From contig NC_018632.1 of the NCBI RefSeq assembly GCF_000172635.2, forward strand, positions 1,178,001 through 1,242,000: 64,000 nucleotides of DNA, given 5' to 3'. The DNA comes from Alteromonas macleodii ATCC 27126. Lineage in GTDB: Bacteria; Pseudomonadota; Gammaproteobacteria; Enterobacterales; Alteromonadaceae. This document shows, one piece after another, positions 1 through 64,000 of the stretch. Position 1 is the stretch's first letter. The number at the start of each line of letters is the position of its first letter. A program made the translations under genes and the position numbers. The notes beneath the pieces were generated by a model, which made no database searches, had not been told where the DNA came from, and saw only the letters and a program-made list of their open reading frames with translations.

Positions 1-2050
1 GCGCAAGATAAAGTGCATCACCTGGTTTCACGTCAAACGCTTCATACCATGCATCATGGTTTCTTGGAGCTTGTGCACGATAACGACCTGGCGCGTGTGT
101 ACCTGCGCGAAGTTGATTCAGCATGCTTTCTTCAGTGCGTTTTTCTTTCCACACTTGTGCCCATGCAAGGAAGAAACGCTGATCGCCTGTTAGGCCGTCA
201 ATTACCGGCGCTTCTTTGCCGTTAAGGCTAAGTTTGTAGGCGTGGTAAGCCATGGCTAGACCACCCACGTCACCAATGTTTTCACCCAAGCTGTTGCGAC
301 CATTTACGAAGTTACCTTCGATAGGCTCGTACTGGCTGTATTGCTCGGCTAGCATATCCGCTTTTTCTTCAAACGCTGCGCGGTCAGCATCGGTCCACCA
401 GTTGCGCTGAATACCGTTTGCATCTGACTTCGAGCCTTGATCGTCAAAACCATGTCCCATTTCGTGACCAATTACCGCACCGATTGCACCGTAGTTAACT
501 GCTGCGTCGGCGTTTGGATCAAAGAATGGTGGTTGCAAAATAGCCGCTGGGAATACAATTTCATTGAACGAGCTATTGTAGTAGGCATTAACGCGCTGCG
601 GTGTCATACCCCAGCGATTGCGATCTGTTTTCTCTAGCTCACGTTCTACCGATTGGTCTTGGAAGAATGTGCGTAGGTTTCGAACATTGCCTACTAAGTC
701 TTTGTCGCTGATGGTTACGCCGTCGAAAGACTGCCATTCGTCTGGGTAGCCAATTTTAGGGTTAAATGCCATTAGCTTTTCTTTGGCATTTACCTTGGTT
801 TCTTCGCTCATCCAGTCTAGGTTTTCAATACGCTCACCTAGTGCTGTACGCAAGTTCTCAACCAGCTCCGCCATCTGCTCTTTTGAGCTTTCTGGGAAGT
901 ATTCGTTTACGTAAATCTTGCCGATAGCAAAACCAAGTGACTCAGTACCAGACATTTGGCTCACTGCGCGTTTCCAACGAGGACGAGGCTCTTGCTGTCC
1001 GCTTAGTGTACGACCAAAGAAGTCAAAGTTGGCTAGGTAGATATCTTCAGAAAGGAAATCCGCATTGTTTGAAATAGTGTGATATTTCAAGTACGACTTC
1101 CAATCAGCGAGATCAGCTTCGTTAATAATTTTAATAACGTCTTTTACTGGCTCAGGCTGTGTAATATTTAGCTCAGGTACCTTATAACCGGTTTGAGCAA
1201 AATATGTATCCCAATCAAAGCCAGGGTACTCGTCAGACAGCTTGCTACGTTCAATCTGGTTAAGAGTAAGGTCGCGGTCACGGCGTTTTTCGCGAGGCCA
1301 CTGAATTTCTGCAATTTGTGTTTCAAGGGCAAGAATATTCGCCGCTTTTTCAGCTGCGTTTTCTTCGCCTGCAAAATTTAGCATCTGCTCGATGTGCGCT
1401 ACATAAGCTTCACGAATTTTAACAAAACGTTCGCTATCGCTCAGGTAGTAGTCGCGATCAGGAAGGCCTAAACCACCAACACCAACACTTAATTGGTATT
1501 CATTTGGGTCAAGGCGGTTGTACCACATACCGCCGCCAATTGGCGTGGTTGAGCCTACTAACCAGCTGTTACCAAATGCTTTGGTTAGGTCAGTTTTGTT
1601 TTCAATGCTATCGATAGACGTGAGTACGTCTTTAATTGGCTCAATACCTTTCTCGTTGATAGTATCGGTATCCATGTAAGCAACAAAAAAGTCGTGAACA
1701 AGCTTCTCTTCTGCATTAAGCGAAGACTTTTCCATTAGCCCATCAATGATGTTTTTAACTTGCTCTTCACTACGCTCTGCAAGACCCGTAAACGCGCCGT
1801 AGCGAGTTTTGTCAGCGGGCAGCTCGTAGTTGTCGTACCATGTACCGCTCGCGTACATGAAGAAGTCATCACCAGGTTTTACCGCTTCATTACGAGCGGT
1901 CAAGTCTATGCCAAAAGAGCCTAGTTCCGCTTCGCCCTTCATTTCTGGCGCTTCAACATTGCTGGTTTGTTCTTGGGCTTGTTCAGGCTGACCGCAACCA
2001 GCAAGTCCCAAAGATGCCGCAATCGCTACGGCAAGAAGTTTATATTTCAT
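1..2050 (-). CDS. pepO: M13-family zinc metallopeptidase (PepO/neprilysin-like), lipoprotein, 3' end cut by window edge
   Basis: Read on the minus strand from the ATG at 2048-2050, the frame is open to base 1, about 683 codons. Family members are usually about 690 residues, so only a short C-terminal tail should be missing. The N terminus is a lipoprotein signal with lipobox LAGC and Cys19, so it should be a periplasm-facing lipoprotein. The zinc motif HEMGH is encoded at 452-466, and the third-ligand motif of M13 enzymes (ENIGD) lies at about 270-290. M13 enzymes cleave peptides, generally short ones. The start overlaps the stop of the upstream acyltransferase gene by 11 bases, which suggests cotranscription. 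Family assignment is firm; the substrate is unknown. Confidence 0.93.
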   Translation of the reverse strand, partial: MKYKLLAVAIAASLGLAGCGQPEQAQEQTSNVEAPEMKGEAELGSFGIDLTARNEAVKPGDDFFMYASGTWYDNYELPADKTRYGAFTGLAERSEEQVKNIIDGLMEKSSLNAEEKLVHDFFVAYMDTDTINEKGIEPIKDVLTSIDSIENKTDLTKAFGNSWLVGSTTPIGGGMWYNRLDPNEYQLSVGVGGLGLPDRDYYLSDSERFVKIREAYVAHIEQMLNFAGEENAAEKAANILALETQIAEIQWPREKRRDRDLTLNQIERSKLSDEYPGFDWDTYFAQTGYKVPELNITQPEPVKDVIKIINEADLADWKSYLKYHTISNNADFLSEDIYLANFDFFGRTLSGQQEPRPRWKRAVSQMSGTESLGFAIGKIYVNEYFPESSKEQMAELVENLRTALGERIENLDWMSEETKVNAKEKLMAFNPKIGYPDEWQSFDGVTISDKDLVGNVRNLRTFFQDQSVERELEKTDRNRWGMTPQRVNAYYNSSFNEIVFPAAILQPPFFDPNADAAVNYGAIGAVIGHEMGHGFDDQGSKSDANGIQRNWWTDADRAAFEEKADMLAEQYSQYEPIEGNFVNGRNSLGENIGDVGGLAMAYHAYKLSLNGKEAPVIDGLTGDQRFFLAWAQVWKEKRTEESMLNQLRAGTHAPGRYRAQAPRNHDAWYEAFDVKPGDALYLA

Positions 2051-3353
2051 CGTTTTTCTCGTTGTGATTATAAGTGTCGTCGTTAGGTGCAGTGACACTC
2101 GTTGTTTTTAAAGTAGGCACAAATTCCTTGTTAAACGGTAAAGCATTCCGTGCCTGATTAAAATAGCTTGTGATATGCGGCGTTTCTCGCTGTAAAAAGT
2201 CTGCTACAGCTGTGTGAAACGACTCGTGTTGTAATTTGTGATGTGAACGGCAATAAATGGGCTCGAAGCCTCGAAGTATTTTATGTTCACCTTGGGTGCC
2301 GGGATTAAAAAGCGATAGCTTTTTCTCAATGGCAAATTCAATGCCTTCAAAATAACAGCAGGCAAAATGTAGCCCGTCTATTTCTTTCAGTGCTCCCCAG
2401 TATCTGCCATACAGTCCTGTCTCATCGTAGAAAAAGAGGGCGCTGGCTACTGCTACCTCATTCTCTACTGCCGTAACTATAAGCATGTTCTCGCTCATGC
2501 TCTCGACAAGCTGCTCAAAGAACGCATCATTCAAATATCCCACGTGACCGCTTCGTTTTAAATAGGTTGCTTTGTAACACTTTGTGAAAAACTGCAGTGT
2601 CTCTGGACTAATCTCATTGCCGGTATGATGGGTAAAGCGGACGCCTTGCTCGTTCAGTTTACGTCGACTTTTCTTGATATCTTTTCTTTTGCGGGAGGTA
2701 AGCGCGTTAAGAAAATCGTCGAAATCACCATAACCGTAGTTATGCCACTGAAACTGAACCGCGTATCGGGTCAGGTAACGGTTTAGCGTGTCGGATTGAT
2801 CTCGAAGTTGTTCAATGGAAAAGTCATTTGGCTTGGGAGTACCGCTGCTGGTGATTTGAGCCGAGGTGCTTTCATTAGCAAATAGCCAATGAAAAGAAGA
2901 TAAAGCCTCACCAAATACGGAATCTACATACGCTGTTAATGTATTTTCTAGTTCACTTAAAAGTGACGGAGTAAGCGCAATGTGCCCATCAGAAAGTAGT
3001 CTAGAGCCTGTTACGGGCGTGAAGGGGATGGCCGATATCCATTTAGGATAATAGTCGAGACCGTGCTGTGCATAAGCATTAGCCCATGCGTGGTCAAACA
3101 CGTATTCACCGTAGCTGTGAGTTTTCAGGTAGCCGGGAATAACGAGATTAACAGCCCCATGCTGGCTCTGCGCTATAGCAATATGGCAAGGCTGCCACCC
3201 AGATTCATTGCTGCACGAGCCGCTGCGTTCTAGCGCATGTAAAAATTCATAAGAAACGAAAGGACCCGATTCTTTTGCGAGGTATTGCCAGCGCTCTTTA
3301 GAGATCTGTTCAATCGAATCTATTATTGTTATGCGATAGTTGGATGCTGTCAT
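2040..3353 (-). CDS. COG3146-type (DUF482, FemAB/GNAT-like) predicted N-acyltransferase
   Basis: 437 residues. Features typical of COG3146 are visible: a basic segment SRKRKDIKKSRRKL in the middle, and the C-terminal stretch with FNPGTQGEHKILRGFEP followed by a histidine-rich turn. The family has a FemAB/GNAT-like fold and its substrate is not established. There is no signal peptide, so it should be cytoplasmic. The gene overlaps the downstream pepO start by 11 bases and is divergent from recX, with about 118 bases between the two start codons. The last 20 or so codons (rich in Asn, Asp and Lys) look like an unconserved tail. Confidence 0.82.
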   Translation of the reverse strand: MTASNYRITIIDSIEQISKERWQYLAKESGPFVSYEFLHALERSGSCSNESGWQPCHIAIAQSQHGAVNLVIPGYLKTHSYGEYVFDHAWANAYAQHGLDYYPKWISAIPFTPVTGSRLLSDGHIALTPSLLSELENTLTAYVDSVFGEALSSFHWLFANESTSAQITSSGTPKPNDFSIEQLRDQSDTLNRYLTRYAVQFQWHNYGYGDFDDFLNALTSRKRKDIKKSRRKLNEQGVRFTHHTGNEISPETLQFFTKCYKATYLKRSGHVGYLNDAFFEQLVESMSENMLIVTAVENEVAVASALFFYDETGLYGRYWGALKEIDGLHFACCYFEGIEFAIEKKLSLFNPGTQGEHKILRGFEPIYCRSHHKLQHESFHTAVADFLQRETPHITSYFNQARNALPFNKEFVPTLKTTSVTAPNDDTYNHNEKNDEI

Positions 3354-3471
3354 GCAGTTTACATCATGTAGAGGTTAAGTGCGTAAAACGCTAGATAGTC
3401 GCAATGTACGAGTAATTAACGCTAAAATAACGCGGTTTCTACGTTTAATACAGAAGAGTAAGTTTACAAAA

Positions 3472-3930
3472 ATGTCAGAGTTCGACCGAAAAATCATTAC
3501 CGACGCGATTACTCGCATGCTGGCACGACGAGAGCATAGCTTTAACGAGATTATGCGAAAGTTGCAGCAGAAGGGAATAGCGAGTGATGCTTTCATGCCT
3601 ATTCTGGAGGAATTCAAAGATGCTGATATCCAAAGCGATGCTAGATTTGCAGAAAGCCGAGCTCGCGCACTGTATTTAAAAGGGAAGGGACCCCGCGCAA
3701 TTAAATTAGACTTACAGCAATACGGTGTAGATGAAAGTACTGCAGAACACGCAATGAGAGAGATTGACGCTGACTGGTTTGAAAGTGCTAAAAAAGTAAA
3801 AGAGAAAAAGTTTGGCGAGTTTTATGAAACCGAATTCGCGTTGAGACAAAAGCAGAAACAATTTCTTCAATATCGTGGCTTTTACCAAGATCACATTGAA
3901 TATGCGGTAAGCGCAAACGAATCTAGCTAA
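3472..3930 (+). CDS. recX: Regulatory protein RecX
   Basis: 152 residues from the ATG at 3472. An in-frame GTG at 3379 would add 31 residues that do not look like RecX, so the ATG beginning MSEFDRK is preferred. RecX binds RecA filaments and modulates recombination and SOS activity. Diagnostic features are the tandem three-helix repeats, with KGKGPRAIKLDLQQYGV in the middle and FLQYRGFYQDHI near the C terminus. In many gammaproteobacteria recX lies between recA and alaS. Here alaS follows, but recA is not upstream; a divergent acyltransferase gene is there instead. Confidence 0.88.
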   Translation: MSEFDRKIITDAITRMLARREHSFNEIMRKLQQKGIASDAFMPILEEFKDADIQSDARFAESRARALYLKGKGPRAIKLDLQQYGVDESTAEHAMREIDADWFESAKKVKEKKFGEFYETEFALRQKQKQFLQYRGFYQDHIEYAVSANESS

Positions 3931-4044
3931 AACGGCTGGTTTATGCTCTTGTTTACCGACAAATAGATGCCGTTGGCGATTCGTTTTATGAATACTGGCT
4001 ATTTTCGTCTACTTAAAGTGAAATTTGAGCCTATCTTCTCCCCG

Positions 4045-4082
4045 TTACACTTAACAAAATTGCGTTATCCATGGTATTGTTG
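4045..4082 (+). promoter_or_regulatory. Possible alaS promoter in the 297-base recX-alaS gap
   Basis: TTAACA, an 18-base spacer and TATTGT form a weak sigma-70-like pair in the gap 3931-4227. No terminator hairpin was recognised after recX, so read-through from recX is also possible. Nothing else clear was seen in this gap. Confidence 0.3.
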
Positions 4083-4227
4083 CGCAAATTTGTGTGCATT
4101 TTAATTATCCAGAGAATTATAGCGAGGATAAGCGTATTGCGTATTCGCAAACTGCCCCGATTATAAAGCTCATTAGAACAGGCAAATCGCACGTTTCAAA
4201 AATAGAATAAAGGAAGTTAGGTTTTCA

Positions 4228-6825
4228 ATGACATTATCAACTGCTGACTTACGTAACAAGTTTATCGATTATTTTAAAAGCCATGGCCACCAAGCGGTGG
4301 CGAGCTCGTCACTGGTTCCGGCAGATGATCCCACACTTCTTTTTACCAACGCGGGCATGAACCAGTTTAAAGACTGTTTTTTAGGTGCGGAAAAACGCAG
4401 CTATACCCGTGCGGTATCGTCACAGCGCTGCGTTCGCGCAGGTGGTAAGCATAACGACCTTGAGAACGTAGGTTACACTGCGCGTCACCATACCTTTTTT
4501 GAAATGCTGGGTAATTTCAGCTTTGGCGATTATTTCAAAAAAGAAGCGATAGAGTTTGCATGGAATTTCCTTACCAAAGAAATTGGTTTGCCAAAAGAAA
4601 AGCTCTTAGTCACCGTTTATTCTGAAGATGACGAAGCGTTCGACATCTGGGAAAACCATATTGGTGTTCCAAAAGAAAAGATTATTCGCATTAGCACGTC
4701 AGATAACTTCTGGTCTATGGGCGATACCGGTCCATGTGGTCCTTGTTCTGAAATCTTTTACGATCACGGTGCGCACATTTGGGGAGGTCCTCCGGGAACA
4801 CCAGAAGAAGACGGCGACCGCTTTATCGAAATTTGGAACCTGGTATTTATGCAGTTTAACAAACAAGCTGACGGTACCATGGAGCCACTCCCTAAGCCTT
4901 CAATCGATACCGGTATGGGCCTAGAGCGTATTTCCGCTATCTTGCAGAACGTGCACAGCAACTACGAGATCGACCTTTTCCAAAACTTGATCAAATCAGC
5001 AGCATCAATTGTTGGAAGCGAAGATTTAGAAAATAAATCGCTACGGGTTATCGCCGATCACATTCGTTCGTGCAGCTTCTTAATTTGCGATGGCGTTATG
5101 CCATCAAATGAAGGGCGCGGATACGTATTACGTCGCATTATTCGTCGCGCTGTTCGCCACGGCTATCAGCTTGGCGCAAACGATATCTTCTTCTATAAAC
5201 TTGTGGCATCACTTGCCAAAGAAATGGGTGAAGCGTATCCAGAACTTGTAGACCAGCTACCGGTTATTGAAAAAGTACTACGTGTTGAAGAAGAGCAGTT
5301 TAGCAAAACGTTAGCCCGTGGTATGGCTATCCTAAACGATACATTAGAAACTCTAGAAGGCGACACAGTGCCGGGTGACGTAGTGTTCAAGCTTTACGAC
5401 ACCTATGGTTTCCCTACTGATTTAACCAATGATGTAGCACGAGAGCACGACCTTAAGATTGACGAAGAAGGTTTTGAAGCTGCTATGCAAGCACAGCGTG
5501 CCCGTGCACAGCAGGCTAGCAACTTTGGTGCAGACTACAATAGTAAACTCGCCATTGACCACACAACCTCATTTACTGGGTACACCGATGTAGAAGGCCA
5601 GGCGAATGTGGTTGAACTTATTGCCGACAATGCGTTTGTTGAGAAGCTTGAAGACGGTCAAGAAGGCGTTGTGGTATTAGACAGCACACCGTTCTACGCT
5701 GAAAGTGGTGGTCAGGCTGGAGATAAAGGTGTGCTTCGCGTGGCAAACGGTGAATTCATCGTTACCGACACCCAAAAAATGGGTAATGCGTTTGCACACA
5801 AAGGTATTGCTAAAGGTTCGGTATCTAAAGGTGATACGGCAACCGCAGCGATTGATGCAGCAAATCGTGAAGCCATTAAAAAGAACCACAGCGCAACGCA
5901 TTTACTTCATGCAGCACTGCGTGAAATTTTAGGTGAGCACGTAACTCAGAAAGGTTCATTGGTTGAAGCGCCGCGCATGCGTTTTGACTTCTCGCATTTT
6001 GAGGCAGTAACGGCTGAGCAACTTGCTGAGATTGAAAGACGAGTTAACCAAGAAATACGTGCAAACCACACGTTAGCAACTGAACTAATGGATTTGGATG
6101 AAGCCAAAGCATCAGGCGCAATGGCGTTATTTGGTGAAAAGTACGACGAAAAAGTTCGCGTGGTAACCATGGGGCCATTCTCTGTTGAGCTATGTGGTGG
6201 TACTCACGTTACACGTACTGGTGATATTGGCTTGTTTAAAATTACCAGTGAAGCGGGTATTGCATCGGGCGTTCGACGTATCGAAGCAGTTACTGGCGAG
6301 CATGCACTTGAAGTCGTGCAAACCCAACAAGCGACACTGTCTTCATTGTCTGCGTTATTGAAAACAGACAGCCAAAATGTACTTGATCGCGTAGTTTCTC
6401 TACAAAATCAGACTAAAGAACTAGAAAAAGCACTCAATTCTGCGAAACAAAAACTGGCGAGTCAGCAAGGTGCTGATATGCTTAGTAATGCAGTAGAGAT
6501 AAATGGCGTTAAAGTTCTTATTGCGAATTTGGAAGGTGTTGAAGCGAAGTCATTGCGTTCAATGATGGATGACATTAAAAACCGAATTGGTGAAGGGATC
6601 GTAGTATTAGGTGTGGCTAATGACGCGAAAGTGAATCTTATTGCTGGCGTTACTAAAAACCTCACTAGTAAAGTTAAAGCGGGCGAGCTAGTTAACTTTG
6701 TCGCATCACAAGTAGGTGGCAAAGGGGGCGGTCGTCCAGATATGGCACAGGCAGGCGGTGACCAGCCTGAAAACTTGGGCCAGGCGCTAGATTCGGTTAA
6801 CGCTTGGTTACAAGATAAGCTATAA
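4228..6825 (+). CDS. alaS: Alanine--tRNA ligase
   Basis: 865 residues, close to the roughly 875 usual for bacterial AlaRS. The enzyme charges tRNA-Ala and edits misacylated Ser and Gly. The class II catalytic core is at the N terminus, with [18 protein letters not shown] at about residues 86-103. The editing-domain zinc site is visible as HSATH at about 553-557 and CGGTH at about 655-659. The C-terminal C-Ala domain ends in a glycine-rich [15 protein letters not shown] segment. An AGGAAG ribosome-binding site lies about 11 bases before the ATG. The gene sits between recX and csrA, a common gammaproteobacterial order. Confidence 0.98.
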
Positions 6826-6867
6826 TTATTTTTGTGTATAACAGTGAGTTTTTGAAGTGACGCAGAA

Positions 6868-6959
6868 ACATGGAATCACTGTCGCTTCCATCGGGTCGTG
6901 CCGATGGGTTGGCAAATCTTAATGGATGATGTTCAGTATTAAGGAACAGGAGCAAGCGA
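6868..6959 (+). promoter_or_regulatory. csrA leader with GGA motifs and two competing hairpins
   Basis: Two short inverted repeats share bases: ATGGAA/TTCCAT (6870-6875 with 6886-6891) and CCATCGG/CCGATGG (6888-6894 with 6901-6907), so they cannot both form. GGA motifs, the core of CsrA-binding sites, occur at 6872, 6924, 6943 and 6949. The last two overlap the Shine-Dalgarno region of csrA. E. coli csrA is known to be autoregulated through several such leader sites. Autoregulation here is inferred. Confidence 0.45.
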
Positions 6960-7151
6960 ATGCTTATTTTGACTCGTCGAGTTGGTGAAACGCTTATGGT
7001 TGGTGACGATGTAACCGTTACCGTACTAGGTGTAAAAGGGAATCAGGTACGTATCGGTGTGAATGCACCAAAAGAAGTTTCTGTGCACCGTGAAGAGATA
7101 TACATGCGCATTCAAGCAGAAAAAGGCGGTCAGCCAGGCTCTGCAGAATAA
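6960..7151 (+). CDS. csrA: Carbon storage regulator CsrA (RsmA)
   Basis: 63 residues. CsrA is a dimeric RNA-binding protein that recognises GGA motifs in mRNA leaders and alters translation or stability. It controls central carbon flow, motility and biofilm traits. The N terminus [16 protein letters not shown], the segment [11 protein letters not shown] and the C-terminal [12 protein letters not shown] match the family over its whole length. The conserved RNA-contacting residues Leu4 and Arg44 regions are present. CAGGAG lies 6 bases upstream of the ATG. The alaS-csrA-tRNA-Ser-tRNA-Arg order is classical in gammaproteobacteria. Confidence 0.98.
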
Positions 7152-7172
7152 TTGCATTATACGCTTCATTGG

Positions 7173-7200
7173 AAAAGGTCAGCTTACGCTGGCCTTTTTT
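7173..7200 (+). terminator. Rho-independent terminator after csrA
   Basis: GGTCAGC / GCTGGCC stem with a 4-base loop followed by a T run, 22 bases after the csrA stop codon. Confidence 0.9.
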
Positions 7201-7673
7201 GTTTTAAGTGAGTAAATCTTATCGGGCTTTAGCGCAAGTCTATTGTTTCTGTTCTATTTCGCCAGAAATGACGTTGTGATGTCTCGCGCTAACGACCAAG
7301 TTAAGTCTCTGGGTCGTGCACAGCTTTTTTCTAGCACAATGCCTTCTGGGTGGACGATTTTTAAATAGAGACATTTACCGCTTTATCTGAGATTTTGGAG
7401 CGTTTTTAAATAACTTAAGTAAGTAATACGAATCAGCGTACTTGGTTATGAACAAATAAATTCAAAACTTTTTGATATTATTTTTGAAAAATTGACTAAA
7501 TTATTAAGGCGGGTCAGTTAAAACTGCAATGAAGCTGCGCATATTCAAATGCAAATTAACGAGCATCGTTAAATAAAATTCGGTTTAATTGCTTGTATTG
7601 CGAACAAATTACTGGTTTTTTGCTCGAATCGTTTAAAATGGCAGCGGGTGAACAATTTCTTTATAAAAAAGGT
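7201..7673. other. Non-coding gap between csrA and the tRNA cluster
   Basis: About 470 bases with no convincing ORF on either strand; AT-rich from 7360. ACGACC (7292-7297) and GGTCGT (7312-7317) could pair, with a T run at 7325-7330, but the pieces are not spaced like a good terminator. I see no recognisable small RNA. Confidence 0.5.
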
Positions 7674-7710
7674 TTGACTCAGGCCAATGAATCCGTAAAA
7701 TGCACCCCGC
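7674..7710 (+). promoter_or_regulatory. tRNA-cluster promoter with GC-rich discriminator
   Basis: TTGACT at 7674-7679, 16-base spacer, TAAAAT at 7696-7701, then the discriminator GCACCCCGC. A GC-rich discriminator is typical of stringently controlled stable-RNA promoters. The predicted start lies a few bases before tRNA-Ser. Confidence 0.8.
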
Positions 7711-7716
7711 AGTCAA

Positions 7717-7810
<94 letters not shown>

Positions 7811-7845
7811 ATTCGTTGGCAGTGACGGCCAACAACAAGTTTTGC

Positions 7846-7922
7846 GCGTGTGTAGCTCAGCTGGATAGAGTACCTGGCTACGAACCAGGCGGTCGGAGGT
7901 TCGAATCCTTCCACACGCGCCA
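7846..7922 (+). tRNA. argV: tRNA-Arg (ACG), copy 1
   Basis: 77 bases including CCA. Acceptor GCGTGTG pairs with CACACGC; anticodon loop CTACGAA gives ACG (read as ICG after deamination by TadA). It is identical over its whole length to the copy 130 bases downstream. Confidence 0.97.
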
Positions 7923-7975
7923 CTTATTTTAAAGCGTCACCTTTTGATGTAAAATTCAAAAGTACACAAGTTTAC

Positions 7976-8052
7976 GCGTGTGTAGCTCAGCTGGATAGAG
8001 TACCTGGCTACGAACCAGGCGGTCGGAGGTTCGAATCCTTCCACACGCGCCA
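7976..8052 (+). tRNA. argV: tRNA-Arg (ACG), copy 2
   Basis: Same 77-base sequence as the copy at 7846-7922, separated from it by a 53-base spacer. It probably shares one primary transcript with tRNA-Ser and copy 1, ending at the terminator just downstream. Confidence 0.97.
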
Positions 8053-8057
8053 CATTG

Positions 8058-8087
8058 AAAAACCCACCTTTTTAGGTGGGTTTTTTC
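8058..8087 (+). terminator. Terminator of the tRNA transcript
   Basis: AACCCACCT / AGGTGGGTT stem with a T-rich loop and a following T run, 6 bases after the second tRNA-Arg. Confidence 0.92.
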
Positions 8088-8193
8088 ATTTCTACTCCTT
8101 TTATTTTTGTTCTCTCCACTTTCGTCTAAGCGCGCTGTTCAAAATTTAAGCTAAACTTAATGTGTCTAACAGCAGTAAAGCGCGAGGTACGCT

Positions 8194-8670
8194 ATGGCAC
8201 ATCCATCTACTACTTTTCGATTTTTAGCAGAACCTACCGACGTAAACTTTGGCGGTAACGTTCACGGTGGCATTGTAATGAAATGGATTGACCAAGCAGC
8301 CTATGCCTGTGCCGCGCAGTGGTCCAAATGTTACTGCGTCACGGTGTCTGCCAATGGCATACGTTTCATAAAACCTATAAAAGTAGGCCAGCTAGTTGAG
8401 ATAACCGCATCGTTGGTACACACTGGTGCGTCAAGTATGCATATCTATGTTGTGGTTAAATCGGGCGACGCCACGGAAAACACTAAGTCTGTCGCAAATC
8501 GCTGTTTTATAACTTTTATGGCGGTGGACTGTGAGGGAAGCCCAGTAAATGTGCCTGCTTACGTACCCGAGGATGAACGACATATGCAGCTAGAATTAGT
8601 GGCGATGCATGCGAAAGATTTCGCTAAACAGCTAGACAGTGACTTTACGGAAAATATAGGCTTTCATTAA
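8194..8670 (+). CDS. Acyl-CoA thioesterase, hot-dog fold (YciA/BACH type)
   Basis: 158 residues. Single hot-dog-fold domain. The N-terminal segment DVNFGGNVHGGIVMKWIDQAA carries the N-x-x-G-x-x-x-G-G pattern and the Asp used by this class to hydrolyse acyl-CoA thioesters. It is followed by VTVSANGIRFIKPIKVG, typical of YciA-like enzymes. No signal peptide, so cytoplasmic. Ribosome-binding site GAGG lies 6 bases before the ATG. The gene appears monocistronic, between the tRNA terminator and the oad operon. Chain-length specificity cannot be told from sequence. Confidence 0.9.
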   Translation: MAHPSTTFRFLAEPTDVNFGGNVHGGIVMKWIDQAAYACAAQWSKCYCVTVSANGIRFIKPIKVGQLVEITASLVHTGASSMHIYVVVKSGDATENTKSVANRCFITFMAVDCEGSPVNVPAYVPEDERHMQLELVAMHAKDFAKQLDSDFTENIGFH

Positions 8671-8889
8671 GGCGTGAGTATAAATGAACGTAAACGTAGA
8701 TTGCTGGCATCGGCAACGCTTATGCTAATTCCTAAAACATGCTTTTGTTGCAAATTTATTAGAGAATAATGCATTAAGTTTCATTTTGGCGGGTTTTATT
8801 CATTTTAAAGTGGTTTTTTATGCTGCTTTGTTGTGTTTTGAAAAACCACGTGATACTTATTCAGGTACAAAATAACAACAGGTTTGAAT

Positions 8890-9177
8890 ATGAATTCGGG
8901 ATCCGTCGCTAGCCTGCTCTTTGAAGCAGCTTCTCTTATGCTTATAGGAATGGTATTTGTTTTCTCATTCTTAGGGCTTCTTATTGTGGGTATTCATCTC
9001 ATTGCCCGATTTTGTGAAGCTTTTCCCGGTGAAACAGCAGAGCCTTCAGCTCATTTAAAAGGGCCTTCAGCTAATTTGAGTCGAAACAATCAAGCGGTAC
9101 AACCAGGAATAGACGGAAACGTTATCGCAGCTATTTCTGCCGCAATTCATACCCATCGCCAAAATTCTAAAAAATAA
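8890..9177 (+). CDS. oadG: Oxaloacetate decarboxylase, gamma subunit
   Basis: 95 residues from the ATG at 8890; a TTG two codons earlier is less likely. It has one N-terminal membrane helix (about residues 8-40, LLFEAASLMLIGMVFVFSFLG...) and a short polar C terminus ending in AAISAAIHTHRQ, the layout of OadG. The subunit assembles and stabilises the sodium-pumping complex. It is followed 19 bases later by oadA and then oadB. Confidence 0.9.
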   Translation: MNSGSVASLLFEAASLMLIGMVFVFSFLGLLIVGIHLIARFCEAFPGETAEPSAHLKGPSANLSRNNQAVQPGIDGNVIAAISAAIHTHRQNSKK

Positions 9178-9196
9178 AGCCTAATCAGGAGTTACC

Positions 9197-11017
9197 ATGT
9201 CTAAGCCTCTGGCCCTTACCGAGCTGGTTCTGCGTGATGCCCACCAATCCCTTCTTGCTACGCGCATGCGTATTGAAGATATGCTTCCCATAGCGGAAAA
9301 ACTAGATAAAGCTGGCTTTTGGTCAGTTGAATCTTGGGGTGGTGCTACATTTGATGCCTGTATTCGTTATTTAGGGGAAGACCCTTGGGAGCGCATCAGA
9401 AAGCTAAAAGCAGCCATGCCTAACACGAAACAGCAAATGCTGTTGCGTGGTCAAAACCTATTGGGTTACCGCCATTATGCTGACGATGTTGTCACTCGCT
9501 TTGTAGAGCGTGCTCACGAAAGTGGCGTAGATGTATTTAGAATTTTTGATGCCATGAATGACATTAGGAATTTGAAAACCGCAATAAAAGCGACTATAGA
9601 CAGTGGCGCTCACGCGCAAGGGACAATTTCTTATACGGTAAGCCCTGTGCACAATCTTAAGCTTTGGCTCGAAATGGCGAAACAGCTTGAAGACCTAGGG
9701 GTTCATTCTATCTGCGTAAAAGATATGGCTGGGCTTTTAAAACCGTACGAGTGCGAGGCATTGATTACCGGATTAAAAGAAACGGTTGATGTACCTATTG
9801 CCATGCAGTGCCATGCCACAACAGGGTTGAGTACGGCGACGTATCAAAAAGCTATCGATGCCGGCATTGATATGCTGGACACGGCTATTTCTTCAATGAG
9901 CATGACTTATGGTCATAGCGCAACTGAGACCATGGTTTCTATCGTAGAAGGTACAGAGCGCGATACGGGTATTGCACTACCCGAACTAGAAGAAATTGCC
10001 AGTTACTTCAGGGAAGTAAGAAAGAAATACAGCAAGTTCGAAGGCAGTCTCAAAGGGGTAGATGCACGTATTCTTTTGGCTCAAGTACCGGGCGGAATGC
10101 TAACCAACATGGAAAGTCAGCTTAAAGAGCAGGGCGCTGAAGATAAATTCGAAGAAGTGTTAAAAGAAATTCCACGGGTAAGGGAAGATCTTGGGTTCAT
10201 TCCTCTTGTTACGCCAACCTCACAAATCGTGGGCACGCAGTCAGTGCTTAACGTACTCACCGGCGAGCGTTACAAAAGCATTACAAAAGAAACCGCAGGC
10301 GTTCTTAAAGGTGAATATGGCGCTACCGCAGCACCAGTAAACAAGGAGTTGCAGGCGCGTGTGCTTGATGGCGCAGAGCCCGTGACATGTCGCCCTGCTG
10401 ACAATATTGCACCAGAGCTGGATACACTGAGTAAAGAGCTTGATGAACTGGCTGAGAAAAAGCAACTATCGCTGTCAGACGATAAAATTGATGATGTTTT
10501 GACTTATGCCTTATTCCCGCAGATAGGCCTAAAGTTTATCGAAAACCGCGGCAACCCTGATGCGTTTGAACCTGCACCTAGCGCGCAAGAGTCGCAAAGC
10601 TCGAGTGCGCCTAAGCCTGCTGAAGCCAAGTCAAGCTCACAAGGGGCTACCGCGAGTGAAACTTACGACGTAAACGTAGATGGAAGAGTGTATCGCGTAG
10701 AAGTGGCACCTTCAGGTACGCTGACGAGCGTTACACCTGCTAGTGGCTCTCAGACGCAAGCACAGCCTCAAACCAACAGCGCTGCGCCATCAGACTCTAA
10801 CTCTTCTCAGTCTATTGATGCACCGCTTGCAGGTAACGTATTTAAAGTCTTGGTGAGAAACGGCGACAGCGTGTCAGAAGGCGATGTGGTGATGATCTTA
10901 GAAGCCATGAAAATGGAGACAGAGATCCGCTCCGCATACACCGGTACGGTCACAGACATTACCGTAGGTGAGGGCGATGCCGTAACCAGTGGTCAACCGT
11001 TAATCTTATTGGGGTAG
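9197..11017 (+). CDS. oadA: Oxaloacetate decarboxylase, alpha subunit (carboxyltransferase plus biotin carrier)
   Basis: 606 residues. The N-terminal carboxyltransferase (HMGL-like) domain starts with [19 protein letters not shown]. The PYC/OADA conserved domain follows, then a Ser/Ala/Gln/Pro-rich linker at about 460-530 and a C-terminal biotinyl domain. The biotin-acceptor Lys is residue 572 in EAMKMET, 34 residues from the C terminus as usual. It transfers the carboxyl group of oxaloacetate to biotin; decarboxylation on OadB is coupled to sodium export. GGAGTTACC precedes the ATG. Central gene of oadGAB. Confidence 0.97.
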
Positions 11018-11020
11018 TAC

Positions 11021-12151
11021 ATGGATAAGTTAATGGTACTTTGGGATAGTACCGCGCTTGCGCACTTTGAAGCCGGCCAGCTTATAATGATGGCAGTGGG
11101 TTTCGGCTTGTTGTACTTGGCCATTGTTAAAAAGTTTGAGCCATTGCTTTTACTGCCCATTGGTTTTGGTGCATTGCTTACTAACATCCCTATTGCTGGT
11201 TTTTCAGAAGCGGGGGGGTTGCTGCACTACATATACAAAATCGGCATAGATACAGGGGTATTTCCTCTGCTCATCTTTATGGGGGTAGGCGCAATGACTG
11301 ATTTCAGTGCGCTTATTGCTAACCCCAAAATGTTGTTACTTGGCGCAGCTGCGCAGTTCGGTATTTTTGCTACCTTGTTTGGCGCGATAGCGTTAAACCT
11401 TATACCTGGCTTTGAGTTTACGTTAAAGGACGCGAGCGCCATTGCTATCATAGGTGGCGCGGATGGGCCTACTGCCATTTTCCTCGCCTCACGGCTTGCG
11501 CCTGATTTGCTTGGTGCGATTGCTGTCGCTGCATACTCTTATATGGCGTTGGTACCTATTATCCAGCCACCTATCATGAAAGCGCTGACCACAAAAGAAG
11601 AGCGCGAGATAAAAATGGGTCAACTACGACCTGTGTCAAAGCGAGAGAAGATTATTTTCCCGCTTGCTGTGCTGTTTATGACTATCTTGTTTTTACCGGC
11701 CGCAACGCCGCTTGTCGGCATGTTCTGCTTCGGTAACTTAATGAAAGAGTGTGGCGTGGTAGACAGATTGAGCAAAACAGCCCAAAACGAGCTCATCAAT
11801 ACGGTCACCATTTTCCTTGGTTTAGCAGTAGGATCAAAGTTATCAGCTGAAGCATTCCTTACGGTCGAGACTTTAGGTATTTTGGGGCTTGGGGCTATCG
11901 CGTTTGGTATAGGCACTGCCGCAGGCGTACTCATGGCCAAGCTTATGAGTAAGCTGTCTGGTGGCAGTATAAATCCACTGATTGGTGCAGCTGGCGTCTC
12001 TGCTGTGCCGATGGCAGCCAGAGTGGTGAACAAAGTTGGGCTAGAAGCTAACCCTCATAACTTCTTACTTATGCATGCAATGGGGCCTAACGTGGCTGGC
12101 GTGCTAGGTAGTGCGGTTGCCGCAGGTATACTTTTGGCTCTGGTTGGCTAG
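11021..12151 (+). CDS. oadB: Oxaloacetate decarboxylase, beta subunit (sodium pump)
   Basis: 376 residues, strongly hydrophobic, with about nine to eleven membrane segments. It carries the conserved motif [10 protein letters not shown] at about residue 146 and the C-terminal segment [18 protein letters not shown], both used in the sodium and carboxybiotin path of OadB. It decarboxylates carboxybiotin carried by OadA while pumping sodium out. The start is 3 bases after the oadA stop, so the pair should be translationally coupled. Slightly shorter than some family members (about 430) but both ends are conserved. Confidence 0.96.
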
Positions 12152-12174
12152 AAAGCACGAATGCATTGCTGTAC

Positions 12175-12201
12175 AAGGGGCAGTTTATCTGCCCTTTTTT
12201 T
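12175..12201 (+). terminator. Terminator of oadGAB
   Basis: AGGGGCAG / CTGCCCTT stem with loop TTTAT and a T run, 23 bases after the oadB stop. The minus-strand sap operon ends just downstream. Confidence 0.9.
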
Positions 12202-12321
12202 ATTGCATGGCGTTTGTTCAAAAAAGGCTTTCTAGGGTTTTCTTTTTGTGACGAGTCGAGCGTGCCAGTTAGGTACGTAAGTGCGCTTCTCAAAGAAAAC
12301 AACACCCAAACGATAAGCTCT

Positions 12322-13128
12322 TTATTCTCGAATTGTGTTTTGTGGTACCAGTGATTGGTAGGCGGTAACGAGTTTCTTAGTGCGCGTATGCTGCGGCCAC
12401 CTAAAGATAGTTTCGGTCTTGCCTTCTTCTACAATTTCACCGCCTTCCATCACAATAATCCTGTCTGCAATGTGTCGTACAATACCCAAGTTGTGACTAA
12501 TAAAGATAAACGCCAAGCCAAGTTCTTGCTGAAGCTTCAATATAAGATTCACCGTTTGCGAACGAATGGAAGGGTCTAACGCTGCAAAGGGTTCATCAGC
12601 CACTAACACTTTGGGCTTTAACACAATGGCTCTGGCTAGCGCTACGCGCTGCTGCTGTCCATCAGAAAGCATATGTCGATAAAAGTAATAGTGTTCGCGC
12701 AAGAGGCCTACCTTCACCAACATATCTTCTATAATTGGTTTGCGTTCTGCTTCGCTTAGACCTGTATTCAAACGCAATGGCTCATCCAAGATCTTTCCCA
12801 CAGGAACCGATGGATTCATCGACTCGGAGCTATGCTGCAAGATCATACGAATGTCATGGGTACGTTTTTGCTGGCTATCTTTAGACTGGTATTTGGCTAA
12901 ATATTTGTGCGTGTTAATTTCAATTTCACCTGCATCAGCAGGCAGTGCACCTACCAAGAGCTTAGCCAACAAGGATTTACCTGAGCGGTTTTCACCAATA
13001 ATTGCAATGGTTTCACCGCGCTTTACGCTTAAGTTCACTGGACCAAGTTGAAAAACTTCAGGACGTTTTAGCCAACGTTTCCTTTCGTTATGAATAAACG
13101 TGAGATCTTTAACCTGCATGATATCCAT
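12322..13128 (-). CDS. sapF: Peptide ABC transporter ATP-binding protein SapF
   Basis: 268 residues, the same length as E. coli SapF. ABC ATPase of the Sap (dipeptide/antimicrobial-peptide type) importer. Walker A is GENRSGKS (about 45-52), the signature is LSDGQQQRVALARA, and Walker B is VLVADEP with the catalytic Glu. The N terminus matches SapF of enterobacteria. It is the last gene of the operon and starts at the base where sapD ends. In E. coli and Haemophilus Sap is linked to antimicrobial-peptide resistance and, in E. coli, putrescine export; here the substrate is unproven. Confidence 0.92.
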   Translation of the reverse strand: MDIMQVKDLTFIHNERKRWLKRPEVFQLGPVNLSVKRGETIAIIGENRSGKSLLAKLLVGALPADAGEIEINTHKYLAKYQSKDSQQKRTHDIRMILQHSSESMNPSVPVGKILDEPLRLNTGLSEAERKPIIEDMLVKVGLLREHYYFYRHMLSDGQQQRVALARAIVLKPKVLVADEPFAALDPSIRSQTVNLILKLQQELGLAFIFISHNLGIVRHIADRIIVMEGGEIVEEGKTETIFRWPQHTRTKKLVTAYQSLVPQNTIRE

Positions 13129-14123
13129 TACAGCTTCTCCATATGTAGAGGGAAGTGACAGCTGTAATTGTGATCGTGAATTTTACGCACGGCTGGCGTT
13201 TGTACACAGGCGCGCTGTGCACGAGGGCAGCGCGGACCTAATCGGCAACCAATAGGCAAATGCTGTAGTGTGGGAATAGAGCCACCAAGCGTGGGTAGCA
13301 GCGATTTCGGTGGTAAATCTTTTCTGAAGCTCGGCGCGCTGTCTAGTAATGCTTTTGTGTAAGGGTGCAGAGGGCGCTTCTTAATGTGCTTCATTCTACC
13401 TGATTCTACAGTCTGCCCTGCATACAACACCGTCATAGAGTGAGACATACTTGCAATTGCCAGTAGGTCGTGACTAACAAACAAGATCGAGAGCGAGCGG
13501 GTCTGATTCAAACGCGTGAAGAGCTTCAGAATTTGTGTTTTTGTTGTAGGTTCCATTCCCCGAGTTGGATCATCGGCGATGAGCAATTTAGGCTGTGAAA
13601 CCAAGGCCATCGCAATCATGAATTTTTGACCTATGTCAGCCGGTATTTGATGAGGAAAAGCGCTTAAATAATGCTTGTGGTACTTTATTCCTACTTTGTG
13701 AACGGTGCTTATTGCGATCTTTTTGCGGTGTTGTGCTCGTTGCCAGAACCAGCTCCCTTCAACAAATTCATCGGGAATGCTCTCTTCCAACTGCTCTCCA
13801 AGAGTTGCCGATGGGTCTAAACTTGCCTGTGGGTTTTGGAATACGACCGCTATTTCTCGGCGCATTACCTCACGACGCTGCTGCACAGACATACTCAGCA
13901 GGTTTTCACCATTCCAACTCATGCGGTCAGCCGTTAAATTCCATTGGCTAGGAAGGGCTCCGCAAATGGCGGACACGATCAAGCTTTTGCCTGAGCCTGA
14001 CTCTCCTACCAGTGCGCGAATTTCCCCGCTGCTAACCGACAGGTTAACCTTGTCCAACGCTTTAATTGCGCCATCGCTGCTCTGCATTTCCAAGGTGAGG
14101 TTTTTAATATCAAGCATTGGCAT
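13128..14123 (-). CDS. sapD: Peptide ABC transporter ATP-binding protein SapD
   Basis: 331 residues (E. coli SapD 330). OppD-type ABC ATPase with Walker A GESGSGKS and a C-terminal oligopeptide-transporter domain holding a Cys cluster (GCRLGPRCPRAQRAC). The ABC signature is degenerate (IPADIGQKFMIAMAL instead of LSGGQ), and the residue after the Walker B Asp is Asp, not Glu (LLIADDP). SapD should therefore be catalytically weaker than SapF, making an asymmetric pair. It abuts sapC with one intervening base and shares its last base with the sapF start. Confidence 0.92.
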   Translation of the reverse strand: MPMLDIKNLTLEMQSSDGAIKALDKVNLSVSSGEIRALVGESGSGKSLIVSAICGALPSQWNLTADRMSWNGENLLSMSVQQRREVMRREIAVVFQNPQASLDPSATLGEQLEESIPDEFVEGSWFWQRAQHRKKIAISTVHKVGIKYHKHYLSAFPHQIPADIGQKFMIAMALVSQPKLLIADDPTRGMEPTTKTQILKLFTRLNQTRSLSILFVSHDLLAIASMSHSMTVLYAGQTVESGRMKHIKKRPLHPYTKALLDSAPSFRKDLPPKSLLPTLGGSIPTLQHLPIGCRLGPRCPRAQRACVQTPAVRKIHDHNYSCHFPLHMEKL

Positions 14124-14124
14124 A

Positions 14125-15045
14125 TTAATGACTCACTCTTTTTCTAAGTGCTGAACGCAAACCGTCGCCCACAATATTGATAGATAGCACCATGAAGAAT
14201 ATTGCCATGCCGGGGACGGCAACGTTCCACGGTGCTAGATAAGCAACATCTAGCCCATCAGCTAGAATAACGCCAAGTTCAGGAAGCGGTGACTGTGCGC
14301 CTAAATTCAGAAAACCAAGTGCAGATATGTCGATAACGGCAATAGAAAGTGCAAGCGTGCCCTGTACAACCAGCATTTCGGTCATGTTGGGTAGTATAGA
14401 ATGAACAAAAAGTTGCCATCTACTGGCACCGTCCAATTTAGACGCCACTATATATTCTTTTTTCATTTCGGCGCGCACAAAACTTCTTGTGTGGTGCACA
14501 AACTGTGGAATAAGTGCAAGGGTAATTGCCCACATGCTGTTAACCAGACCGGTACCCAATATTGCAACGATAATAATCGCAATAAGTAGCGTGGGAATGG
14601 CCATAAGTGCATCGAGTAAGTGGTTGACGATACTTGAGCGAACACCTCGCAGCATGCCAGCAAAGGTCCCAAGGCTAACGCCGACTAACATGGCAAGCAC
14701 AACAGTAATGAATGCGGAGCCTAGTGTGATGCGACACCCATAAATTATGCGGGTAAATAGGTCTCTACCCAACGCATCAGTACCGAAAATGTGCGATATA
14801 GAGCCATTAGCTAACCAGCTAGGCGGTATTAACAGTCCGTCGATATTTTGTTCCACGGCATCATAGGGAGTGATGATTGGTGCGAACAGCGCGCAAACAA
14901 CAAACAACGCCAGCATAATCAGGCCAAGCATGGCGATGTGGCTCGCTTTAAATGATGCCCAAGTCCGTTGCCACGGCGACGGATGGAATTCTTCGTCGTA
15001 TAAACTAAACTGTGGCACGTTCGTATTTCTCTCTGCTTGGGTCAA
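14125..15045 (-). CDS. sapC: Peptide ABC transporter permease SapC
   Basis: 306 residues. OppC/DppC-type permease: a polar N terminus, a first membrane helix at about residue 38, a large periplasmic loop, and the binding-protein-dependent transport motif in the second half (VASKLDGASRWQLFVHSILPNM). The start overlaps the end of sapB by 41 bases. No later start is sensible, because the next Met is inside the first membrane helix. Forms the channel with SapB. Confidence 0.92.
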   Translation of the reverse strand: MTQAERNTNVPQFSLYDEEFHPSPWQRTWASFKASHIAMLGLIMLALFVVCALFAPIITPYDAVEQNIDGLLIPPSWLANGSISHIFGTDALGRDLFTRIIYGCRITLGSAFITVVLAMLVGVSLGTFAGMLRGVRSSIVNHLLDALMAIPTLLIAIIIVAILGTGLVNSMWAITLALIPQFVHHTRSFVRAEMKKEYIVASKLDGASRWQLFVHSILPNMTEMLVVQGTLALSIAVIDISALGFLNLGAQSPLPELGVILADGLDVAYLAPWNVAVPGMAIFFMVLSINIVGDGLRSALRKRVSH

Positions 15046-16036
15046 TCATTCGGTTAAACAAATCAACGAGAATCGTGAGTGTAATTACTACCGTGGATAC
15101 TGCCATCATACCAATTCTAAGGGCAGGGTAATCTCGCTGATAAATAGCTTGAATCAGCCAATTACCGATCCCCGGCCAAGAAAACAAGGTTTCGACAATC
15201 ATCGCGTTCGTTATTAATGTCGTAATTTGTATCGCCATTAGCGGTAAAATGGGCAGTAACGCGTTGCGCAGAATATGACGAAAGAATATCTGCCAACTTG
15301 AAAGGCCTCTAGATATTGCTGCAGCGATATAGGGGCGGTGTTTCACGTCTATAACAGAACGTCTTGTTATACGTATCATCGAAGCGGTGGCGATAGCGCC
15401 AATGGCAAACGTAGGTAATGCTAAGTGCGATAACGCATCCTTGAAGGCTAAGGTCTTGTTTTCTATGTCAGACAATAATATATCAATGAGAATAAAGCCT
15501 GACACGGGTTCGATGTTATAAAGCAAACTGATACGACCCGACAGCGGTGCAGCGTCTAGCTGCAAACTGAAAACCAATATAAGCAGGAGCGCAAACCAAA
15601 AAACAGGAAAAGAATAGGTTGTTATACTTGCACTATTTATTAGGTGATCCGACGTTGAATAGCTGCGAATCCCCGCATAATAACCAAGCGGTATTCCAAT
15701 GAATAACGCCATCAACATGGCATAGGTTGCCAGTTCTATTGTGGCTGGCATCGCAATACCTACCTCTTCTCTTAACGGCAGGCCTGACGTAAAGCTGTAT
15801 CCCCAGTCACCAGTGAGCAAGTTGCCTACATAATAGAAAAACTGGAAAATATAGGGCTGATCTAGTTTAAATTGCCGCTCCAATGCCGCGCGTTGAATTT
15901 CATTTTGCGGCACGAGTCCTGTTAGGTTTTCAAGTGTATCGCCTGGAAAAAGGTAGGCGAGTGAAAACGACATAATCGCTAACACCAAAAGCGTTAATAT
16001 AAATAAAGTGCAGTATCTTACGAGGATCTGGATCAC
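15005..16036 (-). CDS. sapB: Peptide ABC transporter permease SapB
   Basis: 343 residues. OppB/DppB-type permease with an N-terminal membrane helix, the typical segment FQFFYYVGNLLTGDWGYSF, and the EAA-like loop RGLSSWQIFFRHILRNALLPI that contacts the ATPases. About six membrane helices. Somewhat longer than E. coli SapB (321). It overlaps sapA by 4 bases and sapC by 41 bases, so the whole operon is tightly coupled. Confidence 0.93.
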   Translation of the reverse strand: MIQILVRYCTLFILTLLVLAIMSFSLAYLFPGDTLENLTGLVPQNEIQRAALERQFKLDQPYIFQFFYYVGNLLTGDWGYSFTSGLPLREEVGIAMPATIELATYAMLMALFIGIPLGYYAGIRSYSTSDHLINSASITTYSFPVFWFALLLILVFSLQLDAAPLSGRISLLYNIEPVSGFILIDILLSDIENKTLAFKDALSHLALPTFAIGAIATASMIRITRRSVIDVKHRPYIAAAISRGLSSWQIFFRHILRNALLPILPLMAIQITTLITNAMIVETLFSWPGIGNWLIQAIYQRDYPALRIGMMAVSTVVITLTILVDLFNRMIDPSREKYERATV

Positions 16037-17793
16037 AGTGCTTTTTTTACTCCACCAAAGCGTACACCGCCAAAGGGATTAATGGTCATTCCTTCTAGTT
16101 CATTCCTGTATGCCTGATAGCGATAGGCATGTGCGATGGGAACAAGAGGAAGGCGTTCGTATAATAATCGGTTAACTTGCCGGTATATGGCTGTGCGTTC
16201 TTCAATATCATCTGTCTGAAGAGCGTCGTTGAGTAACTTATCATAGTCTTCACTGCACCACATGGCACGATTTGTACCTGAGGGTATAGCGCCACAGCTC
16301 AATAGCGGACGATAGAAGTTATCTGGGTCTCCGTTGTCGGCAGACCAACCAATTAATACCGAGTCGTGCAGGCCTTCCTGAAGATGGCGTCTGAAGGTAG
16401 TCCAATCGTAACTGACAATGGTTGCTTCTACGCCTACATCACGCAAATAACGCTGAATGAGCTCGGCCATCTTTGTTGCGTTAGGGTTGTAAGAGCGTTC
16501 AACAGGCATAGCCCATATCGTCATAGAAAAGCCGGCCTTAACTCCGGCGTCAGCTAATAATTTGCGCGCTAGAACTGGATTGTAGGCGGTATCGTCTGCG
16601 TCATTTTGAAACGCCCAGCTTGCCGCAGGCAGCAGGGTCTTAGCTCTAGTAGCACTGTCAAAATACACCGCTTCTAGCAATGTGTTCTTATCGATTGCGG
16701 CCGCTAGCGCACGTCTTACATCTGGGTTATCAAAAGGAGGGCGTTGAGTGTTAAACGCCCAAAATCCAATGTTTAGTCCTGGTTTTTCCGCTAGCGTCAG
16801 ATCTTCTTTTGCCCGAATCACTTCAAGTTCAGTCTGTGCAGGAAAAGCGGTAGCGTCACATTCACCTGTCATTAATTTAGCCAGTCTCAGTGAGCTTCTT
16901 GGCGTAATGTCGAATATAAGCTGCTCTACAACAGGGCGCGTTTCGTCACCGTTTTGTGCTGTACCATCTTGAACAGTATCTTCGCCACCTTGGCCATTTT
17001 CAACTTCTTGGTTGGCACTCTCTACAGTATTGTTATCGCTTAGGATTTCATCACTCGTAGGCGCATCTTCCATTTGGTCACGCCAATAGTTGTCGTGGCG
17101 CAGGAACTTAATGAAATGATCTTTGCGATAGCTATCGAATTTAAAGGGGCCAGTACCTACTGGAAGCTCATCGATTTTGCCTGGCGTGCCGGTCTGTGCC
17201 AGCTGGTTAGCATATTCTTCTGATAAGATAACGGCGAAATCGGTTGCTAGATTTGCCAAAAATGAGCTATCCCTGCGCTTAAGCGTAATTTCAACGCGGT
17301 AGCCGTTTACGCGCTCTACCGACGCGATATTTTGTGCAAGGCCTATGCTTTCGAAGTAGGGATAGCGCCCACCAGATACGTAGTGGTATGGATGGGAGCG
17401 TAGGCGCCATCTGTCTATACTGAAGATAACATCGTCGGCGTTAAAGTTTCGTGTTGGCGTGAAGTAGCGCGTATTGTGAAACCATACATCCTTTCTCAGT
17501 TGAAAAGCGTAGGTAAGACCGTCATCACTCACTAACCAGCTACTCGCCAAACTAGGCACGATGCGGCCAGACTCAGGGTCGAAATCAAGCAATCTGTCGT
17601 AGAGTTGGTGTGAAGATGCATCTGACGTTGTACTTGATGTATCTAGCTGCGGATTGAAGGTAACTGGATTGCTTTCAGAGCAGTATATAATACCCGTATT
17701 GTAAAACGCTTGTTTGTTCTGCTTAGCACAGGATGCAACAAGAAGCGCTGTACATATACATAATGACAAACGCTTTACCAAACCATGGGACAT
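16033..17793 (-). CDS. sapA: Peptide-binding lipoprotein SapA
   Basis: 586 residues (E. coli SapA about 547). Family 5 (SBP_bac_5) solute-binding protein for the Sap importer. Unlike the usual soluble SapA it has a lipobox LVASC with Cys22, so it should be anchored to a membrane. Core family features include GTGPFKFDSYRKDHFIKF and YNPVLARKLLADAG. An acidic, Gln/Asn-rich insert of about 45 residues (about 240-285) sits between two conserved blocks and looks like a surface loop. The gene starts 3 bases after the pspF stop, so pspF and sapABCDF probably form one transcription unit. Confidence 0.93.
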   Translation of the reverse strand: MSHGLVKRLSLCICTALLVASCAKQNKQAFYNTGIIYCSESNPVTFNPQLDTSSTTSDASSHQLYDRLLDFDPESGRIVPSLASSWLVSDDGLTYAFQLRKDVWFHNTRYFTPTRNFNADDVIFSIDRWRLRSHPYHYVSGGRYPYFESIGLAQNIASVERVNGYRVEITLKRRDSSFLANLATDFAVILSEEYANQLAQTGTPGKIDELPVGTGPFKFDSYRKDHFIKFLRHDNYWRDQMEDAPTSDEILSDNNTVESANQEVENGQGGEDTVQDGTAQNGDETRPVVEQLIFDITPRSSLRLAKLMTGECDATAFPAQTELEVIRAKEDLTLAEKPGLNIGFWAFNTQRPPFDNPDVRRALAAAIDKNTLLEAVYFDSATRAKTLLPAASWAFQNDADDTAYNPVLARKLLADAGVKAGFSMTIWAMPVERSYNPNATKMAELIQRYLRDVGVEATIVSYDWTTFRRHLQEGLHDSVLIGWSADNGDPDNFYRPLLSCGAIPSGTNRAMWCSEDYDKLLNDALQTDDIEERTAIYRQVNRLLYERLPLVPIAHAYRYQAYRNELEGMTINPFGGVRFGGVKKAL

Positions 17794-17796
17794 GCT

Positions 17797-18930
17797 TTAC
17801 GCCTCGACGCTTTCCGCGGAAGAATCTAGTAAGTTATATTTTTTGAGATAGCCTCGCAGCTGATGATACGTCAGGCTCAATTTTTCAGCAGTCTTCTTCT
17901 GATTAAACTGACTGTCAGCAAGTGCCTGTTTTATCATATCTATCTCATGTTGTTGAGAACGTTCTTTCAAATCTATGGGATATTCAACAATTTCTGGCTT
18001 TTTCACTGGTGCCAGTGGCGTAATGTCTGCACTTTCAATGCGTTCATTGATGGCAGCGGCCTCTGAAGGGGATTGAGGAACGGGTGAGTCGGACGTATTC
18101 ACTCTGTCATTGGTCTTCACTCTACCTTTCGGGCGATAAGCTGACTCAAAGGGGTCAAGAACGATTTCATGGACGGGCAGATGAGGGTTATTTGTTCGAT
18201 ATACTGCACGTTCGACCACGTTCTTAAGTTCACGTATATTGCCTGGCCAATCGTAATCAAGAAGGGTTCGCTTCGCCTTCTCTGTAAAGCCGCTGAATAA
18301 TTCCATTTCCATTTCACGGGCCATATTAATAGCAAAGTTTTCTGCCAACATCATGATATCTTCCCTACGCTCGCGTAGCGGAGGAATGGTAATTACGTCA
18401 AAGGCAAGTCGGTCGAGTAAGTCTGCACGAAATTCACCTGCATCGGCAAGCGCGGGTAAGTCTTCGTTTGTAGCTGCAATAAGGCGTACGTCAGTTTTTA
18501 CTGACTTGCTTCCGCCAACGCGCTCAAATTCGCCATATTCGACAACGCGCAGTAGCTTCTCCTGAATAAGGCCAGAAGTATTAGCTAGTTCATCAAGAAA
18601 TAAGGTGCCGTTGTGGGCCACTTCAAAGCGACCTTCGCGGCGTTTTGAGGCACCGGTGAACGCACCTGCTTCATAACCGAATAATTCACTCTCCAAAAGG
18701 CTTTCACTTAAGGCGGCACAATTAAGCTTGATATAGTTCTGATCCCAGCGCTTAGATAAGAAGTGAAGTCGCGCGGCAATAAGCTCTTTACCTGTGCCTC
18801 GCTCACCTATTACCAGCACAGGTTTATCTAGCGGTGCAATTTGTGAAATTTGCTCTAAAACTTCTAGAAAACTATTCGCTTGGCCAAGTAAATTGTCTTG
18901 CTGTCGATACCTACTCATTAAATCCCTCAA
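17797..18930 (-). CDS. pspF: Psp operon sigma-54-dependent activator PspF
   Basis: 377 residues (E. coli 325). It lacks an N-terminal receiver domain, as PspF does. The AAA+ domain has Walker A GERGTGKE (42-49), the sigma-54 contact loop GAFTGA (89-94) and Walker B GTLFLDE (108-114). The C-terminal Fis-like helix-turn-helix contains NQKKTAEKLSLTYHQLRGYL. A variable linker of about 60 residues explains the extra length. PspF activates pspA from a sigma-54 promoter and is held inactive by PspA. Divergent from pspA with 210 bases between; sapA follows directly on the same strand. Confidence 0.95.
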   Translation of the reverse strand: MRDLMSRYRQQDNLLGQANSFLEVLEQISQIAPLDKPVLVIGERGTGKELIAARLHFLSKRWDQNYIKLNCAALSESLLESELFGYEAGAFTGASKRREGRFEVAHNGTLFLDELANTSGLIQEKLLRVVEYGEFERVGGSKSVKTDVRLIAATNEDLPALADAGEFRADLLDRLAFDVITIPPLRERREDIMMLAENFAINMAREMEMELFSGFTEKAKRTLLDYDWPGNIRELKNVVERAVYRTNNPHLPVHEIVLDPFESAYRPKGRVKTNDRVNTSDSPVPQSPSEAAAINERIESADITPLAPVKKPEIVEYPIDLKERSQQHEIDMIKQALADSQFNQKKTAEKLSLTYHQLRGYLKKYNLLDSSAESVEA

Positions 18931-19042
18931 AAGTTAGTCATTTCGACCAATTAATAGTGTAGAACAAAACATATTGAGAAACGAGTATTATTTGAACTTA
19001 TAAAAAGTGTATGAAAAATAGCAGGTTAGCACAGTTGTAAAG

Positions 19043-19061
19043 TTGGCAAGCATATTGAATA
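19043..19061 (+). promoter_or_regulatory. Sigma-54 (RpoN) promoter of pspABC
   Basis: TTGGCAAG-CATA-TTGAATA matches the -24/-12 sigma-54 pattern (TGGCAC-N5-TTGC) with the GG at 19045-19046. The -12 element reads GA where GC is usual. It closely resembles the E. coli pspA promoter and lies about 80 bases upstream of the pspA ATG, with room upstream for PspF sites. Confidence 0.82.
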
Positions 19062-19140
19062 CAACTAATACCAAGAGTAACCTATTTATCAAGTGTGGTG
19101 TTTTTTAAACACTTACCATTTTTAGCAAGAGGTAATTATT

Positions 19141-19824
19141 ATGGGTATCTTCTCGCGTTTTACAGATATTGTGAATTCGAATATTAATGCGCTTTTAGAT
19201 AAAGCGGAAGATCCTGAGAAAATGGTTAGATTAATCATTCAGGAAATGGAAGACACATTGGTTGAGGTGCGCTCAGCATCAGCAAAGACCTTAGCCAACA
19301 AAAAAGAAATTGTTAATCAAATTGCAAAGTATGAAAGCGATGCAAGTGACTGGGAAGCCAAAGCTGAGCTTGCTTTGAGCAAAGACAGAGAAGACTTGGC
19401 GCGTGCTGCGCTGCAGGAAAAGAAGAAGTCTGCAGAAGCTGCTGAAGCGTTAAGTAAAGAGCTGGCTATTGTTGATGAGCAAATCAGCAAACTTCAGGAT
19501 GAAATTGGTCAGCTTCAAGAAAAGCTAGCGGATGCGAAGAGTCGCCAAAAAGCGATTATCATGCGCCAGAAAACCGCAAGCTCTCGTCTTGAAGTGAAAA
19601 AGACGCTCGATAGCACTAAAGTAGATAATGCGATGGGACGCTTTGAGCAATATGAGCGTAAAATCGATGACCTTGAGTCGCAGGTTGAAGCTTACGATCT
19701 AGGTAAGAAAACGTTACAGGATGAGTTTGCTGAACTAGAGGCCAGTGACAAAGTTGAAGACGAACTTGCTGCGCTTAAAGCGAAAGTAAAAGGTGCAAAC
19801 ACAAGCACCGAAAAATCAGAATAA
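19141..19824 (+). CDS. pspA: Phage shock protein A
   Basis: 227 residues (E. coli 222). PspA/IM30 (ESCRT-III-like) family. The protein is almost entirely helical coiled coil, starting with the amphipathic helix MGIFSRFTDIVNSNINALL that binds stressed membranes, followed by EDPEKMVRLIIQEMEDTL. It inhibits PspF in unstressed cells and shores up the inner membrane under stress. AGAGG precedes the ATG. First gene of pspABC; pspD is absent. Confidence 0.97.
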   Translation: MGIFSRFTDIVNSNINALLDKAEDPEKMVRLIIQEMEDTLVEVRSASAKTLANKKEIVNQIAKYESDASDWEAKAELALSKDREDLARAALQEKKKSAEAAEALSKELAIVDEQISKLQDEIGQLQEKLADAKSRQKAIIMRQKTASSRLEVKKTLDSTKVDNAMGRFEQYERKIDDLESQVEAYDLGKKTLQDEFAELEASDKVEDELAALKAKVKGANTSTEKSE

Positions 19825-19837
19825 TAAGAATAGGGTG

Positions 19838-19869
19838 TACCCTCCGGATGTGAAATCGGAAGGAGGGTA
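19838..19869 (+). other. Stem-loop in the pspA-pspB intergenic region
   Basis: TACCCTCC (19838-19845) pairs perfectly with GGAGGGTA (19862-19869) around a 16-base loop. No T run follows, so it is more likely an mRNA processing or stability element than a terminator. It could allow PspA to be made in excess over PspB and PspC. Confidence 0.55.
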
Positions 19870-19899
19870 ATTACATCAGAGTTTGTAGGAGAGATTGAG

Positions 19900-20139
19900 A
19901 TGGATGAAGGTACGATTGCAATGTTGGTGATGCCCCTTGTGGTGTTTTCAATATTCGTTGCTCCAATTTGGCTAATATTACACTATCGAAGCAAGAAGCA
20001 AGTGAATCAGGGATTGAGTGCAGAAGAGCACGCATCTTTGCAAGACTTAGCCGAGAAAGCCGAGAAAATGAGCGAACGCATTGAAACTCTAGAGGCCATT
20101 TTAGACAGCGAGGCACCTGAGTGGAGGAATAGAGCATGA
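19900..20139 (+). CDS. pspB: Phage shock protein B
   Basis: 79 residues. One N-terminal membrane helix (about 6-27) containing the family segment FSIFVAPIWLILHYRSK, then a cytoplasmic helix with heptad-like SAEEHASLQDLAEKAEKM. PspB works with PspC to sense membrane stress and free PspF from PspA. TAGGAGA precedes the ATG. It overlaps pspC by 4 bases (ATGA). Confidence 0.95.
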   Translation: MDEGTIAMLVMPLVVFSIFVAPIWLILHYRSKKQVNQGLSAEEHASLQDLAEKAEKMSERIETLEAILDSEAPEWRNRA

Positions 20140-20582
20140 GAAACGGTAAGCAGCTCTATCGCAACCCAGAAAATGCAAGAATTGCAGGCGTGTGCTCGGG
20201 TGTAGCTGAATATTTCGGCTTAGAAACTTGGTTAGTAAGGATTTTAGTTGTAACAGGTTTCTTCTTGTTAGCCGGACCTTTCATCTTTGTTGCATACATT
20301 GCAGCTTGGTTCATCCTCGATAAAAAACCTGTTGGGTTAAAAAATGCACCAACGCAACCTGTTTTCTCAAAAGGTAAGGGGTGGACAAATCCCAACGGTG
20401 GTCAGGTTAAAAGCCCAAAAGTGGAAGTGAAAACGAAAGTTTGGCAGGCGGGCGAGCCACCAAAACAAGCGTTTCACGATATTCGCAATCGTTTTGAAAA
20501 AGCAGAAGTTCGACTTCGTAAAATGGAAACTTATGTAACGTCTCGCGAATATCAACTCAATAAAGAAATTAGCCGCCTTTAA
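20136..20582 (+). CDS. pspC: Phage shock protein C
   Basis: 148 residues (E. coli 119). PspC domain: LYRNPENARIAGVCSGVAEYFG followed by a hydrophobic hairpin at about 28-62 ending WFILDKKP. The extra C-terminal part carries a predicted helical segment (FHDIRNRFEKAEVRLRKME), similar to the extended PspC of other marine gammaproteobacteria. Stress sensor acting with PspB. Last gene before the terminator. Confidence 0.94.
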   Translation: MRNGKQLYRNPENARIAGVCSGVAEYFGLETWLVRILVVTGFFLLAGPFIFVAYIAAWFILDKKPVGLKNAPTQPVFSKGKGWTNPNGGQVKSPKVEVKTKVWQAGEPPKQAFHDIRNRFEKAEVRLRKMETYVTSREYQLNKEISRL

Positions 20583-20613
20583 TTGGCGATGGCGCACCAA
20601 GCAAACTTGAATG

Positions 20614-20641
20614 AAGCCGCTCGTAATGAGCGGCTTTTTGT
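20614..20641 (+). terminator. Terminator of pspABC
   Basis: AAGCCGCTC / GAGCGGCTT stem with loop GTAAT and a T run. Confidence 0.92.
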
Positions 20642-20669
20642 TATATAAAACAATGCGTTTACTTGGTTT

Positions 20670-20687
20670 TGTAAAATTCCTGTTACA
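20670..20687 (+). promoter_or_regulatory. TyrR-box-like operator upstream of phhA
   Basis: TGTAAA-ATTCCT-GTTACA fits the TyrR box TGTAAA-N6-TTTACA with one mismatch. It lies 98 bases upstream of the phhA ATG, a position suited to activation by the TyrR/PhhR regulator encoded just downstream. Confidence 0.65.
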
Positions 20688-20785
20688 GCAAAATCGAGTC
20701 GCTCGTAAGGGCTTACACTTTTCGACGTCGCGAATTTCATTAGACTGATAGACAAGTTTTTTAACTCTTATTGGTTACAGAAGTT

Positions 20786-21586
20786 ATGCCAAAATCAACG
20801 CAATACCAGTCGAGACAATCTGACGAGAATGGCATTATCCATTGGTCAGACGAAGAGAACCAAATTTGGTCTGAACTCTATGCGAGACAAATTCCGCTGG
20901 TGAAAGAAAGAGCGTGCCAAGAATACTTGGACGGGCTTGATTTGTTGAAGTTAAATGAAAAGGAAATTCCTCAGCTACCCGACATCAACAAAGTACTGAT
21001 GGAGAAAACGGGTTGGCAAACAGCTGAAGTGCCTGCGTTAATTAATTTTGGCGAATTTTTCAGATTACTGGCGAATAAGCAATTTCCTGTTGCCACCTTT
21101 ATTCGCACCAGAGAAGAATTCGATTATTTGCAGGAGCCGGATATTTTCCATGAAGTTTTCGGTCATTGTCCGCTACTAACGAATCCTGCATTTGCTCATT
21201 TTACTCACACTTACGGAAAGTTGGGTCTTGCTGCCAGCAAAGAAGACCGAGTTTATCTCGCTCGTCTTTATTGGTTCACCGTAGAGTTTGGATTGGTTAG
21301 AGCCAAAGATGAATTGAAGATATACGGTGGAGGCATCTTATCTTCTCCTGGCGAGACAATATACGCGTTAGACAGCGACACACCTCTGCGTAACCCGCTC
21401 ACTGCTATTGATGCATTAAGAACACCTTATCGTATCGATATTATGCAGCCTCTTTATTATATTTTACCGGAATTCGACCATCTGTTTGAATTAGCGGAAA
21501 TGGATATTATGGCACTCGTAGAAGAAGCGAAGTCTTTAGGGTTATTTTCCCCACTTTTCCCACCTAAAGAGAAAAAAGCCAGTTAA
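20786..21586 (+). CDS. phhA: Phenylalanine-4-hydroxylase
   Basis: 266 residues from the ATG at 20786; an in-frame TTG 15 bases earlier is less likely. Monomeric bacterial PheOH without an ACT domain. It converts phenylalanine to tyrosine using tetrahydropterin, oxygen and iron. The iron ligands are His122 and His127 in FHEVFGH and Glu167 in YWFTVEFG. Companion pterin dehydratase phhB is not adjacent. Flanked by a TyrR-box-like site and tyrR, matching the phhA-phhR arrangement of pseudomonads. Confidence 0.96.
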   Translation: MPKSTQYQSRQSDENGIIHWSDEENQIWSELYARQIPLVKERACQEYLDGLDLLKLNEKEIPQLPDINKVLMEKTGWQTAEVPALINFGEFFRLLANKQFPVATFIRTREEFDYLQEPDIFHEVFGHCPLLTNPAFAHFTHTYGKLGLAASKEDRVYLARLYWFTVEFGLVRAKDELKIYGGGILSSPGETIYALDSDTPLRNPLTAIDALRTPYRIDIMQPLYYILPEFDHLFELAEMDIMALVEEAKSLGLFSPLFPPKEKKAS

Positions 21587-21617
21587 CACTATTGTTAATT
21601 AAATGTGTTTTATATAG

Positions 21618-21648
21618 GATGCCGCTCACTGAAGCGGCATCTTTTTTA
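21618..21648 (+). terminator. Terminator of phhA
   Basis: GATGCCGCT / AGCGGCATC stem with loop CACTGA and a T run. Confidence 0.92.
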
Positions 21649-21765
21649 TTTGGTATGCACGGCCTTTTAATCATGCTCTCTGCGTGTTCTTAAATGTGTG
21701 ATTCATCGCAAATTTAACCATCTGTAACATTTATCTTGTTATCTTTTTGTAAAAGTATGATATTC

Positions 21766-21783
21766 TGTACATATATGTTTACA
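21766..21783 (+). promoter_or_regulatory. TyrR-box-like operator at the tyrR start
   Basis: TGTACA-TATATG-TTTACA matches the TyrR box with one mismatch and ends 18 bases before the tyrR ATG. At that place bound protein would block transcription start or elongation, so autorepression is the likely role. Confidence 0.7.
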
Positions 21784-21801
21784 AAATAGCTATAACACCC
21801 T

Positions 21802-23358
21802 ATGCGTCTAGAAATAAGCTGTCAGGACCGTCTTGGTATCACTCAAGATGTTTTAGATATTCTCGTTACTAAAGAAATAGATTTACGCGGTATTGAAATT
21901 GACCCTGCGGGGAAAATTTTCCTTAATTTTCCCAATATCGAATTTGCAGATTTTCAACACCTCATGCCTCAAATTCGCCGCATCGATGGTATCGACGATG
22001 TGAAGACGACGCTTTTCATGCCAGGAGAGCGTGAAAAAAATCAGCTTTCCGCTATTTTAAGAACGTTGCCCGACCCTGTGTTTTCTATCGATGCCAAAGG
22101 CAATATCTTGCTATGCAATGAAGCGGTATGCGCGGGGCTAGAAATTCCGAGTAGCGAAATAGAAGGCATTGAAATTGGCGAAGTTGTGAAAGGCTTTAAC
22201 TTTACTAAATGGATGGACGGTAAATCGCCTGGCCCTCAGTCTTCGAAAGTGAAGTTTATTCAACAGGATTATCTAGCCGATATGCTGCCTATTACCGTAC
22301 CTGACGGCGAGCAGAATATGATCATGGCAGGTGCTGTGGTGATATTAAAATCAGAGATGCGACTAGGGCAACAATTTACCGCGTTCCATCAGTCTCCCAC
22401 TGATAGCTTTGACCGCTTTGTCACTCAATCTCCGTTTATGAAGCGAGTCGTTCATGAAGCCAAGCGAATAGCTGATTTGGATGCACCTATTTTAATTTTT
22501 GGTGAAACAGGCACAGGCAAGGAAATGATTGCCAGAGCCTGTCACCAGTCTAGCCGTCGCAGTGAAGGAGCATTTTTAGCTTTAAACTGCGCGTCTTTAC
22601 CAGACAGCGTGGCAGAAACCGAATTATTCGGTTACGCAGCGGGCGCATTCAATCAGCCTAATGCAAAAGTGGGGCTATTAGAGCAAGCAAAAGGCGGTAC
22701 GCTTCTTCTCGATGAAATTGCTGATATGTCTTCTCAGCTTCAAGCTAAACTGCTCCGCGTTCTGGAAGACGGCGAATTTAGAAGAGTAGGGGATTCTGAG
22801 CCAGTTAAGGTAGACGTGCGATTTATTTGCACCACCTGTCGTGACTTAGGTCAGCTTGTAGAAGAAGGACGATTTAGAAAAGAATTGTACTACCGCTTAA
22901 ACGTACTAAGTTTGGTTATGCCTTCTTTAAAAGACAGAAGGCAGGATATCGTTCCTCTTGCCGAGTCTTTCATCGTTCAACACAGTACCAAGTTAGGTCG
23001 TCGTCCTGCGAAACTCAGTAAATCCTGTGTTGATTTTCTGCAGCAGTACCCGTGGCCGGGTAATGTGAGACAGCTACAGAATGCGTTGTATCGCGCGTTA
23101 TCACTCCTTGACGGTAAGGAGATTACCAAGGAAGACATTCAGCTTCCAAGTTGTGCGCCAAGCGTCACTTATATTGACGAAAACTTTGACGGCACATTAG
23201 ACGAAGAAGTGAAGAAGTTTGAAAAGGACTTGCTCAAGCGGTTATATCCTTCCTACCCAAGTACCCGTCAATTGGCTAAAAAACTGGGGTTAAGTCATAC
23301 GGCAATTGCAAATAAGTTACGTGAGTACGGCATTAACAAGGCAACGGTAAAGCTTTAA
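21802..23358 (+). CDS. tyrR: TyrR/PhhR-type aromatic amino acid regulator
   Basis: 518 residues (E. coli TyrR 513). Order: ACT domain (1-70, starting MRLEISCQDRLGITQDVLDIL), PAS domain (about 80-190), AAA+ domain with Walker A GETGTGKE at about 234, and a Fis-like C-terminal helix-turn-helix (TRQLAKKLGLSHTAIANKLR). The sigma-54 contact loop GAFTGA is replaced by GAFNQP (about residues 281-286). It should therefore act at sigma-70 promoters, as TyrR does. Probable activator of phhA and the homogentisate-pathway genes downstream, and a repressor of itself. Confidence 0.94.
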   Translation: MRLEISCQDRLGITQDVLDILVTKEIDLRGIEIDPAGKIFLNFPNIEFADFQHLMPQIRRIDGIDDVKTTLFMPGEREKNQLSAILRTLPDPVFSIDAKGNILLCNEAVCAGLEIPSSEIEGIEIGEVVKGFNFTKWMDGKSPGPQSSKVKFIQQDYLADMLPITVPDGEQNMIMAGAVVILKSEMRLGQQFTAFHQSPTDSFDRFVTQSPFMKRVVHEAKRIADLDAPILIFGETGTGKEMIARACHQSSRRSEGAFLALNCASLPDSVAETELFGYAAGAFNQPNAKVGLLEQAKGGTLLLDEIADMSSQLQAKLLRVLEDGEFRRVGDSEPVKVDVRFICTTCRDLGQLVEEGRFRKELYYRLNVLSLVMPSLKDRRQDIVPLAESFIVQHSTKLGRRPAKLSKSCVDFLQQYPWPGNVRQLQNALYRALSLLDGKEITKEDIQLPSCAPSVTYIDENFDGTLDEEVKKFEKDLLKRLYPSYPSTRQLAKKLGLSHTAIANKLREYGINKATVKL

Positions 23359-23369
23359 TTATATGGGAG

Positions 23370-23401
23370 CATTGACCTTTGCCATAGGGTGAAGGTCAAT
23401 G
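23370..23401 (+). other. Stem-loop after tyrR
   Basis: CATTGACCTT (23370-23379) pairs perfectly with AAGGTCAATG (23392-23401) around a 12-base loop, 12 bases after the tyrR stop. No T run, so a Rho-independent terminator is doubtful; 3'-end protection of the mRNA is possible. Confidence 0.45.
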
Positions 23402-23774
23402 TGACCAAGTATATTTGGCTTCGTTTAGCAAAGTAAAAGTGGCAAATGGTCTACGCCAATTTTTATATTGATAATGCGTTTTTGTGCCTCATAGCAATAT
23501 CAATTCATCTGTTACGATAAATTTACATCGCCCACGGAGCAAGCGGGCAGCGCTATACCTGCTCAACAGAGGCTTACTAGCGTACATCCTTTCTTACAGC
23601 CAAATAAAACTTCGTCAACAGATCACTTCTCAACGCACACCAACTAGTGGCATAACTATAATCATGGAATTGTGTGTGATGCTGCCGCGTAAAAAGATAT
23701 AGGTCTTTTATTCAGAACGTATTAATAAAAGACAAGAGCGCCAAGCTGATGAATAATTTTTCGAGGAAAGAACA
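23402..23774. promoter_or_regulatory. Regulatory gap before the fah-maiA genes, with a TyrR-box-like site at 23510-23527
   Basis: TGTTAC-GATAAA-TTTACA at 23510-23527 fits the TyrR box (right half perfect, left half two mismatches). It is about 250 bases upstream of the fumarylacetoacetate hydrolase start. The 72-codon frame across this gap has no family resemblance and is not called. No other feature was recognised. Confidence 0.5.
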
Positions 23775-24785
23775 ATGAAACTAGCAACCTATAAGAATGA
23801 AACCCGAGATGGCTGCCTAATGGTAGTGTCGAAGGACCTTTCTCGAGCATGCAGTGCACAGGACATTGCGAAAACGATGCAAGACGCACTGGATAATTGG
23901 AAAGAGATTGCCCCTCAGCTACAGATGAAATACCAAGCGCTAAATGACAATGCGTGTGACAGCGTGCCGTTTGACGCATCTCGCTGTGAGTCGCCTCTTC
24001 CTAGAGCTTACCAATGGGCTGATGGAAGTGCTTACGTGAACCATGTGGAATTGGTGCGAAAGGCGCGTAATGCAGAAATGCCGGAAAGCTTTTGGACTGA
24101 CCCATTGATGTATCAAGGTGGTTCCGATGACTTTATTGGACCCGAGGATGACATCATACTTCCAAGTGATGATTGGGGAATCGATTTTGAAGGTGAAGTC
24201 GCTGTTGTTACCGATGACGTTCCTATGGCGTGTACGCCTGAACAAGCTTCAGAGCGCATTCGACTTATTATGTTAGTTAACGACGTGTCACTTAGAGGGT
24301 TAATCCCAGGCGAACTGGCGAAGGGGTTTGGCTTCTTCCAATCAAAACCTGCGTCTAGCTTTTCTCCGGTTGCTGTAACACCAGATGAATTAGGTGATGC
24401 GTGGAAAGATAGCAAAGTGCACTTGCCTTTGCGTTCAACCTACAATGGTGAACTATTCGGTAAGCCTGAAGCGGGTCAGGACATGACGTTTGATTTTGGT
24501 CAGCTAGTCGCGCATGCCGCCAAGAGCAGAAACCTAGGTGCAGGTGCTATCATCGGCTCGGGTACAGTGTCTAATAAACAGGGTACAGATCATGGCTCTG
24601 CCATCGCTGAAGGCGGTGTGGGTTATTCATGTATTGCAGAAGTGCGCATGATTGAGACTATTCGAGACGGCAAACCTTCTACTCCTTTCATGCAGTTTGG
24701 CGATCGTATACGCATAGAAATGCTAGATAAAGAAGGTCACTCTGTTTTTGGCGCCATTGAACAGCAAGTTAAACCGCTTAGCTAA
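23775..24785 (+). CDS. Fumarylacetoacetate hydrolase family protein
   Basis: 336 residues. FAH-superfamily hydrolase with an N-terminal domain (about 1-85). Its C-terminal catalytic core includes DWGIDFEGEVAVV (about 132-144), which supplies metal ligands, and LSGGAIIGSGTVSN-like glycine turns near 255-265. In this context it should cleave fumarylacetoacetate to fumarate and acetoacetate, the last step of tyrosine breakdown. Ribosome-binding site GAGGAAAG precedes the ATG. maiA follows after 155 bases. hmgA and hpd, needed for the full pathway, are not in the window. Confidence 0.88.
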   Translation: MKLATYKNETRDGCLMVVSKDLSRACSAQDIAKTMQDALDNWKEIAPQLQMKYQALNDNACDSVPFDASRCESPLPRAYQWADGSAYVNHVELVRKARNAEMPESFWTDPLMYQGGSDDFIGPEDDIILPSDDWGIDFEGEVAVVTDDVPMACTPEQASERIRLIMLVNDVSLRGLIPGELAKGFGFFQSKPASSFSPVAVTPDELGDAWKDSKVHLPLRSTYNGELFGKPEAGQDMTFDFGQLVAHAAKSRNLGAGAIIGSGTVSNKQGTDHGSAIAEGGVGYSCIAEVRMIETIRDGKPSTPFMQFGDRIRIEMLDKEGHSVFGAIEQQVKPLS

Positions 24786-24940
24786 AACTTTAAAATGAAA
24801 AGTAGTGTGGGCTAATAACGCGGTTTACTCAGTAGGCACGTTGTTGTTTTCCCCACTATAATTATAAGAGGGTGTAGAGCGTTTAGATTCATCAAAGCCC
24901 TGCACTCCTACCAAAAACGTTTAATAGGTGTGGTAGTACC

Positions 24941-25594
24941 ATGAGTATAAAACTTTACGGCTATTGGCGTTCGACCGCCTCTTACCGCGTGCGGATTGCG
25001 CTGAATTTGAAAGGGGTTGAGTACGAGTATGTACCTGTACATCTTGTAAACAACGGTGGCGAGCAGCATAGTAGCGAATATACGCGTCTCAATCCCGCGC
25101 AGCTTGTCCCTACTTTGGTTGACGAAGACGAAGATATTATTTTGAATCAATCGCTATCAATCATCGAATATCTTGATGAACGGTATGAAGGCGAACACCA
25201 GCTGGTTCCTGAACATCGAACAGAGAGAGCCAGAGTCAGAGCGCTAGCACAAGATATCGCGTGTGATATTCAGCCTTTGGGTAATCTACGTGTACTGAAT
25301 GCGCTAAAAGGGAATTTTGAGGCGTCACAAGATGATGTGGCGAAGTGGGCATCCCACTGGATAACGCTGGGGTTCGACGGCATTGAAAAGCGTCTTCAGA
25401 CCCAAGCTGGAAAGTTCTGCTTTGATTTCGATGTTACGCTGGCTGATATTTGCTTAGTACCCCAAGTGTATAATGCGCAACGTTTTAACGTTGATATGAG
25501 TCGCTACCCTTTAATTAGTAAGATAGCGAAGAACTGTAACGAGTTAGATGCTTTTGAGCGGGCTAAGCCCGAAAATCAAATAGACGCCACTTAG
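24941..25594 (+). CDS. maiA: Maleylacetoacetate isomerase (zeta-class glutathione transferase)
   Basis: 217 residues, the usual length. N-terminal thioredoxin-like domain with LYGYWRSTASYRVRIALNLKG, where family members have the glutathione-binding Ser motif. NPAQLVPTLVDED and the QSLSIIEYLDERY segment follow, then an all-helical C-terminal domain. It isomerises maleylacetoacetate to fumarylacetoacetate for the hydrolase encoded upstream. A TATAAT at 24857-24862 might give it a promoter of its own, but no good -35 element was found. Confidence 0.94.
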   Translation: MSIKLYGYWRSTASYRVRIALNLKGVEYEYVPVHLVNNGGEQHSSEYTRLNPAQLVPTLVDEDEDIILNQSLSIIEYLDERYEGEHQLVPEHRTERARVRALAQDIACDIQPLGNLRVLNALKGNFEASQDDVAKWASHWITLGFDGIEKRLQTQAGKFCFDFDVTLADICLVPQVYNAQRFNVDMSRYPLISKIAKNCNELDAFERAKPENQIDAT

Positions 25595-25639
25595 ACTGAC
25601 GGGGGAGAGTAGAAATGTACTCTGACCCCATTTTTTGAG

Positions 25640-26107
25640 TTATTGGCGTTTAATCGGTAGCTCGGTGGTGTTTTTCACCTGCTTTAAGGCGAAGGTTGAG
25701 CTTAAATGATCGACAAGAGGCAGGTGAGTTAATTTCGTTTTAAGTAAGAATTCGTACTCTTCAATACTTTCCACTATCACTTTTAGTAAGTAATCTTTTT
25801 CACCGCTGGTGGTATGACACTCCACGATTTCATCGATGTTTTGTACGGCATTTTCAAAATCGGTTAGCGAGTCACCGTCATGGTTTTTCAACGTGACATA
25901 GATAAAGACCGACACACCTAAATTCAGTTTTTTGCTGTTTAGCAATGTGACTTTACCAAGAATGATGCCGTCGGCTTCCATTCGTTTGACACGTCTCCAG
26001 CACGGAGTATGCGACAATCCTACACGCTGGCTTAAATCTGCCATCGACACCGTGGCGTCTTGCTGAAGTACGCGCAAAATCTCACGGTCAAATTTATCCA
26101 ATTTCAT
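25640..26107 (-). CDS. Lrp/AsnC-family transcriptional regulator
   Basis: 155 residues from the ATG at 26107; a GTG two codons upstream is possible but closer to the GGAAA ribosome-binding site than usual. N-terminal helix-turn-helix with LDKFDREILRVLQQDATVSM and LSQRVGLSHTPCWRRVKRME. The C-terminal RAM ligand-binding domain contains CHTTSGEKDYLLKV. Divergent from leucine dehydrogenase, so control of branched-chain amino acid degradation in response to leucine is the natural inference. Its gene ends 45 bases from the convergent maiA. Confidence 0.9.
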   Translation of the reverse strand: MKLDKFDREILRVLQQDATVSMADLSQRVGLSHTPCWRRVKRMEADGIILGKVTLLNSKKLNLGVSVFIYVTLKNHDGDSLTDFENAVQNIDEIVECHTTSGEKDYLLKVIVESIEEYEFLLKTKLTHLPLVDHLSSTFALKQVKNTTELPIKRQ

Positions 26108-26415
26108 TAACACTGTTTCCGTCGTTTTTATGATGTTTATTATATATCAAAAAAAATTCTAGGATAGCTGTCCTAGAAAAATTGTAATCAATTCTATTGC
26201 GTTTCAGTTTGTAAATTTCATTAACAAACTTTGCAAGGCCTGTCCTCAAAACAATCGGATACACTTGGCAAAATGTTGCTGATCTTTGCGAGGCCGATAA
26301 GTGTACCGCAAATCATCTTCAGACTCTCACATCATCCCAAATGAGCGGCGTTTCGTTTTCGTGACAGCTAGACCTTGGGTAGGCTTTAATTCATCACAGT
26401 ATTAATAGGGAAAAT
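26108..26415. promoter_or_regulatory. Divergent control region, lrp-type gene / leucine dehydrogenase
   Basis: Two inverted repeats are visible. TTCTAGGA-N6-TCCTAGAA at 26157-26178 has perfect 8-base arms and lies 50 bases upstream of the regulator start. AGTTTGT / ACAAACT at 26206-26230 has 7-base arms. Both are candidate operators for the divergent Lrp-family protein. No ORF. Confidence 0.5.
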
Positions 26416-27474
26416 ATGTCAGTTTTTGATCACCCGGAGTTCAATAATCACGAACACGTTGCGTTTTATCATGACGAGAAGGCGGGCTTGAGCGCCATTA
26501 TTGCTGTACACAATACCAATCTGGGGCCAGCACTTGGCGGTTGTCGCATGTGGCCCTACGTAAATAGTGGTGAGGCATTGACCGATGTGTTGAGACTGTC
26601 AAAGGGGATGACGTATAAAGCAGCCATGGCTAACTTGGAGCTTGGCGGCGGTAAATCTGTGATCATCGGCGACCCTCGTAAGGCTAAATCGCCAGAAATG
26701 ATGAAGGCAATGGGCAAGTTTGTTGAATCATTGGGCGGCAAGTATTTCACTGCTGAAGACTCTGGTATTTCAGTAACGGACTTGCAAACCATGGCAACCG
26801 AGTCGGATTACATCGCTGGTGTTAATGCTAAATACCACTATGCGGGCGAAGTACCTGACGGAAACCCGGCTCCGTCTACAGCGTACGGTGTGTTTGTGGG
26901 TTTAAAGGCGACGGTAGAGTACGGCTTGAAGCGCAGCCTTGATGGCGTCAGTGTTGCTATACAAGGTATGGGGCACGTTGGCTACCGTCTTGCAAAGCAC
27001 TTGCATGAGCACGGTGCCAAGCTTTATGTTGCGGACATCTATCCTGAAGGTGTTGAAAAAGCAGTATCTGAATTTGGTGCGACAGCTGTAGCGCCGGAAG
27101 AAATACTGAGCCTAGATGTGGATGTGTTAGCACCATGTGCGTTGGGTGCAGCCATTAACGATTTGTCATTGCCTGAAATCAAAGCCAAAGTAATTGCAGG
27201 CGCTGCAAATAACCAGCTTGCACGTGAAGATATTGGTGAATTGCTTCAACAGCGCGGCATTCTGTATGCGCCAGATTACGTGATCAACGCGGGTGGCGTT
27301 ATCGACATCTTCCATCAGCGTATGGAATCGAGTTCTAATGAAGCGCTTCGCGCACATATTGAGCAAATCGGCGAAACGCTAAAAGAAATTTATACCCGTG
27401 CAGAGCAAGAAGGGGCGGCGACAAACCGCGTTGCCAACCTTATTGCCGAAGAGAGATTTTCTTTAAAGGGTTGA
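26416..27474 (+). CDS. ldh: Leucine dehydrogenase (Glu/Leu/Phe/Val dehydrogenase family)
   Basis: 352 residues. NAD-dependent oxidative deamination of leucine and other branched-chain amino acids to 2-oxo acids. The N-terminal substrate domain has the catalytic lysines Lys68 (GMTYKAA) and Lys80 (LGGGKSVI) and the conserved ALGGCRMWPY. The C-terminal Rossmann domain has GMGHVGYRLA at about 178-187. The stop codon overlaps the -35 element of the 4.5S RNA promoter. Subfamily (Leu versus Val or Phe) is inferred from overall resemblance. Confidence 0.92.
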   Translation: MSVFDHPEFNNHEHVAFYHDEKAGLSAIIAVHNTNLGPALGGCRMWPYVNSGEALTDVLRLSKGMTYKAAMANLELGGGKSVIIGDPRKAKSPEMMKAMGKFVESLGGKYFTAEDSGISVTDLQTMATESDYIAGVNAKYHYAGEVPDGNPAPSTAYGVFVGLKATVEYGLKRSLDGVSVAIQGMGHVGYRLAKHLHEHGAKLYVADIYPEGVEKAVSEFGATAVAPEEILSLDVDVLAPCALGAAINDLSLPEIKAKVIAGAANNQLAREDIGELLQQRGILYAPDYVINAGGVIDIFHQRMESSSNEALRAHIEQIGETLKEIYTRAEQEGAATNRVANLIAEERFSLKG

Positions 27475-27510
27475 AAACTCTCAACCAAATAGTCATAATG
27501 CGCCCCGCAC
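27471..27510 (+). promoter_or_regulatory. Promoter of the 4.5S RNA gene
   Basis: TTGAAA at 27471-27476, 17-base spacer, CATAAT at 27494-27499, then the GC-rich discriminator GCGCCCCGCAC, much like the tRNA promoter at 7674. The -35 element overlaps the leucine dehydrogenase stop codon. A leader of about 48 bases would be trimmed to give mature 4.5S RNA. Confidence 0.75.
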
Positions 27511-27553
27511 TCAGGCAGGGGCGAATGACTTTGCTTTGAATGCGATTTTCTAT

Positions 27554-27665
27554 GGTGGGCTTTTGGTCCTCCCGCAATGATACTCTGTGAACCCGGTCAG
27601 GCCTGGAAGGGAGCAGCCGCAGCAGACGACTCATGTGCCGGGATGTGGCTGGAGGCCCGCCACCC
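27554..27665 (+). ncRNA. ffs: 4.5S RNA (signal recognition particle RNA)
   Basis: About 112 bases. The apical loop sequence shared by bacterial SRP RNAs is present (GGTCAGGCCTGGAAGGGAGC, then AGCCGCAGCAGA), followed by TGTGCCGGGATGTGGCTGG. The ends GGTGGGC and GCCCGCCACC pair to close the rod. Partner of Ffh in cotranslational targeting to the inner membrane. Exact ends are estimated from pairing. It ends 7 bases from the stop of the convergent comFB-like gene. Confidence 0.95.
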
Positions 27666-27672
27666 AAATTCC

Positions 27673-27954
27673 TTATTCGTCTTCTTTTTTAGTCTTTTCT
27701 ATTTCATCTAAGTACTTGAGTGCTTTACTAATAGCATGCTCAACATTCATTTCCATTTGATTTCGTTCGCTCTGAGGCAGGTAAAACGCCATGTCTACTT
27801 CGTAGCGGATATAACGTGGTGGAACCTGATTTAAGGCAAGACAGCATAAGTCTGCTAAGTAATCAGGACTTTTCGTGGTATCGAGCCCCAGCTTACTGAT
27901 TCTTTCTAAAACCAGGTGTTCATAATAGTTATGGATGTCGTCATCTAGTTTCAT
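27673..27954 (-). CDS. ComFB-family (late competence development) protein
   Basis: 93 residues from the ATG at 27954, chosen because AAGGGGA sits 7 bases before it; the ATG at 27960 is too close. The protein shows the ComFB pattern: YYEHLVLERI near the N terminus, YLADLCCLALNQVPPRYIRYEVD in the middle, and ISKALKYLDEI at the end. ComFB family members in other bacteria have been reported as cyclic-dinucleotide receptors; whether this one binds a nucleotide is unknown. No competence genes are nearby. Confidence 0.78.
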   Translation of the reverse strand: MKLDDDIHNYYEHLVLERISKLGLDTTKSPDYLADLCCLALNQVPPRYIRYEVDMAFYLPQSERNQMEMNVEHAISKALKYLDEIEKTKKEDE

Positions 27955-28193
27955 GTTCATTCCCCTTATAATTGTTGTTGTTAGCGCCCTGCGTAAAAGT
28001 GCTGTGGTATGCAAATATGCTGTGCGGAAAATACAGCGCTTGTCCAATTAATTGGACACATTTTTATACAAGCTATATGGCACAACACGAACCTTGGCTA
28101 TATATCCTTATAATGTATAGCTTGTATTCTGTGGATGTCGAGTCGACGGTGATAGAATTACGAAGTTAAACAAAGCAATAAGGCAAGAACGAC

Positions 28194-29281
28194 ATGAAAA
28201 AAATATAGAGCCCTGCTACTACGGCGATTACCTACAGCTTGATAAGATTTTGGGGGCGCAGGACTTACAGAGTGAGAAGTACGGTGACGCGGCGCACGAA
28301 GAAATGCTGTTCATTATTGTTCACCAAGTTTATGAGCTTTGGTTTAAGCAGGTTCTTCATGAATTAAATGCAGTAATTGATACGTTTAATCAAGAAACAG
28401 TTAAAGATCAGCAGCTAACACTAGTGGTGCATCGCTTACAGCGAGTCATACAAATTCAAAAGTTAATGAACGATCAAATTGCTATCATGGAAACCATGAC
28501 GCCACAGCAGTTTTTGTCGTTTAGGGACTACCTGGTGCCCGCGTCGGGCTTCCAAAGTATACAGTTCAAGCGTTTAGAAATATCACTGGGCCTAAAGCGT
28601 GATTTCAGAATCGACTTTGATAAGCAAAGCTTCTACAACCGTCTGACTGATAAAGATAGAGCGTTATTGGAAACCCTTGAAAGCAAACCCAGTTTGTTTG
28701 AGCTGGTCGACAAATGGCTTTCAAGAATGCCGCTTCTAAAAACTGAAGGTTTCGATTTTTGGCAATATTATAAAGATGCGGCAGACGAAATGTTGAAAGA
28801 CGATCATCATACAATTTCAACCAGTGACATGCTATCTGATACAGAGCGGCGACAAGAGCTAAAAGACTTACAAGCAACGATGGAGAACTTTGATGCGTTG
28901 TTTGATGATACGCAGTTTGAAAAGTTAAGAGGCGAGGGCAAGTTCCGCTTAAGTCATAAAGCATTGCTTTCTGCATTATTCATAAAGCAGTATTCTGAAG
29001 AGCCTATCTTTAATCTGCCGTTCCAGCTTATTACCGCACTCACAGAGATAGACGAGCAACTCACTATATGGCGCTATCGTCACGCAATGATGGTTCAGCG
29101 CATGCTGGGCACTAAAATTGGCACTGGTGGATCGTCAGGACATCATTACCTCAAGAAAACCACTGAGTCTAATCGTATCTATTTAGACTTTTTTAACATG
29201 GCAACCTTCTTACTTCCCAAAAGTGCATTGCCAGAATTGCCTGAAACTGTAAGAAGACGACTGGGGTTTTATCTCCAATAG
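28194..29281 (+). CDS. kynA: Tryptophan 2,3-dioxygenase, with apparent -1 frameshift just after the start codon
   Basis: Heme enzyme that opens the indole ring of tryptophan to N-formylkynurenine. Conserved parts: YYGDYLQLDKILGAQ, HEEMLFIIVHQVYELWFKQ, and WRYRHAMMVQRMLGTKIGTGGSSGH with the heme-ligand His. The frame with YYGDYL has no ATG, GTG or TTG upstream before a stop. The ATG at 28194, with an AAGG-type site before it, begins ATG, seven A, then ATATAG, which stops after four codons. One more A would give M-K-K-N-I-E-P-C-Y-Y-G-D, an ordinary N terminus. So either a base is missing (sequencing or mutation) or ribosomes slip. Starting at TTG 28250 would delete conserved residues. Confidence 0.9.
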
Positions 29282-29373
29282 TTTGAAAAGTAAGCTTTTA
29301 TGCGTTTTTTCTTACTGTTATTCGTCGCATTTTTCTCTGCATGAAATTTAAACGTAAACAACAAAATCAGTAA

Positions 29374-29402
29374 GTTAGCTGCACTTTTATGGTGCAGCTA
29401 AC
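29374..29402 (+). other. 11-bp perfect stem-loop between kynA and the first TonB receptor
   Basis: GTTAGCTGCAC (29374-29384) pairs with GTGCAGCTAAC (29392-29402) around loop TTTTATG. No T run on either side. It may end or protect the kynA transcript or act in the leader of the receptor gene. Nothing else was recognised in the 291-base gap. Confidence 0.45.
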
Positions 29403-29572
29403 CGCATCCTATCGAAGAGCCCTTGATTTTCATCCTGTCAATATGTCAATTATACAAAAGGATAATTTTAAAAAATCCTAATAAAAACATTAGTTTAATT
29501 CTGTTTTAAGGTGTTTTTAAAAAACCTAAACAGAGAAAAACTTTAATAAGAAATGAAAACCAGGGAAAAACA

Positions 29573-32521
29573 ATGACGTTTAATAAAACGCTTACGGCGG
29601 TGGCTGTTGCCGCGTCGATGGGCCTCTCTGCGCCTGTATTCGCGCAAGAGTCCAAAGGTACAATTACTGGCACATCAGTATCAGCTAGTACAGAACAAGC
29701 TCTTGCAGGAGTAGAAGTTACTATTGTAAATCTGGAAACAGGGTTAACCAGAACTATTGTTACAGACAGTGACGGTAGATATACCTTTCCTCTTCTTCCA
29801 CCTGGCAATTATAGCTTAACCGCTAAAAAAGATGGCTTCTCTGTTGCGCAAGAAAAACAATTCAGTGTAAGGCCTTCAGGTAAAACAAATTTGGATGTCG
29901 CTCTCGAAGCGGGTGATATCGAAAGAATCTCTGTGCGTGGAACTTCAATTTCCAATATCGATGTGACTTCGAGTGAGTCACAGCTATATGTTGACCAAGA
30001 GTTTATATCTAAAGTTCCAGTACCTCGCGATATTTCTTCAGTAGCGCTACTTGCTCCGGGTACCGTTTCTGGTGATTCCGACTTCGGTAACTATGCTTCG
30101 TTTGGCGGTTCTTCAGTTGGCGAAAACGTTTACTATGTGAACGGTATTAACGTTACAAACTTCCGTAACGGATTGGGGGGCTCAGAGCTTCCATTTGAAA
30201 TGTACGAATCTTTCGAAGTAAAAACAGGTGGTTACTCAGCCGAGTTCGGGCGTTCAACAGGTGGTGTTATTAACGCACGGACCAAGAGCGGTAGCAATGA
30301 ATTCAAATGGGGAGCCAGCGCATATTACGAGCCAGCAGCCCTTAGAGCTCACCAGCCCGACGTATTCTACAGAACTCAAGAAGATGCAGAAGAGGCTGGA
30401 ACAGCCTATTACGTTGTTAACAAAGAAGACGAAACAGGTGAGACAAACGTCAACCTGTGGGCTTCTGGCGCGCTTATTGAAGACAAACTCTTTTTCTTCG
30501 GCTTAGTAAATCAAAAAGTACGTCAGCGTGATTACGCAGAGACTACAACGATCTACGACCGCGAAGGTAACGACACGTTACTCAGTGCAAAGCTTGATTG
30601 GTACATTACGCCCGAGCACATACTAGAATTTACGGCATGGGATAATACTGAAGAGCTAGAATCTGAAAAGTTCCTATATAGCCCAGATAGCGACAATGTG
30701 GGATCGTCGTTAGGTGAATATACGCTGGAGCGTGGCGGCACGACTTGGGGAGCTCAATATACAGGCATCATTACCGATGATCTTACCGTGAGTGCCAAAT
30801 ACTCGGTTAACAAAACGAGCTACAGCAATCTGAATAATGGCGCCAATCCGCTAGGTGATGCTCCGGTTATTTACGACAGATTTACCAACATAGAGTATGG
30901 CGCCTACGGCTTAACGACGCCTTCAGTTCAAGAAGATAAACGTACGGCTATTCGTTTTGACGTAGAGTGGTACGTTAATGCAGACCATGTCCTCAAAATT
31001 GGTATCGATAATGAGGACCTTGAGGCTTATGAAAATACTTCTCGCGCAGGTGGCGTTGCATACCGATATGAAAACTGTGGCGATAATCTAGATGAGCCGA
31101 GTAATGCAGACTGCCAAGTTCGCCAAGAGTTTTATGTAAACCAGGGCGACTTTGAGACCAAGAGCTTCGCTTATTATGTTGAAGATACTTGGACAGTGAC
31201 AGACAACATTACTGCAAGAATTGGTCTTCGTAATGAAACCTTCGAAAACTTTAACAAAGCCGGTGAAAAATTTGTTGATGTAAGCGATCAGTGGGCACCA
31301 CGTTTGGGCTTGAGCTGGGATGTAAAAGGTGACGGTGAGAGTAAAGTATTTGCAAACTACGGCCGCTACTATCTTCCAGTTGCGACGAATACAAATATTC
31401 GTCTTGCGGGTGATGAACTCTATACACGCCAGTATTTTGATGTTGAGTCAATAAATGATGATTTCACGCCTGTATTGGGCGAGGCTACTGGCAGTTTGAC
31501 GGTATACAGTGACGGTACGCTTAAAGGAACGACAGAAACAGTCAATGCCGACCTCGACCCTATGTATCAAGATGAATATATTCTGGGTTATGAGCAAGTC
31601 ATTAACGAATCTTGGAGCTTCGGTATTAAAGGGACTTACCGCGACCTGAAAAGCTCTCTGGAAGATATTGCTATCGATGCAGGCTTCGACGACTACATTC
31701 AACAAGAGTTTGGTTCATCGTGTACACTATGTTCTGGCTTCCATTATTATGTTTTAACAAACCCAGGCAACGATGTAACAATTACCACAGATCCAGATGG
31801 AGATGGTGATGTACCATACGGAACATACACTATTCCTGCTGATATGTTGGGTTACCCTGAAGCTGAACGTCAGTATGCCGCGGTTGATTTGACTGTTGAC
31901 CGAGCGTGGGATGATATTTGGATGATGAGCTTCACCTATACGTGGAGCCATAGTTGGGGTAACACTGAAGGTGCTGTTCGTTCTGATAATGACCAAACAG
32001 ATTCTGGTTTAACAACAAACTTTGACCAACCAGGCCTTCTTGATGGCGCATATGGTAATTTACCGAATGACCGCCGTCATGCTGTTAAACTAACAGGTGC
32101 TTACCAGCTCTTTGAGAACTTTACACTGGGAGCAAACTTCCGTTGGACATCAGGTAGACCACTTAACTCTTTTGGTTATCACCCAACAGATCTTTTCGCA
32201 AGCTACTATGATGCGGAGTCATTTGTAAAAGATGGTGAGTTAGTTTCTCGTGGCTCTGAAGGTCGTACGCCTAGTACTTGGACTTTGGATTTGAGTGCGA
32301 AATACCTTATTGAGCTAGAGCAAGCGGACGTAGCACTTCGTGCTGACATCTTTAACTTATTCAACAATGATGATGCTACTCAGCTTAACGAAATAAACGA
32401 GCGTTATGCTGGACAAAGTGATGAAGGTATATTCCTTGGAGAATACAACCCAAGTTACGGGTTGCCTACATCTTTCCAAACGCCACGTTACGTGCGCTTC
32501 AGTGTAGAAGTAAATTTCTAA
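29573..32521 (+). CDS. TonB-dependent receptor with N-terminal carboxypeptidase-regulatory-like domain (Oar-like)
   Basis: 982 residues. Signal peptide 1-25 ending VFAQ. A carboxypeptidase-regulatory-like beta-sandwich follows at about 28-105 (GVEVTIVNLETGLTRTIVTD, YTFPLLPPGNYSL). The TonB box region is near ERISVRGTSI, the plug domain at about 125-235, and then a long beta-barrel ending in FQTPRYVRFSVEVNF with the C-terminal aromatic residue needed for outer-membrane assembly. This layout is that of Oar-like receptors. Ligand unknown. A hairpin follows the stop directly, and a TPR-sulfotransferase gene begins 43 bases after it. Confidence 0.92.
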   Translation: MTFNKTLTAVAVAASMGLSAPVFAQESKGTITGTSVSASTEQALAGVEVTIVNLETGLTRTIVTDSDGRYTFPLLPPGNYSLTAKKDGFSVAQEKQFSVRPSGKTNLDVALEAGDIERISVRGTSISNIDVTSSESQLYVDQEFISKVPVPRDISSVALLAPGTVSGDSDFGNYASFGGSSVGENVYYVNGINVTNFRNGLGGSELPFEMYESFEVKTGGYSAEFGRSTGGVINARTKSGSNEFKWGASAYYEPAALRAHQPDVFYRTQEDAEEAGTAYYVVNKEDETGETNVNLWASGALIEDKLFFFGLVNQKVRQRDYAETTTIYDREGNDTLLSAKLDWYITPEHILEFTAWDNTEELESEKFLYSPDSDNVGSSLGEYTLERGGTTWGAQYTGIITDDLTVSAKYSVNKTSYSNLNNGANPLGDAPVIYDRFTNIEYGAYGLTTPSVQEDKRTAIRFDVEWYVNADHVLKIGIDNEDLEAYENTSRAGGVAYRYENCGDNLDEPSNADCQVRQEFYVNQGDFETKSFAYYVEDTWTVTDNITARIGLRNETFENFNKAGEKFVDVSDQWAPRLGLSWDVKGDGESKVFANYGRYYLPVATNTNIRLAGDELYTRQYFDVESINDDFTPVLGEATGSLTVYSDGTLKGTTETVNADLDPMYQDEYILGYEQVINESWSFGIKGTYRDLKSSLEDIAIDAGFDDYIQQEFGSSCTLCSGFHYYVLTNPGNDVTITTDPDGDGDVPYGTYTIPADMLGYPEAERQYAAVDLTVDRAWDDIWMMSFTYTWSHSWGNTEGAVRSDNDQTDSGLTTNFDQPGLLDGAYGNLPNDRRHAVKLTGAYQLFENFTLGANFRWTSGRPLNSFGYHPTDLFASYYDAESFVKDGELVSRGSEGRTPSTWTLDLSAKYLIELEQADVALRADIFNLFNNDDATQLNEINERYAGQSDEGIFLGEYNPSYGLPTSFQTPRYVRFSVEVNF

Positions 32522-32531
32522 ACAAGGTCGA

Positions 32532-32560
32532 AAGCCCAGCATAGTGCTGGGCTTCTTTTT
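32532..32560 (+). terminator. Terminator-like hairpin between receptor and sulfotransferase genes
   Basis: AAGCCCAGCA / TGCTGGGCTT, 10 base pairs, 3-base loop, then CTTTTTT. It ends only 4 bases before the next ATG, so the downstream gene must be expressed by read-through and has no space for a normal leader. Confidence 0.85.
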
Positions 32561-32564
32561 TACT

Positions 32565-34046
32565 ATGAATCATCTATTGCAAAAGTTAGTTTCAGCCTCA
32601 AAATCAGTCAATAAGTCACAGGTTGAGGCGATAGTTAGCGACTTAATCAACTTACAAGCACCTTTACAAGAAAGATGGGTTGGAGTAGGGCAAATAGCAA
32701 AATCGTTTGGCAGTTATAGACTAGCTAAGCGCTGTATCGAAAAAGCGCTTGAACAAAGCCAAAGTGATCAAATGGTCGCGCAAGCCTTGGGAATGCTCTC
32801 TGATTTAGGAAAAACCGAGTTGGCATACGAATACCTGCAGTCTATCGGCAACAGAGTGTCGTCGTCTGTAGTGCTATTACACTTAAAAGGAGTACTCGCT
32901 TATCAACTGGGTTACTTCACTCAAGCAAAGCAGTCGCTTAGAGAAGTCTTAATAAAAGTCCCAACGTCAGGGGAAACACTCCACTTATTATCAACGATGT
33001 CTGATACAGAGGAAGCAAAAGAGCTACAGAAGGAACTAGATACCTTATTATCTAGCATGGACAAGGCCCCTTTATCAGTGTCCAAAGCATGCTTTTACAA
33101 CGCCTTAGGGAATACCTACCTAAAAACCTCCGAAGTGGTTACCGCTTACCAATATTTTGAAAAGTGCGCAGAAACCATGCGAGCGATCTCACCAAAGGAT
33201 AAGTCATTTGATTACTCATTAATTGAGGATTGGAGAAACGAGAACGTTGAGTGCGCAGAGGTTAAACCTTCTAACTTCACAGACGAAAGTGTTTCAACGA
33301 AAAGCTCTCCAATTTTTATTTTGGGAATTCCTCGAACTGGAACAACGCTTGTAGAACAAGTCATCATTCAAAATACAGAAGCGCAGAGTGTGGGGGAAAT
33401 AGATGCCTTTCCGATGGCAGTAGATAACGTATTAAAAACTAAAAATGCTCTAGAGCGCCTAAAAACACTCGCTCTTTTAGATGAAGAAAAATGCAGTATG
33501 ATAGCTGACGAGTATTTTAAGATTTGTAGCGAATATGGGGTATCAAATGCCCTGATCGTTGACAAAAGCTTAAGTAACTTGCGATATGCTTATGCAATCA
33601 AGCACGTTTTTAATAAAGCAATCTTTGTTGTCACCAAAAGAAATGAAATTGATAACGCATGGTCAATATTCAAGACGCAATTTAGTAATAGTTTACATTG
33701 GTCTTGGGATATTAGAAAAATAAAAAGTTTTATTGATAATGAGTCTAGATTAGCGAAAATTTTGGCTAATTCTAAAGAGGTAGCACCAATAGTAATACAG
33801 CTAGAAACCTTGCAAGACCAGCCACAGGAAAAAATAAAACAAGTAATTAATAGGGTTTACCAAAAGCAAGGCGCTACTCGTGAGACTGAGTTGCTATCTT
33901 TACCTCCATATGAAGCAGGAAAAGTAGATACAACAGCAGTAAGAACTGCAAGTATGTATCAGGCTCGACAGCCGATAAGCAGCGACCATGCACACTCTAA
34001 AAATATCCCCCCCAAGTTCGAAAAAACATATTCAGAAATTCATTAG
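32565..34046 (+). CDS. TPR-repeat sulfotransferase-family protein
   Basis: 493 residues from the ATG at 32565. N-terminal helical repeats of TPR type (about 20-225; for example AKRCIEKALEQS, YLKTSEVVTAYQYFEKCAE). A sulfotransferase domain from about 248 carries the 5'-phosphosulfate loop GIPRTGTTLVEQ (254-265) and the PAPS-binding region near VVTKRNEIDNAWSIF. Bacterial members resemble protein-tyrosine sulfotransferases and use PAPS; acceptor unknown. No signal peptide. No Shine-Dalgarno is visible because the terminator hairpin lies immediately upstream. It follows an Oar-like TonB receptor gene. Confidence 0.85.
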   Translation: MNHLLQKLVSASKSVNKSQVEAIVSDLINLQAPLQERWVGVGQIAKSFGSYRLAKRCIEKALEQSQSDQMVAQALGMLSDLGKTELAYEYLQSIGNRVSSSVVLLHLKGVLAYQLGYFTQAKQSLREVLIKVPTSGETLHLLSTMSDTEEAKELQKELDTLLSSMDKAPLSVSKACFYNALGNTYLKTSEVVTAYQYFEKCAETMRAISPKDKSFDYSLIEDWRNENVECAEVKPSNFTDESVSTKSSPIFILGIPRTGTTLVEQVIIQNTEAQSVGEIDAFPMAVDNVLKTKNALERLKTLALLDEEKCSMIADEYFKICSEYGVSNALIVDKSLSNLRYAYAIKHVFNKAIFVVTKRNEIDNAWSIFKTQFSNSLHWSWDIRKIKSFIDNESRLAKILANSKEVAPIVIQLETLQDQPQEKIKQVINRVYQKQGATRETELLSLPPYEAGKVDTTAVRTASMYQARQPISSDHAHSKNIPPKFEKTYSEIH

Positions 34047-34383
34047 TAGAGTATTTGAACTGTAAGCGGCCGTCATCGATTTTGCTGTTCGCCGCATAGA
34101 TGAGTTCATTAAACTTTAGTCTTGGTTTGAAGTGTATGAAAAGTGAGCTAAAAAAGCTTGGTATTGTAAAGTATATGTAAAATGTAAGTTAATATTTACA
34201 GATTAGAGTTAAAAGACAAAAAAAAATTGAACTTTTGTGAAACACCCGTCTGATCCCAGTTGACCCTTCGCACAGGATGTGGTTATTATCAAAGTGAGGC
34301 TTTGACCTTACTAATAATAATTCGTTATATAAACGATTTAAGAAACACACACTAAGAGTTTTAGTGGTCCAGGGAGACAATAC
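34047..34383 (+). promoter_or_regulatory. Promoter region of the second TonB receptor
   Basis: 337 bases without a gene. Two sigma-70-like candidates: TTGACC at 34260-34265, 18-base spacer, TATTAT at 34284-34289; and TTGACC at 34302-34307, 17-base spacer, TTATAT at 34325-34330. A strong GGAGA ribosome-binding site precedes the receptor ATG. No terminator was recognised for the sulfotransferase gene. Confidence 0.5.
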
Positions 34384-37221
34384 ATGTTTACAAACTCTAA
34401 GCTGGCTAAATCAGTGAAGTTAGCGTGCGCATTCGGTGCTGCATCATCTATCGGCTTCACTGGTGCAGTTAACGCACAGGAAACCGAACAAGCAGCGGAA
34501 GCAGTAGAAAAAATCGAAGTAACAGGTTCACGTATCCGTCGTACAGACATCGAAGGTGCAAACCCAGTTACAGTAATGTCTCGAATCGACATTGAGCGAT
34601 TTGGTGTAACGTCTATCGGTGACGTTCTTCAGGCTATCCCTTCTGCAGGTTCTGCTATTAACACCAACAACAACAACGGTGGTAATGGTACAACTACAAT
34701 CAACATTCGTGGTATCGGTTCAAACCGTACTCTTGTTCTAGTTAACGGTAAACGTTGGGCTCCAGGTCTTGGCGGTTCAGTTGACCTTAACAACATCCCA
34801 GCAGCAATTATCGAGCGTATCGAAGTACTTAAAGATGGTGCTTCTGCTGTATACGGTTCTGACGCGGTAGCTGGTGTTGTAAACATCATCACTCGTCAAG
34901 ATTTTGAAGGCGTTCACGCGTCTGGCTACATGGGTCAGTACGATGAAGGCGACGGCAACAAAGAGCAGTGGGATGTTGGTTTCGGTACTTCAAACGATAA
35001 AGGTAACGTTTACTTCAACATTTCTTACGTAGAAGAAGAGCCAACATTCACGGGTGACCGTGAAATTTCAGCTGTGCCTGTATTCGGTGCACCTACTGGC
35101 TTCGGTGGTTCATCTGGTACGCCTAACGGTCGTTTCTGGTACTTCGATGAAGACGGTACTTCATTCAACGTACAAAATGACGGTAACGGTGGTCTAATTC
35201 CTTGGTCTGGAAGCAGCGCTTTCAACTTCGCGCCACTTAACTACCTATCAACACCTCAAGAGCGTACAAACATTTACTCTCAGGGTCGTTACGAGCTTAC
35301 AGATAACCTAAGTGTTAACGTTACGGGCTTCTACGGTAACCGTCGTTCTGCACAGTTGCTTGCTCCTACACCATTATTCTTAGGTTTTGCTGGCGGTACT
35401 TCTGGTATCACTATCGCTGCAAACAACCCATATAACCCAACTGGTCTAGACCTATCTGACCAAGCTGGCTTCGGCGAGCCAAATGGCCTATATTTCCTAG
35501 GTCGTCGTATGCTAGAAGCTGGTTATCGTCAATTCGCTCAAAACGTTGACCAATACCAATTTAACGGTGGTTTTGAAGGCGTTATTGAAATCGGCGATAA
35601 AGAGTTCTTCTGGGACGCGACTTACACGTACGCTGATATCACACAAAACACGTTGACTGACGGTCTGCTTAACATGGACCGCGTTGCATTGGCACTAGGC
35701 GATGTTGACGCATGTAACAATTCAGACGACGGCTGTGTACCACTTAACCTATTTGGCGGCGCAACTGCTATCGGTGAAGGTACTATCACGCAAGATCAAT
35801 TAGACTACATCACGTTTACTGCACAGGATGCGTTGAACTCTTCTTTAGAGAGCTACACTGCTAACCTTTCTGGTGAAATCATGGAGCTACCTGCGGGTTA
35901 CCTTGCTTTCGCAACAGGTTATGAAAAACGCTGGCAGTCTGGTTACGATCAGCCTGACGCGCTAATCGCAGCGGGTATTACTTCTGGTAACTCTCGTCAG
36001 CCAACTTCAGGTGACTTCAGCGTTGAAGAATTCTACCTAGAGCTTGCTGTTCCTCTACTTTCAGATATGCCTGGCGTAGAGCAACTAGACCTTGAACTAG
36101 CGACTCGTTACTCTGACTACAGCAACTTTGGCGATACAACAAACTCTAAAGTTGGTCTTAAGTGGCGTGTAAACGAAGACTTAATCGTTCGCGGTACATG
36201 GTCTGAAGCGTTCCGTGCTCCTTCACTATCAGAGCTATTCTTGGGTAACAGCGATAGCTTCGTTACACTTCAAGACCCTTGTAACGGTGGTGAGGCAGGA
36301 AATCCAAATGCACCAGGTTGTGCGGGAATCCCTGCTGGTTACCAACAGCCTAACCCACAGATCAGAACTACCGTTGGTGGTAACGCTGACCTACAGCCTG
36401 AAGAAGCAGAGAGCTTTACATACGGTTTCGTATACTCTCCAGCACAAGTTGAAGGCCTATCAATCACGTTTGACGTATTTGATATCGAAGTTGACAATGC
36501 AGTATCAACTGTTGGCGCGCAAAGCATCCTAGATGCGTGTGCTGAAACTGGTACGCAATTCTGTTCACTAATCGAACGTAACTCTGGTGGTGTTGTAACT
36601 GAGCTATTCAACGGTCTTGTGAACCTTGGTGGTCAAACAACATCTGGTTTCGATTATAACGTTGCTTATAACTTCGAAACTGAGTTTGGTGACTTCCGTC
36701 TTAACTGGGATGGCACATATGTAGACGAGCGTACAACAATTGTTGTTGACCCTGTAAGCGGTGAAACAATTGAAGAAAACGACGCTGGCCGTGCATTTGA
36801 CCGTGACGTAATTCCACGTCTTCGTACTAACCTGTCTGTTACTTGGGCATACGAAGATTGGACTGCGAACTACCTAGTACGCTTCATTGGTCACACAACT
36901 GAAGAATGTTCATTCGGTACTTCTACAGATGCAGATGGTAACTACCTAGAAGATACACTATGTAGCGATCCAGGTGAGACTACATTTGATGATGACGGTA
37001 ACCTAGTTAAAGATAGCTTCAACGAGCTTGAAGATATGGCTTACCACGATGTGTCTGTTGGTTATGCAGTTACTGATAACCTTCGTCTAACGCTTGGTGT
37101 TAACAACCTTTGGGATACTGACCCAGAAGTTTCTTTCACTACGTTCGCGAACAGCTTCGACCCATCAATGTATGAAATCCCTGGAAGATTCTTCTACGGT
37201 CGTGTAAATCTTGAATTCTAA
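34384..37221 (+). CDS. TonB-dependent receptor, large
   Basis: 945 residues. Signal peptide ends near Ala31 (GAVNAQ), then a TonB-box-like EKIEVTGSRIRR. The plug domain (about 55-170) has INIRGIGSNRTLVLVNGKRW and VYGSDAVAGVVNIITR. A 22-strand-type barrel follows, with the C-terminal IPGRFFYGRVNLEF ending in Phe. It resembles the large receptors abundant in Alteromonadales. Codon choice is strikingly uniform (GGT, CGT, AAC, CTA), unlike the accessory genes after it, which suggests very high expression. Ligand unknown. Confidence 0.93.
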   Translation: MFTNSKLAKSVKLACAFGAASSIGFTGAVNAQETEQAAEAVEKIEVTGSRIRRTDIEGANPVTVMSRIDIERFGVTSIGDVLQAIPSAGSAINTNNNNGGNGTTTINIRGIGSNRTLVLVNGKRWAPGLGGSVDLNNIPAAIIERIEVLKDGASAVYGSDAVAGVVNIITRQDFEGVHASGYMGQYDEGDGNKEQWDVGFGTSNDKGNVYFNISYVEEEPTFTGDREISAVPVFGAPTGFGGSSGTPNGRFWYFDEDGTSFNVQNDGNGGLIPWSGSSAFNFAPLNYLSTPQERTNIYSQGRYELTDNLSVNVTGFYGNRRSAQLLAPTPLFLGFAGGTSGITIAANNPYNPTGLDLSDQAGFGEPNGLYFLGRRMLEAGYRQFAQNVDQYQFNGGFEGVIEIGDKEFFWDATYTYADITQNTLTDGLLNMDRVALALGDVDACNNSDDGCVPLNLFGGATAIGEGTITQDQLDYITFTAQDALNSSLESYTANLSGEIMELPAGYLAFATGYEKRWQSGYDQPDALIAAGITSGNSRQPTSGDFSVEEFYLELAVPLLSDMPGVEQLDLELATRYSDYSNFGDTTNSKVGLKWRVNEDLIVRGTWSEAFRAPSLSELFLGNSDSFVTLQDPCNGGEAGNPNAPGCAGIPAGYQQPNPQIRTTVGGNADLQPEEAESFTYGFVYSPAQVEGLSITFDVFDIEVDNAVSTVGAQSILDACAETGTQFCSLIERNSGGVVTELFNGLVNLGGQTTSGFDYNVAYNFETEFGDFRLNWDGTYVDERTTIVVDPVSGETIEENDAGRAFDRDVIPRLRTNLSVTWAYEDWTANYLVRFIGHTTEECSFGTSTDADGNYLEDTLCSDPGETTFDDDGNLVKDSFNELEDMAYHDVSVGYAVTDNLRLTLGVNNLWDTDPEVSFTTFANSFDPSMYEIPGRFFYGRVNLEF

Positions 37222-37252
37222 TTCAATGATTGCATAAGATTTTCAAAAATTT

Positions 37253-37277
37253 AAAGGCCTCGTAAGAGGCCTTTTTT
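37253..37277 (+). terminator. Terminator-like hairpin after the second TonB receptor
   Basis: AAAGGCCTC / GAGGCCTTT with loop GTAA and a T run, ending 13 bases before the GTG start of the next gene, whose GGAGA site lies directly after the T run. Confidence 0.88.
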
Positions 37278-37290
37278 GTAGGAGAATATT

Positions 37291-38421
37291 GTGAAGAGCA
37301 TTGAACAACTCCTGACAAAAGCAGATTTGCATTTTCAAAGGAACGAATACAGTCAAGCTTATGATTGTTTACGCATTGCTGGTCAGTCAGGACATTTGTA
37401 TGCCGCATTAGACTACGCTTATCACATCGCACCAAATAGCCCCAAAGCAGCTATCGACTATCTGAGCGCATTACCAGACAACTCAAAACCTACTGTAAGG
37501 TTTCACTGTTTACTCATTTCACGGTTTTATCTATTTAAAGAAATGAATTATGAGCTGGTGAGTGAGCTCGTCAGGCTTGCTTCAGCAGGGCATGCAGAGT
37601 CCTTAATTGTATTACTTAGTTGGACTGAGCAAAACACATCGGTTTACGCTCAATTGAAGGGTACATTAGGTCGCCATAATCCCAACATTTATCGTCAATT
37701 GTTTATGGGAGACCCTAATTACGCCGATGTTTCTACGTCTTTATGTGAAGATACAATCATCACCACGGTACTTGAAAAGCAAACCTCGCTACTAGATAAA
37801 ACTAAAACTGCTGTTGATAGCAACGGTATCGTTTGTGAAATGAGCGGCGTACTGTCAGATATTGAATGTGACTACATGCTTCTTCGATACAAAAGTTTAC
37901 TTCAGCCATCTATGGTTCTAAATCCATTGAATGGTAATCCCATGAAAGATGATATTCGCACGAGTGAGGTCGCTATTATCACTAATCAATGGGTAGATTG
38001 GATAAGTCGCGAAGTAGAAGTGAAGATGAGCCGTATGTCTGATACAAAACCTCAGCATGGTGAACCACTAAATTTACTGAGATACAAAGATGGCCAAGAA
38101 TACAAACCGCATTATGATGGGTTTACTGATACTCAACTAAAGCAAACCAGTATTATTGAAGAGGGAGGCCAGCGCACCCATACGATATTGGCATACTTGA
38201 ATTCATTGAGTGAGGGCGCTACTCACTTTCCCAAGTTAGGAATAACGATCTATCCAGAAAAGGGAAAGCTGGTGAGTTTTCTTAATGTTGATAAAAATCT
38301 GGCGCTAGAAAAACAGAGTTATCATTGTGGCCAACCTGTCTCTACAAATGAGAAATGGATGCTTACAAAATGGGTGAGGCTAAATTCTACTCAGTATGGT
38401 AATTTAGTCCATGGAAGTTAA
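37291..38421 (+). CDS. 2OG-Fe(II) oxygenase, prolyl-4-hydroxylase alpha-subunit-like
   Basis: 376 residues, GTG start with TAGGAGA 6 bases upstream. The N-terminal half (1-175) has helical Sel1/TPR-like repeats. The C-terminal half is a P4H-type double-stranded beta-helix: GVLSDIECDYMLLRY opens it, the iron ligands are His274 and Asp276 (PHYDGF) and His345 (YHCGQP), and Lys355 (EKW) should bind 2-oxoglutarate. It would hydroxylate a peptidyl residue, but the substrate is unknown. No signal peptide, so it acts in the cytoplasm. It follows a highly expressed receptor gene. Confidence 0.87.
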   Translation: MKSIEQLLTKADLHFQRNEYSQAYDCLRIAGQSGHLYAALDYAYHIAPNSPKAAIDYLSALPDNSKPTVRFHCLLISRFYLFKEMNYELVSELVRLASAGHAESLIVLLSWTEQNTSVYAQLKGTLGRHNPNIYRQLFMGDPNYADVSTSLCEDTIITTVLEKQTSLLDKTKTAVDSNGIVCEMSGVLSDIECDYMLLRYKSLLQPSMVLNPLNGNPMKDDIRTSEVAIITNQWVDWISREVEVKMSRMSDTKPQHGEPLNLLRYKDGQEYKPHYDGFTDTQLKQTSIIEEGGQRTHTILAYLNSLSEGATHFPKLGITIYPEKGKLVSFLNVDKNLALEKQSYHCGQPVSTNEKWMLTKWVRLNSTQYGNLVHGS

Positions 38422-38447
38422 ACCAAATATTTTTTCAAGGAAGCGAT

Positions 38448-38726
38448 ATGAAAACATTAATTCTTTCAGGTATGTTGAGTGTTATAGCATTAGCAGGTTG
38501 TAGCTCTACCTCTTCAAATGCAAGTTCTTCTACCGAGCAAGCAAGCAACAACATAGCTAGCAGTAAAGATGATGGCATGGTGTGTAAGATGGAGCGAAAA
38601 GTCGGTTCAAATATGATGCGCCGAGTTTGCTATACAGCAGAAGAAAGGGAAATGATGGAAGAGGCCGCACGCGAAAGCTGGACTCGTATGCAAAGAGGGA
38701 CTGAAACTTCAGGCTCAGGCTTGTAA
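38448..38726 (+). CDS. Small lipoprotein of unknown function
   Basis: 92 residues. Lipobox LAGC with Cys18, then a Ser/Asn-rich linker to about residue 45. A short conserved-looking core follows with two cysteines 16 residues apart (VCKMERKVGSNMMRRVC) and an acidic helical tail EEREMMEEAARESWTRM. I do not recognise a named family. The V-G-S-N-M-x-R-R-V-C pattern recalls small exported proteins of Alteromonadales. AAGGAAG ribosome-binding site. Lies between two oxygenase genes. Confidence 0.75.
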   Translation: MKTLILSGMLSVIALAGCSSTSSNASSSTEQASNNIASSKDDGMVCKMERKVGSNMMRRVCYTAEEREMMEEAARESWTRMQRGTETSGSGL

Positions 38727-38733
38727 TGTGAAC

Positions 38734-38757
38734 GAAGGCTACTATAAAGTAGCCTTC
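38734..38757 (+). other. Terminator-like hairpin between the lipoprotein and aspartyl hydroxylase genes
   Basis: GAAGGCTAC / GTAGCCTTC, 9 perfect base pairs, loop TATAAA, then TCGTTTC, a poor T run. It starts 8 bases after the lipoprotein stop and ends 24 bases before the next ATG. Confidence 0.65.
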
Positions 38758-38781
38758 TCGTTTCTAACGCTACTTATTAAA

Positions 38782-39740
38782 ATGACAAAGCAAATTGAAC
38801 AAGCCCTTAAACAACAGAATTTTGATCTCGCTACAGCGCTTTATTTAGAGTGGTACGAATCTTCTCCCCTAGACTTCAATATCGAAGGTAGCCAGCCTTC
38901 ACGTGTTAAAGCTACACATATTTCTAACGCCGCAAATCTAGCGCGAAGAGCAGGTTTCAACGAACTGCAGTTTGTTAAAGATATATCTCCGCGATTAGGT
39001 GAAATGGTCAAAGTTTTGTTTGGTCTTGCACAACCTTCTTTTCAAACCCGCTTCAACGACCTAATTTTGTTTATATTCCTGAGCTTACCAGTAAACCGTT
39101 TTACGATATTCAGGAATGTGAAGGATTAAAGAGTTGGATACAGACATTGCAGCCTTTTATAGATGAGTTGTTGGATATAGGCAAAGTATCAAAAAGCAAA
39201 TATGTTGAAGAGTTTGAAAATCTACCGAATTTGGAAGAGTGGAACAAGCTAAGAGATGAATGGCTCTCTACCCATCTAATAAAAGGTGGGGAGCACAGTG
39301 AAGTGTTTAAATCGTTAAGTGAACCGCTTCGTGAAGTATTGGAAAGGGCACCATTGGCGCATTGTCCACCTCATGCACCTGAAATGTTTGTTTCTGTGCT
39401 AGAGCCTGGGGCATACATCCCTCCGCATTACGGAATTTCAAATTGTAAGCTTACCGTGCATATACCTTTAAAAGTCACAAAACATGCATCGTTGAAAGCG
39501 GGAGACGAAATATTCAAGTGGGAAAATGAACAATCCGCGATGATCTTCGATGATAGCTTTCTACATTCCGCAAAAAATGAGAGCGATGAAGTAAGAATTG
39601 TGCTCATTTTTGATATATGGCATCCAGACTTATCTTCGTTAGAAAAGGAAGGATTGGCAAAGTTTATGACAAAATTTGCTGTCTGGAACAATGGGGTAGG
39701 TAAGTTAGCTAACTTAGATGCACAGTTACGAAGAAAATAA
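38782..39740 (+). pseudogene. Aspartyl/asparaginyl beta-hydroxylase-like 2OG oxygenase, broken by one -1 frameshift
   Basis: Two frames make one protein of about 319 residues. The first, from ATG 38782, is a TPR-like N terminus (MTKQIEQALKQQNFDLATALY...) to about 39050. The second carries RPNFVYIPELTSKPFYD and the whole catalytic domain. The frames join if TTTT in CCTTCTTTTCAAACCCG (about 39040-39056) had a fifth T. The catalytic part closely follows AspH: PPHYGISNCKLTVHIPL with His at 39426 and Gly in place of the Asp ligand, FDDSFLHSA with the second His at 39564, and IVLIFDIWHPDL. Sequencing error, recent mutation or slippage are all possible. A separate start at ATG 39147 would retain the oxygenase domain. 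Confidence 0.82.
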
Positions 39741-39747
39741 TAATAGT

Positions 39748-41532
39748 ATGAATATAGTACAACAGCTCGTCTCAGCTTATAACCAGAAGCAATATCAGCA
39801 GATTATCCAATTTATTGAGAAGCAGTTATTTCTGTTGCAAAAAGACCCAGTATTTATTCAACTATTCTGTGGCTCGCTTCGCCAAGTTCAGCGAGTGAAA
39901 GAAGCTGAGAAATATTTAGTAAAAGGGCTGAAGAAATTTAAAAATCACCCCGAATTATCAAATGCTTTAGGTAATTTATACCTATCCACTCGGCGAATTG
40001 ACTTGGCAGTATCGACCTTTCAAAAGTCGAGTGAATTAGCGCCTAATAATGTTGATTTAAACTATAATTTGGCACGTGCACTAATTGAAAAAAATGCGTT
40101 AAAGCAAGCGCGTATAGCAGCAGAAAAAGTTCTAGCGTTAGTGCCGAATCACGTGCAAACGAAGCTAATTATGGCAGACATTTTTTCGAAGCAATCAGAC
40201 TTTAATGAAGCCATAATCGTCTTAAAAGATGTCTTAGCTATTAGTCCAGAAAATATTGTTGCTTTGAACAATATCGCCAATTTGTATCGCAAAATTGAAG
40301 ACTATGAACAAGCATTAAAGCATTTTGAATTAGCGCTTTCTAAAACTAATGCTAACCCTACTATTTTAAGAAATTATGCAGCAGTACTCGCGCTATCAAA
40401 TCAAAGAGAGCGCGCGGAAATGGTGTATCTGAAAGCATTGAAAGTTGCACCATCTGATTGGGAGCTTCAGGAGGAGCTGGCCAAGTTTCTATGGGAAGAG
40501 GGAGTTGATGCGCCATTTGTTCATATTGAGTCATATATCAAACGACAACCTGAAGACGATAGCTTCAGGTTTCGTTTTATTCAGTTGCTAATACAAGCCG
40601 ACGAATATCATGCGGCAAAAGAGCAATTAGACTTACTTACTACAGAAGCAATTAAGACTCACGAAATTGCGCCATTGAGGGCCAGAGTGCTCAGAGAACT
40701 AGGTGACTATGAGGCTTCTATTGTTGAAATAGAAAATGCCAAAATACAGTCAAATAAAGTGGCGCTATTAAGTGAGAAGGGCTATTCGCTGCTTTGTTTG
40801 GGGCGCGCAAAAGAAGCACTCAACTGCTTCAACCAATTGATAAAAATAGAACCACTAAACCAAGGTTGGTGGACAATGTTATCTACATGTTGGTCTATGG
40901 CCGAACAAGAAAACCGTTATAAATGGTTGTGCGACTATGACAAGCTTGTTTACGTTAACGCTATTAAACCTAGTCCAGTTGATACTGCTAATTTCAATGA
41001 AAAACTAAAAACTGCCCTTGTAGAAAAACATCAGAATCAACGGCATCCTATTGGACAATCATTGAAGAATGGGACGCAAACATATGAAGATTTATTCGTC
41101 ACATCCTTACCTATCATTAAAGAATTGTCGGAAAACATTTTAGCGCAGGCAAAACTATTTACCGCGCAACAGTGTGCAGACAAAACCCATCCGTTTTTAT
41201 CACGGTTAAGCGATAAGCTTAAATATATCGGTTCTTGGTCAGTAAGGTTAAGAAATGGAGGCTTTCATAAGTCTCACTACCATCCAGAAGGATGGTTAAG
41301 CGGCGTTTACTATGTGGATGTGCCTAAAGCCGTTGATACGGATGGGCAAGGCTGGTTGATGTTTGGTAGGGCTGATATTGCGAATCAACGATTTGAAGGG
41401 GATTATGCAGTCAAACCCGAAGGGGGGACGGTCGTTCTGTTTCCATCATACATGTGGCACGGTACTAACGCTTTTACCACTGATGAACACAGATTAACCG
41501 TTGCCTTCGATATTATTCCAAACGAAAACTAA
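39748..41532 (+). CDS. TPR-repeat 2OG-Fe(II) oxygenase (PF13759-like)
   Basis: 594 residues from the ATG at 39748, 7 bases after the previous stop; an ATG at 39718 would overlap the upstream gene. About twelve TPR-type helical repeats span residues 1-400 (for example NALGNLYLSTRRIDLAVSTFQKSSELAPNN). The C-terminal oxygenase domain has GGFHKSHYHPEGWLSGVYYV with His507, His510 and His512, a downstream His571 (YMWHGTNAF), and HRLTVAFDI supplying the Arg for 2-oxoglutarate. The TPR part is expected to hold a protein or peptide substrate. No signal peptide. The same architecture as the neighbouring TPR-sulfotransferase, with another catalytic domain. Confidence 0.87.
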   Translation: MNIVQQLVSAYNQKQYQQIIQFIEKQLFLLQKDPVFIQLFCGSLRQVQRVKEAEKYLVKGLKKFKNHPELSNALGNLYLSTRRIDLAVSTFQKSSELAPNNVDLNYNLARALIEKNALKQARIAAEKVLALVPNHVQTKLIMADIFSKQSDFNEAIIVLKDVLAISPENIVALNNIANLYRKIEDYEQALKHFELALSKTNANPTILRNYAAVLALSNQRERAEMVYLKALKVAPSDWELQEELAKFLWEEGVDAPFVHIESYIKRQPEDDSFRFRFIQLLIQADEYHAAKEQLDLLTTEAIKTHEIAPLRARVLRELGDYEASIVEIENAKIQSNKVALLSEKGYSLLCLGRAKEALNCFNQLIKIEPLNQGWWTMLSTCWSMAEQENRYKWLCDYDKLVYVNAIKPSPVDTANFNEKLKTALVEKHQNQRHPIGQSLKNGTQTYEDLFVTSLPIIKELSENILAQAKLFTAQQCADKTHPFLSRLSDKLKYIGSWSVRLRNGGFHKSHYHPEGWLSGVYYVDVPKAVDTDGQGWLMFGRADIANQRFEGDYAVKPEGGTVVLFPSYMWHGTNAFTTDEHRLTVAFDIIPNEN

Positions 41533-41538
41533 ACGTAG

Positions 41539-42096
41539 TTACATTTTTTCTAGCTTAAACGCCAGGGTGTAGCGGGGCGTGTAACAAATTCTATTGGGCG
41601 GTCTACCGACGTGTTTGATCGCACCATGGAAAATTGCAACACGAGCAGGTTTTGGTGTGCACGCGAATAAGCAATCGTCGTTGTTGTCATAGAACAACGT
41701 TTCTCCTCCCCACTCAATGTCCCATTCAGGTGCAATATAAACCAAAACAGTGAACTCATTCGCATCAGGTGCACAATCTGTGTGCGTAAAAAGCATATCT
41801 CCATACGATGCGTGATTCACATATCCTCTATAAGCACTAAAATCTTGTTTTGTAATACCGCGAATGGCCTCAATCGCTCTGTGGTATACGGGGAGGGTTC
41901 TAATTTGCTCAGATGTTAGATTCACTGCCCAATGCCGATATTCTTGTGTATCAGGTCTAGCAATTTCGTCTCGCTTGAACGCGCTTACTTGTAAACCTTT
42001 GAATAAGCTTTCCGCTTCTGCCTGAGTACAAAGGTCGTCGAAGATCCACAGGGGTTTGTTCTCAATCGTAATGTGGTGAGTTGGCGTGAATGTCAT
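41539..42096 (-). CDS. 2OG-Fe(II) oxygenase superfamily protein
   Basis: 185 residues. Single double-stranded beta-helix domain: iron ligands His105 and Asp107 (FTHTDCAPD) and His162 (IKHVGRPP), and Arg175 for 2-oxoglutarate (TPRYTLAFKL). WGGETLFYDNNDD is the usual strand pair before the distal His. It resembles small P4H-like enzymes (PF13640 type). Convergent with the TPR-oxygenase, leaving 6 bases between stop codons, so the two transcripts should overlap at their ends. No signal peptide. Confidence 0.85.
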   Translation of the reverse strand: MTFTPTHHITIENKPLWIFDDLCTQAEAESLFKGLQVSAFKRDEIARPDTQEYRHWAVNLTSEQIRTLPVYHRAIEAIRGITKQDFSAYRGYVNHASYGDMLFTHTDCAPDANEFTVLVYIAPEWDIEWGGETLFYDNNDDCLFACTPKPARVAIFHGAIKHVGRPPNRICYTPRYTLAFKLEKM

Positions 42097-42547
42097 TGCA
42101 TACTCGTCTGTATTTTGGATTTTTCATGAAGTTTATATGATTAGCCCTTCTTTTAATAGCAAGTAACATCTAGGTTAAAAATCATATCTAATTTCTGCGA
42201 GTAGCCAGAAATGCGCGCTGAGAAATTGTTAAATAAATTTGGTAATTGATTATTAGTTAATCGATTAAGGTGTCAGTGATGCTCCATTCTTGTTTGATGT
42301 CATTATTTTGGAATGAAATCTGCACTGCTAATGAACACAAATTAGGCAGACGGAATGAAATCTACTAGGTGTAAACAGTGTGTTACTTGACTAAACGTAA
42401 CATTCCATGTGAGTATAATACGTTCGTAGTACTGACAATTGACGTCGGCGCTACATTCCTGAAACAAAATTGTGAAAGTTTTATACGCCCCTTGCCCGAA
42501 TATTTTCCTATCGGCGAGGATTCAAATAAGAAATTTGGTTGGGAACT
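42097..42547 (+). promoter_or_regulatory. Control region of the TonB2-type operon with a tandem 12-base repeat
   Basis: 451 bases without a gene. GGAATGAAATCT occurs exactly twice, at 42310-42321 and 42352-42363. The copies start 42 bases apart, four helical turns. Between them CTGCTAAT and ATTAGGCAG can pair with one bulge (42327-42351). A TATAAT lies at 42414-42419; the best -35 (TTGACT, 42387-42392) is 21 bases away, longer than optimal, which would suit an activator. The divergent oxygenase gene starts at 42096. Confidence 0.5.
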
Positions 42548-43318
42548 ATGTCCAAAATGAGCAAGAGAACTCTTATTGCTTCTACTGTTATGGGTGCATT
42601 CGCACTAACAGGTAGCGCAGTCTCTGCAGATACGCTTGAAGATCTTCATAAAGAAGAAGCGAAAATCCACGCGGCTGCAGCGAAATCTCAAGAAAAAATC
42701 AATACGTTGTTTGAACAGTCTCAAGAACTACTTGTTGAGTATCGTCAAACAGTAGATGAGACAGAAAACCTTAAAATCTACAACGATTACATCGCAAGCC
42801 TAGTTGCAGACCAGCAACGCGGTATCGATTCATTACAACGTCAGATCGACAGCATCGAACAAACTAAGCAGGGCATCGTTCCTCTTATGTTCCGCATGAT
42901 CGACAGCCTAGAGCAGTTCATCAAGCTAGACCGTCCAATTCACTTAGACGAGCGTCTACAGCGTGTTGAGCGTCTTCGCGACCTTATGGCTAACTCTAAC
43001 GTAACTGTTTCAGAACAGTTCCGTCAGGTACTAGAAGCTTACCTAGTAGAAGTTGAATACGGTACTAAGATCAACTCTTACCAAGGTACTATCGACGACG
43101 CAGGCACAGAAGTTACTGTTGACTTCTTTAACCTAGGTCGTACGGCGCTAGTTGCACTTTCTCTAGACCAAACTCACGCATGGGTATGGAACAACGAAAG
43201 CCGCGCATGGGAAAAACTGGGTGACGAGTATCTGTCTTCAGTTGTTGACGCAGTTAAAATGGCTAACAACGTCATTCCTGCGGATCTGATTAAACTACCA
43301 ATTAGCGCAGCGGAGTAA
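42548..43318 (+). CDS. DUF3450 periplasmic coiled-coil protein of a TonB2-type system
   Basis: 256 residues from ATG 42548 (GGGAAC just upstream; ATG 42557 is also possible). Signal peptide of about 27 residues ending SAVSA. A long coiled coil follows at about 30-110 (LHKEEAKIHAAAAKSQEKI...), then a small C-terminal domain with SLDQTHAWVWNNESRAWEKL. DUF3450 genes regularly head TtpC-ExbB-ExbD-TonB operons in marine gammaproteobacteria; the protein is thought to act with TtpC, but its mechanism is not settled. Six bases to the ttpC start. Confidence 0.9.
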   Translation: MSKMSKRTLIASTVMGAFALTGSAVSADTLEDLHKEEAKIHAAAAKSQEKINTLFEQSQELLVEYRQTVDETENLKIYNDYIASLVADQQRGIDSLQRQIDSIEQTKQGIVPLMFRMIDSLEQFIKLDRPIHLDERLQRVERLRDLMANSNVTVSEQFRQVLEAYLVEVEYGTKINSYQGTIDDAGTEVTVDFFNLGRTALVALSLDQTHAWVWNNESRAWEKLGDEYLSSVVDAVKMANNVIPADLIKLPISAAE

Positions 43319-43324
43319 TTGTTA

Positions 43325-44683
43325 ATGAAACCAGTATTCAAATCTCTTTTAGCCGCTGCGACAGTTGCAGTTGCAGCAACCGGAGCGCAGGCTCAGGAAG
43401 CAAAGAGCCTGAAAGACCTTCTAGACCAGGTTCAACAGAACCGCGTTTCTGAAGCTCGCCTAGATAAGCAACGCGAAGCTGAGTTCCAATCAGCACGTGC
43501 TGACAAGCAAGCACTTCTTCGCAAAGCACAAGCAGATCTTAAAGCTGAACAAGCTCGTGGTGACCGTCTACAGAAGCAATTCTCAGACAACGAAGTTACA
43601 TTGAACGAGAAAGCTGCTGAGCTAGACCAAGCTACAGGTACACTTGGTGAAATGTTCGGTGTGGTACGTCAAGCATCTTCTGAAGCTTACGGCCGTATCT
43701 CTACATCAATCGTAAGTGCACAATTCCCTGGCCGTGGTCAGTTCCTTGCTGAAATGTCAGAAGACTCTAAAGGTCTTCCAAACATTAAAGAACTTGAAGA
43801 CCTATGGTTTGCTCTTCAGAAAGAAATGACTGAAGGCGGTGAAGTAGTTAAGTTCACTACAGAAGTTGTTAACCTTGACGGCGGTTCTTCACAGCAAGAA
43901 GTTGTTCGTGTTGGTACTTTCAACCTTGTTGGTGAAGCTGGTTACCTAGCGTATGACGCTGAAGCTGAAGTTGTTCAGCCTCTTGGTCGTCAACCAGATG
44001 GTCACTTTGTAGCTTCTGCTGACGAACTAATCGGCGCTACTTCTGGTATTGTTCCTTTCTTTGCTGACCCTTCTCAAGGTGCAATCCTTGGTCTATTGAA
44101 GCAAAAAGCGACAATGTCTGAGCGTTATCATGCTGGTGGTCCAGTTGGTTACACAATCACAATTATGCTTGCGATTGGCCTACTAATTGGTATCTACAAA
44201 ATGATCACACTAACGATCACTGGTGGAAAAATGCGTTCACAGCTTAAGAACGTAAACAATCCTTCAGAAGGTAACCCACTAGGTCGTATCCTTAAAGTTT
44301 ACCAAGAGAACAAGACTGCTGATGCAGAAAACCTTGAGCTTAAACTTGATGAAGCGATTCTTCGCGAGCTTCCAAAAATTGAAAGCGGCATCAACGTTAT
44401 CAAGATCTTCGCAGCGATTGCTCCTCTACTAGGTCTACTAGGTACAGTACTAGGTATGATCGAGACATTCCAAACCATCACACTATTCGGTACAGGTGAC
44501 CCACGTATGATGGCAGGAAGTATCTCTATGGCTCTTGTAACTACTGCTCAAGGTATTATCGCGGCTCTGCCTCTAATCCTTACTCACAGCATCGTAGCTT
44601 CTCGTAGCAAGTCAATCATCCACATTCTTGATGAGCAAACTGCGGGTATCGTAGCTGCTCACTCAGAGTCGGAGAAAGCGTAA
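43325..44683 (+). CDS. ttpC: TtpC-type MotA/TolQ/ExbB proton-channel protein with periplasmic coiled coil
   Basis: 452 residues. Signal sequence (1-22, GAQAQ), a coiled coil at about 30-110, then a periplasmic domain. Three membrane helices at about 280-300, 365-390 and 400-430 carry the ExbB/TolQ signature PLLGLLGTVLGMIETF and ISMALVTTAQGI. In Vibrio, TtpC is needed in addition to ExbB2 and ExbD2 for TonB2-driven uptake. GGAG lies 9 bases before the ATG at 43325; a TTG two codons earlier is less likely. Start of a six-gene set with almost no spacing. Confidence 0.92.
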   Translation: MKPVFKSLLAAATVAVAATGAQAQEAKSLKDLLDQVQQNRVSEARLDKQREAEFQSARADKQALLRKAQADLKAEQARGDRLQKQFSDNEVTLNEKAAELDQATGTLGEMFGVVRQASSEAYGRISTSIVSAQFPGRGQFLAEMSEDSKGLPNIKELEDLWFALQKEMTEGGEVVKFTTEVVNLDGGSSQQEVVRVGTFNLVGEAGYLAYDAEAEVVQPLGRQPDGHFVASADELIGATSGIVPFFADPSQGAILGLLKQKATMSERYHAGGPVGYTITIMLAIGLLIGIYKMITLTITGGKMRSQLKNVNNPSEGNPLGRILKVYQENKTADAENLELKLDEAILRELPKIESGINVIKIFAAIAPLLGLLGTVLGMIETFQTITLFGTGDPRMMAGSISMALVTTAQGIIAALPLILTHSIVASRSKSIIHILDEQTAGIVAAHSESEKA

Positions 44684-44684
44684 T

Positions 44685-45209
44685 ATGAATTACCTGATTG
44701 GATTATTCGAATCGGTCAGGGACTTTATCGCTACCGGCGGTGACGTACTATACTTCGTTGCTGCCGCGCTCTTTCTCATGTGGGTTTTAATGATTGAGCG
44801 TTACTGGTATTTAACCTCGGTCTTCCCAAAGGTGAAGAAAAACATCATCGCGAATTGGGATGCCCGAGCAGATACCACATCATGGTATGCGCATAGAATC
44901 CGTGACGCGTGGATTTCTCAAGCGTCAGACGACCTTAACGCTAGAATGCTGATTATCAGAACCATTATTGCAATGTGTCCACTAATCGGTCTACTTGGAA
45001 CAGTAACCGGTATGATCAGTGTTTTCGAGACAATGGCAACACAGGGCACCAGCAACGCTCGTCTAATGGCAGCTGGTATCTCTATGGCAACGATCCCGAC
45101 AATGGCGGGAATGGTAGCCGCGCTATCTGGACTGTTCATCAGTTCACGTCTTGAAGCGAAAGTGAAGCTGGCAAGAGAAGGGCTAGTTGATAGCCTGCCA
45201 CATCATTAG
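44685..45209 (+). CDS. exbB2: ExbB2 (MotA/TolQ/ExbB proton channel)
   Basis: 174 residues, three membrane helices at about 18-38, 95-118 and 128-155. Conserved MCPLIGLLGTVTGMISVFETM and GISMATIPTMAGMVAALSG form the proton path with ExbD. Harvests the proton motive force for TonB. Starts one base after the ttpC stop codon. Shorter than the TtpC paralogue upstream because it lacks the periplasmic coiled coil. Confidence 0.95.
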   Translation: MNYLIGLFESVRDFIATGGDVLYFVAAALFLMWVLMIERYWYLTSVFPKVKKNIIANWDARADTTSWYAHRIRDAWISQASDDLNARMLIIRTIIAMCPLIGLLGTVTGMISVFETMATQGTSNARLMAAGISMATIPTMAGMVAALSGLFISSRLEAKVKLAREGLVDSLPHH

Positions 45210-45220
45210 AGAGAGAGATT

Positions 45221-45619
45221 ATGGCTCGAAAAGTCAGAACCGAGGAAGAAGATGCACAGATCGACATGACGCCCATGTTGGATATCGTGTTTATCATGCT
45301 GATCTTCTTTATCGTTACCACTGTTTTCGTTAAAGAAGCAGGGATCGAAGTCAACAAGCCAGATGCGAGCCAGGCGATTCTTCACAAAAATGCAAACATT
45401 TTCATCGCCGTAACTGAAGACGGAAATGTATGGCTAGATAAGCGTGAAGTTGCGCCGGACAGCGTAAGAGCGAATATTGAAAGACTGCTTACCGAGCAGC
45501 CTACTGACTACGTAATCATTCAAGCTGACGTAAAAGCGAAGCATGGTTTAGTAGTTGAGATTATGGATCAGGTTAAAGCCGCTGGCGTTAACCGAGTCTC
45601 GGTAGCGGCAAGGGGATAA
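45221..45619 (+). CDS. exbD2: ExbD2 (biopolymer transport, proton-coupling subunit)
   Basis: 132 residues. One N-terminal membrane helix, MTPMLDIVFIMLIFFIV, with the proton-carrying Asp21. A periplasmic domain includes VNKPDASQA and the conserved C-terminal DQVKAAGVNRVSVA. GAGAGAG precedes the ATG. tonB2 begins 2 bases after its stop. Confidence 0.95.
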   Translation: MARKVRTEEEDAQIDMTPMLDIVFIMLIFFIVTTVFVKEAGIEVNKPDASQAILHKNANIFIAVTEDGNVWLDKREVAPDSVRANIERLLTEQPTDYVIIQADVKAKHGLVVEIMDQVKAAGVNRVSVAARG

Positions 45620-45620
45620 G

Positions 45621-46232
45621 ATGTTACGTATAATTGTATCTATACTTTTAGGTGCTGGTGTTGCATTTGCCCTTTTCGTTCTAATGGCCAAGTTGATTGA
45701 AAATTCATCTAGACCAGCAGACGAAGTACCGCCTGCACCGGTTATCGATATTGTAATGCAGGAACCAGACGACCAGACGCAGACGCGTACTCGTGTTCCA
45801 CCACCACCGCCACCTCCGCCTCCACAGCCTCCTAAAATGGAGCAAGTAGAGCCGGAAACAGCGGAACCTGATGCAGATGGCTTTAGCTTAGCTATTCCAG
45901 CTATCGACACAGGTGGTGTTGGTGTAAACATCGGTGGTGTTGGTGCAATGCAGCGTGATGGTGAAGCAACACCTATCGTTCGTATCGACCCGAAATATCC
46001 ACCTGATGCAGCCCGTGACGGCCGTGAAGGTTGGGTAAGACTGTCTTTCACTATCAACGAAGTTGGTGGTGTTGAAGATATCGAAGTTATCGAAGCTGAA
46101 CCTAAGCGCGTATTCGACCGTGAAGCACGTCGTGCTCTACGTAAGTGGAAATACAAGCCTAAGATCGTTGATGGCAAGCCAGTTAAACAACCTGGCATGT
46201 TCGTACAGCTAGACTTTAAACTGGAGCAATGA
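45621..46232 (+). CDS. tonB2: TonB2 energy-transducing protein
   Basis: 203 residues. N-terminal membrane anchor (about 5-25). A short proline-rich spacer at about 59-71 (nine consecutive Pro after RV) is far shorter than in enterobacterial TonB. The C-terminal TonB domain has RIDPKYPPDAARDGREGWVRLSF and the RRALRKWKYKP motif. It transmits energy to TonB-dependent receptors, plausibly those at 29.6, 34.4 and 50.8 kb. The stop overlaps the first possible start of the next gene. Confidence 0.95.
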   Translation: MLRIIVSILLGAGVAFALFVLMAKLIENSSRPADEVPPAPVIDIVMQEPDDQTQTRTRVPPPPPPPPPQPPKMEQVEPETAEPDADGFSLAIPAIDTGGVGVNIGGVGAMQRDGEATPIVRIDPKYPPDAARDGREGWVRLSFTINEVGGVEDIEVIEAEPKRVFDREARRALRKWKYKPKIVDGKPVKQPGMFVQLDFKLEQ

Positions 46233-46234
46233 TC

Positions 46235-47500
46235 ATGATGAAACGTACATTCAAAATGTCAGCCGTTGCTTTAGTGCTAGGCGCAGGTGCGGTGCTTTCA
46301 GCACCCGCTGCCCTAGCGCAGTCAGCACCTGTTGTTTGTCCTGGATATGAGAAAGGAAAAACAACGCTTGTAGGTGAGCGTACCGGTAAAAAAGTTCAGA
46401 AAGCTTTTGAGTTCTACAATGAAGACCAAGTTAATGAAGCACTAAACGTACTTTACGAAATCGACGCATCTGACGATTTCGATAGAGCTTACGTAAAGCG
46501 TTTTATTGGTAACTTACTTGCTGCGCAAGAAGGTCAAGGTGGTAAAGCTTTAGGGTATTTGGTTGAATCAGTTGAACCAAAAGTTCTAAACGACCTTGAA
46601 CACTCTCAAACACTTAAATTACTAGGTGATTTGAGCATGCAGGAAGAGAAGTACACTGATGCCATTAAATGGTATAACAAGTGGATGGACTTCACGTGTA
46701 AAGAAGACGCAGACGTATATACGCGTTTGGCACAGGCTTACTTTGAATCTAAGCAATTAGCGAAGATGGTTGAGCCAGCAGACAAAGCGATTGCTTTGTA
46801 TGAAGAGCCAAACAAAAACCCGTATGTATTAAAGCTAACTTCTTACTACGAGCGTAAGATGTACCCTGAAACGGTTGCTGTGGCGGAAGATCTTGTTAGA
46901 ACTTTCCCTCAGGAAAAAACTTGGTGGTCACGTCTTGGCTTTTTCTACATCTTAGTTGAAGACTATAAGAAAGGTCTTTCAACGCTAGAACTTGCTTATA
47001 TGCAGGGCTATCTAGAGAAAGAGTCAGAAATAAAGACGCTTGCTCAGCTTTATCAAAGTAACGGTATGCCTTACAAGGCGGCCAAGTTGCTTGAAAAGCA
47101 CGTGAAAGAAGGCTTGCTAAAAAATGATGCCGATATGTTAGCAAACGTAGCTAATGCTTATCACCAGGCAAAGAACTTCAAAACAGCTGCCGACTTGTAT
47201 GCACAAGCTGCTGCTAAGAGTTCAGACCCTGAGCATTATCGTAAGCAAGGTACACTTTTACTTGTGGCGGAAGACTACAAAGGCGCTATTAAAGCACTAG
47301 AGAATGCTCTAGAGCGTGGTGCTGAAGACCCTGAGAAGATTCACTTCACGTTAATGGAAGCGAACTTCTACGCAGGTAACTTCAAGTCTGCTTACAAGCA
47401 CGTACAAGAAGCTAAGAAAGATCGCTCTCTACGCCGCAACGCTGCAGCGTGGGAACCTTATATCAAGGAAAAAGCGAAGAACCGCGGTATTAGTATCTAA
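46235..47500 (+). CDS. TPR-repeat periplasmic protein of the TonB2 operon
   Basis: 421 residues from ATG 46235, 8 bases after GGAG; ATGs at 46229 and 46238 are alternatives. Signal peptide ending in APAALAQ, then TPR-type repeats through most of the protein (for example YTDAIKWYNKWMDF, NAYHQAKNFKTAADLYAQAAAKS, DYKGAIKALENALERG). A TPR gene closing the ttpC-exbB-exbD-tonB operon is common in Alteromonadales and Vibrionales. It probably scaffolds the complex at the outer membrane or peptidoglycan; this is inferred. Confidence 0.9.
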   Translation: MMKRTFKMSAVALVLGAGAVLSAPAALAQSAPVVCPGYEKGKTTLVGERTGKKVQKAFEFYNEDQVNEALNVLYEIDASDDFDRAYVKRFIGNLLAAQEGQGGKALGYLVESVEPKVLNDLEHSQTLKLLGDLSMQEEKYTDAIKWYNKWMDFTCKEDADVYTRLAQAYFESKQLAKMVEPADKAIALYEEPNKNPYVLKLTSYYERKMYPETVAVAEDLVRTFPQEKTWWSRLGFFYILVEDYKKGLSTLELAYMQGYLEKESEIKTLAQLYQSNGMPYKAAKLLEKHVKEGLLKNDADMLANVANAYHQAKNFKTAADLYAQAAAKSSDPEHYRKQGTLLLVAEDYKGAIKALENALERGAEDPEKIHFTLMEANFYAGNFKSAYKHVQEAKKDRSLRRNAAAWEPYIKEKAKNRGISI

Positions 47501-47514
47501 TATGTGGTTTTAGC

Positions 47515-47545
47515 AAAAAAGCCTCCCTTTGGGAGGCTTTTTTTT
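47515..47545 (+). terminator. Terminator of the TonB2 operon
   Basis: AAAAGCCTCCC / GGGAGGCTTTT stem with loop TTT and a long T run, 14 bases after the stop. The A run on the left makes it usable on both strands; tmcA converges from the right. Confidence 0.93.
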
Positions 47546-47729
47546 GCCCTTAATTTAGTAAGTGAGCTTTTCTCGAATGGGGTTATATTTATAGGGCTTT
47601 AACACCAGTCCGCATAGGTCATTACCCACTCTGCTAGAATTAAAATGTTCGTAATCGCGACTTGTTAACGCAGGTATAGTGGCTCTACGCCAAGCTGATT
47701 ATTTGTATTTTCAGGCTACAGACTTTCTA

Positions 47730-49991
47730 TTATTTGAAAGCAGGCAGAAGTGCTTCTCTTATAACAATAGTGACTTCTTTTAACCCACTTGCTTTTAGGT
47801 TTTCTTTGTTAAATGTAGAAACAAGTTGCTTCGCATTCATATCTGAATGTGTAAGTACTTTTCTGAGAAAGCGCTTCGTGTTAATGATTTCAACAAGACG
47901 CCATAGCGTATACAGTATTGTGTTATTTGGCTTGTTCAGTTGAGTATTTGCGCTTGGTGTAGGCTGAGTCCCTGCATAACGCGCAATTTTATGTAATATC
48001 GGCCAAACATCATCTAAAGTGCGTGTGCCTTGGGTAAAATGTACTAACTTTTCTACATAGATTGTCAGTATGCTAATGGGCACGTTGTCTAACTGGTTAT
48101 CGAATTTAAAGCTCTCTTTTAGCGCTACCAATTCAGAAAGCAGTCTTTTTGCTCTGTTAGAATGAGGATATAACGCTAGTGCACTGGTTTCGCCACTGGC
48201 TTTATTAGGCTTTCGCCCATAGTCTACAATCTCAAATCCATTTCTTGTCCAAAAACTGTCTAACTTAAGTGTCGTTCCATAAGAAGTACAGATAGCGTCA
48301 ATACTTTGCTTCTTGGCTTCATTACTAACTCTTTGTAGCAAGTAACTGCCCATACCCTTACTCTGCGCAAGCGTATCGACGGCAATACGGTTAATACGCC
48401 AATATCTAAACGTTGCTGTTTTTGCATCAGCAGACAACAGAGCAAGTCGCTGTGCACCTAAATGCCCTTTAGGACGACGCTTTCCAGACGCAATCCCCAA
48501 TGCGGTATCGTTCAGGTAGTCGCTACCTTCAGCGTTTATGATTGCAGCACCTATCACGTTGTCGTTGAATTTAAGTATGGCAACAAGTACATCCGGGCTA
48601 TCCATCAAGCGCATAAAATCATCGGGCGTAGTTTGATAATGGGCTAATGAAAGTAGCGACATTATTTGCTGAAGCGCCTCTTCGGAAATGGTTTTAAACG
48701 AACTTATGGAAAAATCGTAATCTATCGGTGGGTTAATACTGTTTTTGAAATTAATCTCGCCAATATTGCGCGCCGCATCTCTGTCCTCAAATAAACAAGT
48801 CGTATTGAAAAAGGCTTCAATGGGATCATGTTCGAACCATCGTAACGGCGTTGATAGTCTTAAATGGATAGCTGATGGCGGTAAACTAGGGATGAGTTTG
48901 TGAATAAAACCACTGCCTGAACCTTCATAACCCAAAAGCGTAGTACTAAGCACCCACTGCTTGTGGTTGGCTATGATCCGGTATACATCCGGGAGGGGGA
49001 TTGAAGCCGCTTCATCAACAATTACAACGTCGTACTTTTCATCTTCTGTGGTATATAACAAGGCACTGTCAGGGGGCACCCATTTTACACTGCCAAACGT
49101 CGCTGCCTCATTCTTATCACCAAGGATTAGTTGGGTTTGAATGTTAGCGGTGGATGGTTGTTGTGTTCTGACACCTGCTATTTCGTACTGTTGAATACGT
49201 GAAAGCACGTTCTTCACATTATCAAAGCGTTCACTGGTTAATAGTACATTTTTACCCTGTCTGATTAGGCTTTCAATGAATATACCTAATAATGATGACT
49301 TGCCTCTGCCTCTTGGGGCGGTAATCAGCGCGTTTAGTTTATTAAGTGAGTGTGCTTGATATAAACGACTGTATGCCTGCTCTTGCTCTTCTGATTTAAA
49401 TAGTGAGCCTCTATAGACGTTTGATGTTACGCCTTGGCTAATGCGGTACATAGCCGTATCTGGAAGTGTGGTTTTTTCTTCAGTGTGAAATGCCACGTAG
49501 TCGTTGTTACGCAGGTGCTTTATAAAGCGTTCGAGGTATCGACTTTGTGTAAGTGTAAACCCCTCCGACAGGAACGAGACCGAAATATTGTTGACCCATT
49601 CACTCAATGCAGGGCAAATAAGTATTAAACAACCACTGCGTTTAACGATCCCCGCCACTGCCATCACGTCGCCAGGTTTGAATGAATCGCGACAGTCTAA
49701 TGTGGCAATGTCACATTCGCTCCCCAGTACTTGTTTGCGGTTCTTTCCCTTAAGTGTATCGCCAGCAAAATTCACAACGCTTATAGATGAAACTTCATCT
49801 ACAAAGGCTTGAACGCTACGTATGGCAGCTTCACAAAAATCATCATTGCCAGATATTACAAGCATTCTCCGGTGAAGCGGGCAAGTCACGTTTGATAAGT
49901 GTGAAGCGTGAGAGCTTTTTTTGCAGCCATTTTCGCCGCTATTTTCAAAGTAGGGGGCTAATAGCCATTCGCGTAATTGAGTTAGCGCCAT
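47730..49991 (-). CDS. tmcA: tRNA(Met) cytidine acetyltransferase TmcA
   Basis: 753 residues (E. coli 671). It acetylates the wobble cytidine (C34) of elongator tRNA-Met using acetyl-CoA and ATP. N-terminal DUF1726-like domain. RNA-helicase-like ATPase with Walker A APRGRGKSS at about 224-232 and the Walker B region VIVDEAASIPLPDV at about 317. GNAT domain with INRIAVDTLAQSKGMGSYLL, then the C-terminal tRNA-binding helical part. Monocistronic, divergent from a thioesterase gene 59 bases away. Confidence 0.95.
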   Translation of the reverse strand: MALTQLREWLLAPYFENSGENGCKKSSHASHLSNVTCPLHRRMLVISGNDDFCEAAIRSVQAFVDEVSSISVVNFAGDTLKGKNRKQVLGSECDIATLDCRDSFKPGDVMAVAGIVKRSGCLILICPALSEWVNNISVSFLSEGFTLTQSRYLERFIKHLRNNDYVAFHTEEKTTLPDTAMYRISQGVTSNVYRGSLFKSEEQEQAYSRLYQAHSLNKLNALITAPRGRGKSSLLGIFIESLIRQGKNVLLTSERFDNVKNVLSRIQQYEIAGVRTQQPSTANIQTQLILGDKNEAATFGSVKWVPPDSALLYTTEDEKYDVVIVDEAASIPLPDVYRIIANHKQWVLSTTLLGYEGSGSGFIHKLIPSLPPSAIHLRLSTPLRWFEHDPIEAFFNTTCLFEDRDAARNIGEINFKNSINPPIDYDFSISSFKTISEEALQQIMSLLSLAHYQTTPDDFMRLMDSPDVLVAILKFNDNVIGAAIINAEGSDYLNDTALGIASGKRRPKGHLGAQRLALLSADAKTATFRYWRINRIAVDTLAQSKGMGSYLLQRVSNEAKKQSIDAICTSYGTTLKLDSFWTRNGFEIVDYGRKPNKASGETSALALYPHSNRAKRLLSELVALKESFKFDNQLDNVPISILTIYVEKLVHFTQGTRTLDDVWPILHKIARYAGTQPTPSANTQLNKPNNTILYTLWRLVEIINTKRFLRKVLTHSDMNAKQLVSTFNKENLKASGLKEVTIVIREALLPAFK

Positions 49992-50050
49992 GAATCAGTT
50001 TTTTCGGTATAATCTAACGCTATAGTAGCGATTTATTATGAGGAATTCGA

Positions 50051-50476
50051 ATGCGCTTTCTTTCTCGGCGTCTAGTTATGCCAAACGACCTTAATTACGC
50101 CAATTCTTTGTTCGGTGGCCGCGCGTTAGAATGGATAGACGAAGAAGCTGCAATTTGGGCTATTTGTCAGCTAGAAACTAATTGCTTGGTAACTAAGCAT
50201 ATTGGTGAAATTAGTTTCGAATCACCGGCTATGCAGGGTGATATCGTAGAGTTTGGTCTAGAAACTAAAGCTGTAGGCCGTACGTCTATTACCGTAAGCT
50301 GCTTGGTACGCAACAAAGCAACCAAGAAAACCATCTGTTTTGCAGACGATATCGTTTTCGTAAAGGTTGACCCTGATACGCGTCAACCAACCGCACACGG
50401 CAAAACGTTGGAAGGTTTAAAAGCACAAACTGACGATGAAGTACGTCGCCTAAATATGAATATTGACGCTGAATAG
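50051..50476 (+). CDS. Acyl-CoA thioesterase, hot-dog fold
   Basis: 141 residues. Hot-dog domain with RLVMPNDLNYANSLFGGRALEWIDEEAA, the Asn/Gly/Asp pattern of YciA-like enzymes, and HIGEISFESPAMQGDIVEFG. Only distantly similar to the thioesterase at 8194, so not a recent duplicate. Cytoplasmic; chain-length preference unknown. GAGGAA lies 8 bases before the ATG. No terminator was recognised between it and the riboswitch. Confidence 0.9.
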   Translation: MRFLSRRLVMPNDLNYANSLFGGRALEWIDEEAAIWAICQLETNCLVTKHIGEISFESPAMQGDIVEFGLETKAVGRTSITVSCLVRNKATKKTICFADDIVFVKVDPDTRQPTAHGKTLEGLKAQTDDEVRRLNMNIDAE

Positions 50477-50612
50477 CCCTAAGCTTTCAACGCCTTATAT
50501 CATATATAAAACCTTACGTTAGCTTAACGTCTTATCTGCTTGACGGCGTGTATCGAACTGGTAGACTCCGTCGCAGAAGTTGAGTTTGCTAGTTTTAGCC
50601 GCGCAACACTAT

Positions 50613-50697
50613 ACCAAGGGGTGTCCGTTTTCGGTCTGAGATCCACATTCGTGGGAACCCTTAAACCTGATCCGGATAATACCGGCGTAGGGATGGT
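50613..50697 (+). promoter_or_regulatory. TPP riboswitch (THI element)
   Basis: Contains the THI-box landmarks in order: GGGGTG, CTGAGA, then ACCC, ACCTGATCCGGATAATACC and GGCGTAGGGA. ACCA (50613-50616) and TGGT (50694-50697) close the P1 stem. Binds thiamine pyrophosphate and controls the thiamine-uptake genes that follow. Confidence 0.97.
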
Positions 50698-50731
50698 TCA
50701 CAATATAGCCTTATCACCTGCCGTTAGACCC

Positions 50732-50764
50732 GGATCTTTTTTCTTAAATAAGAATAAGAGATCC
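50732..50764 (+). promoter_or_regulatory. Start-site hairpin downstream of the TPP riboswitch
   Basis: GGATCT (50732-50737) pairs with AGATCC (50759-50764), with further TTCTT/AAGAA pairing inside. The right arm covers the AAGAG Shine-Dalgarno and ends one base before the receptor ATG. This fits control of translation by the riboswitch; no long T run follows. Confidence 0.6.
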
Positions 50765-50765
50765 C

Positions 50766-52856
50766 ATGTATAAAACACTTTTCACACTTTCACTGCTTGC
50801 TAGTTCCGTTGCGGCCTATGCGCAACAAACCAATGTAAGTAACACTTCAGATAGCACGCCATCAGATATTGAGCGCGTCATCGTATCTGGTGATTTTCGT
50901 CAAACTACACTCGACCAGTTAAGTGCTAGCGCGACCATTTTAGATCAAGAGCGTCTTCGCAGTAGACAGCCGAGCCATATCGACAGTGTGCTAAACAGTA
51001 TTCCAAACGTAAACTTTGCAGCTGGTGCGTCTCGCGGCCGCTTCGTGCAAATTCGCGGTATTGGAGAGCGTAGTCAGTTCGCCGAGCCTATCAATCCTTC
51101 TGTAAGCTTTATCGTCGATGAATTTGATTTTTCAGGCCTTGCTGCGGCAGGTCTTATTTTTGATACTAAACAACTAGAGGTATATCGCGGACCTCAGGCT
51201 ACCTTATACGGCACAGGTGCATTGGCCGGAGCGGTTAAACTCTCCAGTAATGACGTGGGTAGCGACGCCCCAGACTACGTTGAAGCCCGCATTGGGAACA
51301 AAGAGAGTTACCGTATTGAAGGCGCCACTGGTGATGATATCAACACGGATTGGGGCTATCGTGTTGCGCTGGTTCATAATCGCAGTGATGGCTTTGTAGA
51401 AAATACGTTCTTAAATAGAAGCGATACCGCGAATATCGATGAAACCGCACTGCGCTTTGCCGTTGAAGGCAGCGTAGATGAGCGAACCACACTTGCACTT
51501 ACTTATCGCTGGTACGATATCGATAACGGTTACGATGCATTCTCGCTAGACAATGACAACAAAACGCTGTCTGATGAACCAGGATTTGACGAACACCAAA
51601 CCCACGCTGTTAGCGCGCGCTCTACAACCAATACAGCAGCGGGCGACTTTATTCTAATTGCCACCCATGCTTCTCACAATATTGCTTATGGCTACGATGA
51701 AGACTGGACATTCACAGGGTTTCACCCGTGGGGTTACACGTCTTTTGACGCCTATTATCGCGATGTAGAAACACAGACCGGCGAGATGCGTTTCGTGTCG
51801 TCTGACAGTGCCGCACTTTTTGATGGTATGACTGACTGGACAATAGGCGTGTTTTATAAAAGCACGGAAGAAAAGCTGCTACGTCAATACACTTATTTGG
51901 ATAGTGACTTTGCCAGTGAATACACGCCTACGACGACCGCTATCTATGCTCAGACTGAAAGTCGTTTGAACGAAAATTTAGTACTGGTAGCAGGGTTAAG
52001 AGTAGAAAACTACGATTTTGATTACGCTGATAACAACCAACTTACTCGCGCGTTCGACACCACCATGGTAGGCGGGAAAGTCGCGCTTCAGTATACGCAG
52101 GGCAATCACTTCTATTACGGCAGTATTTCACGCGGATATAAAGGTGCAGGCTTTAACCCCGACAGCCGCGTGAATGACAATCAGCGATTCTTCGACGAAG
52201 AATATAACTGGAACTACGAAATAGGTGTAAAGGGCCCATTACTTACGCCTGACCTAATTGCTCGTGCTGCAATTTTCTATATGGATAGAAAAGATACTCA
52301 GGTGAGCGATTTTGACGTTATCACTCGTGATGACGGTACGGCAGGGCTCGTAGACATTATTGATAATGCTGATTTAGGAACAAACAAAGGAGCCGAGCTG
52401 GAGCTTAGCTGGATTGCTAGTGATGCATGGCAGCTAGATGCAAGTGTTGGATATCTAAGCGCTACCTTTGAAGGGTATACGCTTGCAGACGGTACTGAAG
52501 TGTCTGAGCAAAGGCAGGCTCAATCACCTAAGTGGACCGCAAACCTGTATAGTGAGTACGCACTTACAGATAACATGCTCTGGCGTGTAGATGTAGATTA
52601 CAAAAGCGAATACCGTTTTTCTGACGGCCATGATGTCACCTCGCCAAGTACTACGCTGGTTAATTCGGAGATTGTGGTGTTACACGGTGATTGGCAGACA
52701 TCACTGTGGGTACAAAATGCCTTTGATCGTGAGTACTACACCCGTGGATTCGGTGGTTTCAGCAACGACCCTCGCGATGAGTATGCCTTCGATGAGCCAT
52801 ATTACCAAATAGGTAACGGTCGTCAGTTTGGCGTTACTGTTAAGTACGCGTTTTAA
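50766..52856 (+). CDS. TonB-dependent receptor, predicted thiamine (TPP) transporter of the outer membrane
   Basis: 696 residues. Signal peptide 1-20 (VAAYAQ), TonB-box-like ERVIVSGDF, plug domain (about 45-155) with GRFVQIRGIGERSQF and VYRGPQATLYGTGALAGAV, and a barrel ending GNGRQFGVTVKYAF with C-terminal Phe. Receptors under THI elements (named Omr1 in comparative genomics of thiamine regulation) are predicted to take up thiamine or its phosphates. Position directly under a TPP riboswitch and in front of PnuT strongly supports that role. First gene of a four-gene operon. Confidence 0.93.
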   Translation: MYKTLFTLSLLASSVAAYAQQTNVSNTSDSTPSDIERVIVSGDFRQTTLDQLSASATILDQERLRSRQPSHIDSVLNSIPNVNFAAGASRGRFVQIRGIGERSQFAEPINPSVSFIVDEFDFSGLAAAGLIFDTKQLEVYRGPQATLYGTGALAGAVKLSSNDVGSDAPDYVEARIGNKESYRIEGATGDDINTDWGYRVALVHNRSDGFVENTFLNRSDTANIDETALRFAVEGSVDERTTLALTYRWYDIDNGYDAFSLDNDNKTLSDEPGFDEHQTHAVSARSTTNTAAGDFILIATHASHNIAYGYDEDWTFTGFHPWGYTSFDAYYRDVETQTGEMRFVSSDSAALFDGMTDWTIGVFYKSTEEKLLRQYTYLDSDFASEYTPTTTAIYAQTESRLNENLVLVAGLRVENYDFDYADNNQLTRAFDTTMVGGKVALQYTQGNHFYYGSISRGYKGAGFNPDSRVNDNQRFFDEEYNWNYEIGVKGPLLTPDLIARAAIFYMDRKDTQVSDFDVITRDDGTAGLVDIIDNADLGTNKGAELELSWIASDAWQLDASVGYLSATFEGYTLADGTEVSEQRQAQSPKWTANLYSEYALTDNMLWRVDVDYKSEYRFSDGHDVTSPSTTLVNSEIVVLHGDWQTSLWVQNAFDREYYTRGFGGFSNDPRDEYAFDEPYYQIGNGRQFGVTVKYAF

Positions 52857-52873
52857 AATAAAAGGAAACAGAC

Positions 52874-53137
52874 ATGCAAGTTATGGTTGAACTGTCGTTG
52901 TACCCATTGGTTAACGAATACATTCCACCTATTCAAGATTTCATTGATAGGTTAAATAGCTATAGTGATATTGCAGTTTCAACAAGCTCAACCAGCACGC
53001 AGGTTACAGGTGACTATGGTGTGGTTATGAAAGTACTTGGTGAAGAAATGCAAAGGACCCATGAAGAAGTGGGGCAGGCTATTTTCGTTGCTAAGTTCCT
53101 AAACTTCGATGCCATGCAATCTAGAAAATCATCTTAA
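52874..53137 (+). CDS. Thiamine-binding protein, MTH1187/YkoF-like
   Basis: 87 residues. Ferredoxin-like fold family that includes YkoF and MTH1187: MVELSLYPLVNEYIPPIQDFIDRLN opens the domain and VSTSSTSTQVTGDYGVVMKVLGEEM follows, with the characteristic Ser/Thr-rich strand. Cytoplasmic. It may trap imported thiamine or hydroxymethylpyrimidine. Shares one base with the pnuT start codon. Confidence 0.85.
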   Translation: MQVMVELSLYPLVNEYIPPIQDFIDRLNSYSDIAVSTSSTSTQVTGDYGVVMKVLGEEMQRTHEEVGQAIFVAKFLNFDAMQSRKSS

Positions 53138-53781
53138 TGGCTAACTTTTTTTCTGAGTTTACCTCACAAATTGCCGCTACTTCACTGTTAGAGTGGGTAG
53201 CGGTTGTCCTCGCTATTGCCTATGTGTTGTTAGCCGCAAAACAGAACAGCTGGTGTTGGCTGTGCGCCTTTGTAAGTACCGCAATTTACACCTGGCTATT
53301 TTGGCAGGTGACTTTGCCATTTCAGTCTGCGCTTAACTTCTTTTATATGATAATGGCGGGATACGGTTATTATCAGTGGTCGAAAGGGGCGGAAGACGGC
53401 GATGTTAAGCCAGTGCTTCATTGGCCTCTCTGGGCTCATTTGCTCATTGTGCCGAGTATGTTATTGCTCGCTTGGGTTCTGTCTGAGGTGGCAGGCTCAC
53501 AGTTCAATAGTGAGTACCTACTATTAGATGCGAGCATTAATTTATTGAGTGTAGTCACAACATTTATGGTGGCGCATAAAATCCTGCAAAACTGGGTTTA
53601 TTGGTTTTTCATCAATTTAGCGTCCGCCTATTTATACCTGCAAGTGGGTTATGCATTATCTGCTTGCCTGTTCTTAGGCTATGTTGGTTTTGCGGTATTT
53701 GGGTATTACCAGTGGCTAGTACAATATAAAAAACAAGGTGAACAGGTTGGATATCATCGCCACGCTGCAAAAGGCGCTTAA
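53137..53781 (+). CDS. pnuT: PnuC-family thiamine transporter PnuT
   Basis: 214 residues, about seven membrane helices. PnuC family hallmarks: YVLLAAKQNSWCWLCAFVSTAIYTWLFW and FFYMIMAGYGYYQWSKG. In THI-regulated operons this branch (PnuT) moves thiamine across the inner membrane by facilitated diffusion, with trapping by phosphorylation, matching the kinase gene that overlaps its 3' end by 44 bases. Confidence 0.93.
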   Translation: MANFFSEFTSQIAATSLLEWVAVVLAIAYVLLAAKQNSWCWLCAFVSTAIYTWLFWQVTLPFQSALNFFYMIMAGYGYYQWSKGAEDGDVKPVLHWPLWAHLLIVPSMLLLAWVLSEVAGSQFNSEYLLLDASINLLSVVTTFMVAHKILQNWVYWFFINLASAYLYLQVGYALSACLFLGYVGFAVFGYYQWLVQYKKQGEQVGYHRHAAKGA

Positions 53782-54589
53782 TCTTAGCGACAGTGCGAAA
53801 ATTTCGTCACACCCTGCTGGAGCGGTAAATCACGTTTACCGCGTTCAAGAGCTCGCAGATAGTCAGTTACCCTTGATTGCAAATAACCTTCAAAGTAGTG
53901 GGCAACCAAAGTCGGATTATAACCCTGTCGACTTAGCGGTGAAATGGATGGGCGATGATGACTTTAGTGGGGTTAATCGTGCGCACCAATTTGCTTTGCA
54001 GCAACAGCTTTATAGGTTAGGAGTAGCGCCGCAACCTATATGGTTAAGCGATGATGAAACCATCTGGGTTGAGCAGTGGCTAGAGCACAGTGAAAGTGCG
54101 ACGCTTTCAATGCTTGAGCTGGCCAACACCCTCGCTCGTATTCATTCTTTGCCCATTACCGCTAGGCCATTAGATTTAGCATCAAGATGGCAGCATTATA
54201 TTAATGTTGCACAGCTCGATATGAGCAGTGAGCTTTATCTAAAAGCCCAATCATTGCGGAAACAAGTAATAAAAAGTGAACAAGACGATGACAACTATGT
54301 GTTATGTCATAATGACTTGCTAACTAATCACTTATTACTGAGCGCAGATAACTCACTCAAAATTATTGATTGGGAATATGCCGCAATGGGAAACCGCTAC
54401 TTCGATTTAGCAAGTTGCTGCCTTATCAATAAACTTGAAATCAATGAAAGTAGAGAGCTCGTTAAGCATTACGCCAAGCTAATGAATATCGATGAGCACG
54501 ACGCGATAGCGAAATTTGATCTGCACACCGAGATTGTCGCTATCACTAATGACCTGTGGTTTGCTGCGCTTAACGCCAATAAGGTCTAA
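53738..54589 (+). CDS. Thiamine kinase-like aminoglycoside/choline kinase-family phosphotransferase
   Basis: 283 residues from GTG 53738; a TTG at 53747 with AAGGTG 6 bases upstream is a good alternative. APH/choline-kinase fold with LCHNDLLTNHLLL (catalytic Asp and Asn) and IIDWEYAAMGNRYFDLA (the magnesium-binding Asp). It probably phosphorylates imported thiamine to trap it, like ThiK of enterobacteria. Last gene of the riboswitch-controlled operon. Confidence 0.85.
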   Translation: MNRLDIIATLQKALNLSDSAKISSHPAGAVNHVYRVQELADSQLPLIANNLQSSGQPKSDYNPVDLAVKWMGDDDFSGVNRAHQFALQQQLYRLGVAPQPIWLSDDETIWVEQWLEHSESATLSMLELANTLARIHSLPITARPLDLASRWQHYINVAQLDMSSELYLKAQSLRKQVIKSEQDDDNYVLCHNDLLTNHLLLSADNSLKIIDWEYAAMGNRYFDLASCCLINKLEINESRELVKHYAKLMNIDEHDAIAKFDLHTEIVAITNDLWFAALNANKV

Positions 54590-54760
54590 TTGTCATAAAC
54601 TGCTCCGCATTTAAAAGTGACGCTGCATAGAAGTCGGTTTAAAAGCGAGCAATAAGACAAAACACAGGTGATGGATAAAGCCTATTTGGTGTTATTCGAT
54701 TGAAAAAACAGCGCATTGCGTGTTAATTAAGCATGCAGTGCATGGTAGTGATAAAAAGGC

Positions 54761-54800
54761 TTTACCTTTTTAATGTCATCCGTATAATGCACAGCGCGCT
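54761..54800 (+). promoter_or_regulatory. tRNA-Trp promoter
   Basis: TTTACC at 54761-54766, 16-base spacer, TATAAT at 54783-54788, GC-rich discriminator GCACAGCGCGC immediately before the tRNA. Confidence 0.75.
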
Positions 54801-54877
54801 AGGGGTGTAGTTCGAATTGGTAGAACAGCGGTCTCCAAAACCGATGGTTGGGGGTTCGAGTCCCTCCACCCCTGCCA
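54801..54877 (+). tRNA. trpT: tRNA-Trp (CCA)
   Basis: 77 bases with encoded CCA. Acceptor AGGGGTG pairs with CACCCCT; anticodon loop CTCCAAA gives CCA; T arm GGGTTCGAGTCCC. Closely similar to E. coli tRNA-Trp. Confidence 0.97.
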
Positions 54878-55181
54878 CTTTCTCTTCTTGTGAACGTTTA
54901 CGTTCAAATCCTAAATCGTTTCTTTGTTAAATTCTTCTTCAATTCTTCTTAAATTTTATTGGTTTCTGTTGCTAGTGCTTAATTTGCTGCAGCTGTTTTA
55001 TTTTCTCTTATACCAAGGGCTAGGCATTATAAATTCGCGAATAATACTTAAGAATCAACGCTTGAGCATTAAACAGCAGGTACAATCCGAGCAAAAGAAC
55101 GCGATAGTTATTCAACCAAGCCTGCAACTTTAGTAAACTAAACAAATACAATGAACTATCCACGTTAGGTGTTTTTGCGCA
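54878..55181. other. Gap after tRNA-Trp
   Basis: 304 AT-rich bases. TGAACG/CGTTCA (54891-54906) forms a short perfect hairpin that may end the tRNA transcript, although no T run follows. A TTG-initiated frame at 54924 is not supported. Promoter of the next gene not identified. Confidence 0.45.
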
Positions 55182-55910
55182 ATGTCTCTTACTTCATATC
55201 AGCAGGCGGTTTTACAGGAAATGGGGATCCCGGTTTGGATCACCAAAGACGCCTACACTGAGCTAAAGCAGGAAGACCAAGCGAAACAAAACAATACTAA
55301 TGCAGTACAACGCAACGTCGGCACTGCTAGTAGTTCATCGACACAATTACCCTTCAGCCAAAACGCTCGAACCAATAAGCCGCCTTCAACGCCAATATCT
55401 CAAGAAGAAAAGCAATCACGGCTTGCTCAGTTGAGAGCAAATGTTGGCAGTAGCGCGAAAGATAAGACTAAGCCTAAAGACGGCGGGGCAGCAAAACTTT
55501 CCACGCTTGGCGCATCGCACAATGAAGGGAAAGTAAGGCAAAGCGAAACAGGTGCTTCACAGTCACACAACACTTCGCCGTCTTACGACAATGCGGTTGC
55601 CTCGCAAGAGTCTTTAACAAAGTCTATTGGCGCAAAAGGGCCGGTATCGCCTGAAGGTATCCCGTTAAGTGCCGAACAGAAAGCAAAATCACAGCAATGG
55701 CTGAAGGACTTACAGCTAGCCTGTGTTCAGTTGGGTATACCGTCACAGTGGGCTAGCACCATAATGATTGGCCGTACGCTATCGGTAACCGAAACGGCCA
55801 TTATATTGCCAGCCACACCGCTTAAACTCACAGCTGTGCAAAAACGGGAGCTGTGGGCGCAGCTTATCAGCGCAGCACGCGAATTAAACCATTCAGCTAA
55901 CGGCCAGTAG
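55182..55910 (+). CDS. holD: HolD-like protein (DNA polymerase III psi subunit) with long low-complexity linker
   Basis: 242 residues (E. coli HolD 137). Residues 1-28 (SLTSYQQAVLQEMGIPVWITKD) match the N-terminal psi peptide pattern that docks on the clamp loader. A Ser/Gln/Lys/Ala-rich linker of about 120 residues follows. A C-terminal domain (about 165-240) ends LWAQLISAARELNH and would bind the chi subunit. The call rests on the N-terminal motif and on the next gene being rimI, as in other gammaproteobacteria. Overall identity must be low. Confidence 0.7.
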   Translation: MSLTSYQQAVLQEMGIPVWITKDAYTELKQEDQAKQNNTNAVQRNVGTASSSSTQLPFSQNARTNKPPSTPISQEEKQSRLAQLRANVGSSAKDKTKPKDGGAAKLSTLGASHNEGKVRQSETGASQSHNTSPSYDNAVASQESLTKSIGAKGPVSPEGIPLSAEQKAKSQQWLKDLQLACVQLGIPSQWASTIMIGRTLSVTETAIILPATPLKLTAVQKRELWAQLISAARELNHSANGQ

Positions 55911-55918
55911 TCGCGTCG

Positions 55919-56419
55919 ATGAAGTTAACAATCGTACCGCCACAAGGCTTTAACGAGCACATTGAACTTGCGCATGCTATCCATCAAGAGGCACAAGTGT
56001 CGCCTTGGAAACTAAGTACCTTCGCAGACTGTTTCACGAAACCCTATTACGGGGTGTTTGCCTTTGAAAATGACAAGATTGTTGGCTATGCCATCATGCT
56101 TGAGGTCGTTGATGAAGCTACGCTGATGGATATTGCGGTAGACAGTGGCGCAAGAGGCAAGGGGGTAGGTCGCGCTTTAGTTGATTTTGTCATTGAGACA
56201 TCGGTAAAAAATGCAATGCGTGAAATGTGGCTAGAAGTGCGTGAAAGTAACCATACTGCTATTGCGCTTTATGAGAGCTCGGGGTTTGAGCATATAGAAA
56301 CCCGCAAAAATTATTACACCGTAAAAAATAATGATGACGGGCATGACAAGAGTAATGGAAACAGCGCACAAAAAGAAAACGCTAAAATCATGAAGTGGAC
56401 AAATCCCACCTTAGCCTAG
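55919..56419 (+). CDS. rimI: Ribosomal-protein-S18-alanine N-acetyltransferase RimI
   Basis: 166 residues. GNAT domain with HQEAQVSPWKLSTFADCF near the N terminus, the acetyl-CoA loop DIAVDSGARGKGVGRALV at about 76-93, and WLEVRESNHTAIALYESSGF, typical of RimI. It acetylates the N-terminal Ala of S18. The C-terminal 25 residues are an unconserved Asn/Lys-rich tail. Starts 8 bases after the holD stop. Confidence 0.92.
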   Translation: MKLTIVPPQGFNEHIELAHAIHQEAQVSPWKLSTFADCFTKPYYGVFAFENDKIVGYAIMLEVVDEATLMDIAVDSGARGKGVGRALVDFVIETSVKNAMREMWLEVRESNHTAIALYESSGFEHIETRKNYYTVKNNDDGHDKSNGNSAQKENAKIMKWTNPTLA

Positions 56420-56547
56420 TGTTTGTATTCCTAGGCATATACGTTTCGCGTATATCAAAGCATTATCTGAACTCAGCATACGCTTCCAGACCATAGCCGT
56501 GCGTGTTTAAATTAGAACACGTCCCCATCAATCAAGGTATAAATAGC

Positions 56548-56844
56548 ATGGCTAAAGTGCTCAACAAGGCTTTAATCTCATCAAAACGATTTGCCATAAA
56601 TGTGGTTACCTACAAAGAGGGTCATAGCGTGTTAGAACATAATGACCCTATGGGCAGCGGGCGTTACTTTAAATTTAATGTAGTACTAAAAAAGCCGAAG
56701 CGCGGCGGTCAATTTTGGGCAGAGAAAGTCATCTTTAATCTCTTTAACCGCATTTACTTTTTTCGGCCAGATAAGTACATGCACAGCGTAAGCAAAATAG
56801 AAAGAGGTGAGCGGAAGCTGCTGTCTGTTGCATTGTACCTGTAA
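56548..56844 (+). CDS. Very small 2OG-Fe(II) oxygenase-like protein
   Basis: 98 residues from ATG 56548 (AAGG about 11 bases upstream); a GTG at 56503 would give 113. Iron-ligand pattern His31-Asn-Asp33 (LEHNDP) and His79 (YMHSVSKIERGER), with Arg89 placed for 2-oxoglutarate. The strand order KFNVVLKKPKRGGQFW...FFRPDKYMHSV resembles a minimal double-stranded beta-helix core. No membrane part. Substrate unknown; unrelated neighbours. Fifth oxygenase-like gene in the window. Confidence 0.65.
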   Translation: MAKVLNKALISSKRFAINVVTYKEGHSVLEHNDPMGSGRYFKFNVVLKKPKRGGQFWAEKVIFNLFNRIYFFRPDKYMHSVSKIERGERKLLSVALYL

Positions 56845-57072
56845 GTCAAAGTGTTTATCAGTGATTAACCACCCGTATAGCAAAGTTTCCACAAGGTTTT
56901 AAAAAGTTGACCATTTGGTCGATAAATTGGCGTGTTTACACGGTCAGGAAGGTTTTAATCCCTTGCTAATTCACTTATATTTGCGCCCTCAAAATTCTCC
57001 GCCTACATTCAGCTTACCAGGCGGTAGAAACTTCTCTTAACGCAGTTCGTGTAATTGGATTTTTTAAAACGC

Positions 57073-58002
57073 ATGTCTTCATCATCGGTGGCGGAAAAAG
57101 AGCAATCAAAAGGCATTAAAATGCTTTTGGTTGCGGTGTTGTGTTTAGGGCTTAACTGGCCAGGCATGAAGTTAGGGCTTGAGATTGTAGGGCCTGTATG
57201 GATGGTGTGCTTGCGCTTCTTGTTAAGCCTTCCGGTACTCGCGCTGTTTGTACTTATCACCAAAAAACGTTTACCGGTGCTCAATCGTAAAGATCGCTCG
57301 GTGGTGTTTGTCGTTGCCTTTTTCCAGTTTATCCTATCAATGGGGCTTATTACTGTCTCACTGCAGTTTATTCCTGCCGGCACGGCCAGTATTCTTATTT
57401 ACACTACACCGCTTTGGATGCTGCTTATCGACACTCTATGGTATCGGCAACGTCCGCCTTCTAAGCGATTAATTCTAACCGGTATATCTACCATTGGCTG
57501 TGCAATGATTTTATTTGCTTCGGGACAACCGGGCGCATGGCTACCGCTCTTTGGTATGTTGCTGGCATCTGCATTGTGGGCGGTCGCTATTCGAAGAGTG
57601 TCTTTTCATAAGTGGAAGGGAAGCGTCATTGAAGCTGTCTTCTGGCAGTTTACCATCGCAGGTTTCGCCATGCTTGCTATTGCACTGATAGTTGAACCAA
57701 CACCTAATTTTGGGGCTTACGATATAAGCGATTGGTTACTATTGGCGTACATTGGGCCAGTGGCAACGGGTCTCGGCTTTGGGCTTATGGTAGCAGCGGG
57801 GCCTAAATTGCCACCAGATAAAATTGTACTTATTAGTACACTTACGCCGATAGTGGGTTATGTAAGCTCTGTGATATTGCTTAAAGAAACGCTGCTGCCT
57901 ATGGTTATGGCCGGCGCAATATTGATGATAGCCGCGCTAATAGTAAATGGCCTCCCCCAAAGCACACTTAAAAAAATATTAGGTAAAGGCCACGCGAAAT
58001 AA
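57073..58002 (+). CDS. EamA/DMT-family transporter
   Basis: 309 residues from ATG 57073; a TTG at 57055 is possible. Ten membrane helices in two EamA repeats: LCLGLNWPGMKLGLEIVGPVWMVCLRF starts the first and GMLLASALWAVAIRRVSFHKW the second. Drug/metabolite transporter superfamily, usually exporters. Substrate not predictable. It ends 7 bases from the convergent LysR gene. Confidence 0.9.
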   Translation: MSSSSVAEKEQSKGIKMLLVAVLCLGLNWPGMKLGLEIVGPVWMVCLRFLLSLPVLALFVLITKKRLPVLNRKDRSVVFVVAFFQFILSMGLITVSLQFIPAGTASILIYTTPLWMLLIDTLWYRQRPPSKRLILTGISTIGCAMILFASGQPGAWLPLFGMLLASALWAVAIRRVSFHKWKGSVIEAVFWQFTIAGFAMLAIALIVEPTPNFGAYDISDWLLLAYIGPVATGLGFGLMVAAGPKLPPDKIVLISTLTPIVGYVSSVILLKETLLPMVMAGAILMIAALIVNGLPQSTLKKILGKGHAK

Positions 58003-58009
58003 AGGTAAG

Positions 58010-58906
58010 TTAAAGAGTTAGTCGAGGCTGTATAAAATCTAAAAACGCAGAGATACGAGACGATACCGCGCTATTTTTATAGTATACCGCTTGTACCGAC
58101 TCTCTGCGGTTTGGGCTGACGATGTCGTCACGAAATAGCGCTACCAGCGAGCCTGCACTGATATCTTTGTGTACCATAAAGTGAGAAAGTAACGCGATAC
58201 CTTGACCTGCCAAGCACAGCTGGCGAATAGTTTCACCGCTTGACGCACGAAGACTGTACTGCAAGTTAATATCTTGCTTGAGCGGCCATTTATTTAGACT
58301 TGGTGAGTCGCTAAAGCCAATCAGTTTGTGTTTGTTTAGCGTGCTAATTCCATCCTCACCTTCAGATATGGGATATTTTTCAAGATACTGTGGGCTTGCC
58401 ACAATATGCAGCTTACTTTTTCCTAAACGTCTAGCGTGCAAGTTAGAGTCGCTTAAATCACCAATACGTATTGCGATATCGGTTTTATGTTCCAACAGGT
58501 CGATAATGCTGTCGTGACTGGTGATATCGAGTGTTATGTCAGGAAATGCTTCTCGAAATTCACCCACTAACGGCGCTAGCTGGTGGAACACAAACGGGCT
58601 CGCAGCATCAACCCGAAGTTTTCCAGAAGGAGCCCGCTTTAATAGCCGTAATGCTTCTTCACCTTTTTCTAATATATTTAGCCCGTCTCTGGCATATTGC
58701 AGGAAAAGCTCACCTTCTTCTGTTAATTCCAGCCGTCTGGTAGTGCGATTCAATAGAGTTACATCTAAGCCATCTTCAAGACGAGTAACTGCTCTACTAA
58801 CTTTTGCAACCTGCTGATTGAGTAGATTGGCAGCACTGGAAAAACTACCTGTATCCACAACGGTTAGGAACGCTTCTAAATCTTCAGTTTTTGATGAGAC
58901 TGGCAT
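58010..58906 (-). CDS. LysR-family transcriptional regulator
   Basis: 298 residues. N-terminal winged helix-turn-helix (LEAFLTVVDTGSFSSAANLLNQQVAKVSRAVTRLE), then a periplasmic-binding-protein-like effector domain. It is of the CrgA/AaeR-like branch, with TRRLELTEEGELFLQYA. Divergent from the MFS/oxidoreductase operon with 192 bases between, so it probably regulates that operon. Confidence 0.92.
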   Translation of the reverse strand: MPVSSKTEDLEAFLTVVDTGSFSSAANLLNQQVAKVSRAVTRLEDGLDVTLLNRTTRRLELTEEGELFLQYARDGLNILEKGEEALRLLKRAPSGKLRVDAASPFVFHQLAPLVGEFREAFPDITLDITSHDSIIDLLEHKTDIAIRIGDLSDSNLHARRLGKSKLHIVASPQYLEKYPISEGEDGISTLNKHKLIGFSDSPSLNKWPLKQDINLQYSLRASSGETIRQLCLAGQGIALLSHFMVHKDISAGSLVALFRDDIVSPNRRESVQAVYYKNSAVSSRISAFLDFIQPRLTL

Positions 58907-58931
58907 CGCACACCTTATATTTTCAAATATC

Positions 58932-58965
58932 GCAAAAGTATTTTGTCATTAGTGCTGTTTTTTGC
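58932..58965. promoter_or_regulatory. Candidate LysR operator between the regulator and the MFS operon
   Basis: GCAAAA (58932-58937) and TTTTGC (58960-58965) form an inverted repeat. CAAAA-GTA-TTTTG (58933-58945) is a second small dyad inside it. Location in the divergent gap suits a LysR-type site; the sequence alone is weak evidence. Confidence 0.35.
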
Positions 58966-59098
58966 AAATAAATTTATCGTCAAACTGTACGCACTTTATT
59001 AATGGCTTTCAAAAAACGGTGTAGTTGTTCGTTCTAGAAGCCAATGGTGGCGTTGTTAATCAAGCCATCTCGTTAATTACTTTTTGAGGATAATTGAA

Positions 59099-60298
59099 AT
59101 GCCTATTGCATTATTTGCGTTAACGTTAAGTGCGTTTGCTATTGGCACAACAGAGTTCGTGATAGTGGGGCTTGTCCCCACCATTGCCACTGATCTTGGC
59201 GTTACGTTACCAAGCGCAGGCTTACTGGTAAGCTTGTACGCCGTTGGTGTTGCCGTTGGCGCACCGGTTCTTACCGCCCTTACGGGTAAGTGGAATAGAA
59301 AGCATGTTCTGCTTAGCTTAATGGCGCTATTTGTGGCTGGTAATATTCTTGCTTGGCAAGCGCCTAGCTACGAGAGCTTAATATTAGCTCGCATTTTGAC
59401 AGGCTTAGCGCACGGTGTGTTCTTTTCCATAGGGTCAACTATTGCTACAGGGCTAGTGGCGAAAGAAAAAGAAGCCAGTGCTATTGCCATTATGTTTACG
59501 GGCTTAACCGTAGCCTTGGTTACTGGCGTACCTTTGGGTACCTGGATTGGTCAAAACTTCGGTTGGAGAGCAACCTTCCTTGTGGTTTCCGCGCTTGGCA
59601 CACTTGCGCTAATAGGCAGTGCGTTGCTGGTACCGAACAACCTTAAACAAAGTAAACCGGCCACCTTGAGTGAACAAATGAAGGTGTTGGTTCAGCCTCG
59701 TCTGGTATTAGTGTATCTAATGACGATATTGGGCTATGGCGGCACATTTACGGCATTCACCTATCTCGCTCCTATATTGCAGGAAGAGGCGGGGTTTGCG
59801 CCCTCAGCCATCAGCTTAATTATGCTGGTTTACGGTGTATCTGTCGCGGTAGGCAATATTTATGGCGGCAAGCTTGCTGACAAAAAAGGCCCAATCCGCG
59901 CGTTAACGATCATCTTTTCAGCCCTTGCAGTCATCTTGTTTGCCCTGACGTTTACCATGGGCAGTAAAGTTGCCGCAGTGATCACCGTTTTAGTGTGGGG
60001 CGCCTTTGCCTTTGGCAATGTTCCAGGACTTCAGGTGTACGTTGTTCAATTAGCAGAGAAGTTTACCCCTAATGCTGTTGATGTCGCTTCAGGTTTAAAT
60101 ATCGCGGCATTTAACATTGGCATAGCTGTGGGTTCAATTCTGGGCGGTGCAATTGTAGACGGCATGCAGTTATCTGATACCGCATGGATTGGCGCAATTA
60201 TTTCTGTTGCAGCGTTACTTGTTACACGTTACAGCGGCTACTTAGACAAGCGCGCACTCAGTACTGCGAATACGGCGAATAACACAACGAGCGCGTAG
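59099..60298 (+). CDS. MFS transporter, DHA1 (AraJ/YdhP-like) efflux family
   Basis: 399 residues from ATG 59099, with GAGGA 9 bases upstream; the TTG at 59084 is rejected. Twelve membrane helices. Motifs include LSAFAIGTTEFVIVGLVPTIATDLGV at the first helix and LTALTGKWNRKHVLL in the 2-3 loop, typical of arabinose-efflux/YdhP proteins. Likely exporter of a small organic compound. First gene of a four-gene operon with two oxidoreductases and a dehydrogenase. Confidence 0.92.
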   Translation: MPIALFALTLSAFAIGTTEFVIVGLVPTIATDLGVTLPSAGLLVSLYAVGVAVGAPVLTALTGKWNRKHVLLSLMALFVAGNILAWQAPSYESLILARILTGLAHGVFFSIGSTIATGLVAKEKEASAIAIMFTGLTVALVTGVPLGTWIGQNFGWRATFLVVSALGTLALIGSALLVPNNLKQSKPATLSEQMKVLVQPRLVLVYLMTILGYGGTFTAFTYLAPILQEEAGFAPSAISLIMLVYGVSVAVGNIYGGKLADKKGPIRALTIIFSALAVILFALTFTMGSKVAAVITVLVWGAFAFGNVPGLQVYVVQLAEKFTPNAVDVASGLNIAAFNIGIAVGSILGGAIVDGMQLSDTAWIGAIISVAALLVTRYSGYLDKRALSTANTANNTTSA

Positions 60299-60308
60299 GG
60301 AGGTCATA

Positions 60309-61217
60309 ATGACGACAAATACCTTTGATAAGCTTGCACAACACACGTTCTCAGTAGGTGTAGAGCTTCCGCTAGATAACGACTGGGCGCATTTCGACGC
60401 CACAAAAGGTACGCCATTCGGCGTACCTGATATGACCGAGCATCACAGCCGTATTCAACTAGCCGACAAACTAGGGTTTAAAGCAGCGTGGGTACGGGAT
60501 GTGCCAGTTTATGACCCTAGCTTTGGTGATGCGGCTCAGGTTTTCGAAACCTTCGCTTACTTGGGCTATTTAGCAGGTATCACAGACAATATTCTATTAG
60601 GCACAGCCGCCGTTGTTTTACCTCTTAGGCAGCCATGGCTTGTCAAAAAGGCGGCAGCAACGGTGCAGCAGCTAAGTAACGACCGCCTTATACTCGGCGT
60701 AGCCAGTGGGGATAGACCGGTTGAGTATCCGTTGTTCGATGTCGATTTTGACAGTCGCGGCGAGCACTTCAGGCACTCACTGGAAATTGTAAAGCACGGT
60801 GAGAATTCCCTTAAGCCTGGCATGTCGCTGTTACCGCGCTCAACCACGCCGCCTTTGTACGTTGCAGGGCTCGCTCAGCAAAGCCCTCAGTGGGTTGGAG
60901 AAAATATGGACGGTTGGCTGGCGTATCCAGGTACACCGAACGAGCATGTAAAGCGCGTAGAGCTATGGCGAAATGTCGCGGGCAACAAGCCGTACGTTAG
61001 CTTTATTCATCTTAATTTGGTTGAAGACGATGAAGCGCCCATAAAACGCCACCGGTTCGGGGTTGAAACTGGTGTAAATGGGCTTATCAAAGAACTCAAT
61101 GCAATGAAAGAAGCGGGGGTTGATCATATTGGCCTGCACTTCAGACGTAATACGCAACCAGTAGAAGTCGCGATGCAGCGCATTGCTGACAATGTATTAC
61201 CTCACTTTCATAAATAA
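60309..61217 (+). CDS. Luciferase-like monooxygenase (LLM class oxidoreductase)
   Basis: 302 residues. Flavin-dependent TIM-barrel of the bacterial luciferase/alkanal-monooxygenase-like group: LADKLGFKAAWVRDVPVYDPSFGD, ILLGTAAVVLPLRQPWLVKKAAATV and LILGVASGDRPVEYPLFDV are characteristic. Probably uses reduced flavin, but the substrate is unknown. GGGAGG precedes the ATG, 11 bases after the MFS stop. Confidence 0.9.
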   Translation: MTTNTFDKLAQHTFSVGVELPLDNDWAHFDATKGTPFGVPDMTEHHSRIQLADKLGFKAAWVRDVPVYDPSFGDAAQVFETFAYLGYLAGITDNILLGTAAVVLPLRQPWLVKKAAATVQQLSNDRLILGVASGDRPVEYPLFDVDFDSRGEHFRHSLEIVKHGENSLKPGMSLLPRSTTPPLYVAGLAQQSPQWVGENMDGWLAYPGTPNEHVKRVELWRNVAGNKPYVSFIHLNLVEDDEAPIKRHRFGVETGVNGLIKELNAMKEAGVDHIGLHFRRNTQPVEVAMQRIADNVLPHFHK

Positions 61218-61238
61218 CGGAACCAACAAGGAGGCATC

Positions 61239-62075
61239 ATGCCGAATGTAAATCAGTCACAATCTAAAATTCCTTCGCTAGGTGTAGGCACGTTTCGCTT
61301 AAAAGACGATGAAGCCTATAACAGCGTGACAATGGCACTTGAAGTGGGTTTCCGTCACATTGATACGGCGCAAATTTACGGCAATGAAGAAGCGGTAGGT
61401 CGCGCTATTAAAGACGCTATTGCAAACAATCTTGTTGCACGTGAAGACCTTTATGTCACCACCAAGGTGTGGAATGACAAGCTGAATAAAGCAAGCTTTG
61501 TGGATAGCGTAAAAGAGAGTTTGGAAAAGCTTCAACTGTCGTACGTTGACCTGCTACTTATTCATTGGCCGTCACCGGAAAACGGCGAAAGCATGGAAGA
61601 GTACCTAGGTGAATTGCTGCGCGTTAAGGAACTGGGACTCACAAAAGAAGTTGGTATTTCTAACTTTACCGTGGCACAAATTGAAGAAGCGGTGAGTATC
61701 TTGGGCGAGGGCGTTATTTCCACGAATCAGGTAGAGGTACACCCTTATCTTACTAATGAAAAAGTGCGTGCAGCGTGTGAGAAACACGGTATCACAGTAA
61801 CAGGATATATGCCGTTTGCTGTTGGTAAAGTGCTAAAAGACGAGACCATCATCGCAATTGCAGATAAGCATGGTGTGAGCACTGCTGAGGTAGTGGTAGC
61901 CTGGGAGCTGGCCCATGGTTTAGTCACTATTCCATCGTCGACTAAACGCAAGAATCTGGAAACCAATTTCAAAGCGCTTGAACTTACATTAGGCGCTGAC
62001 GATATCGCAAAGATTGACGCGCTAGATTGTGGCGACCGTCAAGCTAACCCAGATTTTTCACCTGCGTGGGACTAA
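61239..62075 (+). CDS. Aldo/keto reductase (DkgB-like)
   Basis: 278 residues. NADPH-dependent TIM-barrel reductase. Catalytic Asp and Tyr are in FRHIDTAQIYGNE, Lys in TTKVWND and His in LLIHWPSP. C-terminal cofactor loop IPSSTKRKNLETN. Similar to 2,5-diketo-gluconate reductase B, which acts on many aldehydes including methylglyoxal. AAGGAGG 6 bases before the ATG. In the operon with a luciferase-like and an MDR-type enzyme. Confidence 0.93.
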   Translation: MPNVNQSQSKIPSLGVGTFRLKDDEAYNSVTMALEVGFRHIDTAQIYGNEEAVGRAIKDAIANNLVAREDLYVTTKVWNDKLNKASFVDSVKESLEKLQLSYVDLLLIHWPSPENGESMEEYLGELLRVKELGLTKEVGISNFTVAQIEEAVSILGEGVISTNQVEVHPYLTNEKVRAACEKHGITVTGYMPFAVGKVLKDETIIAIADKHGVSTAEVVVAWELAHGLVTIPSSTKRKNLETNFKALELTLGADDIAKIDALDCGDRQANPDFSPAWD

Positions 62076-62105
62076 TCGGAAAAATCACTGTGTTAAGGAG
62101 CTTTT

Positions 62106-63041
62106 ATGCAAGCTAACGTTTGGCAATTTGAACAAGCTGGCGCATCACTGGTAAAGCAGGTACGCGAGTTTTCTGAGCCGAAGGCAGGGCGTATTGTCGT
62201 GCGCAACTATGCTATTGGCATTAACCCAGTTGACTGGAAGTTTATCGATGATAACCCGCGCGACTGGGAAAAAGGGCATATTCCCGGTGTGGACGGTGCG
62301 GGTGTTGTTGTCGCTGTAGGTGAGGGCGTCGATAACAGTCTATTGGGTAAGCGTGTGGCTTACCATCATAGCCTAGGTGAAAACGGAAGCTTTGCCGATC
62401 ATAGTGAAGTGTATGCTAGCCGTGTAATGGTCGTGCCGGAAAGCGTTGATTTTGCACTAGCTGCTGCGTTGCCATGTCCAATGCTTACTGCCTGGCAAGC
62501 GTTTAGTAAAGTGCCGGTCCGAAAGGGGGCTGACGTGTTAGTCAGCGGTATGGGCGCCGTTAACAAATTGCTGGCGCAAATGCTTTCTCAGGCCGGTTTT
62601 AATGTACATGTTATCTCAGGGAGCTTTTCGCAAGAGCAAGCTGCGGAGATGGGCGTAAAAGCCATCCATCGCGGTAAGCCTGAAGGGCAAACCTTTTACG
62701 CGCTTTTTGATGCAAATGGTCCAGACTATGCGGCGTCACTTGTACCGCTTCTTGAAGCTAATGGTCACGTAGTGAGTATTCTAGGTCGTATTGAAGTGCC
62801 TGTTGATGAGCCTTTCACGCGTACTATTTCTTATCATGAGATAGCGCTAGGTGCGCTGCATGATTATGGCGATTTGTCACAGTGGCAGCGTTTGGTGAAA
62901 GACGGTGAGGCTCTACTTGAGCAAGTTGCTGCGCAAACGTTGGTTGTCGAAATACCTAACGTGTTTGAATTCGATAATTTGAACAACGCGCTGCAATTTT
63001 CAAAAGAAGACAAGCGAAAGGCAGTGGTTGCGGTTTCATAA
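62106..63041 (+). CDS. MDR-superfamily alcohol dehydrogenase/quinone oxidoreductase-like protein
   Basis: 311 residues. N-terminal GroES-like domain with NPVDWKFIDDNP and HIPGVDGAGVVVAVGEGVD, then a Rossmann-like domain. The nucleotide loop (SGMGAVNKLLAQML) departs from the usual GxGxxG. Zinc-ligand Cys residues of classical alcohol dehydrogenases are not evident, so a zinc-free quinone-oxidoreductase or enone-reductase role is likely. AAGGAG before the ATG. Last gene of the operon. Confidence 0.87.
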   Translation: MQANVWQFEQAGASLVKQVREFSEPKAGRIVVRNYAIGINPVDWKFIDDNPRDWEKGHIPGVDGAGVVVAVGEGVDNSLLGKRVAYHHSLGENGSFADHSEVYASRVMVVPESVDFALAAALPCPMLTAWQAFSKVPVRKGADVLVSGMGAVNKLLAQMLSQAGFNVHVISGSFSQEQAAEMGVKAIHRGKPEGQTFYALFDANGPDYAASLVPLLEANGHVVSILGRIEVPVDEPFTRTISYHEIALGALHDYGDLSQWQRLVKDGEALLEQVAAQTLVVEIPNVFEFDNLNNALQFSKEDKRKAVVAVS

Positions 63042-63103
63042 AGCCGGAATGATTAAGGTCCTTCTCTATCCTTAGCGATCTAAAGGGCTTCCTCTGCTCG
63101 CCT

Positions 63104-63134
63104 AAAGGCTTCGACGATATCGTCGAAGCCTTTT
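63104..63134. terminator. Bidirectional terminator, perfect palindrome
   Basis: A 30-base perfect palindrome (AAAGGCTTCGACGAT joined to its complement) with A and T tails on the two sides, between the convergent MDR gene and the membrane protein gene. Confidence 0.85.
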
Positions 63135-63254
63135 ACTCTTTGTCACAGTCCTTTAACTCAAAATTTGTACACCAAAGGTCAACAGGCCCTAGAAGTAGTA
63201 AATCAACTTTTCGTCCACAAATTTTAACCAGTAAGCGTTATAACTACAGGTCTT

Positions 63255-64000
63255 TTAAGTAAACGTGTGGTGTCGTGTAGGCTGGAATTTGTTAAGTAGA
63301 CTGTGTACTACATAAATAACGCACAGGCTAAGTGCAATAGCTACGACTACCGATGAAAAGCGATACAGCGCACTATAAATAATATCCTGTTGTGGAGAGA
63401 GTGACTGGCCGTACAAAATGCCAAATGTGGTAAGTACGCCAAAGCCCGTGCCAGCACCACCACCGCTAAGCACATGCTGGCGGCTGATGAAAAATACCAA
63501 TATCCATAAGCTGAAACTTGCGAAAAACAACGTGTCACTGTAGTTGAGCAAAATGAGCTGGGCGAGCAGGGCAAGATTACATCCAATTAGCGTGCCCAGC
63601 GCTCGCTGCCAGCCACTCAATGTGGCTCCTTTCCAACACAGTGGAAAAAGAATCAATACACTTGCTGCTTGTGCTGATATCGAATCTACTAAGTCGAAGG
63701 TTTGAAATACAACAAACGATAGCGTGGCGACAGTGGTGCATAATATGACTTCGTGGCGAATACTTGCTTTATCTTTTGCCGCTTTGGGTAAAGGCGTGCG
63801 CGGCTCCTCATCGGGAAAAACAATATGCAAAGCGAATGCAATTATCAATGCCAACAGAATTGCACCGATGTTTGATATCACTAATGCGTAGATATCTATT
63901 CCATCGCTGCTGTAGCTGGCAAAGTGTAGCTGCAGCGAAAGTCCTACAAGGGAAAACGCACCGAATAAATACAGCGTACCTTTACTCATTTGCCAAAACA
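63255..64000 (-). CDS. DUF2955/FUSC-like inner-membrane protein, 5' end beyond window
   Basis: At least 244 residues. Six or more membrane helices in two groups separated by a charged loop (PDEEPRTPLPKAAKDKAS), with LFPLCWKGATLSGWQRALGTLIGCNLALLAQL resembling the FUSC/DUF2955 core. An ATG lies at 63987-63989, but the frame stays open to the window edge (FWQ before it). No start signal is seen, so the true start is probably outside. Proteins of this type often accompany MFP/aromatic-acid efflux pumps. Confidence 0.7.
   Translation of the reverse strand, partial: FWQMSKGTLYLFGAFSLVGLSLQLHFASYSSDGIDIYALVISNIGAILLALIIAFALHIVFPDEEPRTPLPKAAKDKASIRHEVILCTTVATLSFVVFQTFDLVDSISAQAASVLILFPLCWKGATLSGWQRALGTLIGCNLALLAQLILLNYSDTLFFASFSLWILVFFISRQHVLSGGGAGTGFGVLTTFGILYGQSLSPQQDIIYSALYRFSSVVVAIALSLCVIYVVHSLLNKFQPTRHHTFT

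Follow-up and report, generated by a model that had tools for sequence, protein, structure and literature searches.

TonB receptors and clade-matched enzymes are swapped as sets at a replacement-type island in Alteromonas

The island of TonB receptors and oxygenases in Alteromonas macleodii ATCC 27126 is one allele of a genus-wide exchange slot that lies between a tryptophan dioxygenase gene and a DUF3450-TtpC-ExbB-ExbD-TonB operon. The slot is a replacement-type island: TonB receptors are swapped along with clade-matched enzymes of protein-modifying families, behind a promoter, leader and signal peptide that mostly stay the same, beside a TonB energiser operon. Our analysis covers a 64-kb stretch of this genome (the window). 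The gene positions and families assigned in an earlier, sequence-only reading agree with the open reading frame (ORF) list, Pfam and NCBIfam, and the energiser operon does begin directly downstream of the island, at 42539. The features are as follows.

28250–29281, forward strand: tryptophan 2,3-dioxygenase (TDO; PF03301), the upstream edge of the slot
29573–32521, forward strand: TBDR1, a type A TonB receptor (Pfam CarboxypepD_reg, OMP_b-brl_4 and plug)
32522–32564, forward strand: terminator-like hairpin at the TBDR1/sulfotransferase junction (hairpin detection)
32565–34046, forward strand: TPR-sulfotransferase (PF13469 and TPR; its profile matches protein-tyrosine sulfotransferase)
34165–34480, forward strand: conserved head of TBDR2, running from the promoter-like block through the leader and start to the signal peptide (matches to relatives, alignment)
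34384–37221, forward strand: TBDR2, a TonB receptor of the P4H-cassette clade (PF00593, PF07715; tree)
37222–37290, forward strand: terminator-like hairpin at the TBDR2/P4H junction (hairpin detection)
37291–38421, forward strand: P4H-like 2OG oxygenase with N-terminal helical repeats (PF13640; model of P4H fold)
38448–38726, forward strand: small lipoprotein (lipobox recognised by eye)
38728–39740, forward strand: AspH-type oxygenase gene, split by a frameshift into ORFs 38728–39129 and 39147–39740 (PF05118 on the second piece)
39718–41532, forward strand: TPR-2OG-FeII_Oxy_5 oxygenase (PF13759 and TPR)
41539–42096, reverse strand: FlmC-like 2OG oxygenase, the second PF13640 protein
42358–42404, no strand: range in which homology resumes in eight compared loci, the downstream edge of the slot (DNA comparison)
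42539–47500, forward strand: energiser operon DUF3450-TtpC-ExbB2-ExbD2-TonB2-TPR (ORFs; gene order kept in relatives)

The gene names in the energiser operon are those we take to apply from recognition of the sequences. The longest ORF of the TPR-sulfotransferase spans 32544–34046, and its likely start is the ATG near 32565, giving about 493 aa. Upstream of the island lie genes of aromatic amino-acid catabolism (ORFs, Pfam).

One correction to the earlier reading is that the island is no combination confined to a single strain: alleles of the same slot recur genus-wide at 56 slot loci (58 genus relatives; G023, G043 and G049 left out where an orthologue was missing or a contig edge intervened). 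The neighbourhood survey it had proposed, with absence of recurrence as the contrary outcome, thus finds recurrence beyond ATCC 27126. TonB receptors are present at 54 of the 56 loci, accompanied by enzymes at 47 and by no labelled enzyme at seven, as labelled with HMMs that were themselves made from the slot clusters; the families behind these labels were named by Pfam for cluster representatives only, ORFs came from a simple caller, and contig ends truncate the slot loci L039, L056 and L092. One slot (L084) is exceptional in containing unrelated genes. With it set aside, 219 of 224 slot ORFs of at least 150 aa fall into receptor or enzyme clusters, so that few candidate substrates besides the receptor are left. 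The enzymes of other alleles include a methyltransferase, sulfotransferases, DUF6445 and SEC-C enzymes. Upstream homology ends at 29220–29285 in seven of the eight loci compared as DNA, mostly near 29,280, and downstream homology with near relatives restarts near 42,370. The last receptors are less than 50% identical in 72 of 100 pairs despite flanks at least 95% identical. Related genomes carry differing content at the same place between homologous flanks, as replacement islands do. Among the titles and abstract openings of open-licence papers, the scope of our literature search (subscription papers lay outside it), we recognised no description of this combination or slot.

The exchanged receptors share a head. 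In the window, the TBDR2 head (34165–34480) matches relatives that carry unrelated receptors, and its promoter-like block has TTGACC at 34260 and TATTAT ending at 34289. In an alignment of 62 upstream regions, the promoter, leader and signal peptide ahead of the last receptor are for the most part kept from allele to allele; a 15-base leader core is exact in 50 of 69 slot loci. As a structured RNA, the leader yields only a four-pair helix in RNAalifold, and Rfam has no match in it. Hairpin stems ahead of the ribosome site average 6.8 pairs against 5.3 in shuffles (44 sequences), with little compensatory change. At the other end of the receptor gene, terminator-like hairpins occur at 53 of 55 receptor-enzyme junctions and at 3 of 50 enzyme-enzyme junctions (1.4 and 0.4 expected from shuffles; junctions labelled by the slot-derived HMMs), and before P4H in 12 of 12. 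These counts come from a second detector, chosen after the result of the first was known, which allows shorter stems and adds the shuffle control. The first detector gave 33/55 and 2/50, with 3/12 before P4H; it missed hairpins because A-T pairs consumed the T run. One hairpin scan gives the 37222–37290 hairpin solely for the minus strand, as A-T pairs lengthen its stem. The hairpins at receptor-enzyme junctions suggest that enzymes are produced at a low level through read-through.

The enzyme set tracks the receptor clade in the tree. The receptor family of the window occurs with P4H, AspH, the TPR-2OG oxygenase and FlmC, and other clades are paired with a methyltransferase, sulfotransferases, DUF6445 or no enzyme. 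The cassette is also found in Rheinheimera and Arsukibacterium with no energiser operon beside it, and related mixtures occur in Halioglobus and two MAGs. TBDR2 distances correlate with those of P4H, AspH, TPR-2OG and FlmC after removal of the TtpC distance (partial r 0.88, 0.69, 0.84 and 0.82, with AspH in the window genome represented by its N-terminal piece). They are also correlated with the flanks (r 0.86 for TDO and 0.80 for TtpC), and linkage alone can make neighbouring genes co-diverge. Mean distances are larger for the enzymes (0.63, 0.60 and 0.60) than for the receptor (0.25), which is not obviously expected if the enzymes read a conserved receptor. Outside the genus, a receptor lies close to the PF13759 gene at 20 of 35 loci of the TPR-fused type and at 0 of 25 of the TPR-less type; where a genome has both types, the counts are 5/9 and 0/8. 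These loci, labelled by the same HMMs, come from a longer listing, from which members of the genus, one 368-aa locus and two proteins of the short family that sit in long frames were omitted. Elsewhere in the A. macleodii genome, sulfotransferases and PF13640 oxygenases are not enriched near receptors (2/8 outside the island).

These patterns bear on a rival account of the slot, namely that it is a recombination hotspot and nothing else, where flanks and a conserved head permit exchange of receptors and enzymes that do not cooperate. That exchange takes place at the slot is plain, and L084 fits such an account; slot content is otherwise limited to two functional kinds, however, enzyme sets track receptor clades, the cassette stays together elsewhere, PF13759 genes of the TPR-fused type lie beside receptors throughout the phylum, and the junctions are operon-like. 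We regard mere exchange as highly improbable. That receptors and enzymes form a linked system is strongly supported, and here the earlier proposal holds up through recurrence, clade-matched sets, junctions and co-divergence; the system is more modular than was first seen, with methyltransferases, DUF6445 and SEC-C enzymes among its parts. The swapping of receptors with matched enzymes of protein-modifying families suggests that the receptors, or something that they handle, need chemical modification to work.

Catalytic residues named in the earlier reading are largely borne out by alignment. His274, Asp276, His345 and Lys355 of the P4H-like protein and His105, Asp107 and His162 of the FlmC-like protein are invariant (11 sequences each). 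The histidines of the TPR-2OG oxygenase are invariant too (11 sequences), renumbered as His517/His520/His522 and His581 from the longer ORF start. Alignment, model (pLDDT 92) and structure search place the P4H-like HxD...H...K motif within a double-stranded beta-helix fold, as in prolyl 4-hydroxylases; a scan of genome contigs with P4H alone confirmed no relative. FlmC is the nearest NCBIfam family for the 41539–42096 product, with a score under the cut-off (NF052475). Neither the P4H nor the FlmC-like protein of the window matches PF18331 (PKHD_C) at E 0.1; the PiuC-like protein of this genome, used as a control, does so at 5e-19. For AspH, the family is right and His216, Gly218 and His262 (P0121 numbering; 23 sequences) are invariant. 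A second correction to the earlier reading is that the window gene is broken across two frames. Slot relatives encode a single ORF of 314–337 aa, and a 319-aa protein, 94% identical, exists. The Asp_Arg_Hydrox domain lies on the second piece, with HxG...H seen in relatives; glycine in place of aspartate is normal in AspH enzymes. The enzyme families are mostly polypeptide-directed, the nearest structures being peptide-binding P4H, human AspH and protein-tyrosine sulfotransferase. By eye, the island enzymes lack signal peptides.

The TPR-sulfotransferase belongs to Sulfotransfer_3, and its profile finds 8w5z (TPST) at 1e-20; no other sulfotransferase appears in the best 60 of 399 matches. As a single sequence it has no significant match to TPST, and a structure search with the single full sequence found nothing. 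It follows type A TBDR1, presumably an Oar-type receptor, in 5 of 5 cases, a pairing drawn from two distinct lineages; TBDR1A and the sulfotransferase recur next to different TBDR2 cassettes between similar flanks (two loci, L034 and L036), and at L097 another TBDR1 type is paired with a divergent sulfotransferase. Tyrosine is not over-represented among type-A-specific TBDR1 residues (11/48 against 261/829 overall, with L097 and L103 left out of the comparison group), a weak test that assumes a tyrosine acceptor, and a sulfation-site signal was accordingly dropped as support. An AlphaFold2 model of TBDR2 was poor (pLDDT 50) and set aside.

We propose, as a reading about evenly balanced between right and wrong, that the cytosolic enzymes modify a putative substrate, the cognate receptor, ahead of its export. 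Receptor and enzymes would share one transcript, and the hairpin 3' of the receptor gene would pass part of transcription, giving much receptor and little enzyme. The TPR or other helical repeats on several enzymes could hold unfolded polypeptide in the cytosol, where P4H, AspH, TPR-2OG and FlmC would hydroxylate, and the TPR-sulfotransferase sulfate, the cognate receptor before Sec export; in other alleles it would be methylated at this stage. The modified receptor would then work with the adjoining TonB system. Among the window proteins, P4H, TPR-2OG and FlmC (joined by AspH in relatives) would act on TBDR2, and the sulfotransferase on TBDR1. Modification may be required for ligand binding or gating, or may change what phages and bacteriocins see. 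Slot content, clade matching, the cassette outside the slot, co-divergence, PF13759 loci, hairpins, enzyme families and the CciT-CciO precedent count in favour. Against it count the tyrosine test, the 7/56 enzyme-free slots, the two-lineage TBDR1A link, the flank correlations and enzyme divergence, together with the broken AspH, the 2/8 elsewhere in the genome and the production of CciT without CciO.

The main rival is that the enzymes act on a ligand, making, activating or breaking down an imported peptide-like or iron-binding molecule, as proposed for CciO, PiuC and YbiX. The accessible text on CciT-CciO models substrate synthesis or oxidation, or inhibitor removal (PMC12004947), and that on PiuC proposes metabolism of an imported siderophore drug (PMC12004943); clade-matched enzyme sets fit ligand specificity equally, and the upstream catabolic genes could fit peptide uptake. 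Among ORFs of at least 150 aa in the 56 genus slots, however, there is no recurring synthetase, permease or peptidase family, several enzymes bear TPR repeats and belong to polypeptide-directed families, and sulfation of a nutrient would be costly. Ligand chemistry appears somewhat unlikely. A quite improbable alternative is that another exported protein is modified, either the small lipoprotein or one moved by the carboxypeptidase-regulatory-like TBDR1. The lipoprotein lies within the cassette and is labelled in 12 of 56 genus slots, but it is absent from the other 44, many of which have enzymes, and no other recurring small protein was seen among slot ORFs of at least 70 aa. A RiPP biosynthesis cluster would call for a recurring small precursor gene next to its tailoring enzymes, and in this size range the lipoprotein is the one small product seen to recur.

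In its general form, pre-export modification of receptors would constitute a dedicated maturation system, in which often TPR-bearing cytosolic enzymes hydroxylate, sulfate or methylate TonB receptors and cassettes are traded behind one promoter-leader-signal-peptide head; we advance this only tentatively. If correct, it would bring modification by several chemistries into the biology of outer-membrane receptors and account for TonB receptors that adjoin oxygenases, sulfotransferases, methyltransferases and halogenases of unexplained role. Oxygenases such as CciO/PiuC and the halogenases linked to receptors would then belong to a single general way of customising receptors chemically, one that has so far gone unrecognised, with a bearing on what CciO, PiuC and YbiX do. 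The slot offers a natural experiment, closely related strains holding different receptor-enzyme alleles in the same place.

The closest known arrangement is CciT-CciO (likewise PiuA-PiuC and Fiu-YbiX), where, in the text available, a TonB receptor gene adjoins a cytosolic 2OG/Fe(II) oxygenase gene, as in the window. Caulobacter CciT strictly requires CciO for receptor function (PMC12004947, PMC12004943, accessible parts); CciT protein is produced without CciO, and the authors prefer ligand or inhibitor models (PMC12004947, accessible part). CciT-CciO, as described there, involves one PKHD-type oxygenase in Fur-regulated iron uptake, whereas the window has several enzymes with no PKHD_C match, includes a sulfotransferase and exchanges them along with the receptor. 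A PKHD-type (PiuC-like) enzyme does occur in this genome as well, beside another receptor. Peptide-directed prolyl 4-hydroxylases and AspH share fold and catalytic residues with the window enzymes; the window P4H differs in its helical-repeat N-terminus and linkage to TonB receptors. Flavin halogenases of this genome are another amino-acid-modifying family tied to receptors (6/8 Trp_halogenase genes have a receptor within 5 kb, compared with 15% at random), at other loci and with other chemistry. For BrvH, a halogenase of this broad family, the available part of its paper states only that indole may not be the natural substrate; it makes no mention of TonB and does not bear out a link of BrvH to receptors. 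Replacement flexible genomic islands of Alteromonas, as described in the accessible text (PMC4033161), resemble the slot in occupying the same location with functionally similar, differing contents, homologous flanks and surface-exposed products. Those named there are polysaccharide, flagellum-glycosylation and giant-protein loci, TonB being absent from that text, whereas the unit exchanged here couples a receptor to modifying enzymes behind a constant head.

All the genes that the sequence-only reading had named between tryptophan 2,3-dioxygenase (TDO) and the TonB energiser operon are present. The island and its surroundings are laid out in the window as follows.

23775-29281, aromatic amino-acid catabolism genes, upstream of the slot
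27561-27657, small bacterial SRP RNA (Rfam RF00169)
28250-29281, TDO, upstream edge of the island
34165-34480, promoter, leader and signal peptide (the head) of TBDR2, the second of the two TonB receptors; conserved across slot alleles with unrelated receptors
38728-39740, AspH gene, disrupted by a frameshift relative to intact relatives, with its pieces in two frames
from 42539, DUF3450-TtpC-ExbB-ExbD-TonB operon, downstream side of the island

TDO was identified from Pfam, and the same gene group (23775-29281) includes what we take, from sequence recognition, to be fumarylacetoacetase and maleylacetoacetate isomerase; these catabolic genes are mostly kept beside the slot in relatives. Catalytic residues of the 2OG oxygenases (P4H, AspH, TPR-2OG and FlmC-like) are invariant in alignments of relatives. 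AspH is a single reading frame in slot relatives, an intact 319-aa protein exists at 94% identity to that of the window, and a search of this genome (a single 4.65-Mb contig with 64 receptor-barrel matches) found no second AspH-domain gene; the split may be real decay or a sequencing error.

The island proves to be one allele of a slot that recurs across the genus, which bears out and extends the original observation. A P4H query of 146 genomes, including this one, retrieved full-length relatives in 13 others, 12 of which keep the order TBDR2-P4H-(lipoprotein)-AspH-TPR-2OG upstream of the DUF3450 operon. The thirteenth, genome G012, keeps TBDR2, lipoprotein, AspH, TPR-2OG and FlmC in its slot (locus L059), where P4H survives only as fragments with stops; an intact P4H relative sits elsewhere in that genome (L041). 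Locating slots through TtpC gave 56 genus loci, including that of the window, and 13 from other genera. Among the former, a receptor is present in 54 and an enzyme in 47; seven hold receptors without an enzyme, one is empty (L082) and one carries unrelated genes (L084); with L084 set aside, receptor or enzyme clusters account for 219 of 224 reading frames of at least 150 aa. Slots of other genera hold a receptor in 11 cases and an enzyme in 8. Representatives of further slot clusters include a Methyltransf_25 methyltransferase (below the cut-off), 2OG-FeII_Oxy_4, Methyltransf_24, DUF6445, and sulfotransferase and AspH-type enzymes bearing SEC-C motifs. The DUF3450 gene of genome G013 (L038, 14903-15681) is present as two reading frames, a possible frameshift.

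The slot is a site of exchange. DNA homology to the window ends at 29,220-29,285 in seven of eight loci compared; in the eighth (L035), which shares TBDR1, it runs on to 32,605. Homology is regained at 42,358-42,404 in all eight. Last receptors are less than 50% identical in 72 of 100 genome pairs whose TtpC is at least 95% identical, in 149 of 177 at 90-95%, 182 of 221 at 85-90% and 1358 of 1518 below 85%: relatedness between genomes has little bearing on whether they carry the same receptor allele.

When 72 slot receptors are arranged in a tree, enzyme sets track receptor clades, the last members of a set varying somewhat. One clade of 14 receptors goes with P4H, AspH, TPR-2OG and FlmC, except that 2OG-FeII_Oxy_4 replaces FlmC in two and the slot P4H is absent in one; others carry methyltransferase, TPR-2OG and 2OG-FeII_Oxy_4, TPR-2OG alone, DUF6445, or no enzyme. 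TBDR1 receptors of type A precede a TPR-sulfotransferase in 5/5 cases, representing only two distinct lineages, and among 20 other TBDR1-like proteins in the tree one (L097) precedes a divergent sulfotransferase. Across 19 loci with TBDR2 and the P4H enzyme set, TBDR2 distance correlates with that of P4H, AspH, TPR-2OG and FlmC (r = 0.85, 0.66, 0.84 and 0.87; partial r with TtpC distance removed, 0.88, 0.69, 0.84 and 0.82), and also with TDO (0.86) and TtpC (0.80). Mean enzyme distances (0.63, 0.60, 0.60 and 0.34, respectively) exceed that of TBDR2 (0.25). Recurrence and clade-matched enzyme sets thus support the proposed linked system as a genetic unit.

The association extends beyond the slot. 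An AspH profile run on named genomes gave 26 loci; a labelled receptor was absent from 12 of the 23 listed. In Rheinheimera baltica and Arsukibacterium perlucidum, four genes lie between the cassette and TDO, and no DUF3450 operon occurs within the downstream stretch examined; in Halioglobus and two gammaproteobacterial MAGs, receptors are accompanied by mixed combinations of these enzyme types. Phylum-wide, a receptor lies within the examined stretch at 20 of 35 loci of TPR-fused PF13759 (the TPR-2OG family) versus none of 25 TPR-less loci (Fisher, 8e-7); within genomes encoding both kinds the counts are 5/9 versus 0/8 (p = 0.03). In two Kangiella loci (L125, L126), adjacent FlmC-like and AspH-like genes lie beside an 864-868-aa reading frame. 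In the window's own genome, six of eight tryptophan halogenases have a receptor no more than 5 kb away, versus 15% at random; no such tendency is seen for the sulfotransferases and PF13640 oxygenases that lie outside the island (2/8). One receptor-near flavin halogenase also adjoins the genome's DUF6445 gene. Elsewhere in this genome, a shorter P4H-like oxygenase (L047, G000:C1:682000-701999, at 8959-9759) is encoded upstream of both a TonB receptor and another DUF3450-TtpC-ExbB-ExbD operon, and a further receptor is followed directly by a 653-aa TPR-sulfotransferase (L044, 4195-9036).

Receptor-enzyme and enzyme-enzyme junctions differ in layout. A terminator-like hairpin lies within 90 bases of the receptor stop at 53 of 55 receptor-enzyme junctions (1.4 expected from shuffles) and occurs at 3 of 50 enzyme-enzyme (0.4 expected) and 20 of 32 receptor-receptor junctions; a stricter first detector scored 33, 2 and 14, respectively. 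The median gap is 65 bases at receptor-enzyme versus 3.5 at enzyme-enzyme junctions. In the window, hairpins follow both receptors, one ahead of the sulfotransferase and one ahead of P4H, with hardly any promoter room beyond, an arrangement from which we infer that the enzymes are made by low-level read-through. In an alignment of 62 loci, a promoter-like block is conserved upstream of the last receptor, as is a leader that ends in GTGGTCCAGGGAGACAA; the N-termini listed resemble MFTNSKLAKSVKLACAFGAAS, though the receptors are mostly ~30% identical. DNA at ~34,175-34,577, covering the sequence ahead of TBDR2 and its 5' end, matches in five of six compared loci whose last receptor is unrelated. 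The exact 15-base leader core is present in 50 of 69 slot loci, and a 20-base leader motif has a single match in this genome at a tolerance of up to three mismatches. A conserved promoter motif published for an Alteromonas sRNA also takes in two TonB receptors (PMC5864184).

The predicted P4H structure, of high confidence (pLDDT 92), comprises ~170 residues of helical repeats followed by a prolyl-4-hydroxylase fold. The closest structure to this fold is that of an algal enzyme in complex with a (Ser-Pro)5 peptide, and the second closest that of a bacterial P4H for which modification of EF-Tu has been reported. AspH matches human AspH; the sulfotransferase profile matches protein-tyrosine sulfotransferase, to which single sequences match weakly. 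Because these three families act mostly on polypeptides, and the receptor is the polypeptide that recurs with them, we favour the receptor itself as substrate. A tyrosine test for a sulfation target in TBDR1 was negative. The enzymes may instead act on a ligand or inhibitor, as proposed for the nearest precedent, the Caulobacter receptor-oxygenase pair CciT-CciO, for which published models place the cytosolic oxygenase on ligand or inhibitor (PMC12004947, PMC12004943). Modification of the receptor, the favoured reading, is a directly testable hypothesis.

In searches of an open-licence library, judged from titles and opening lines of abstracts, we recognised no description of the combination, a slot in which receptors and multi-chemistry enzymes matched to their clade are exchanged as one, with a conserved head in front. 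Both of its parts belong to known kinds: receptor-oxygenase pairs on the one hand and replacement islands on the other, the slot behaving like the published replacement flexible genomic islands of Alteromonas (PMC4033161).
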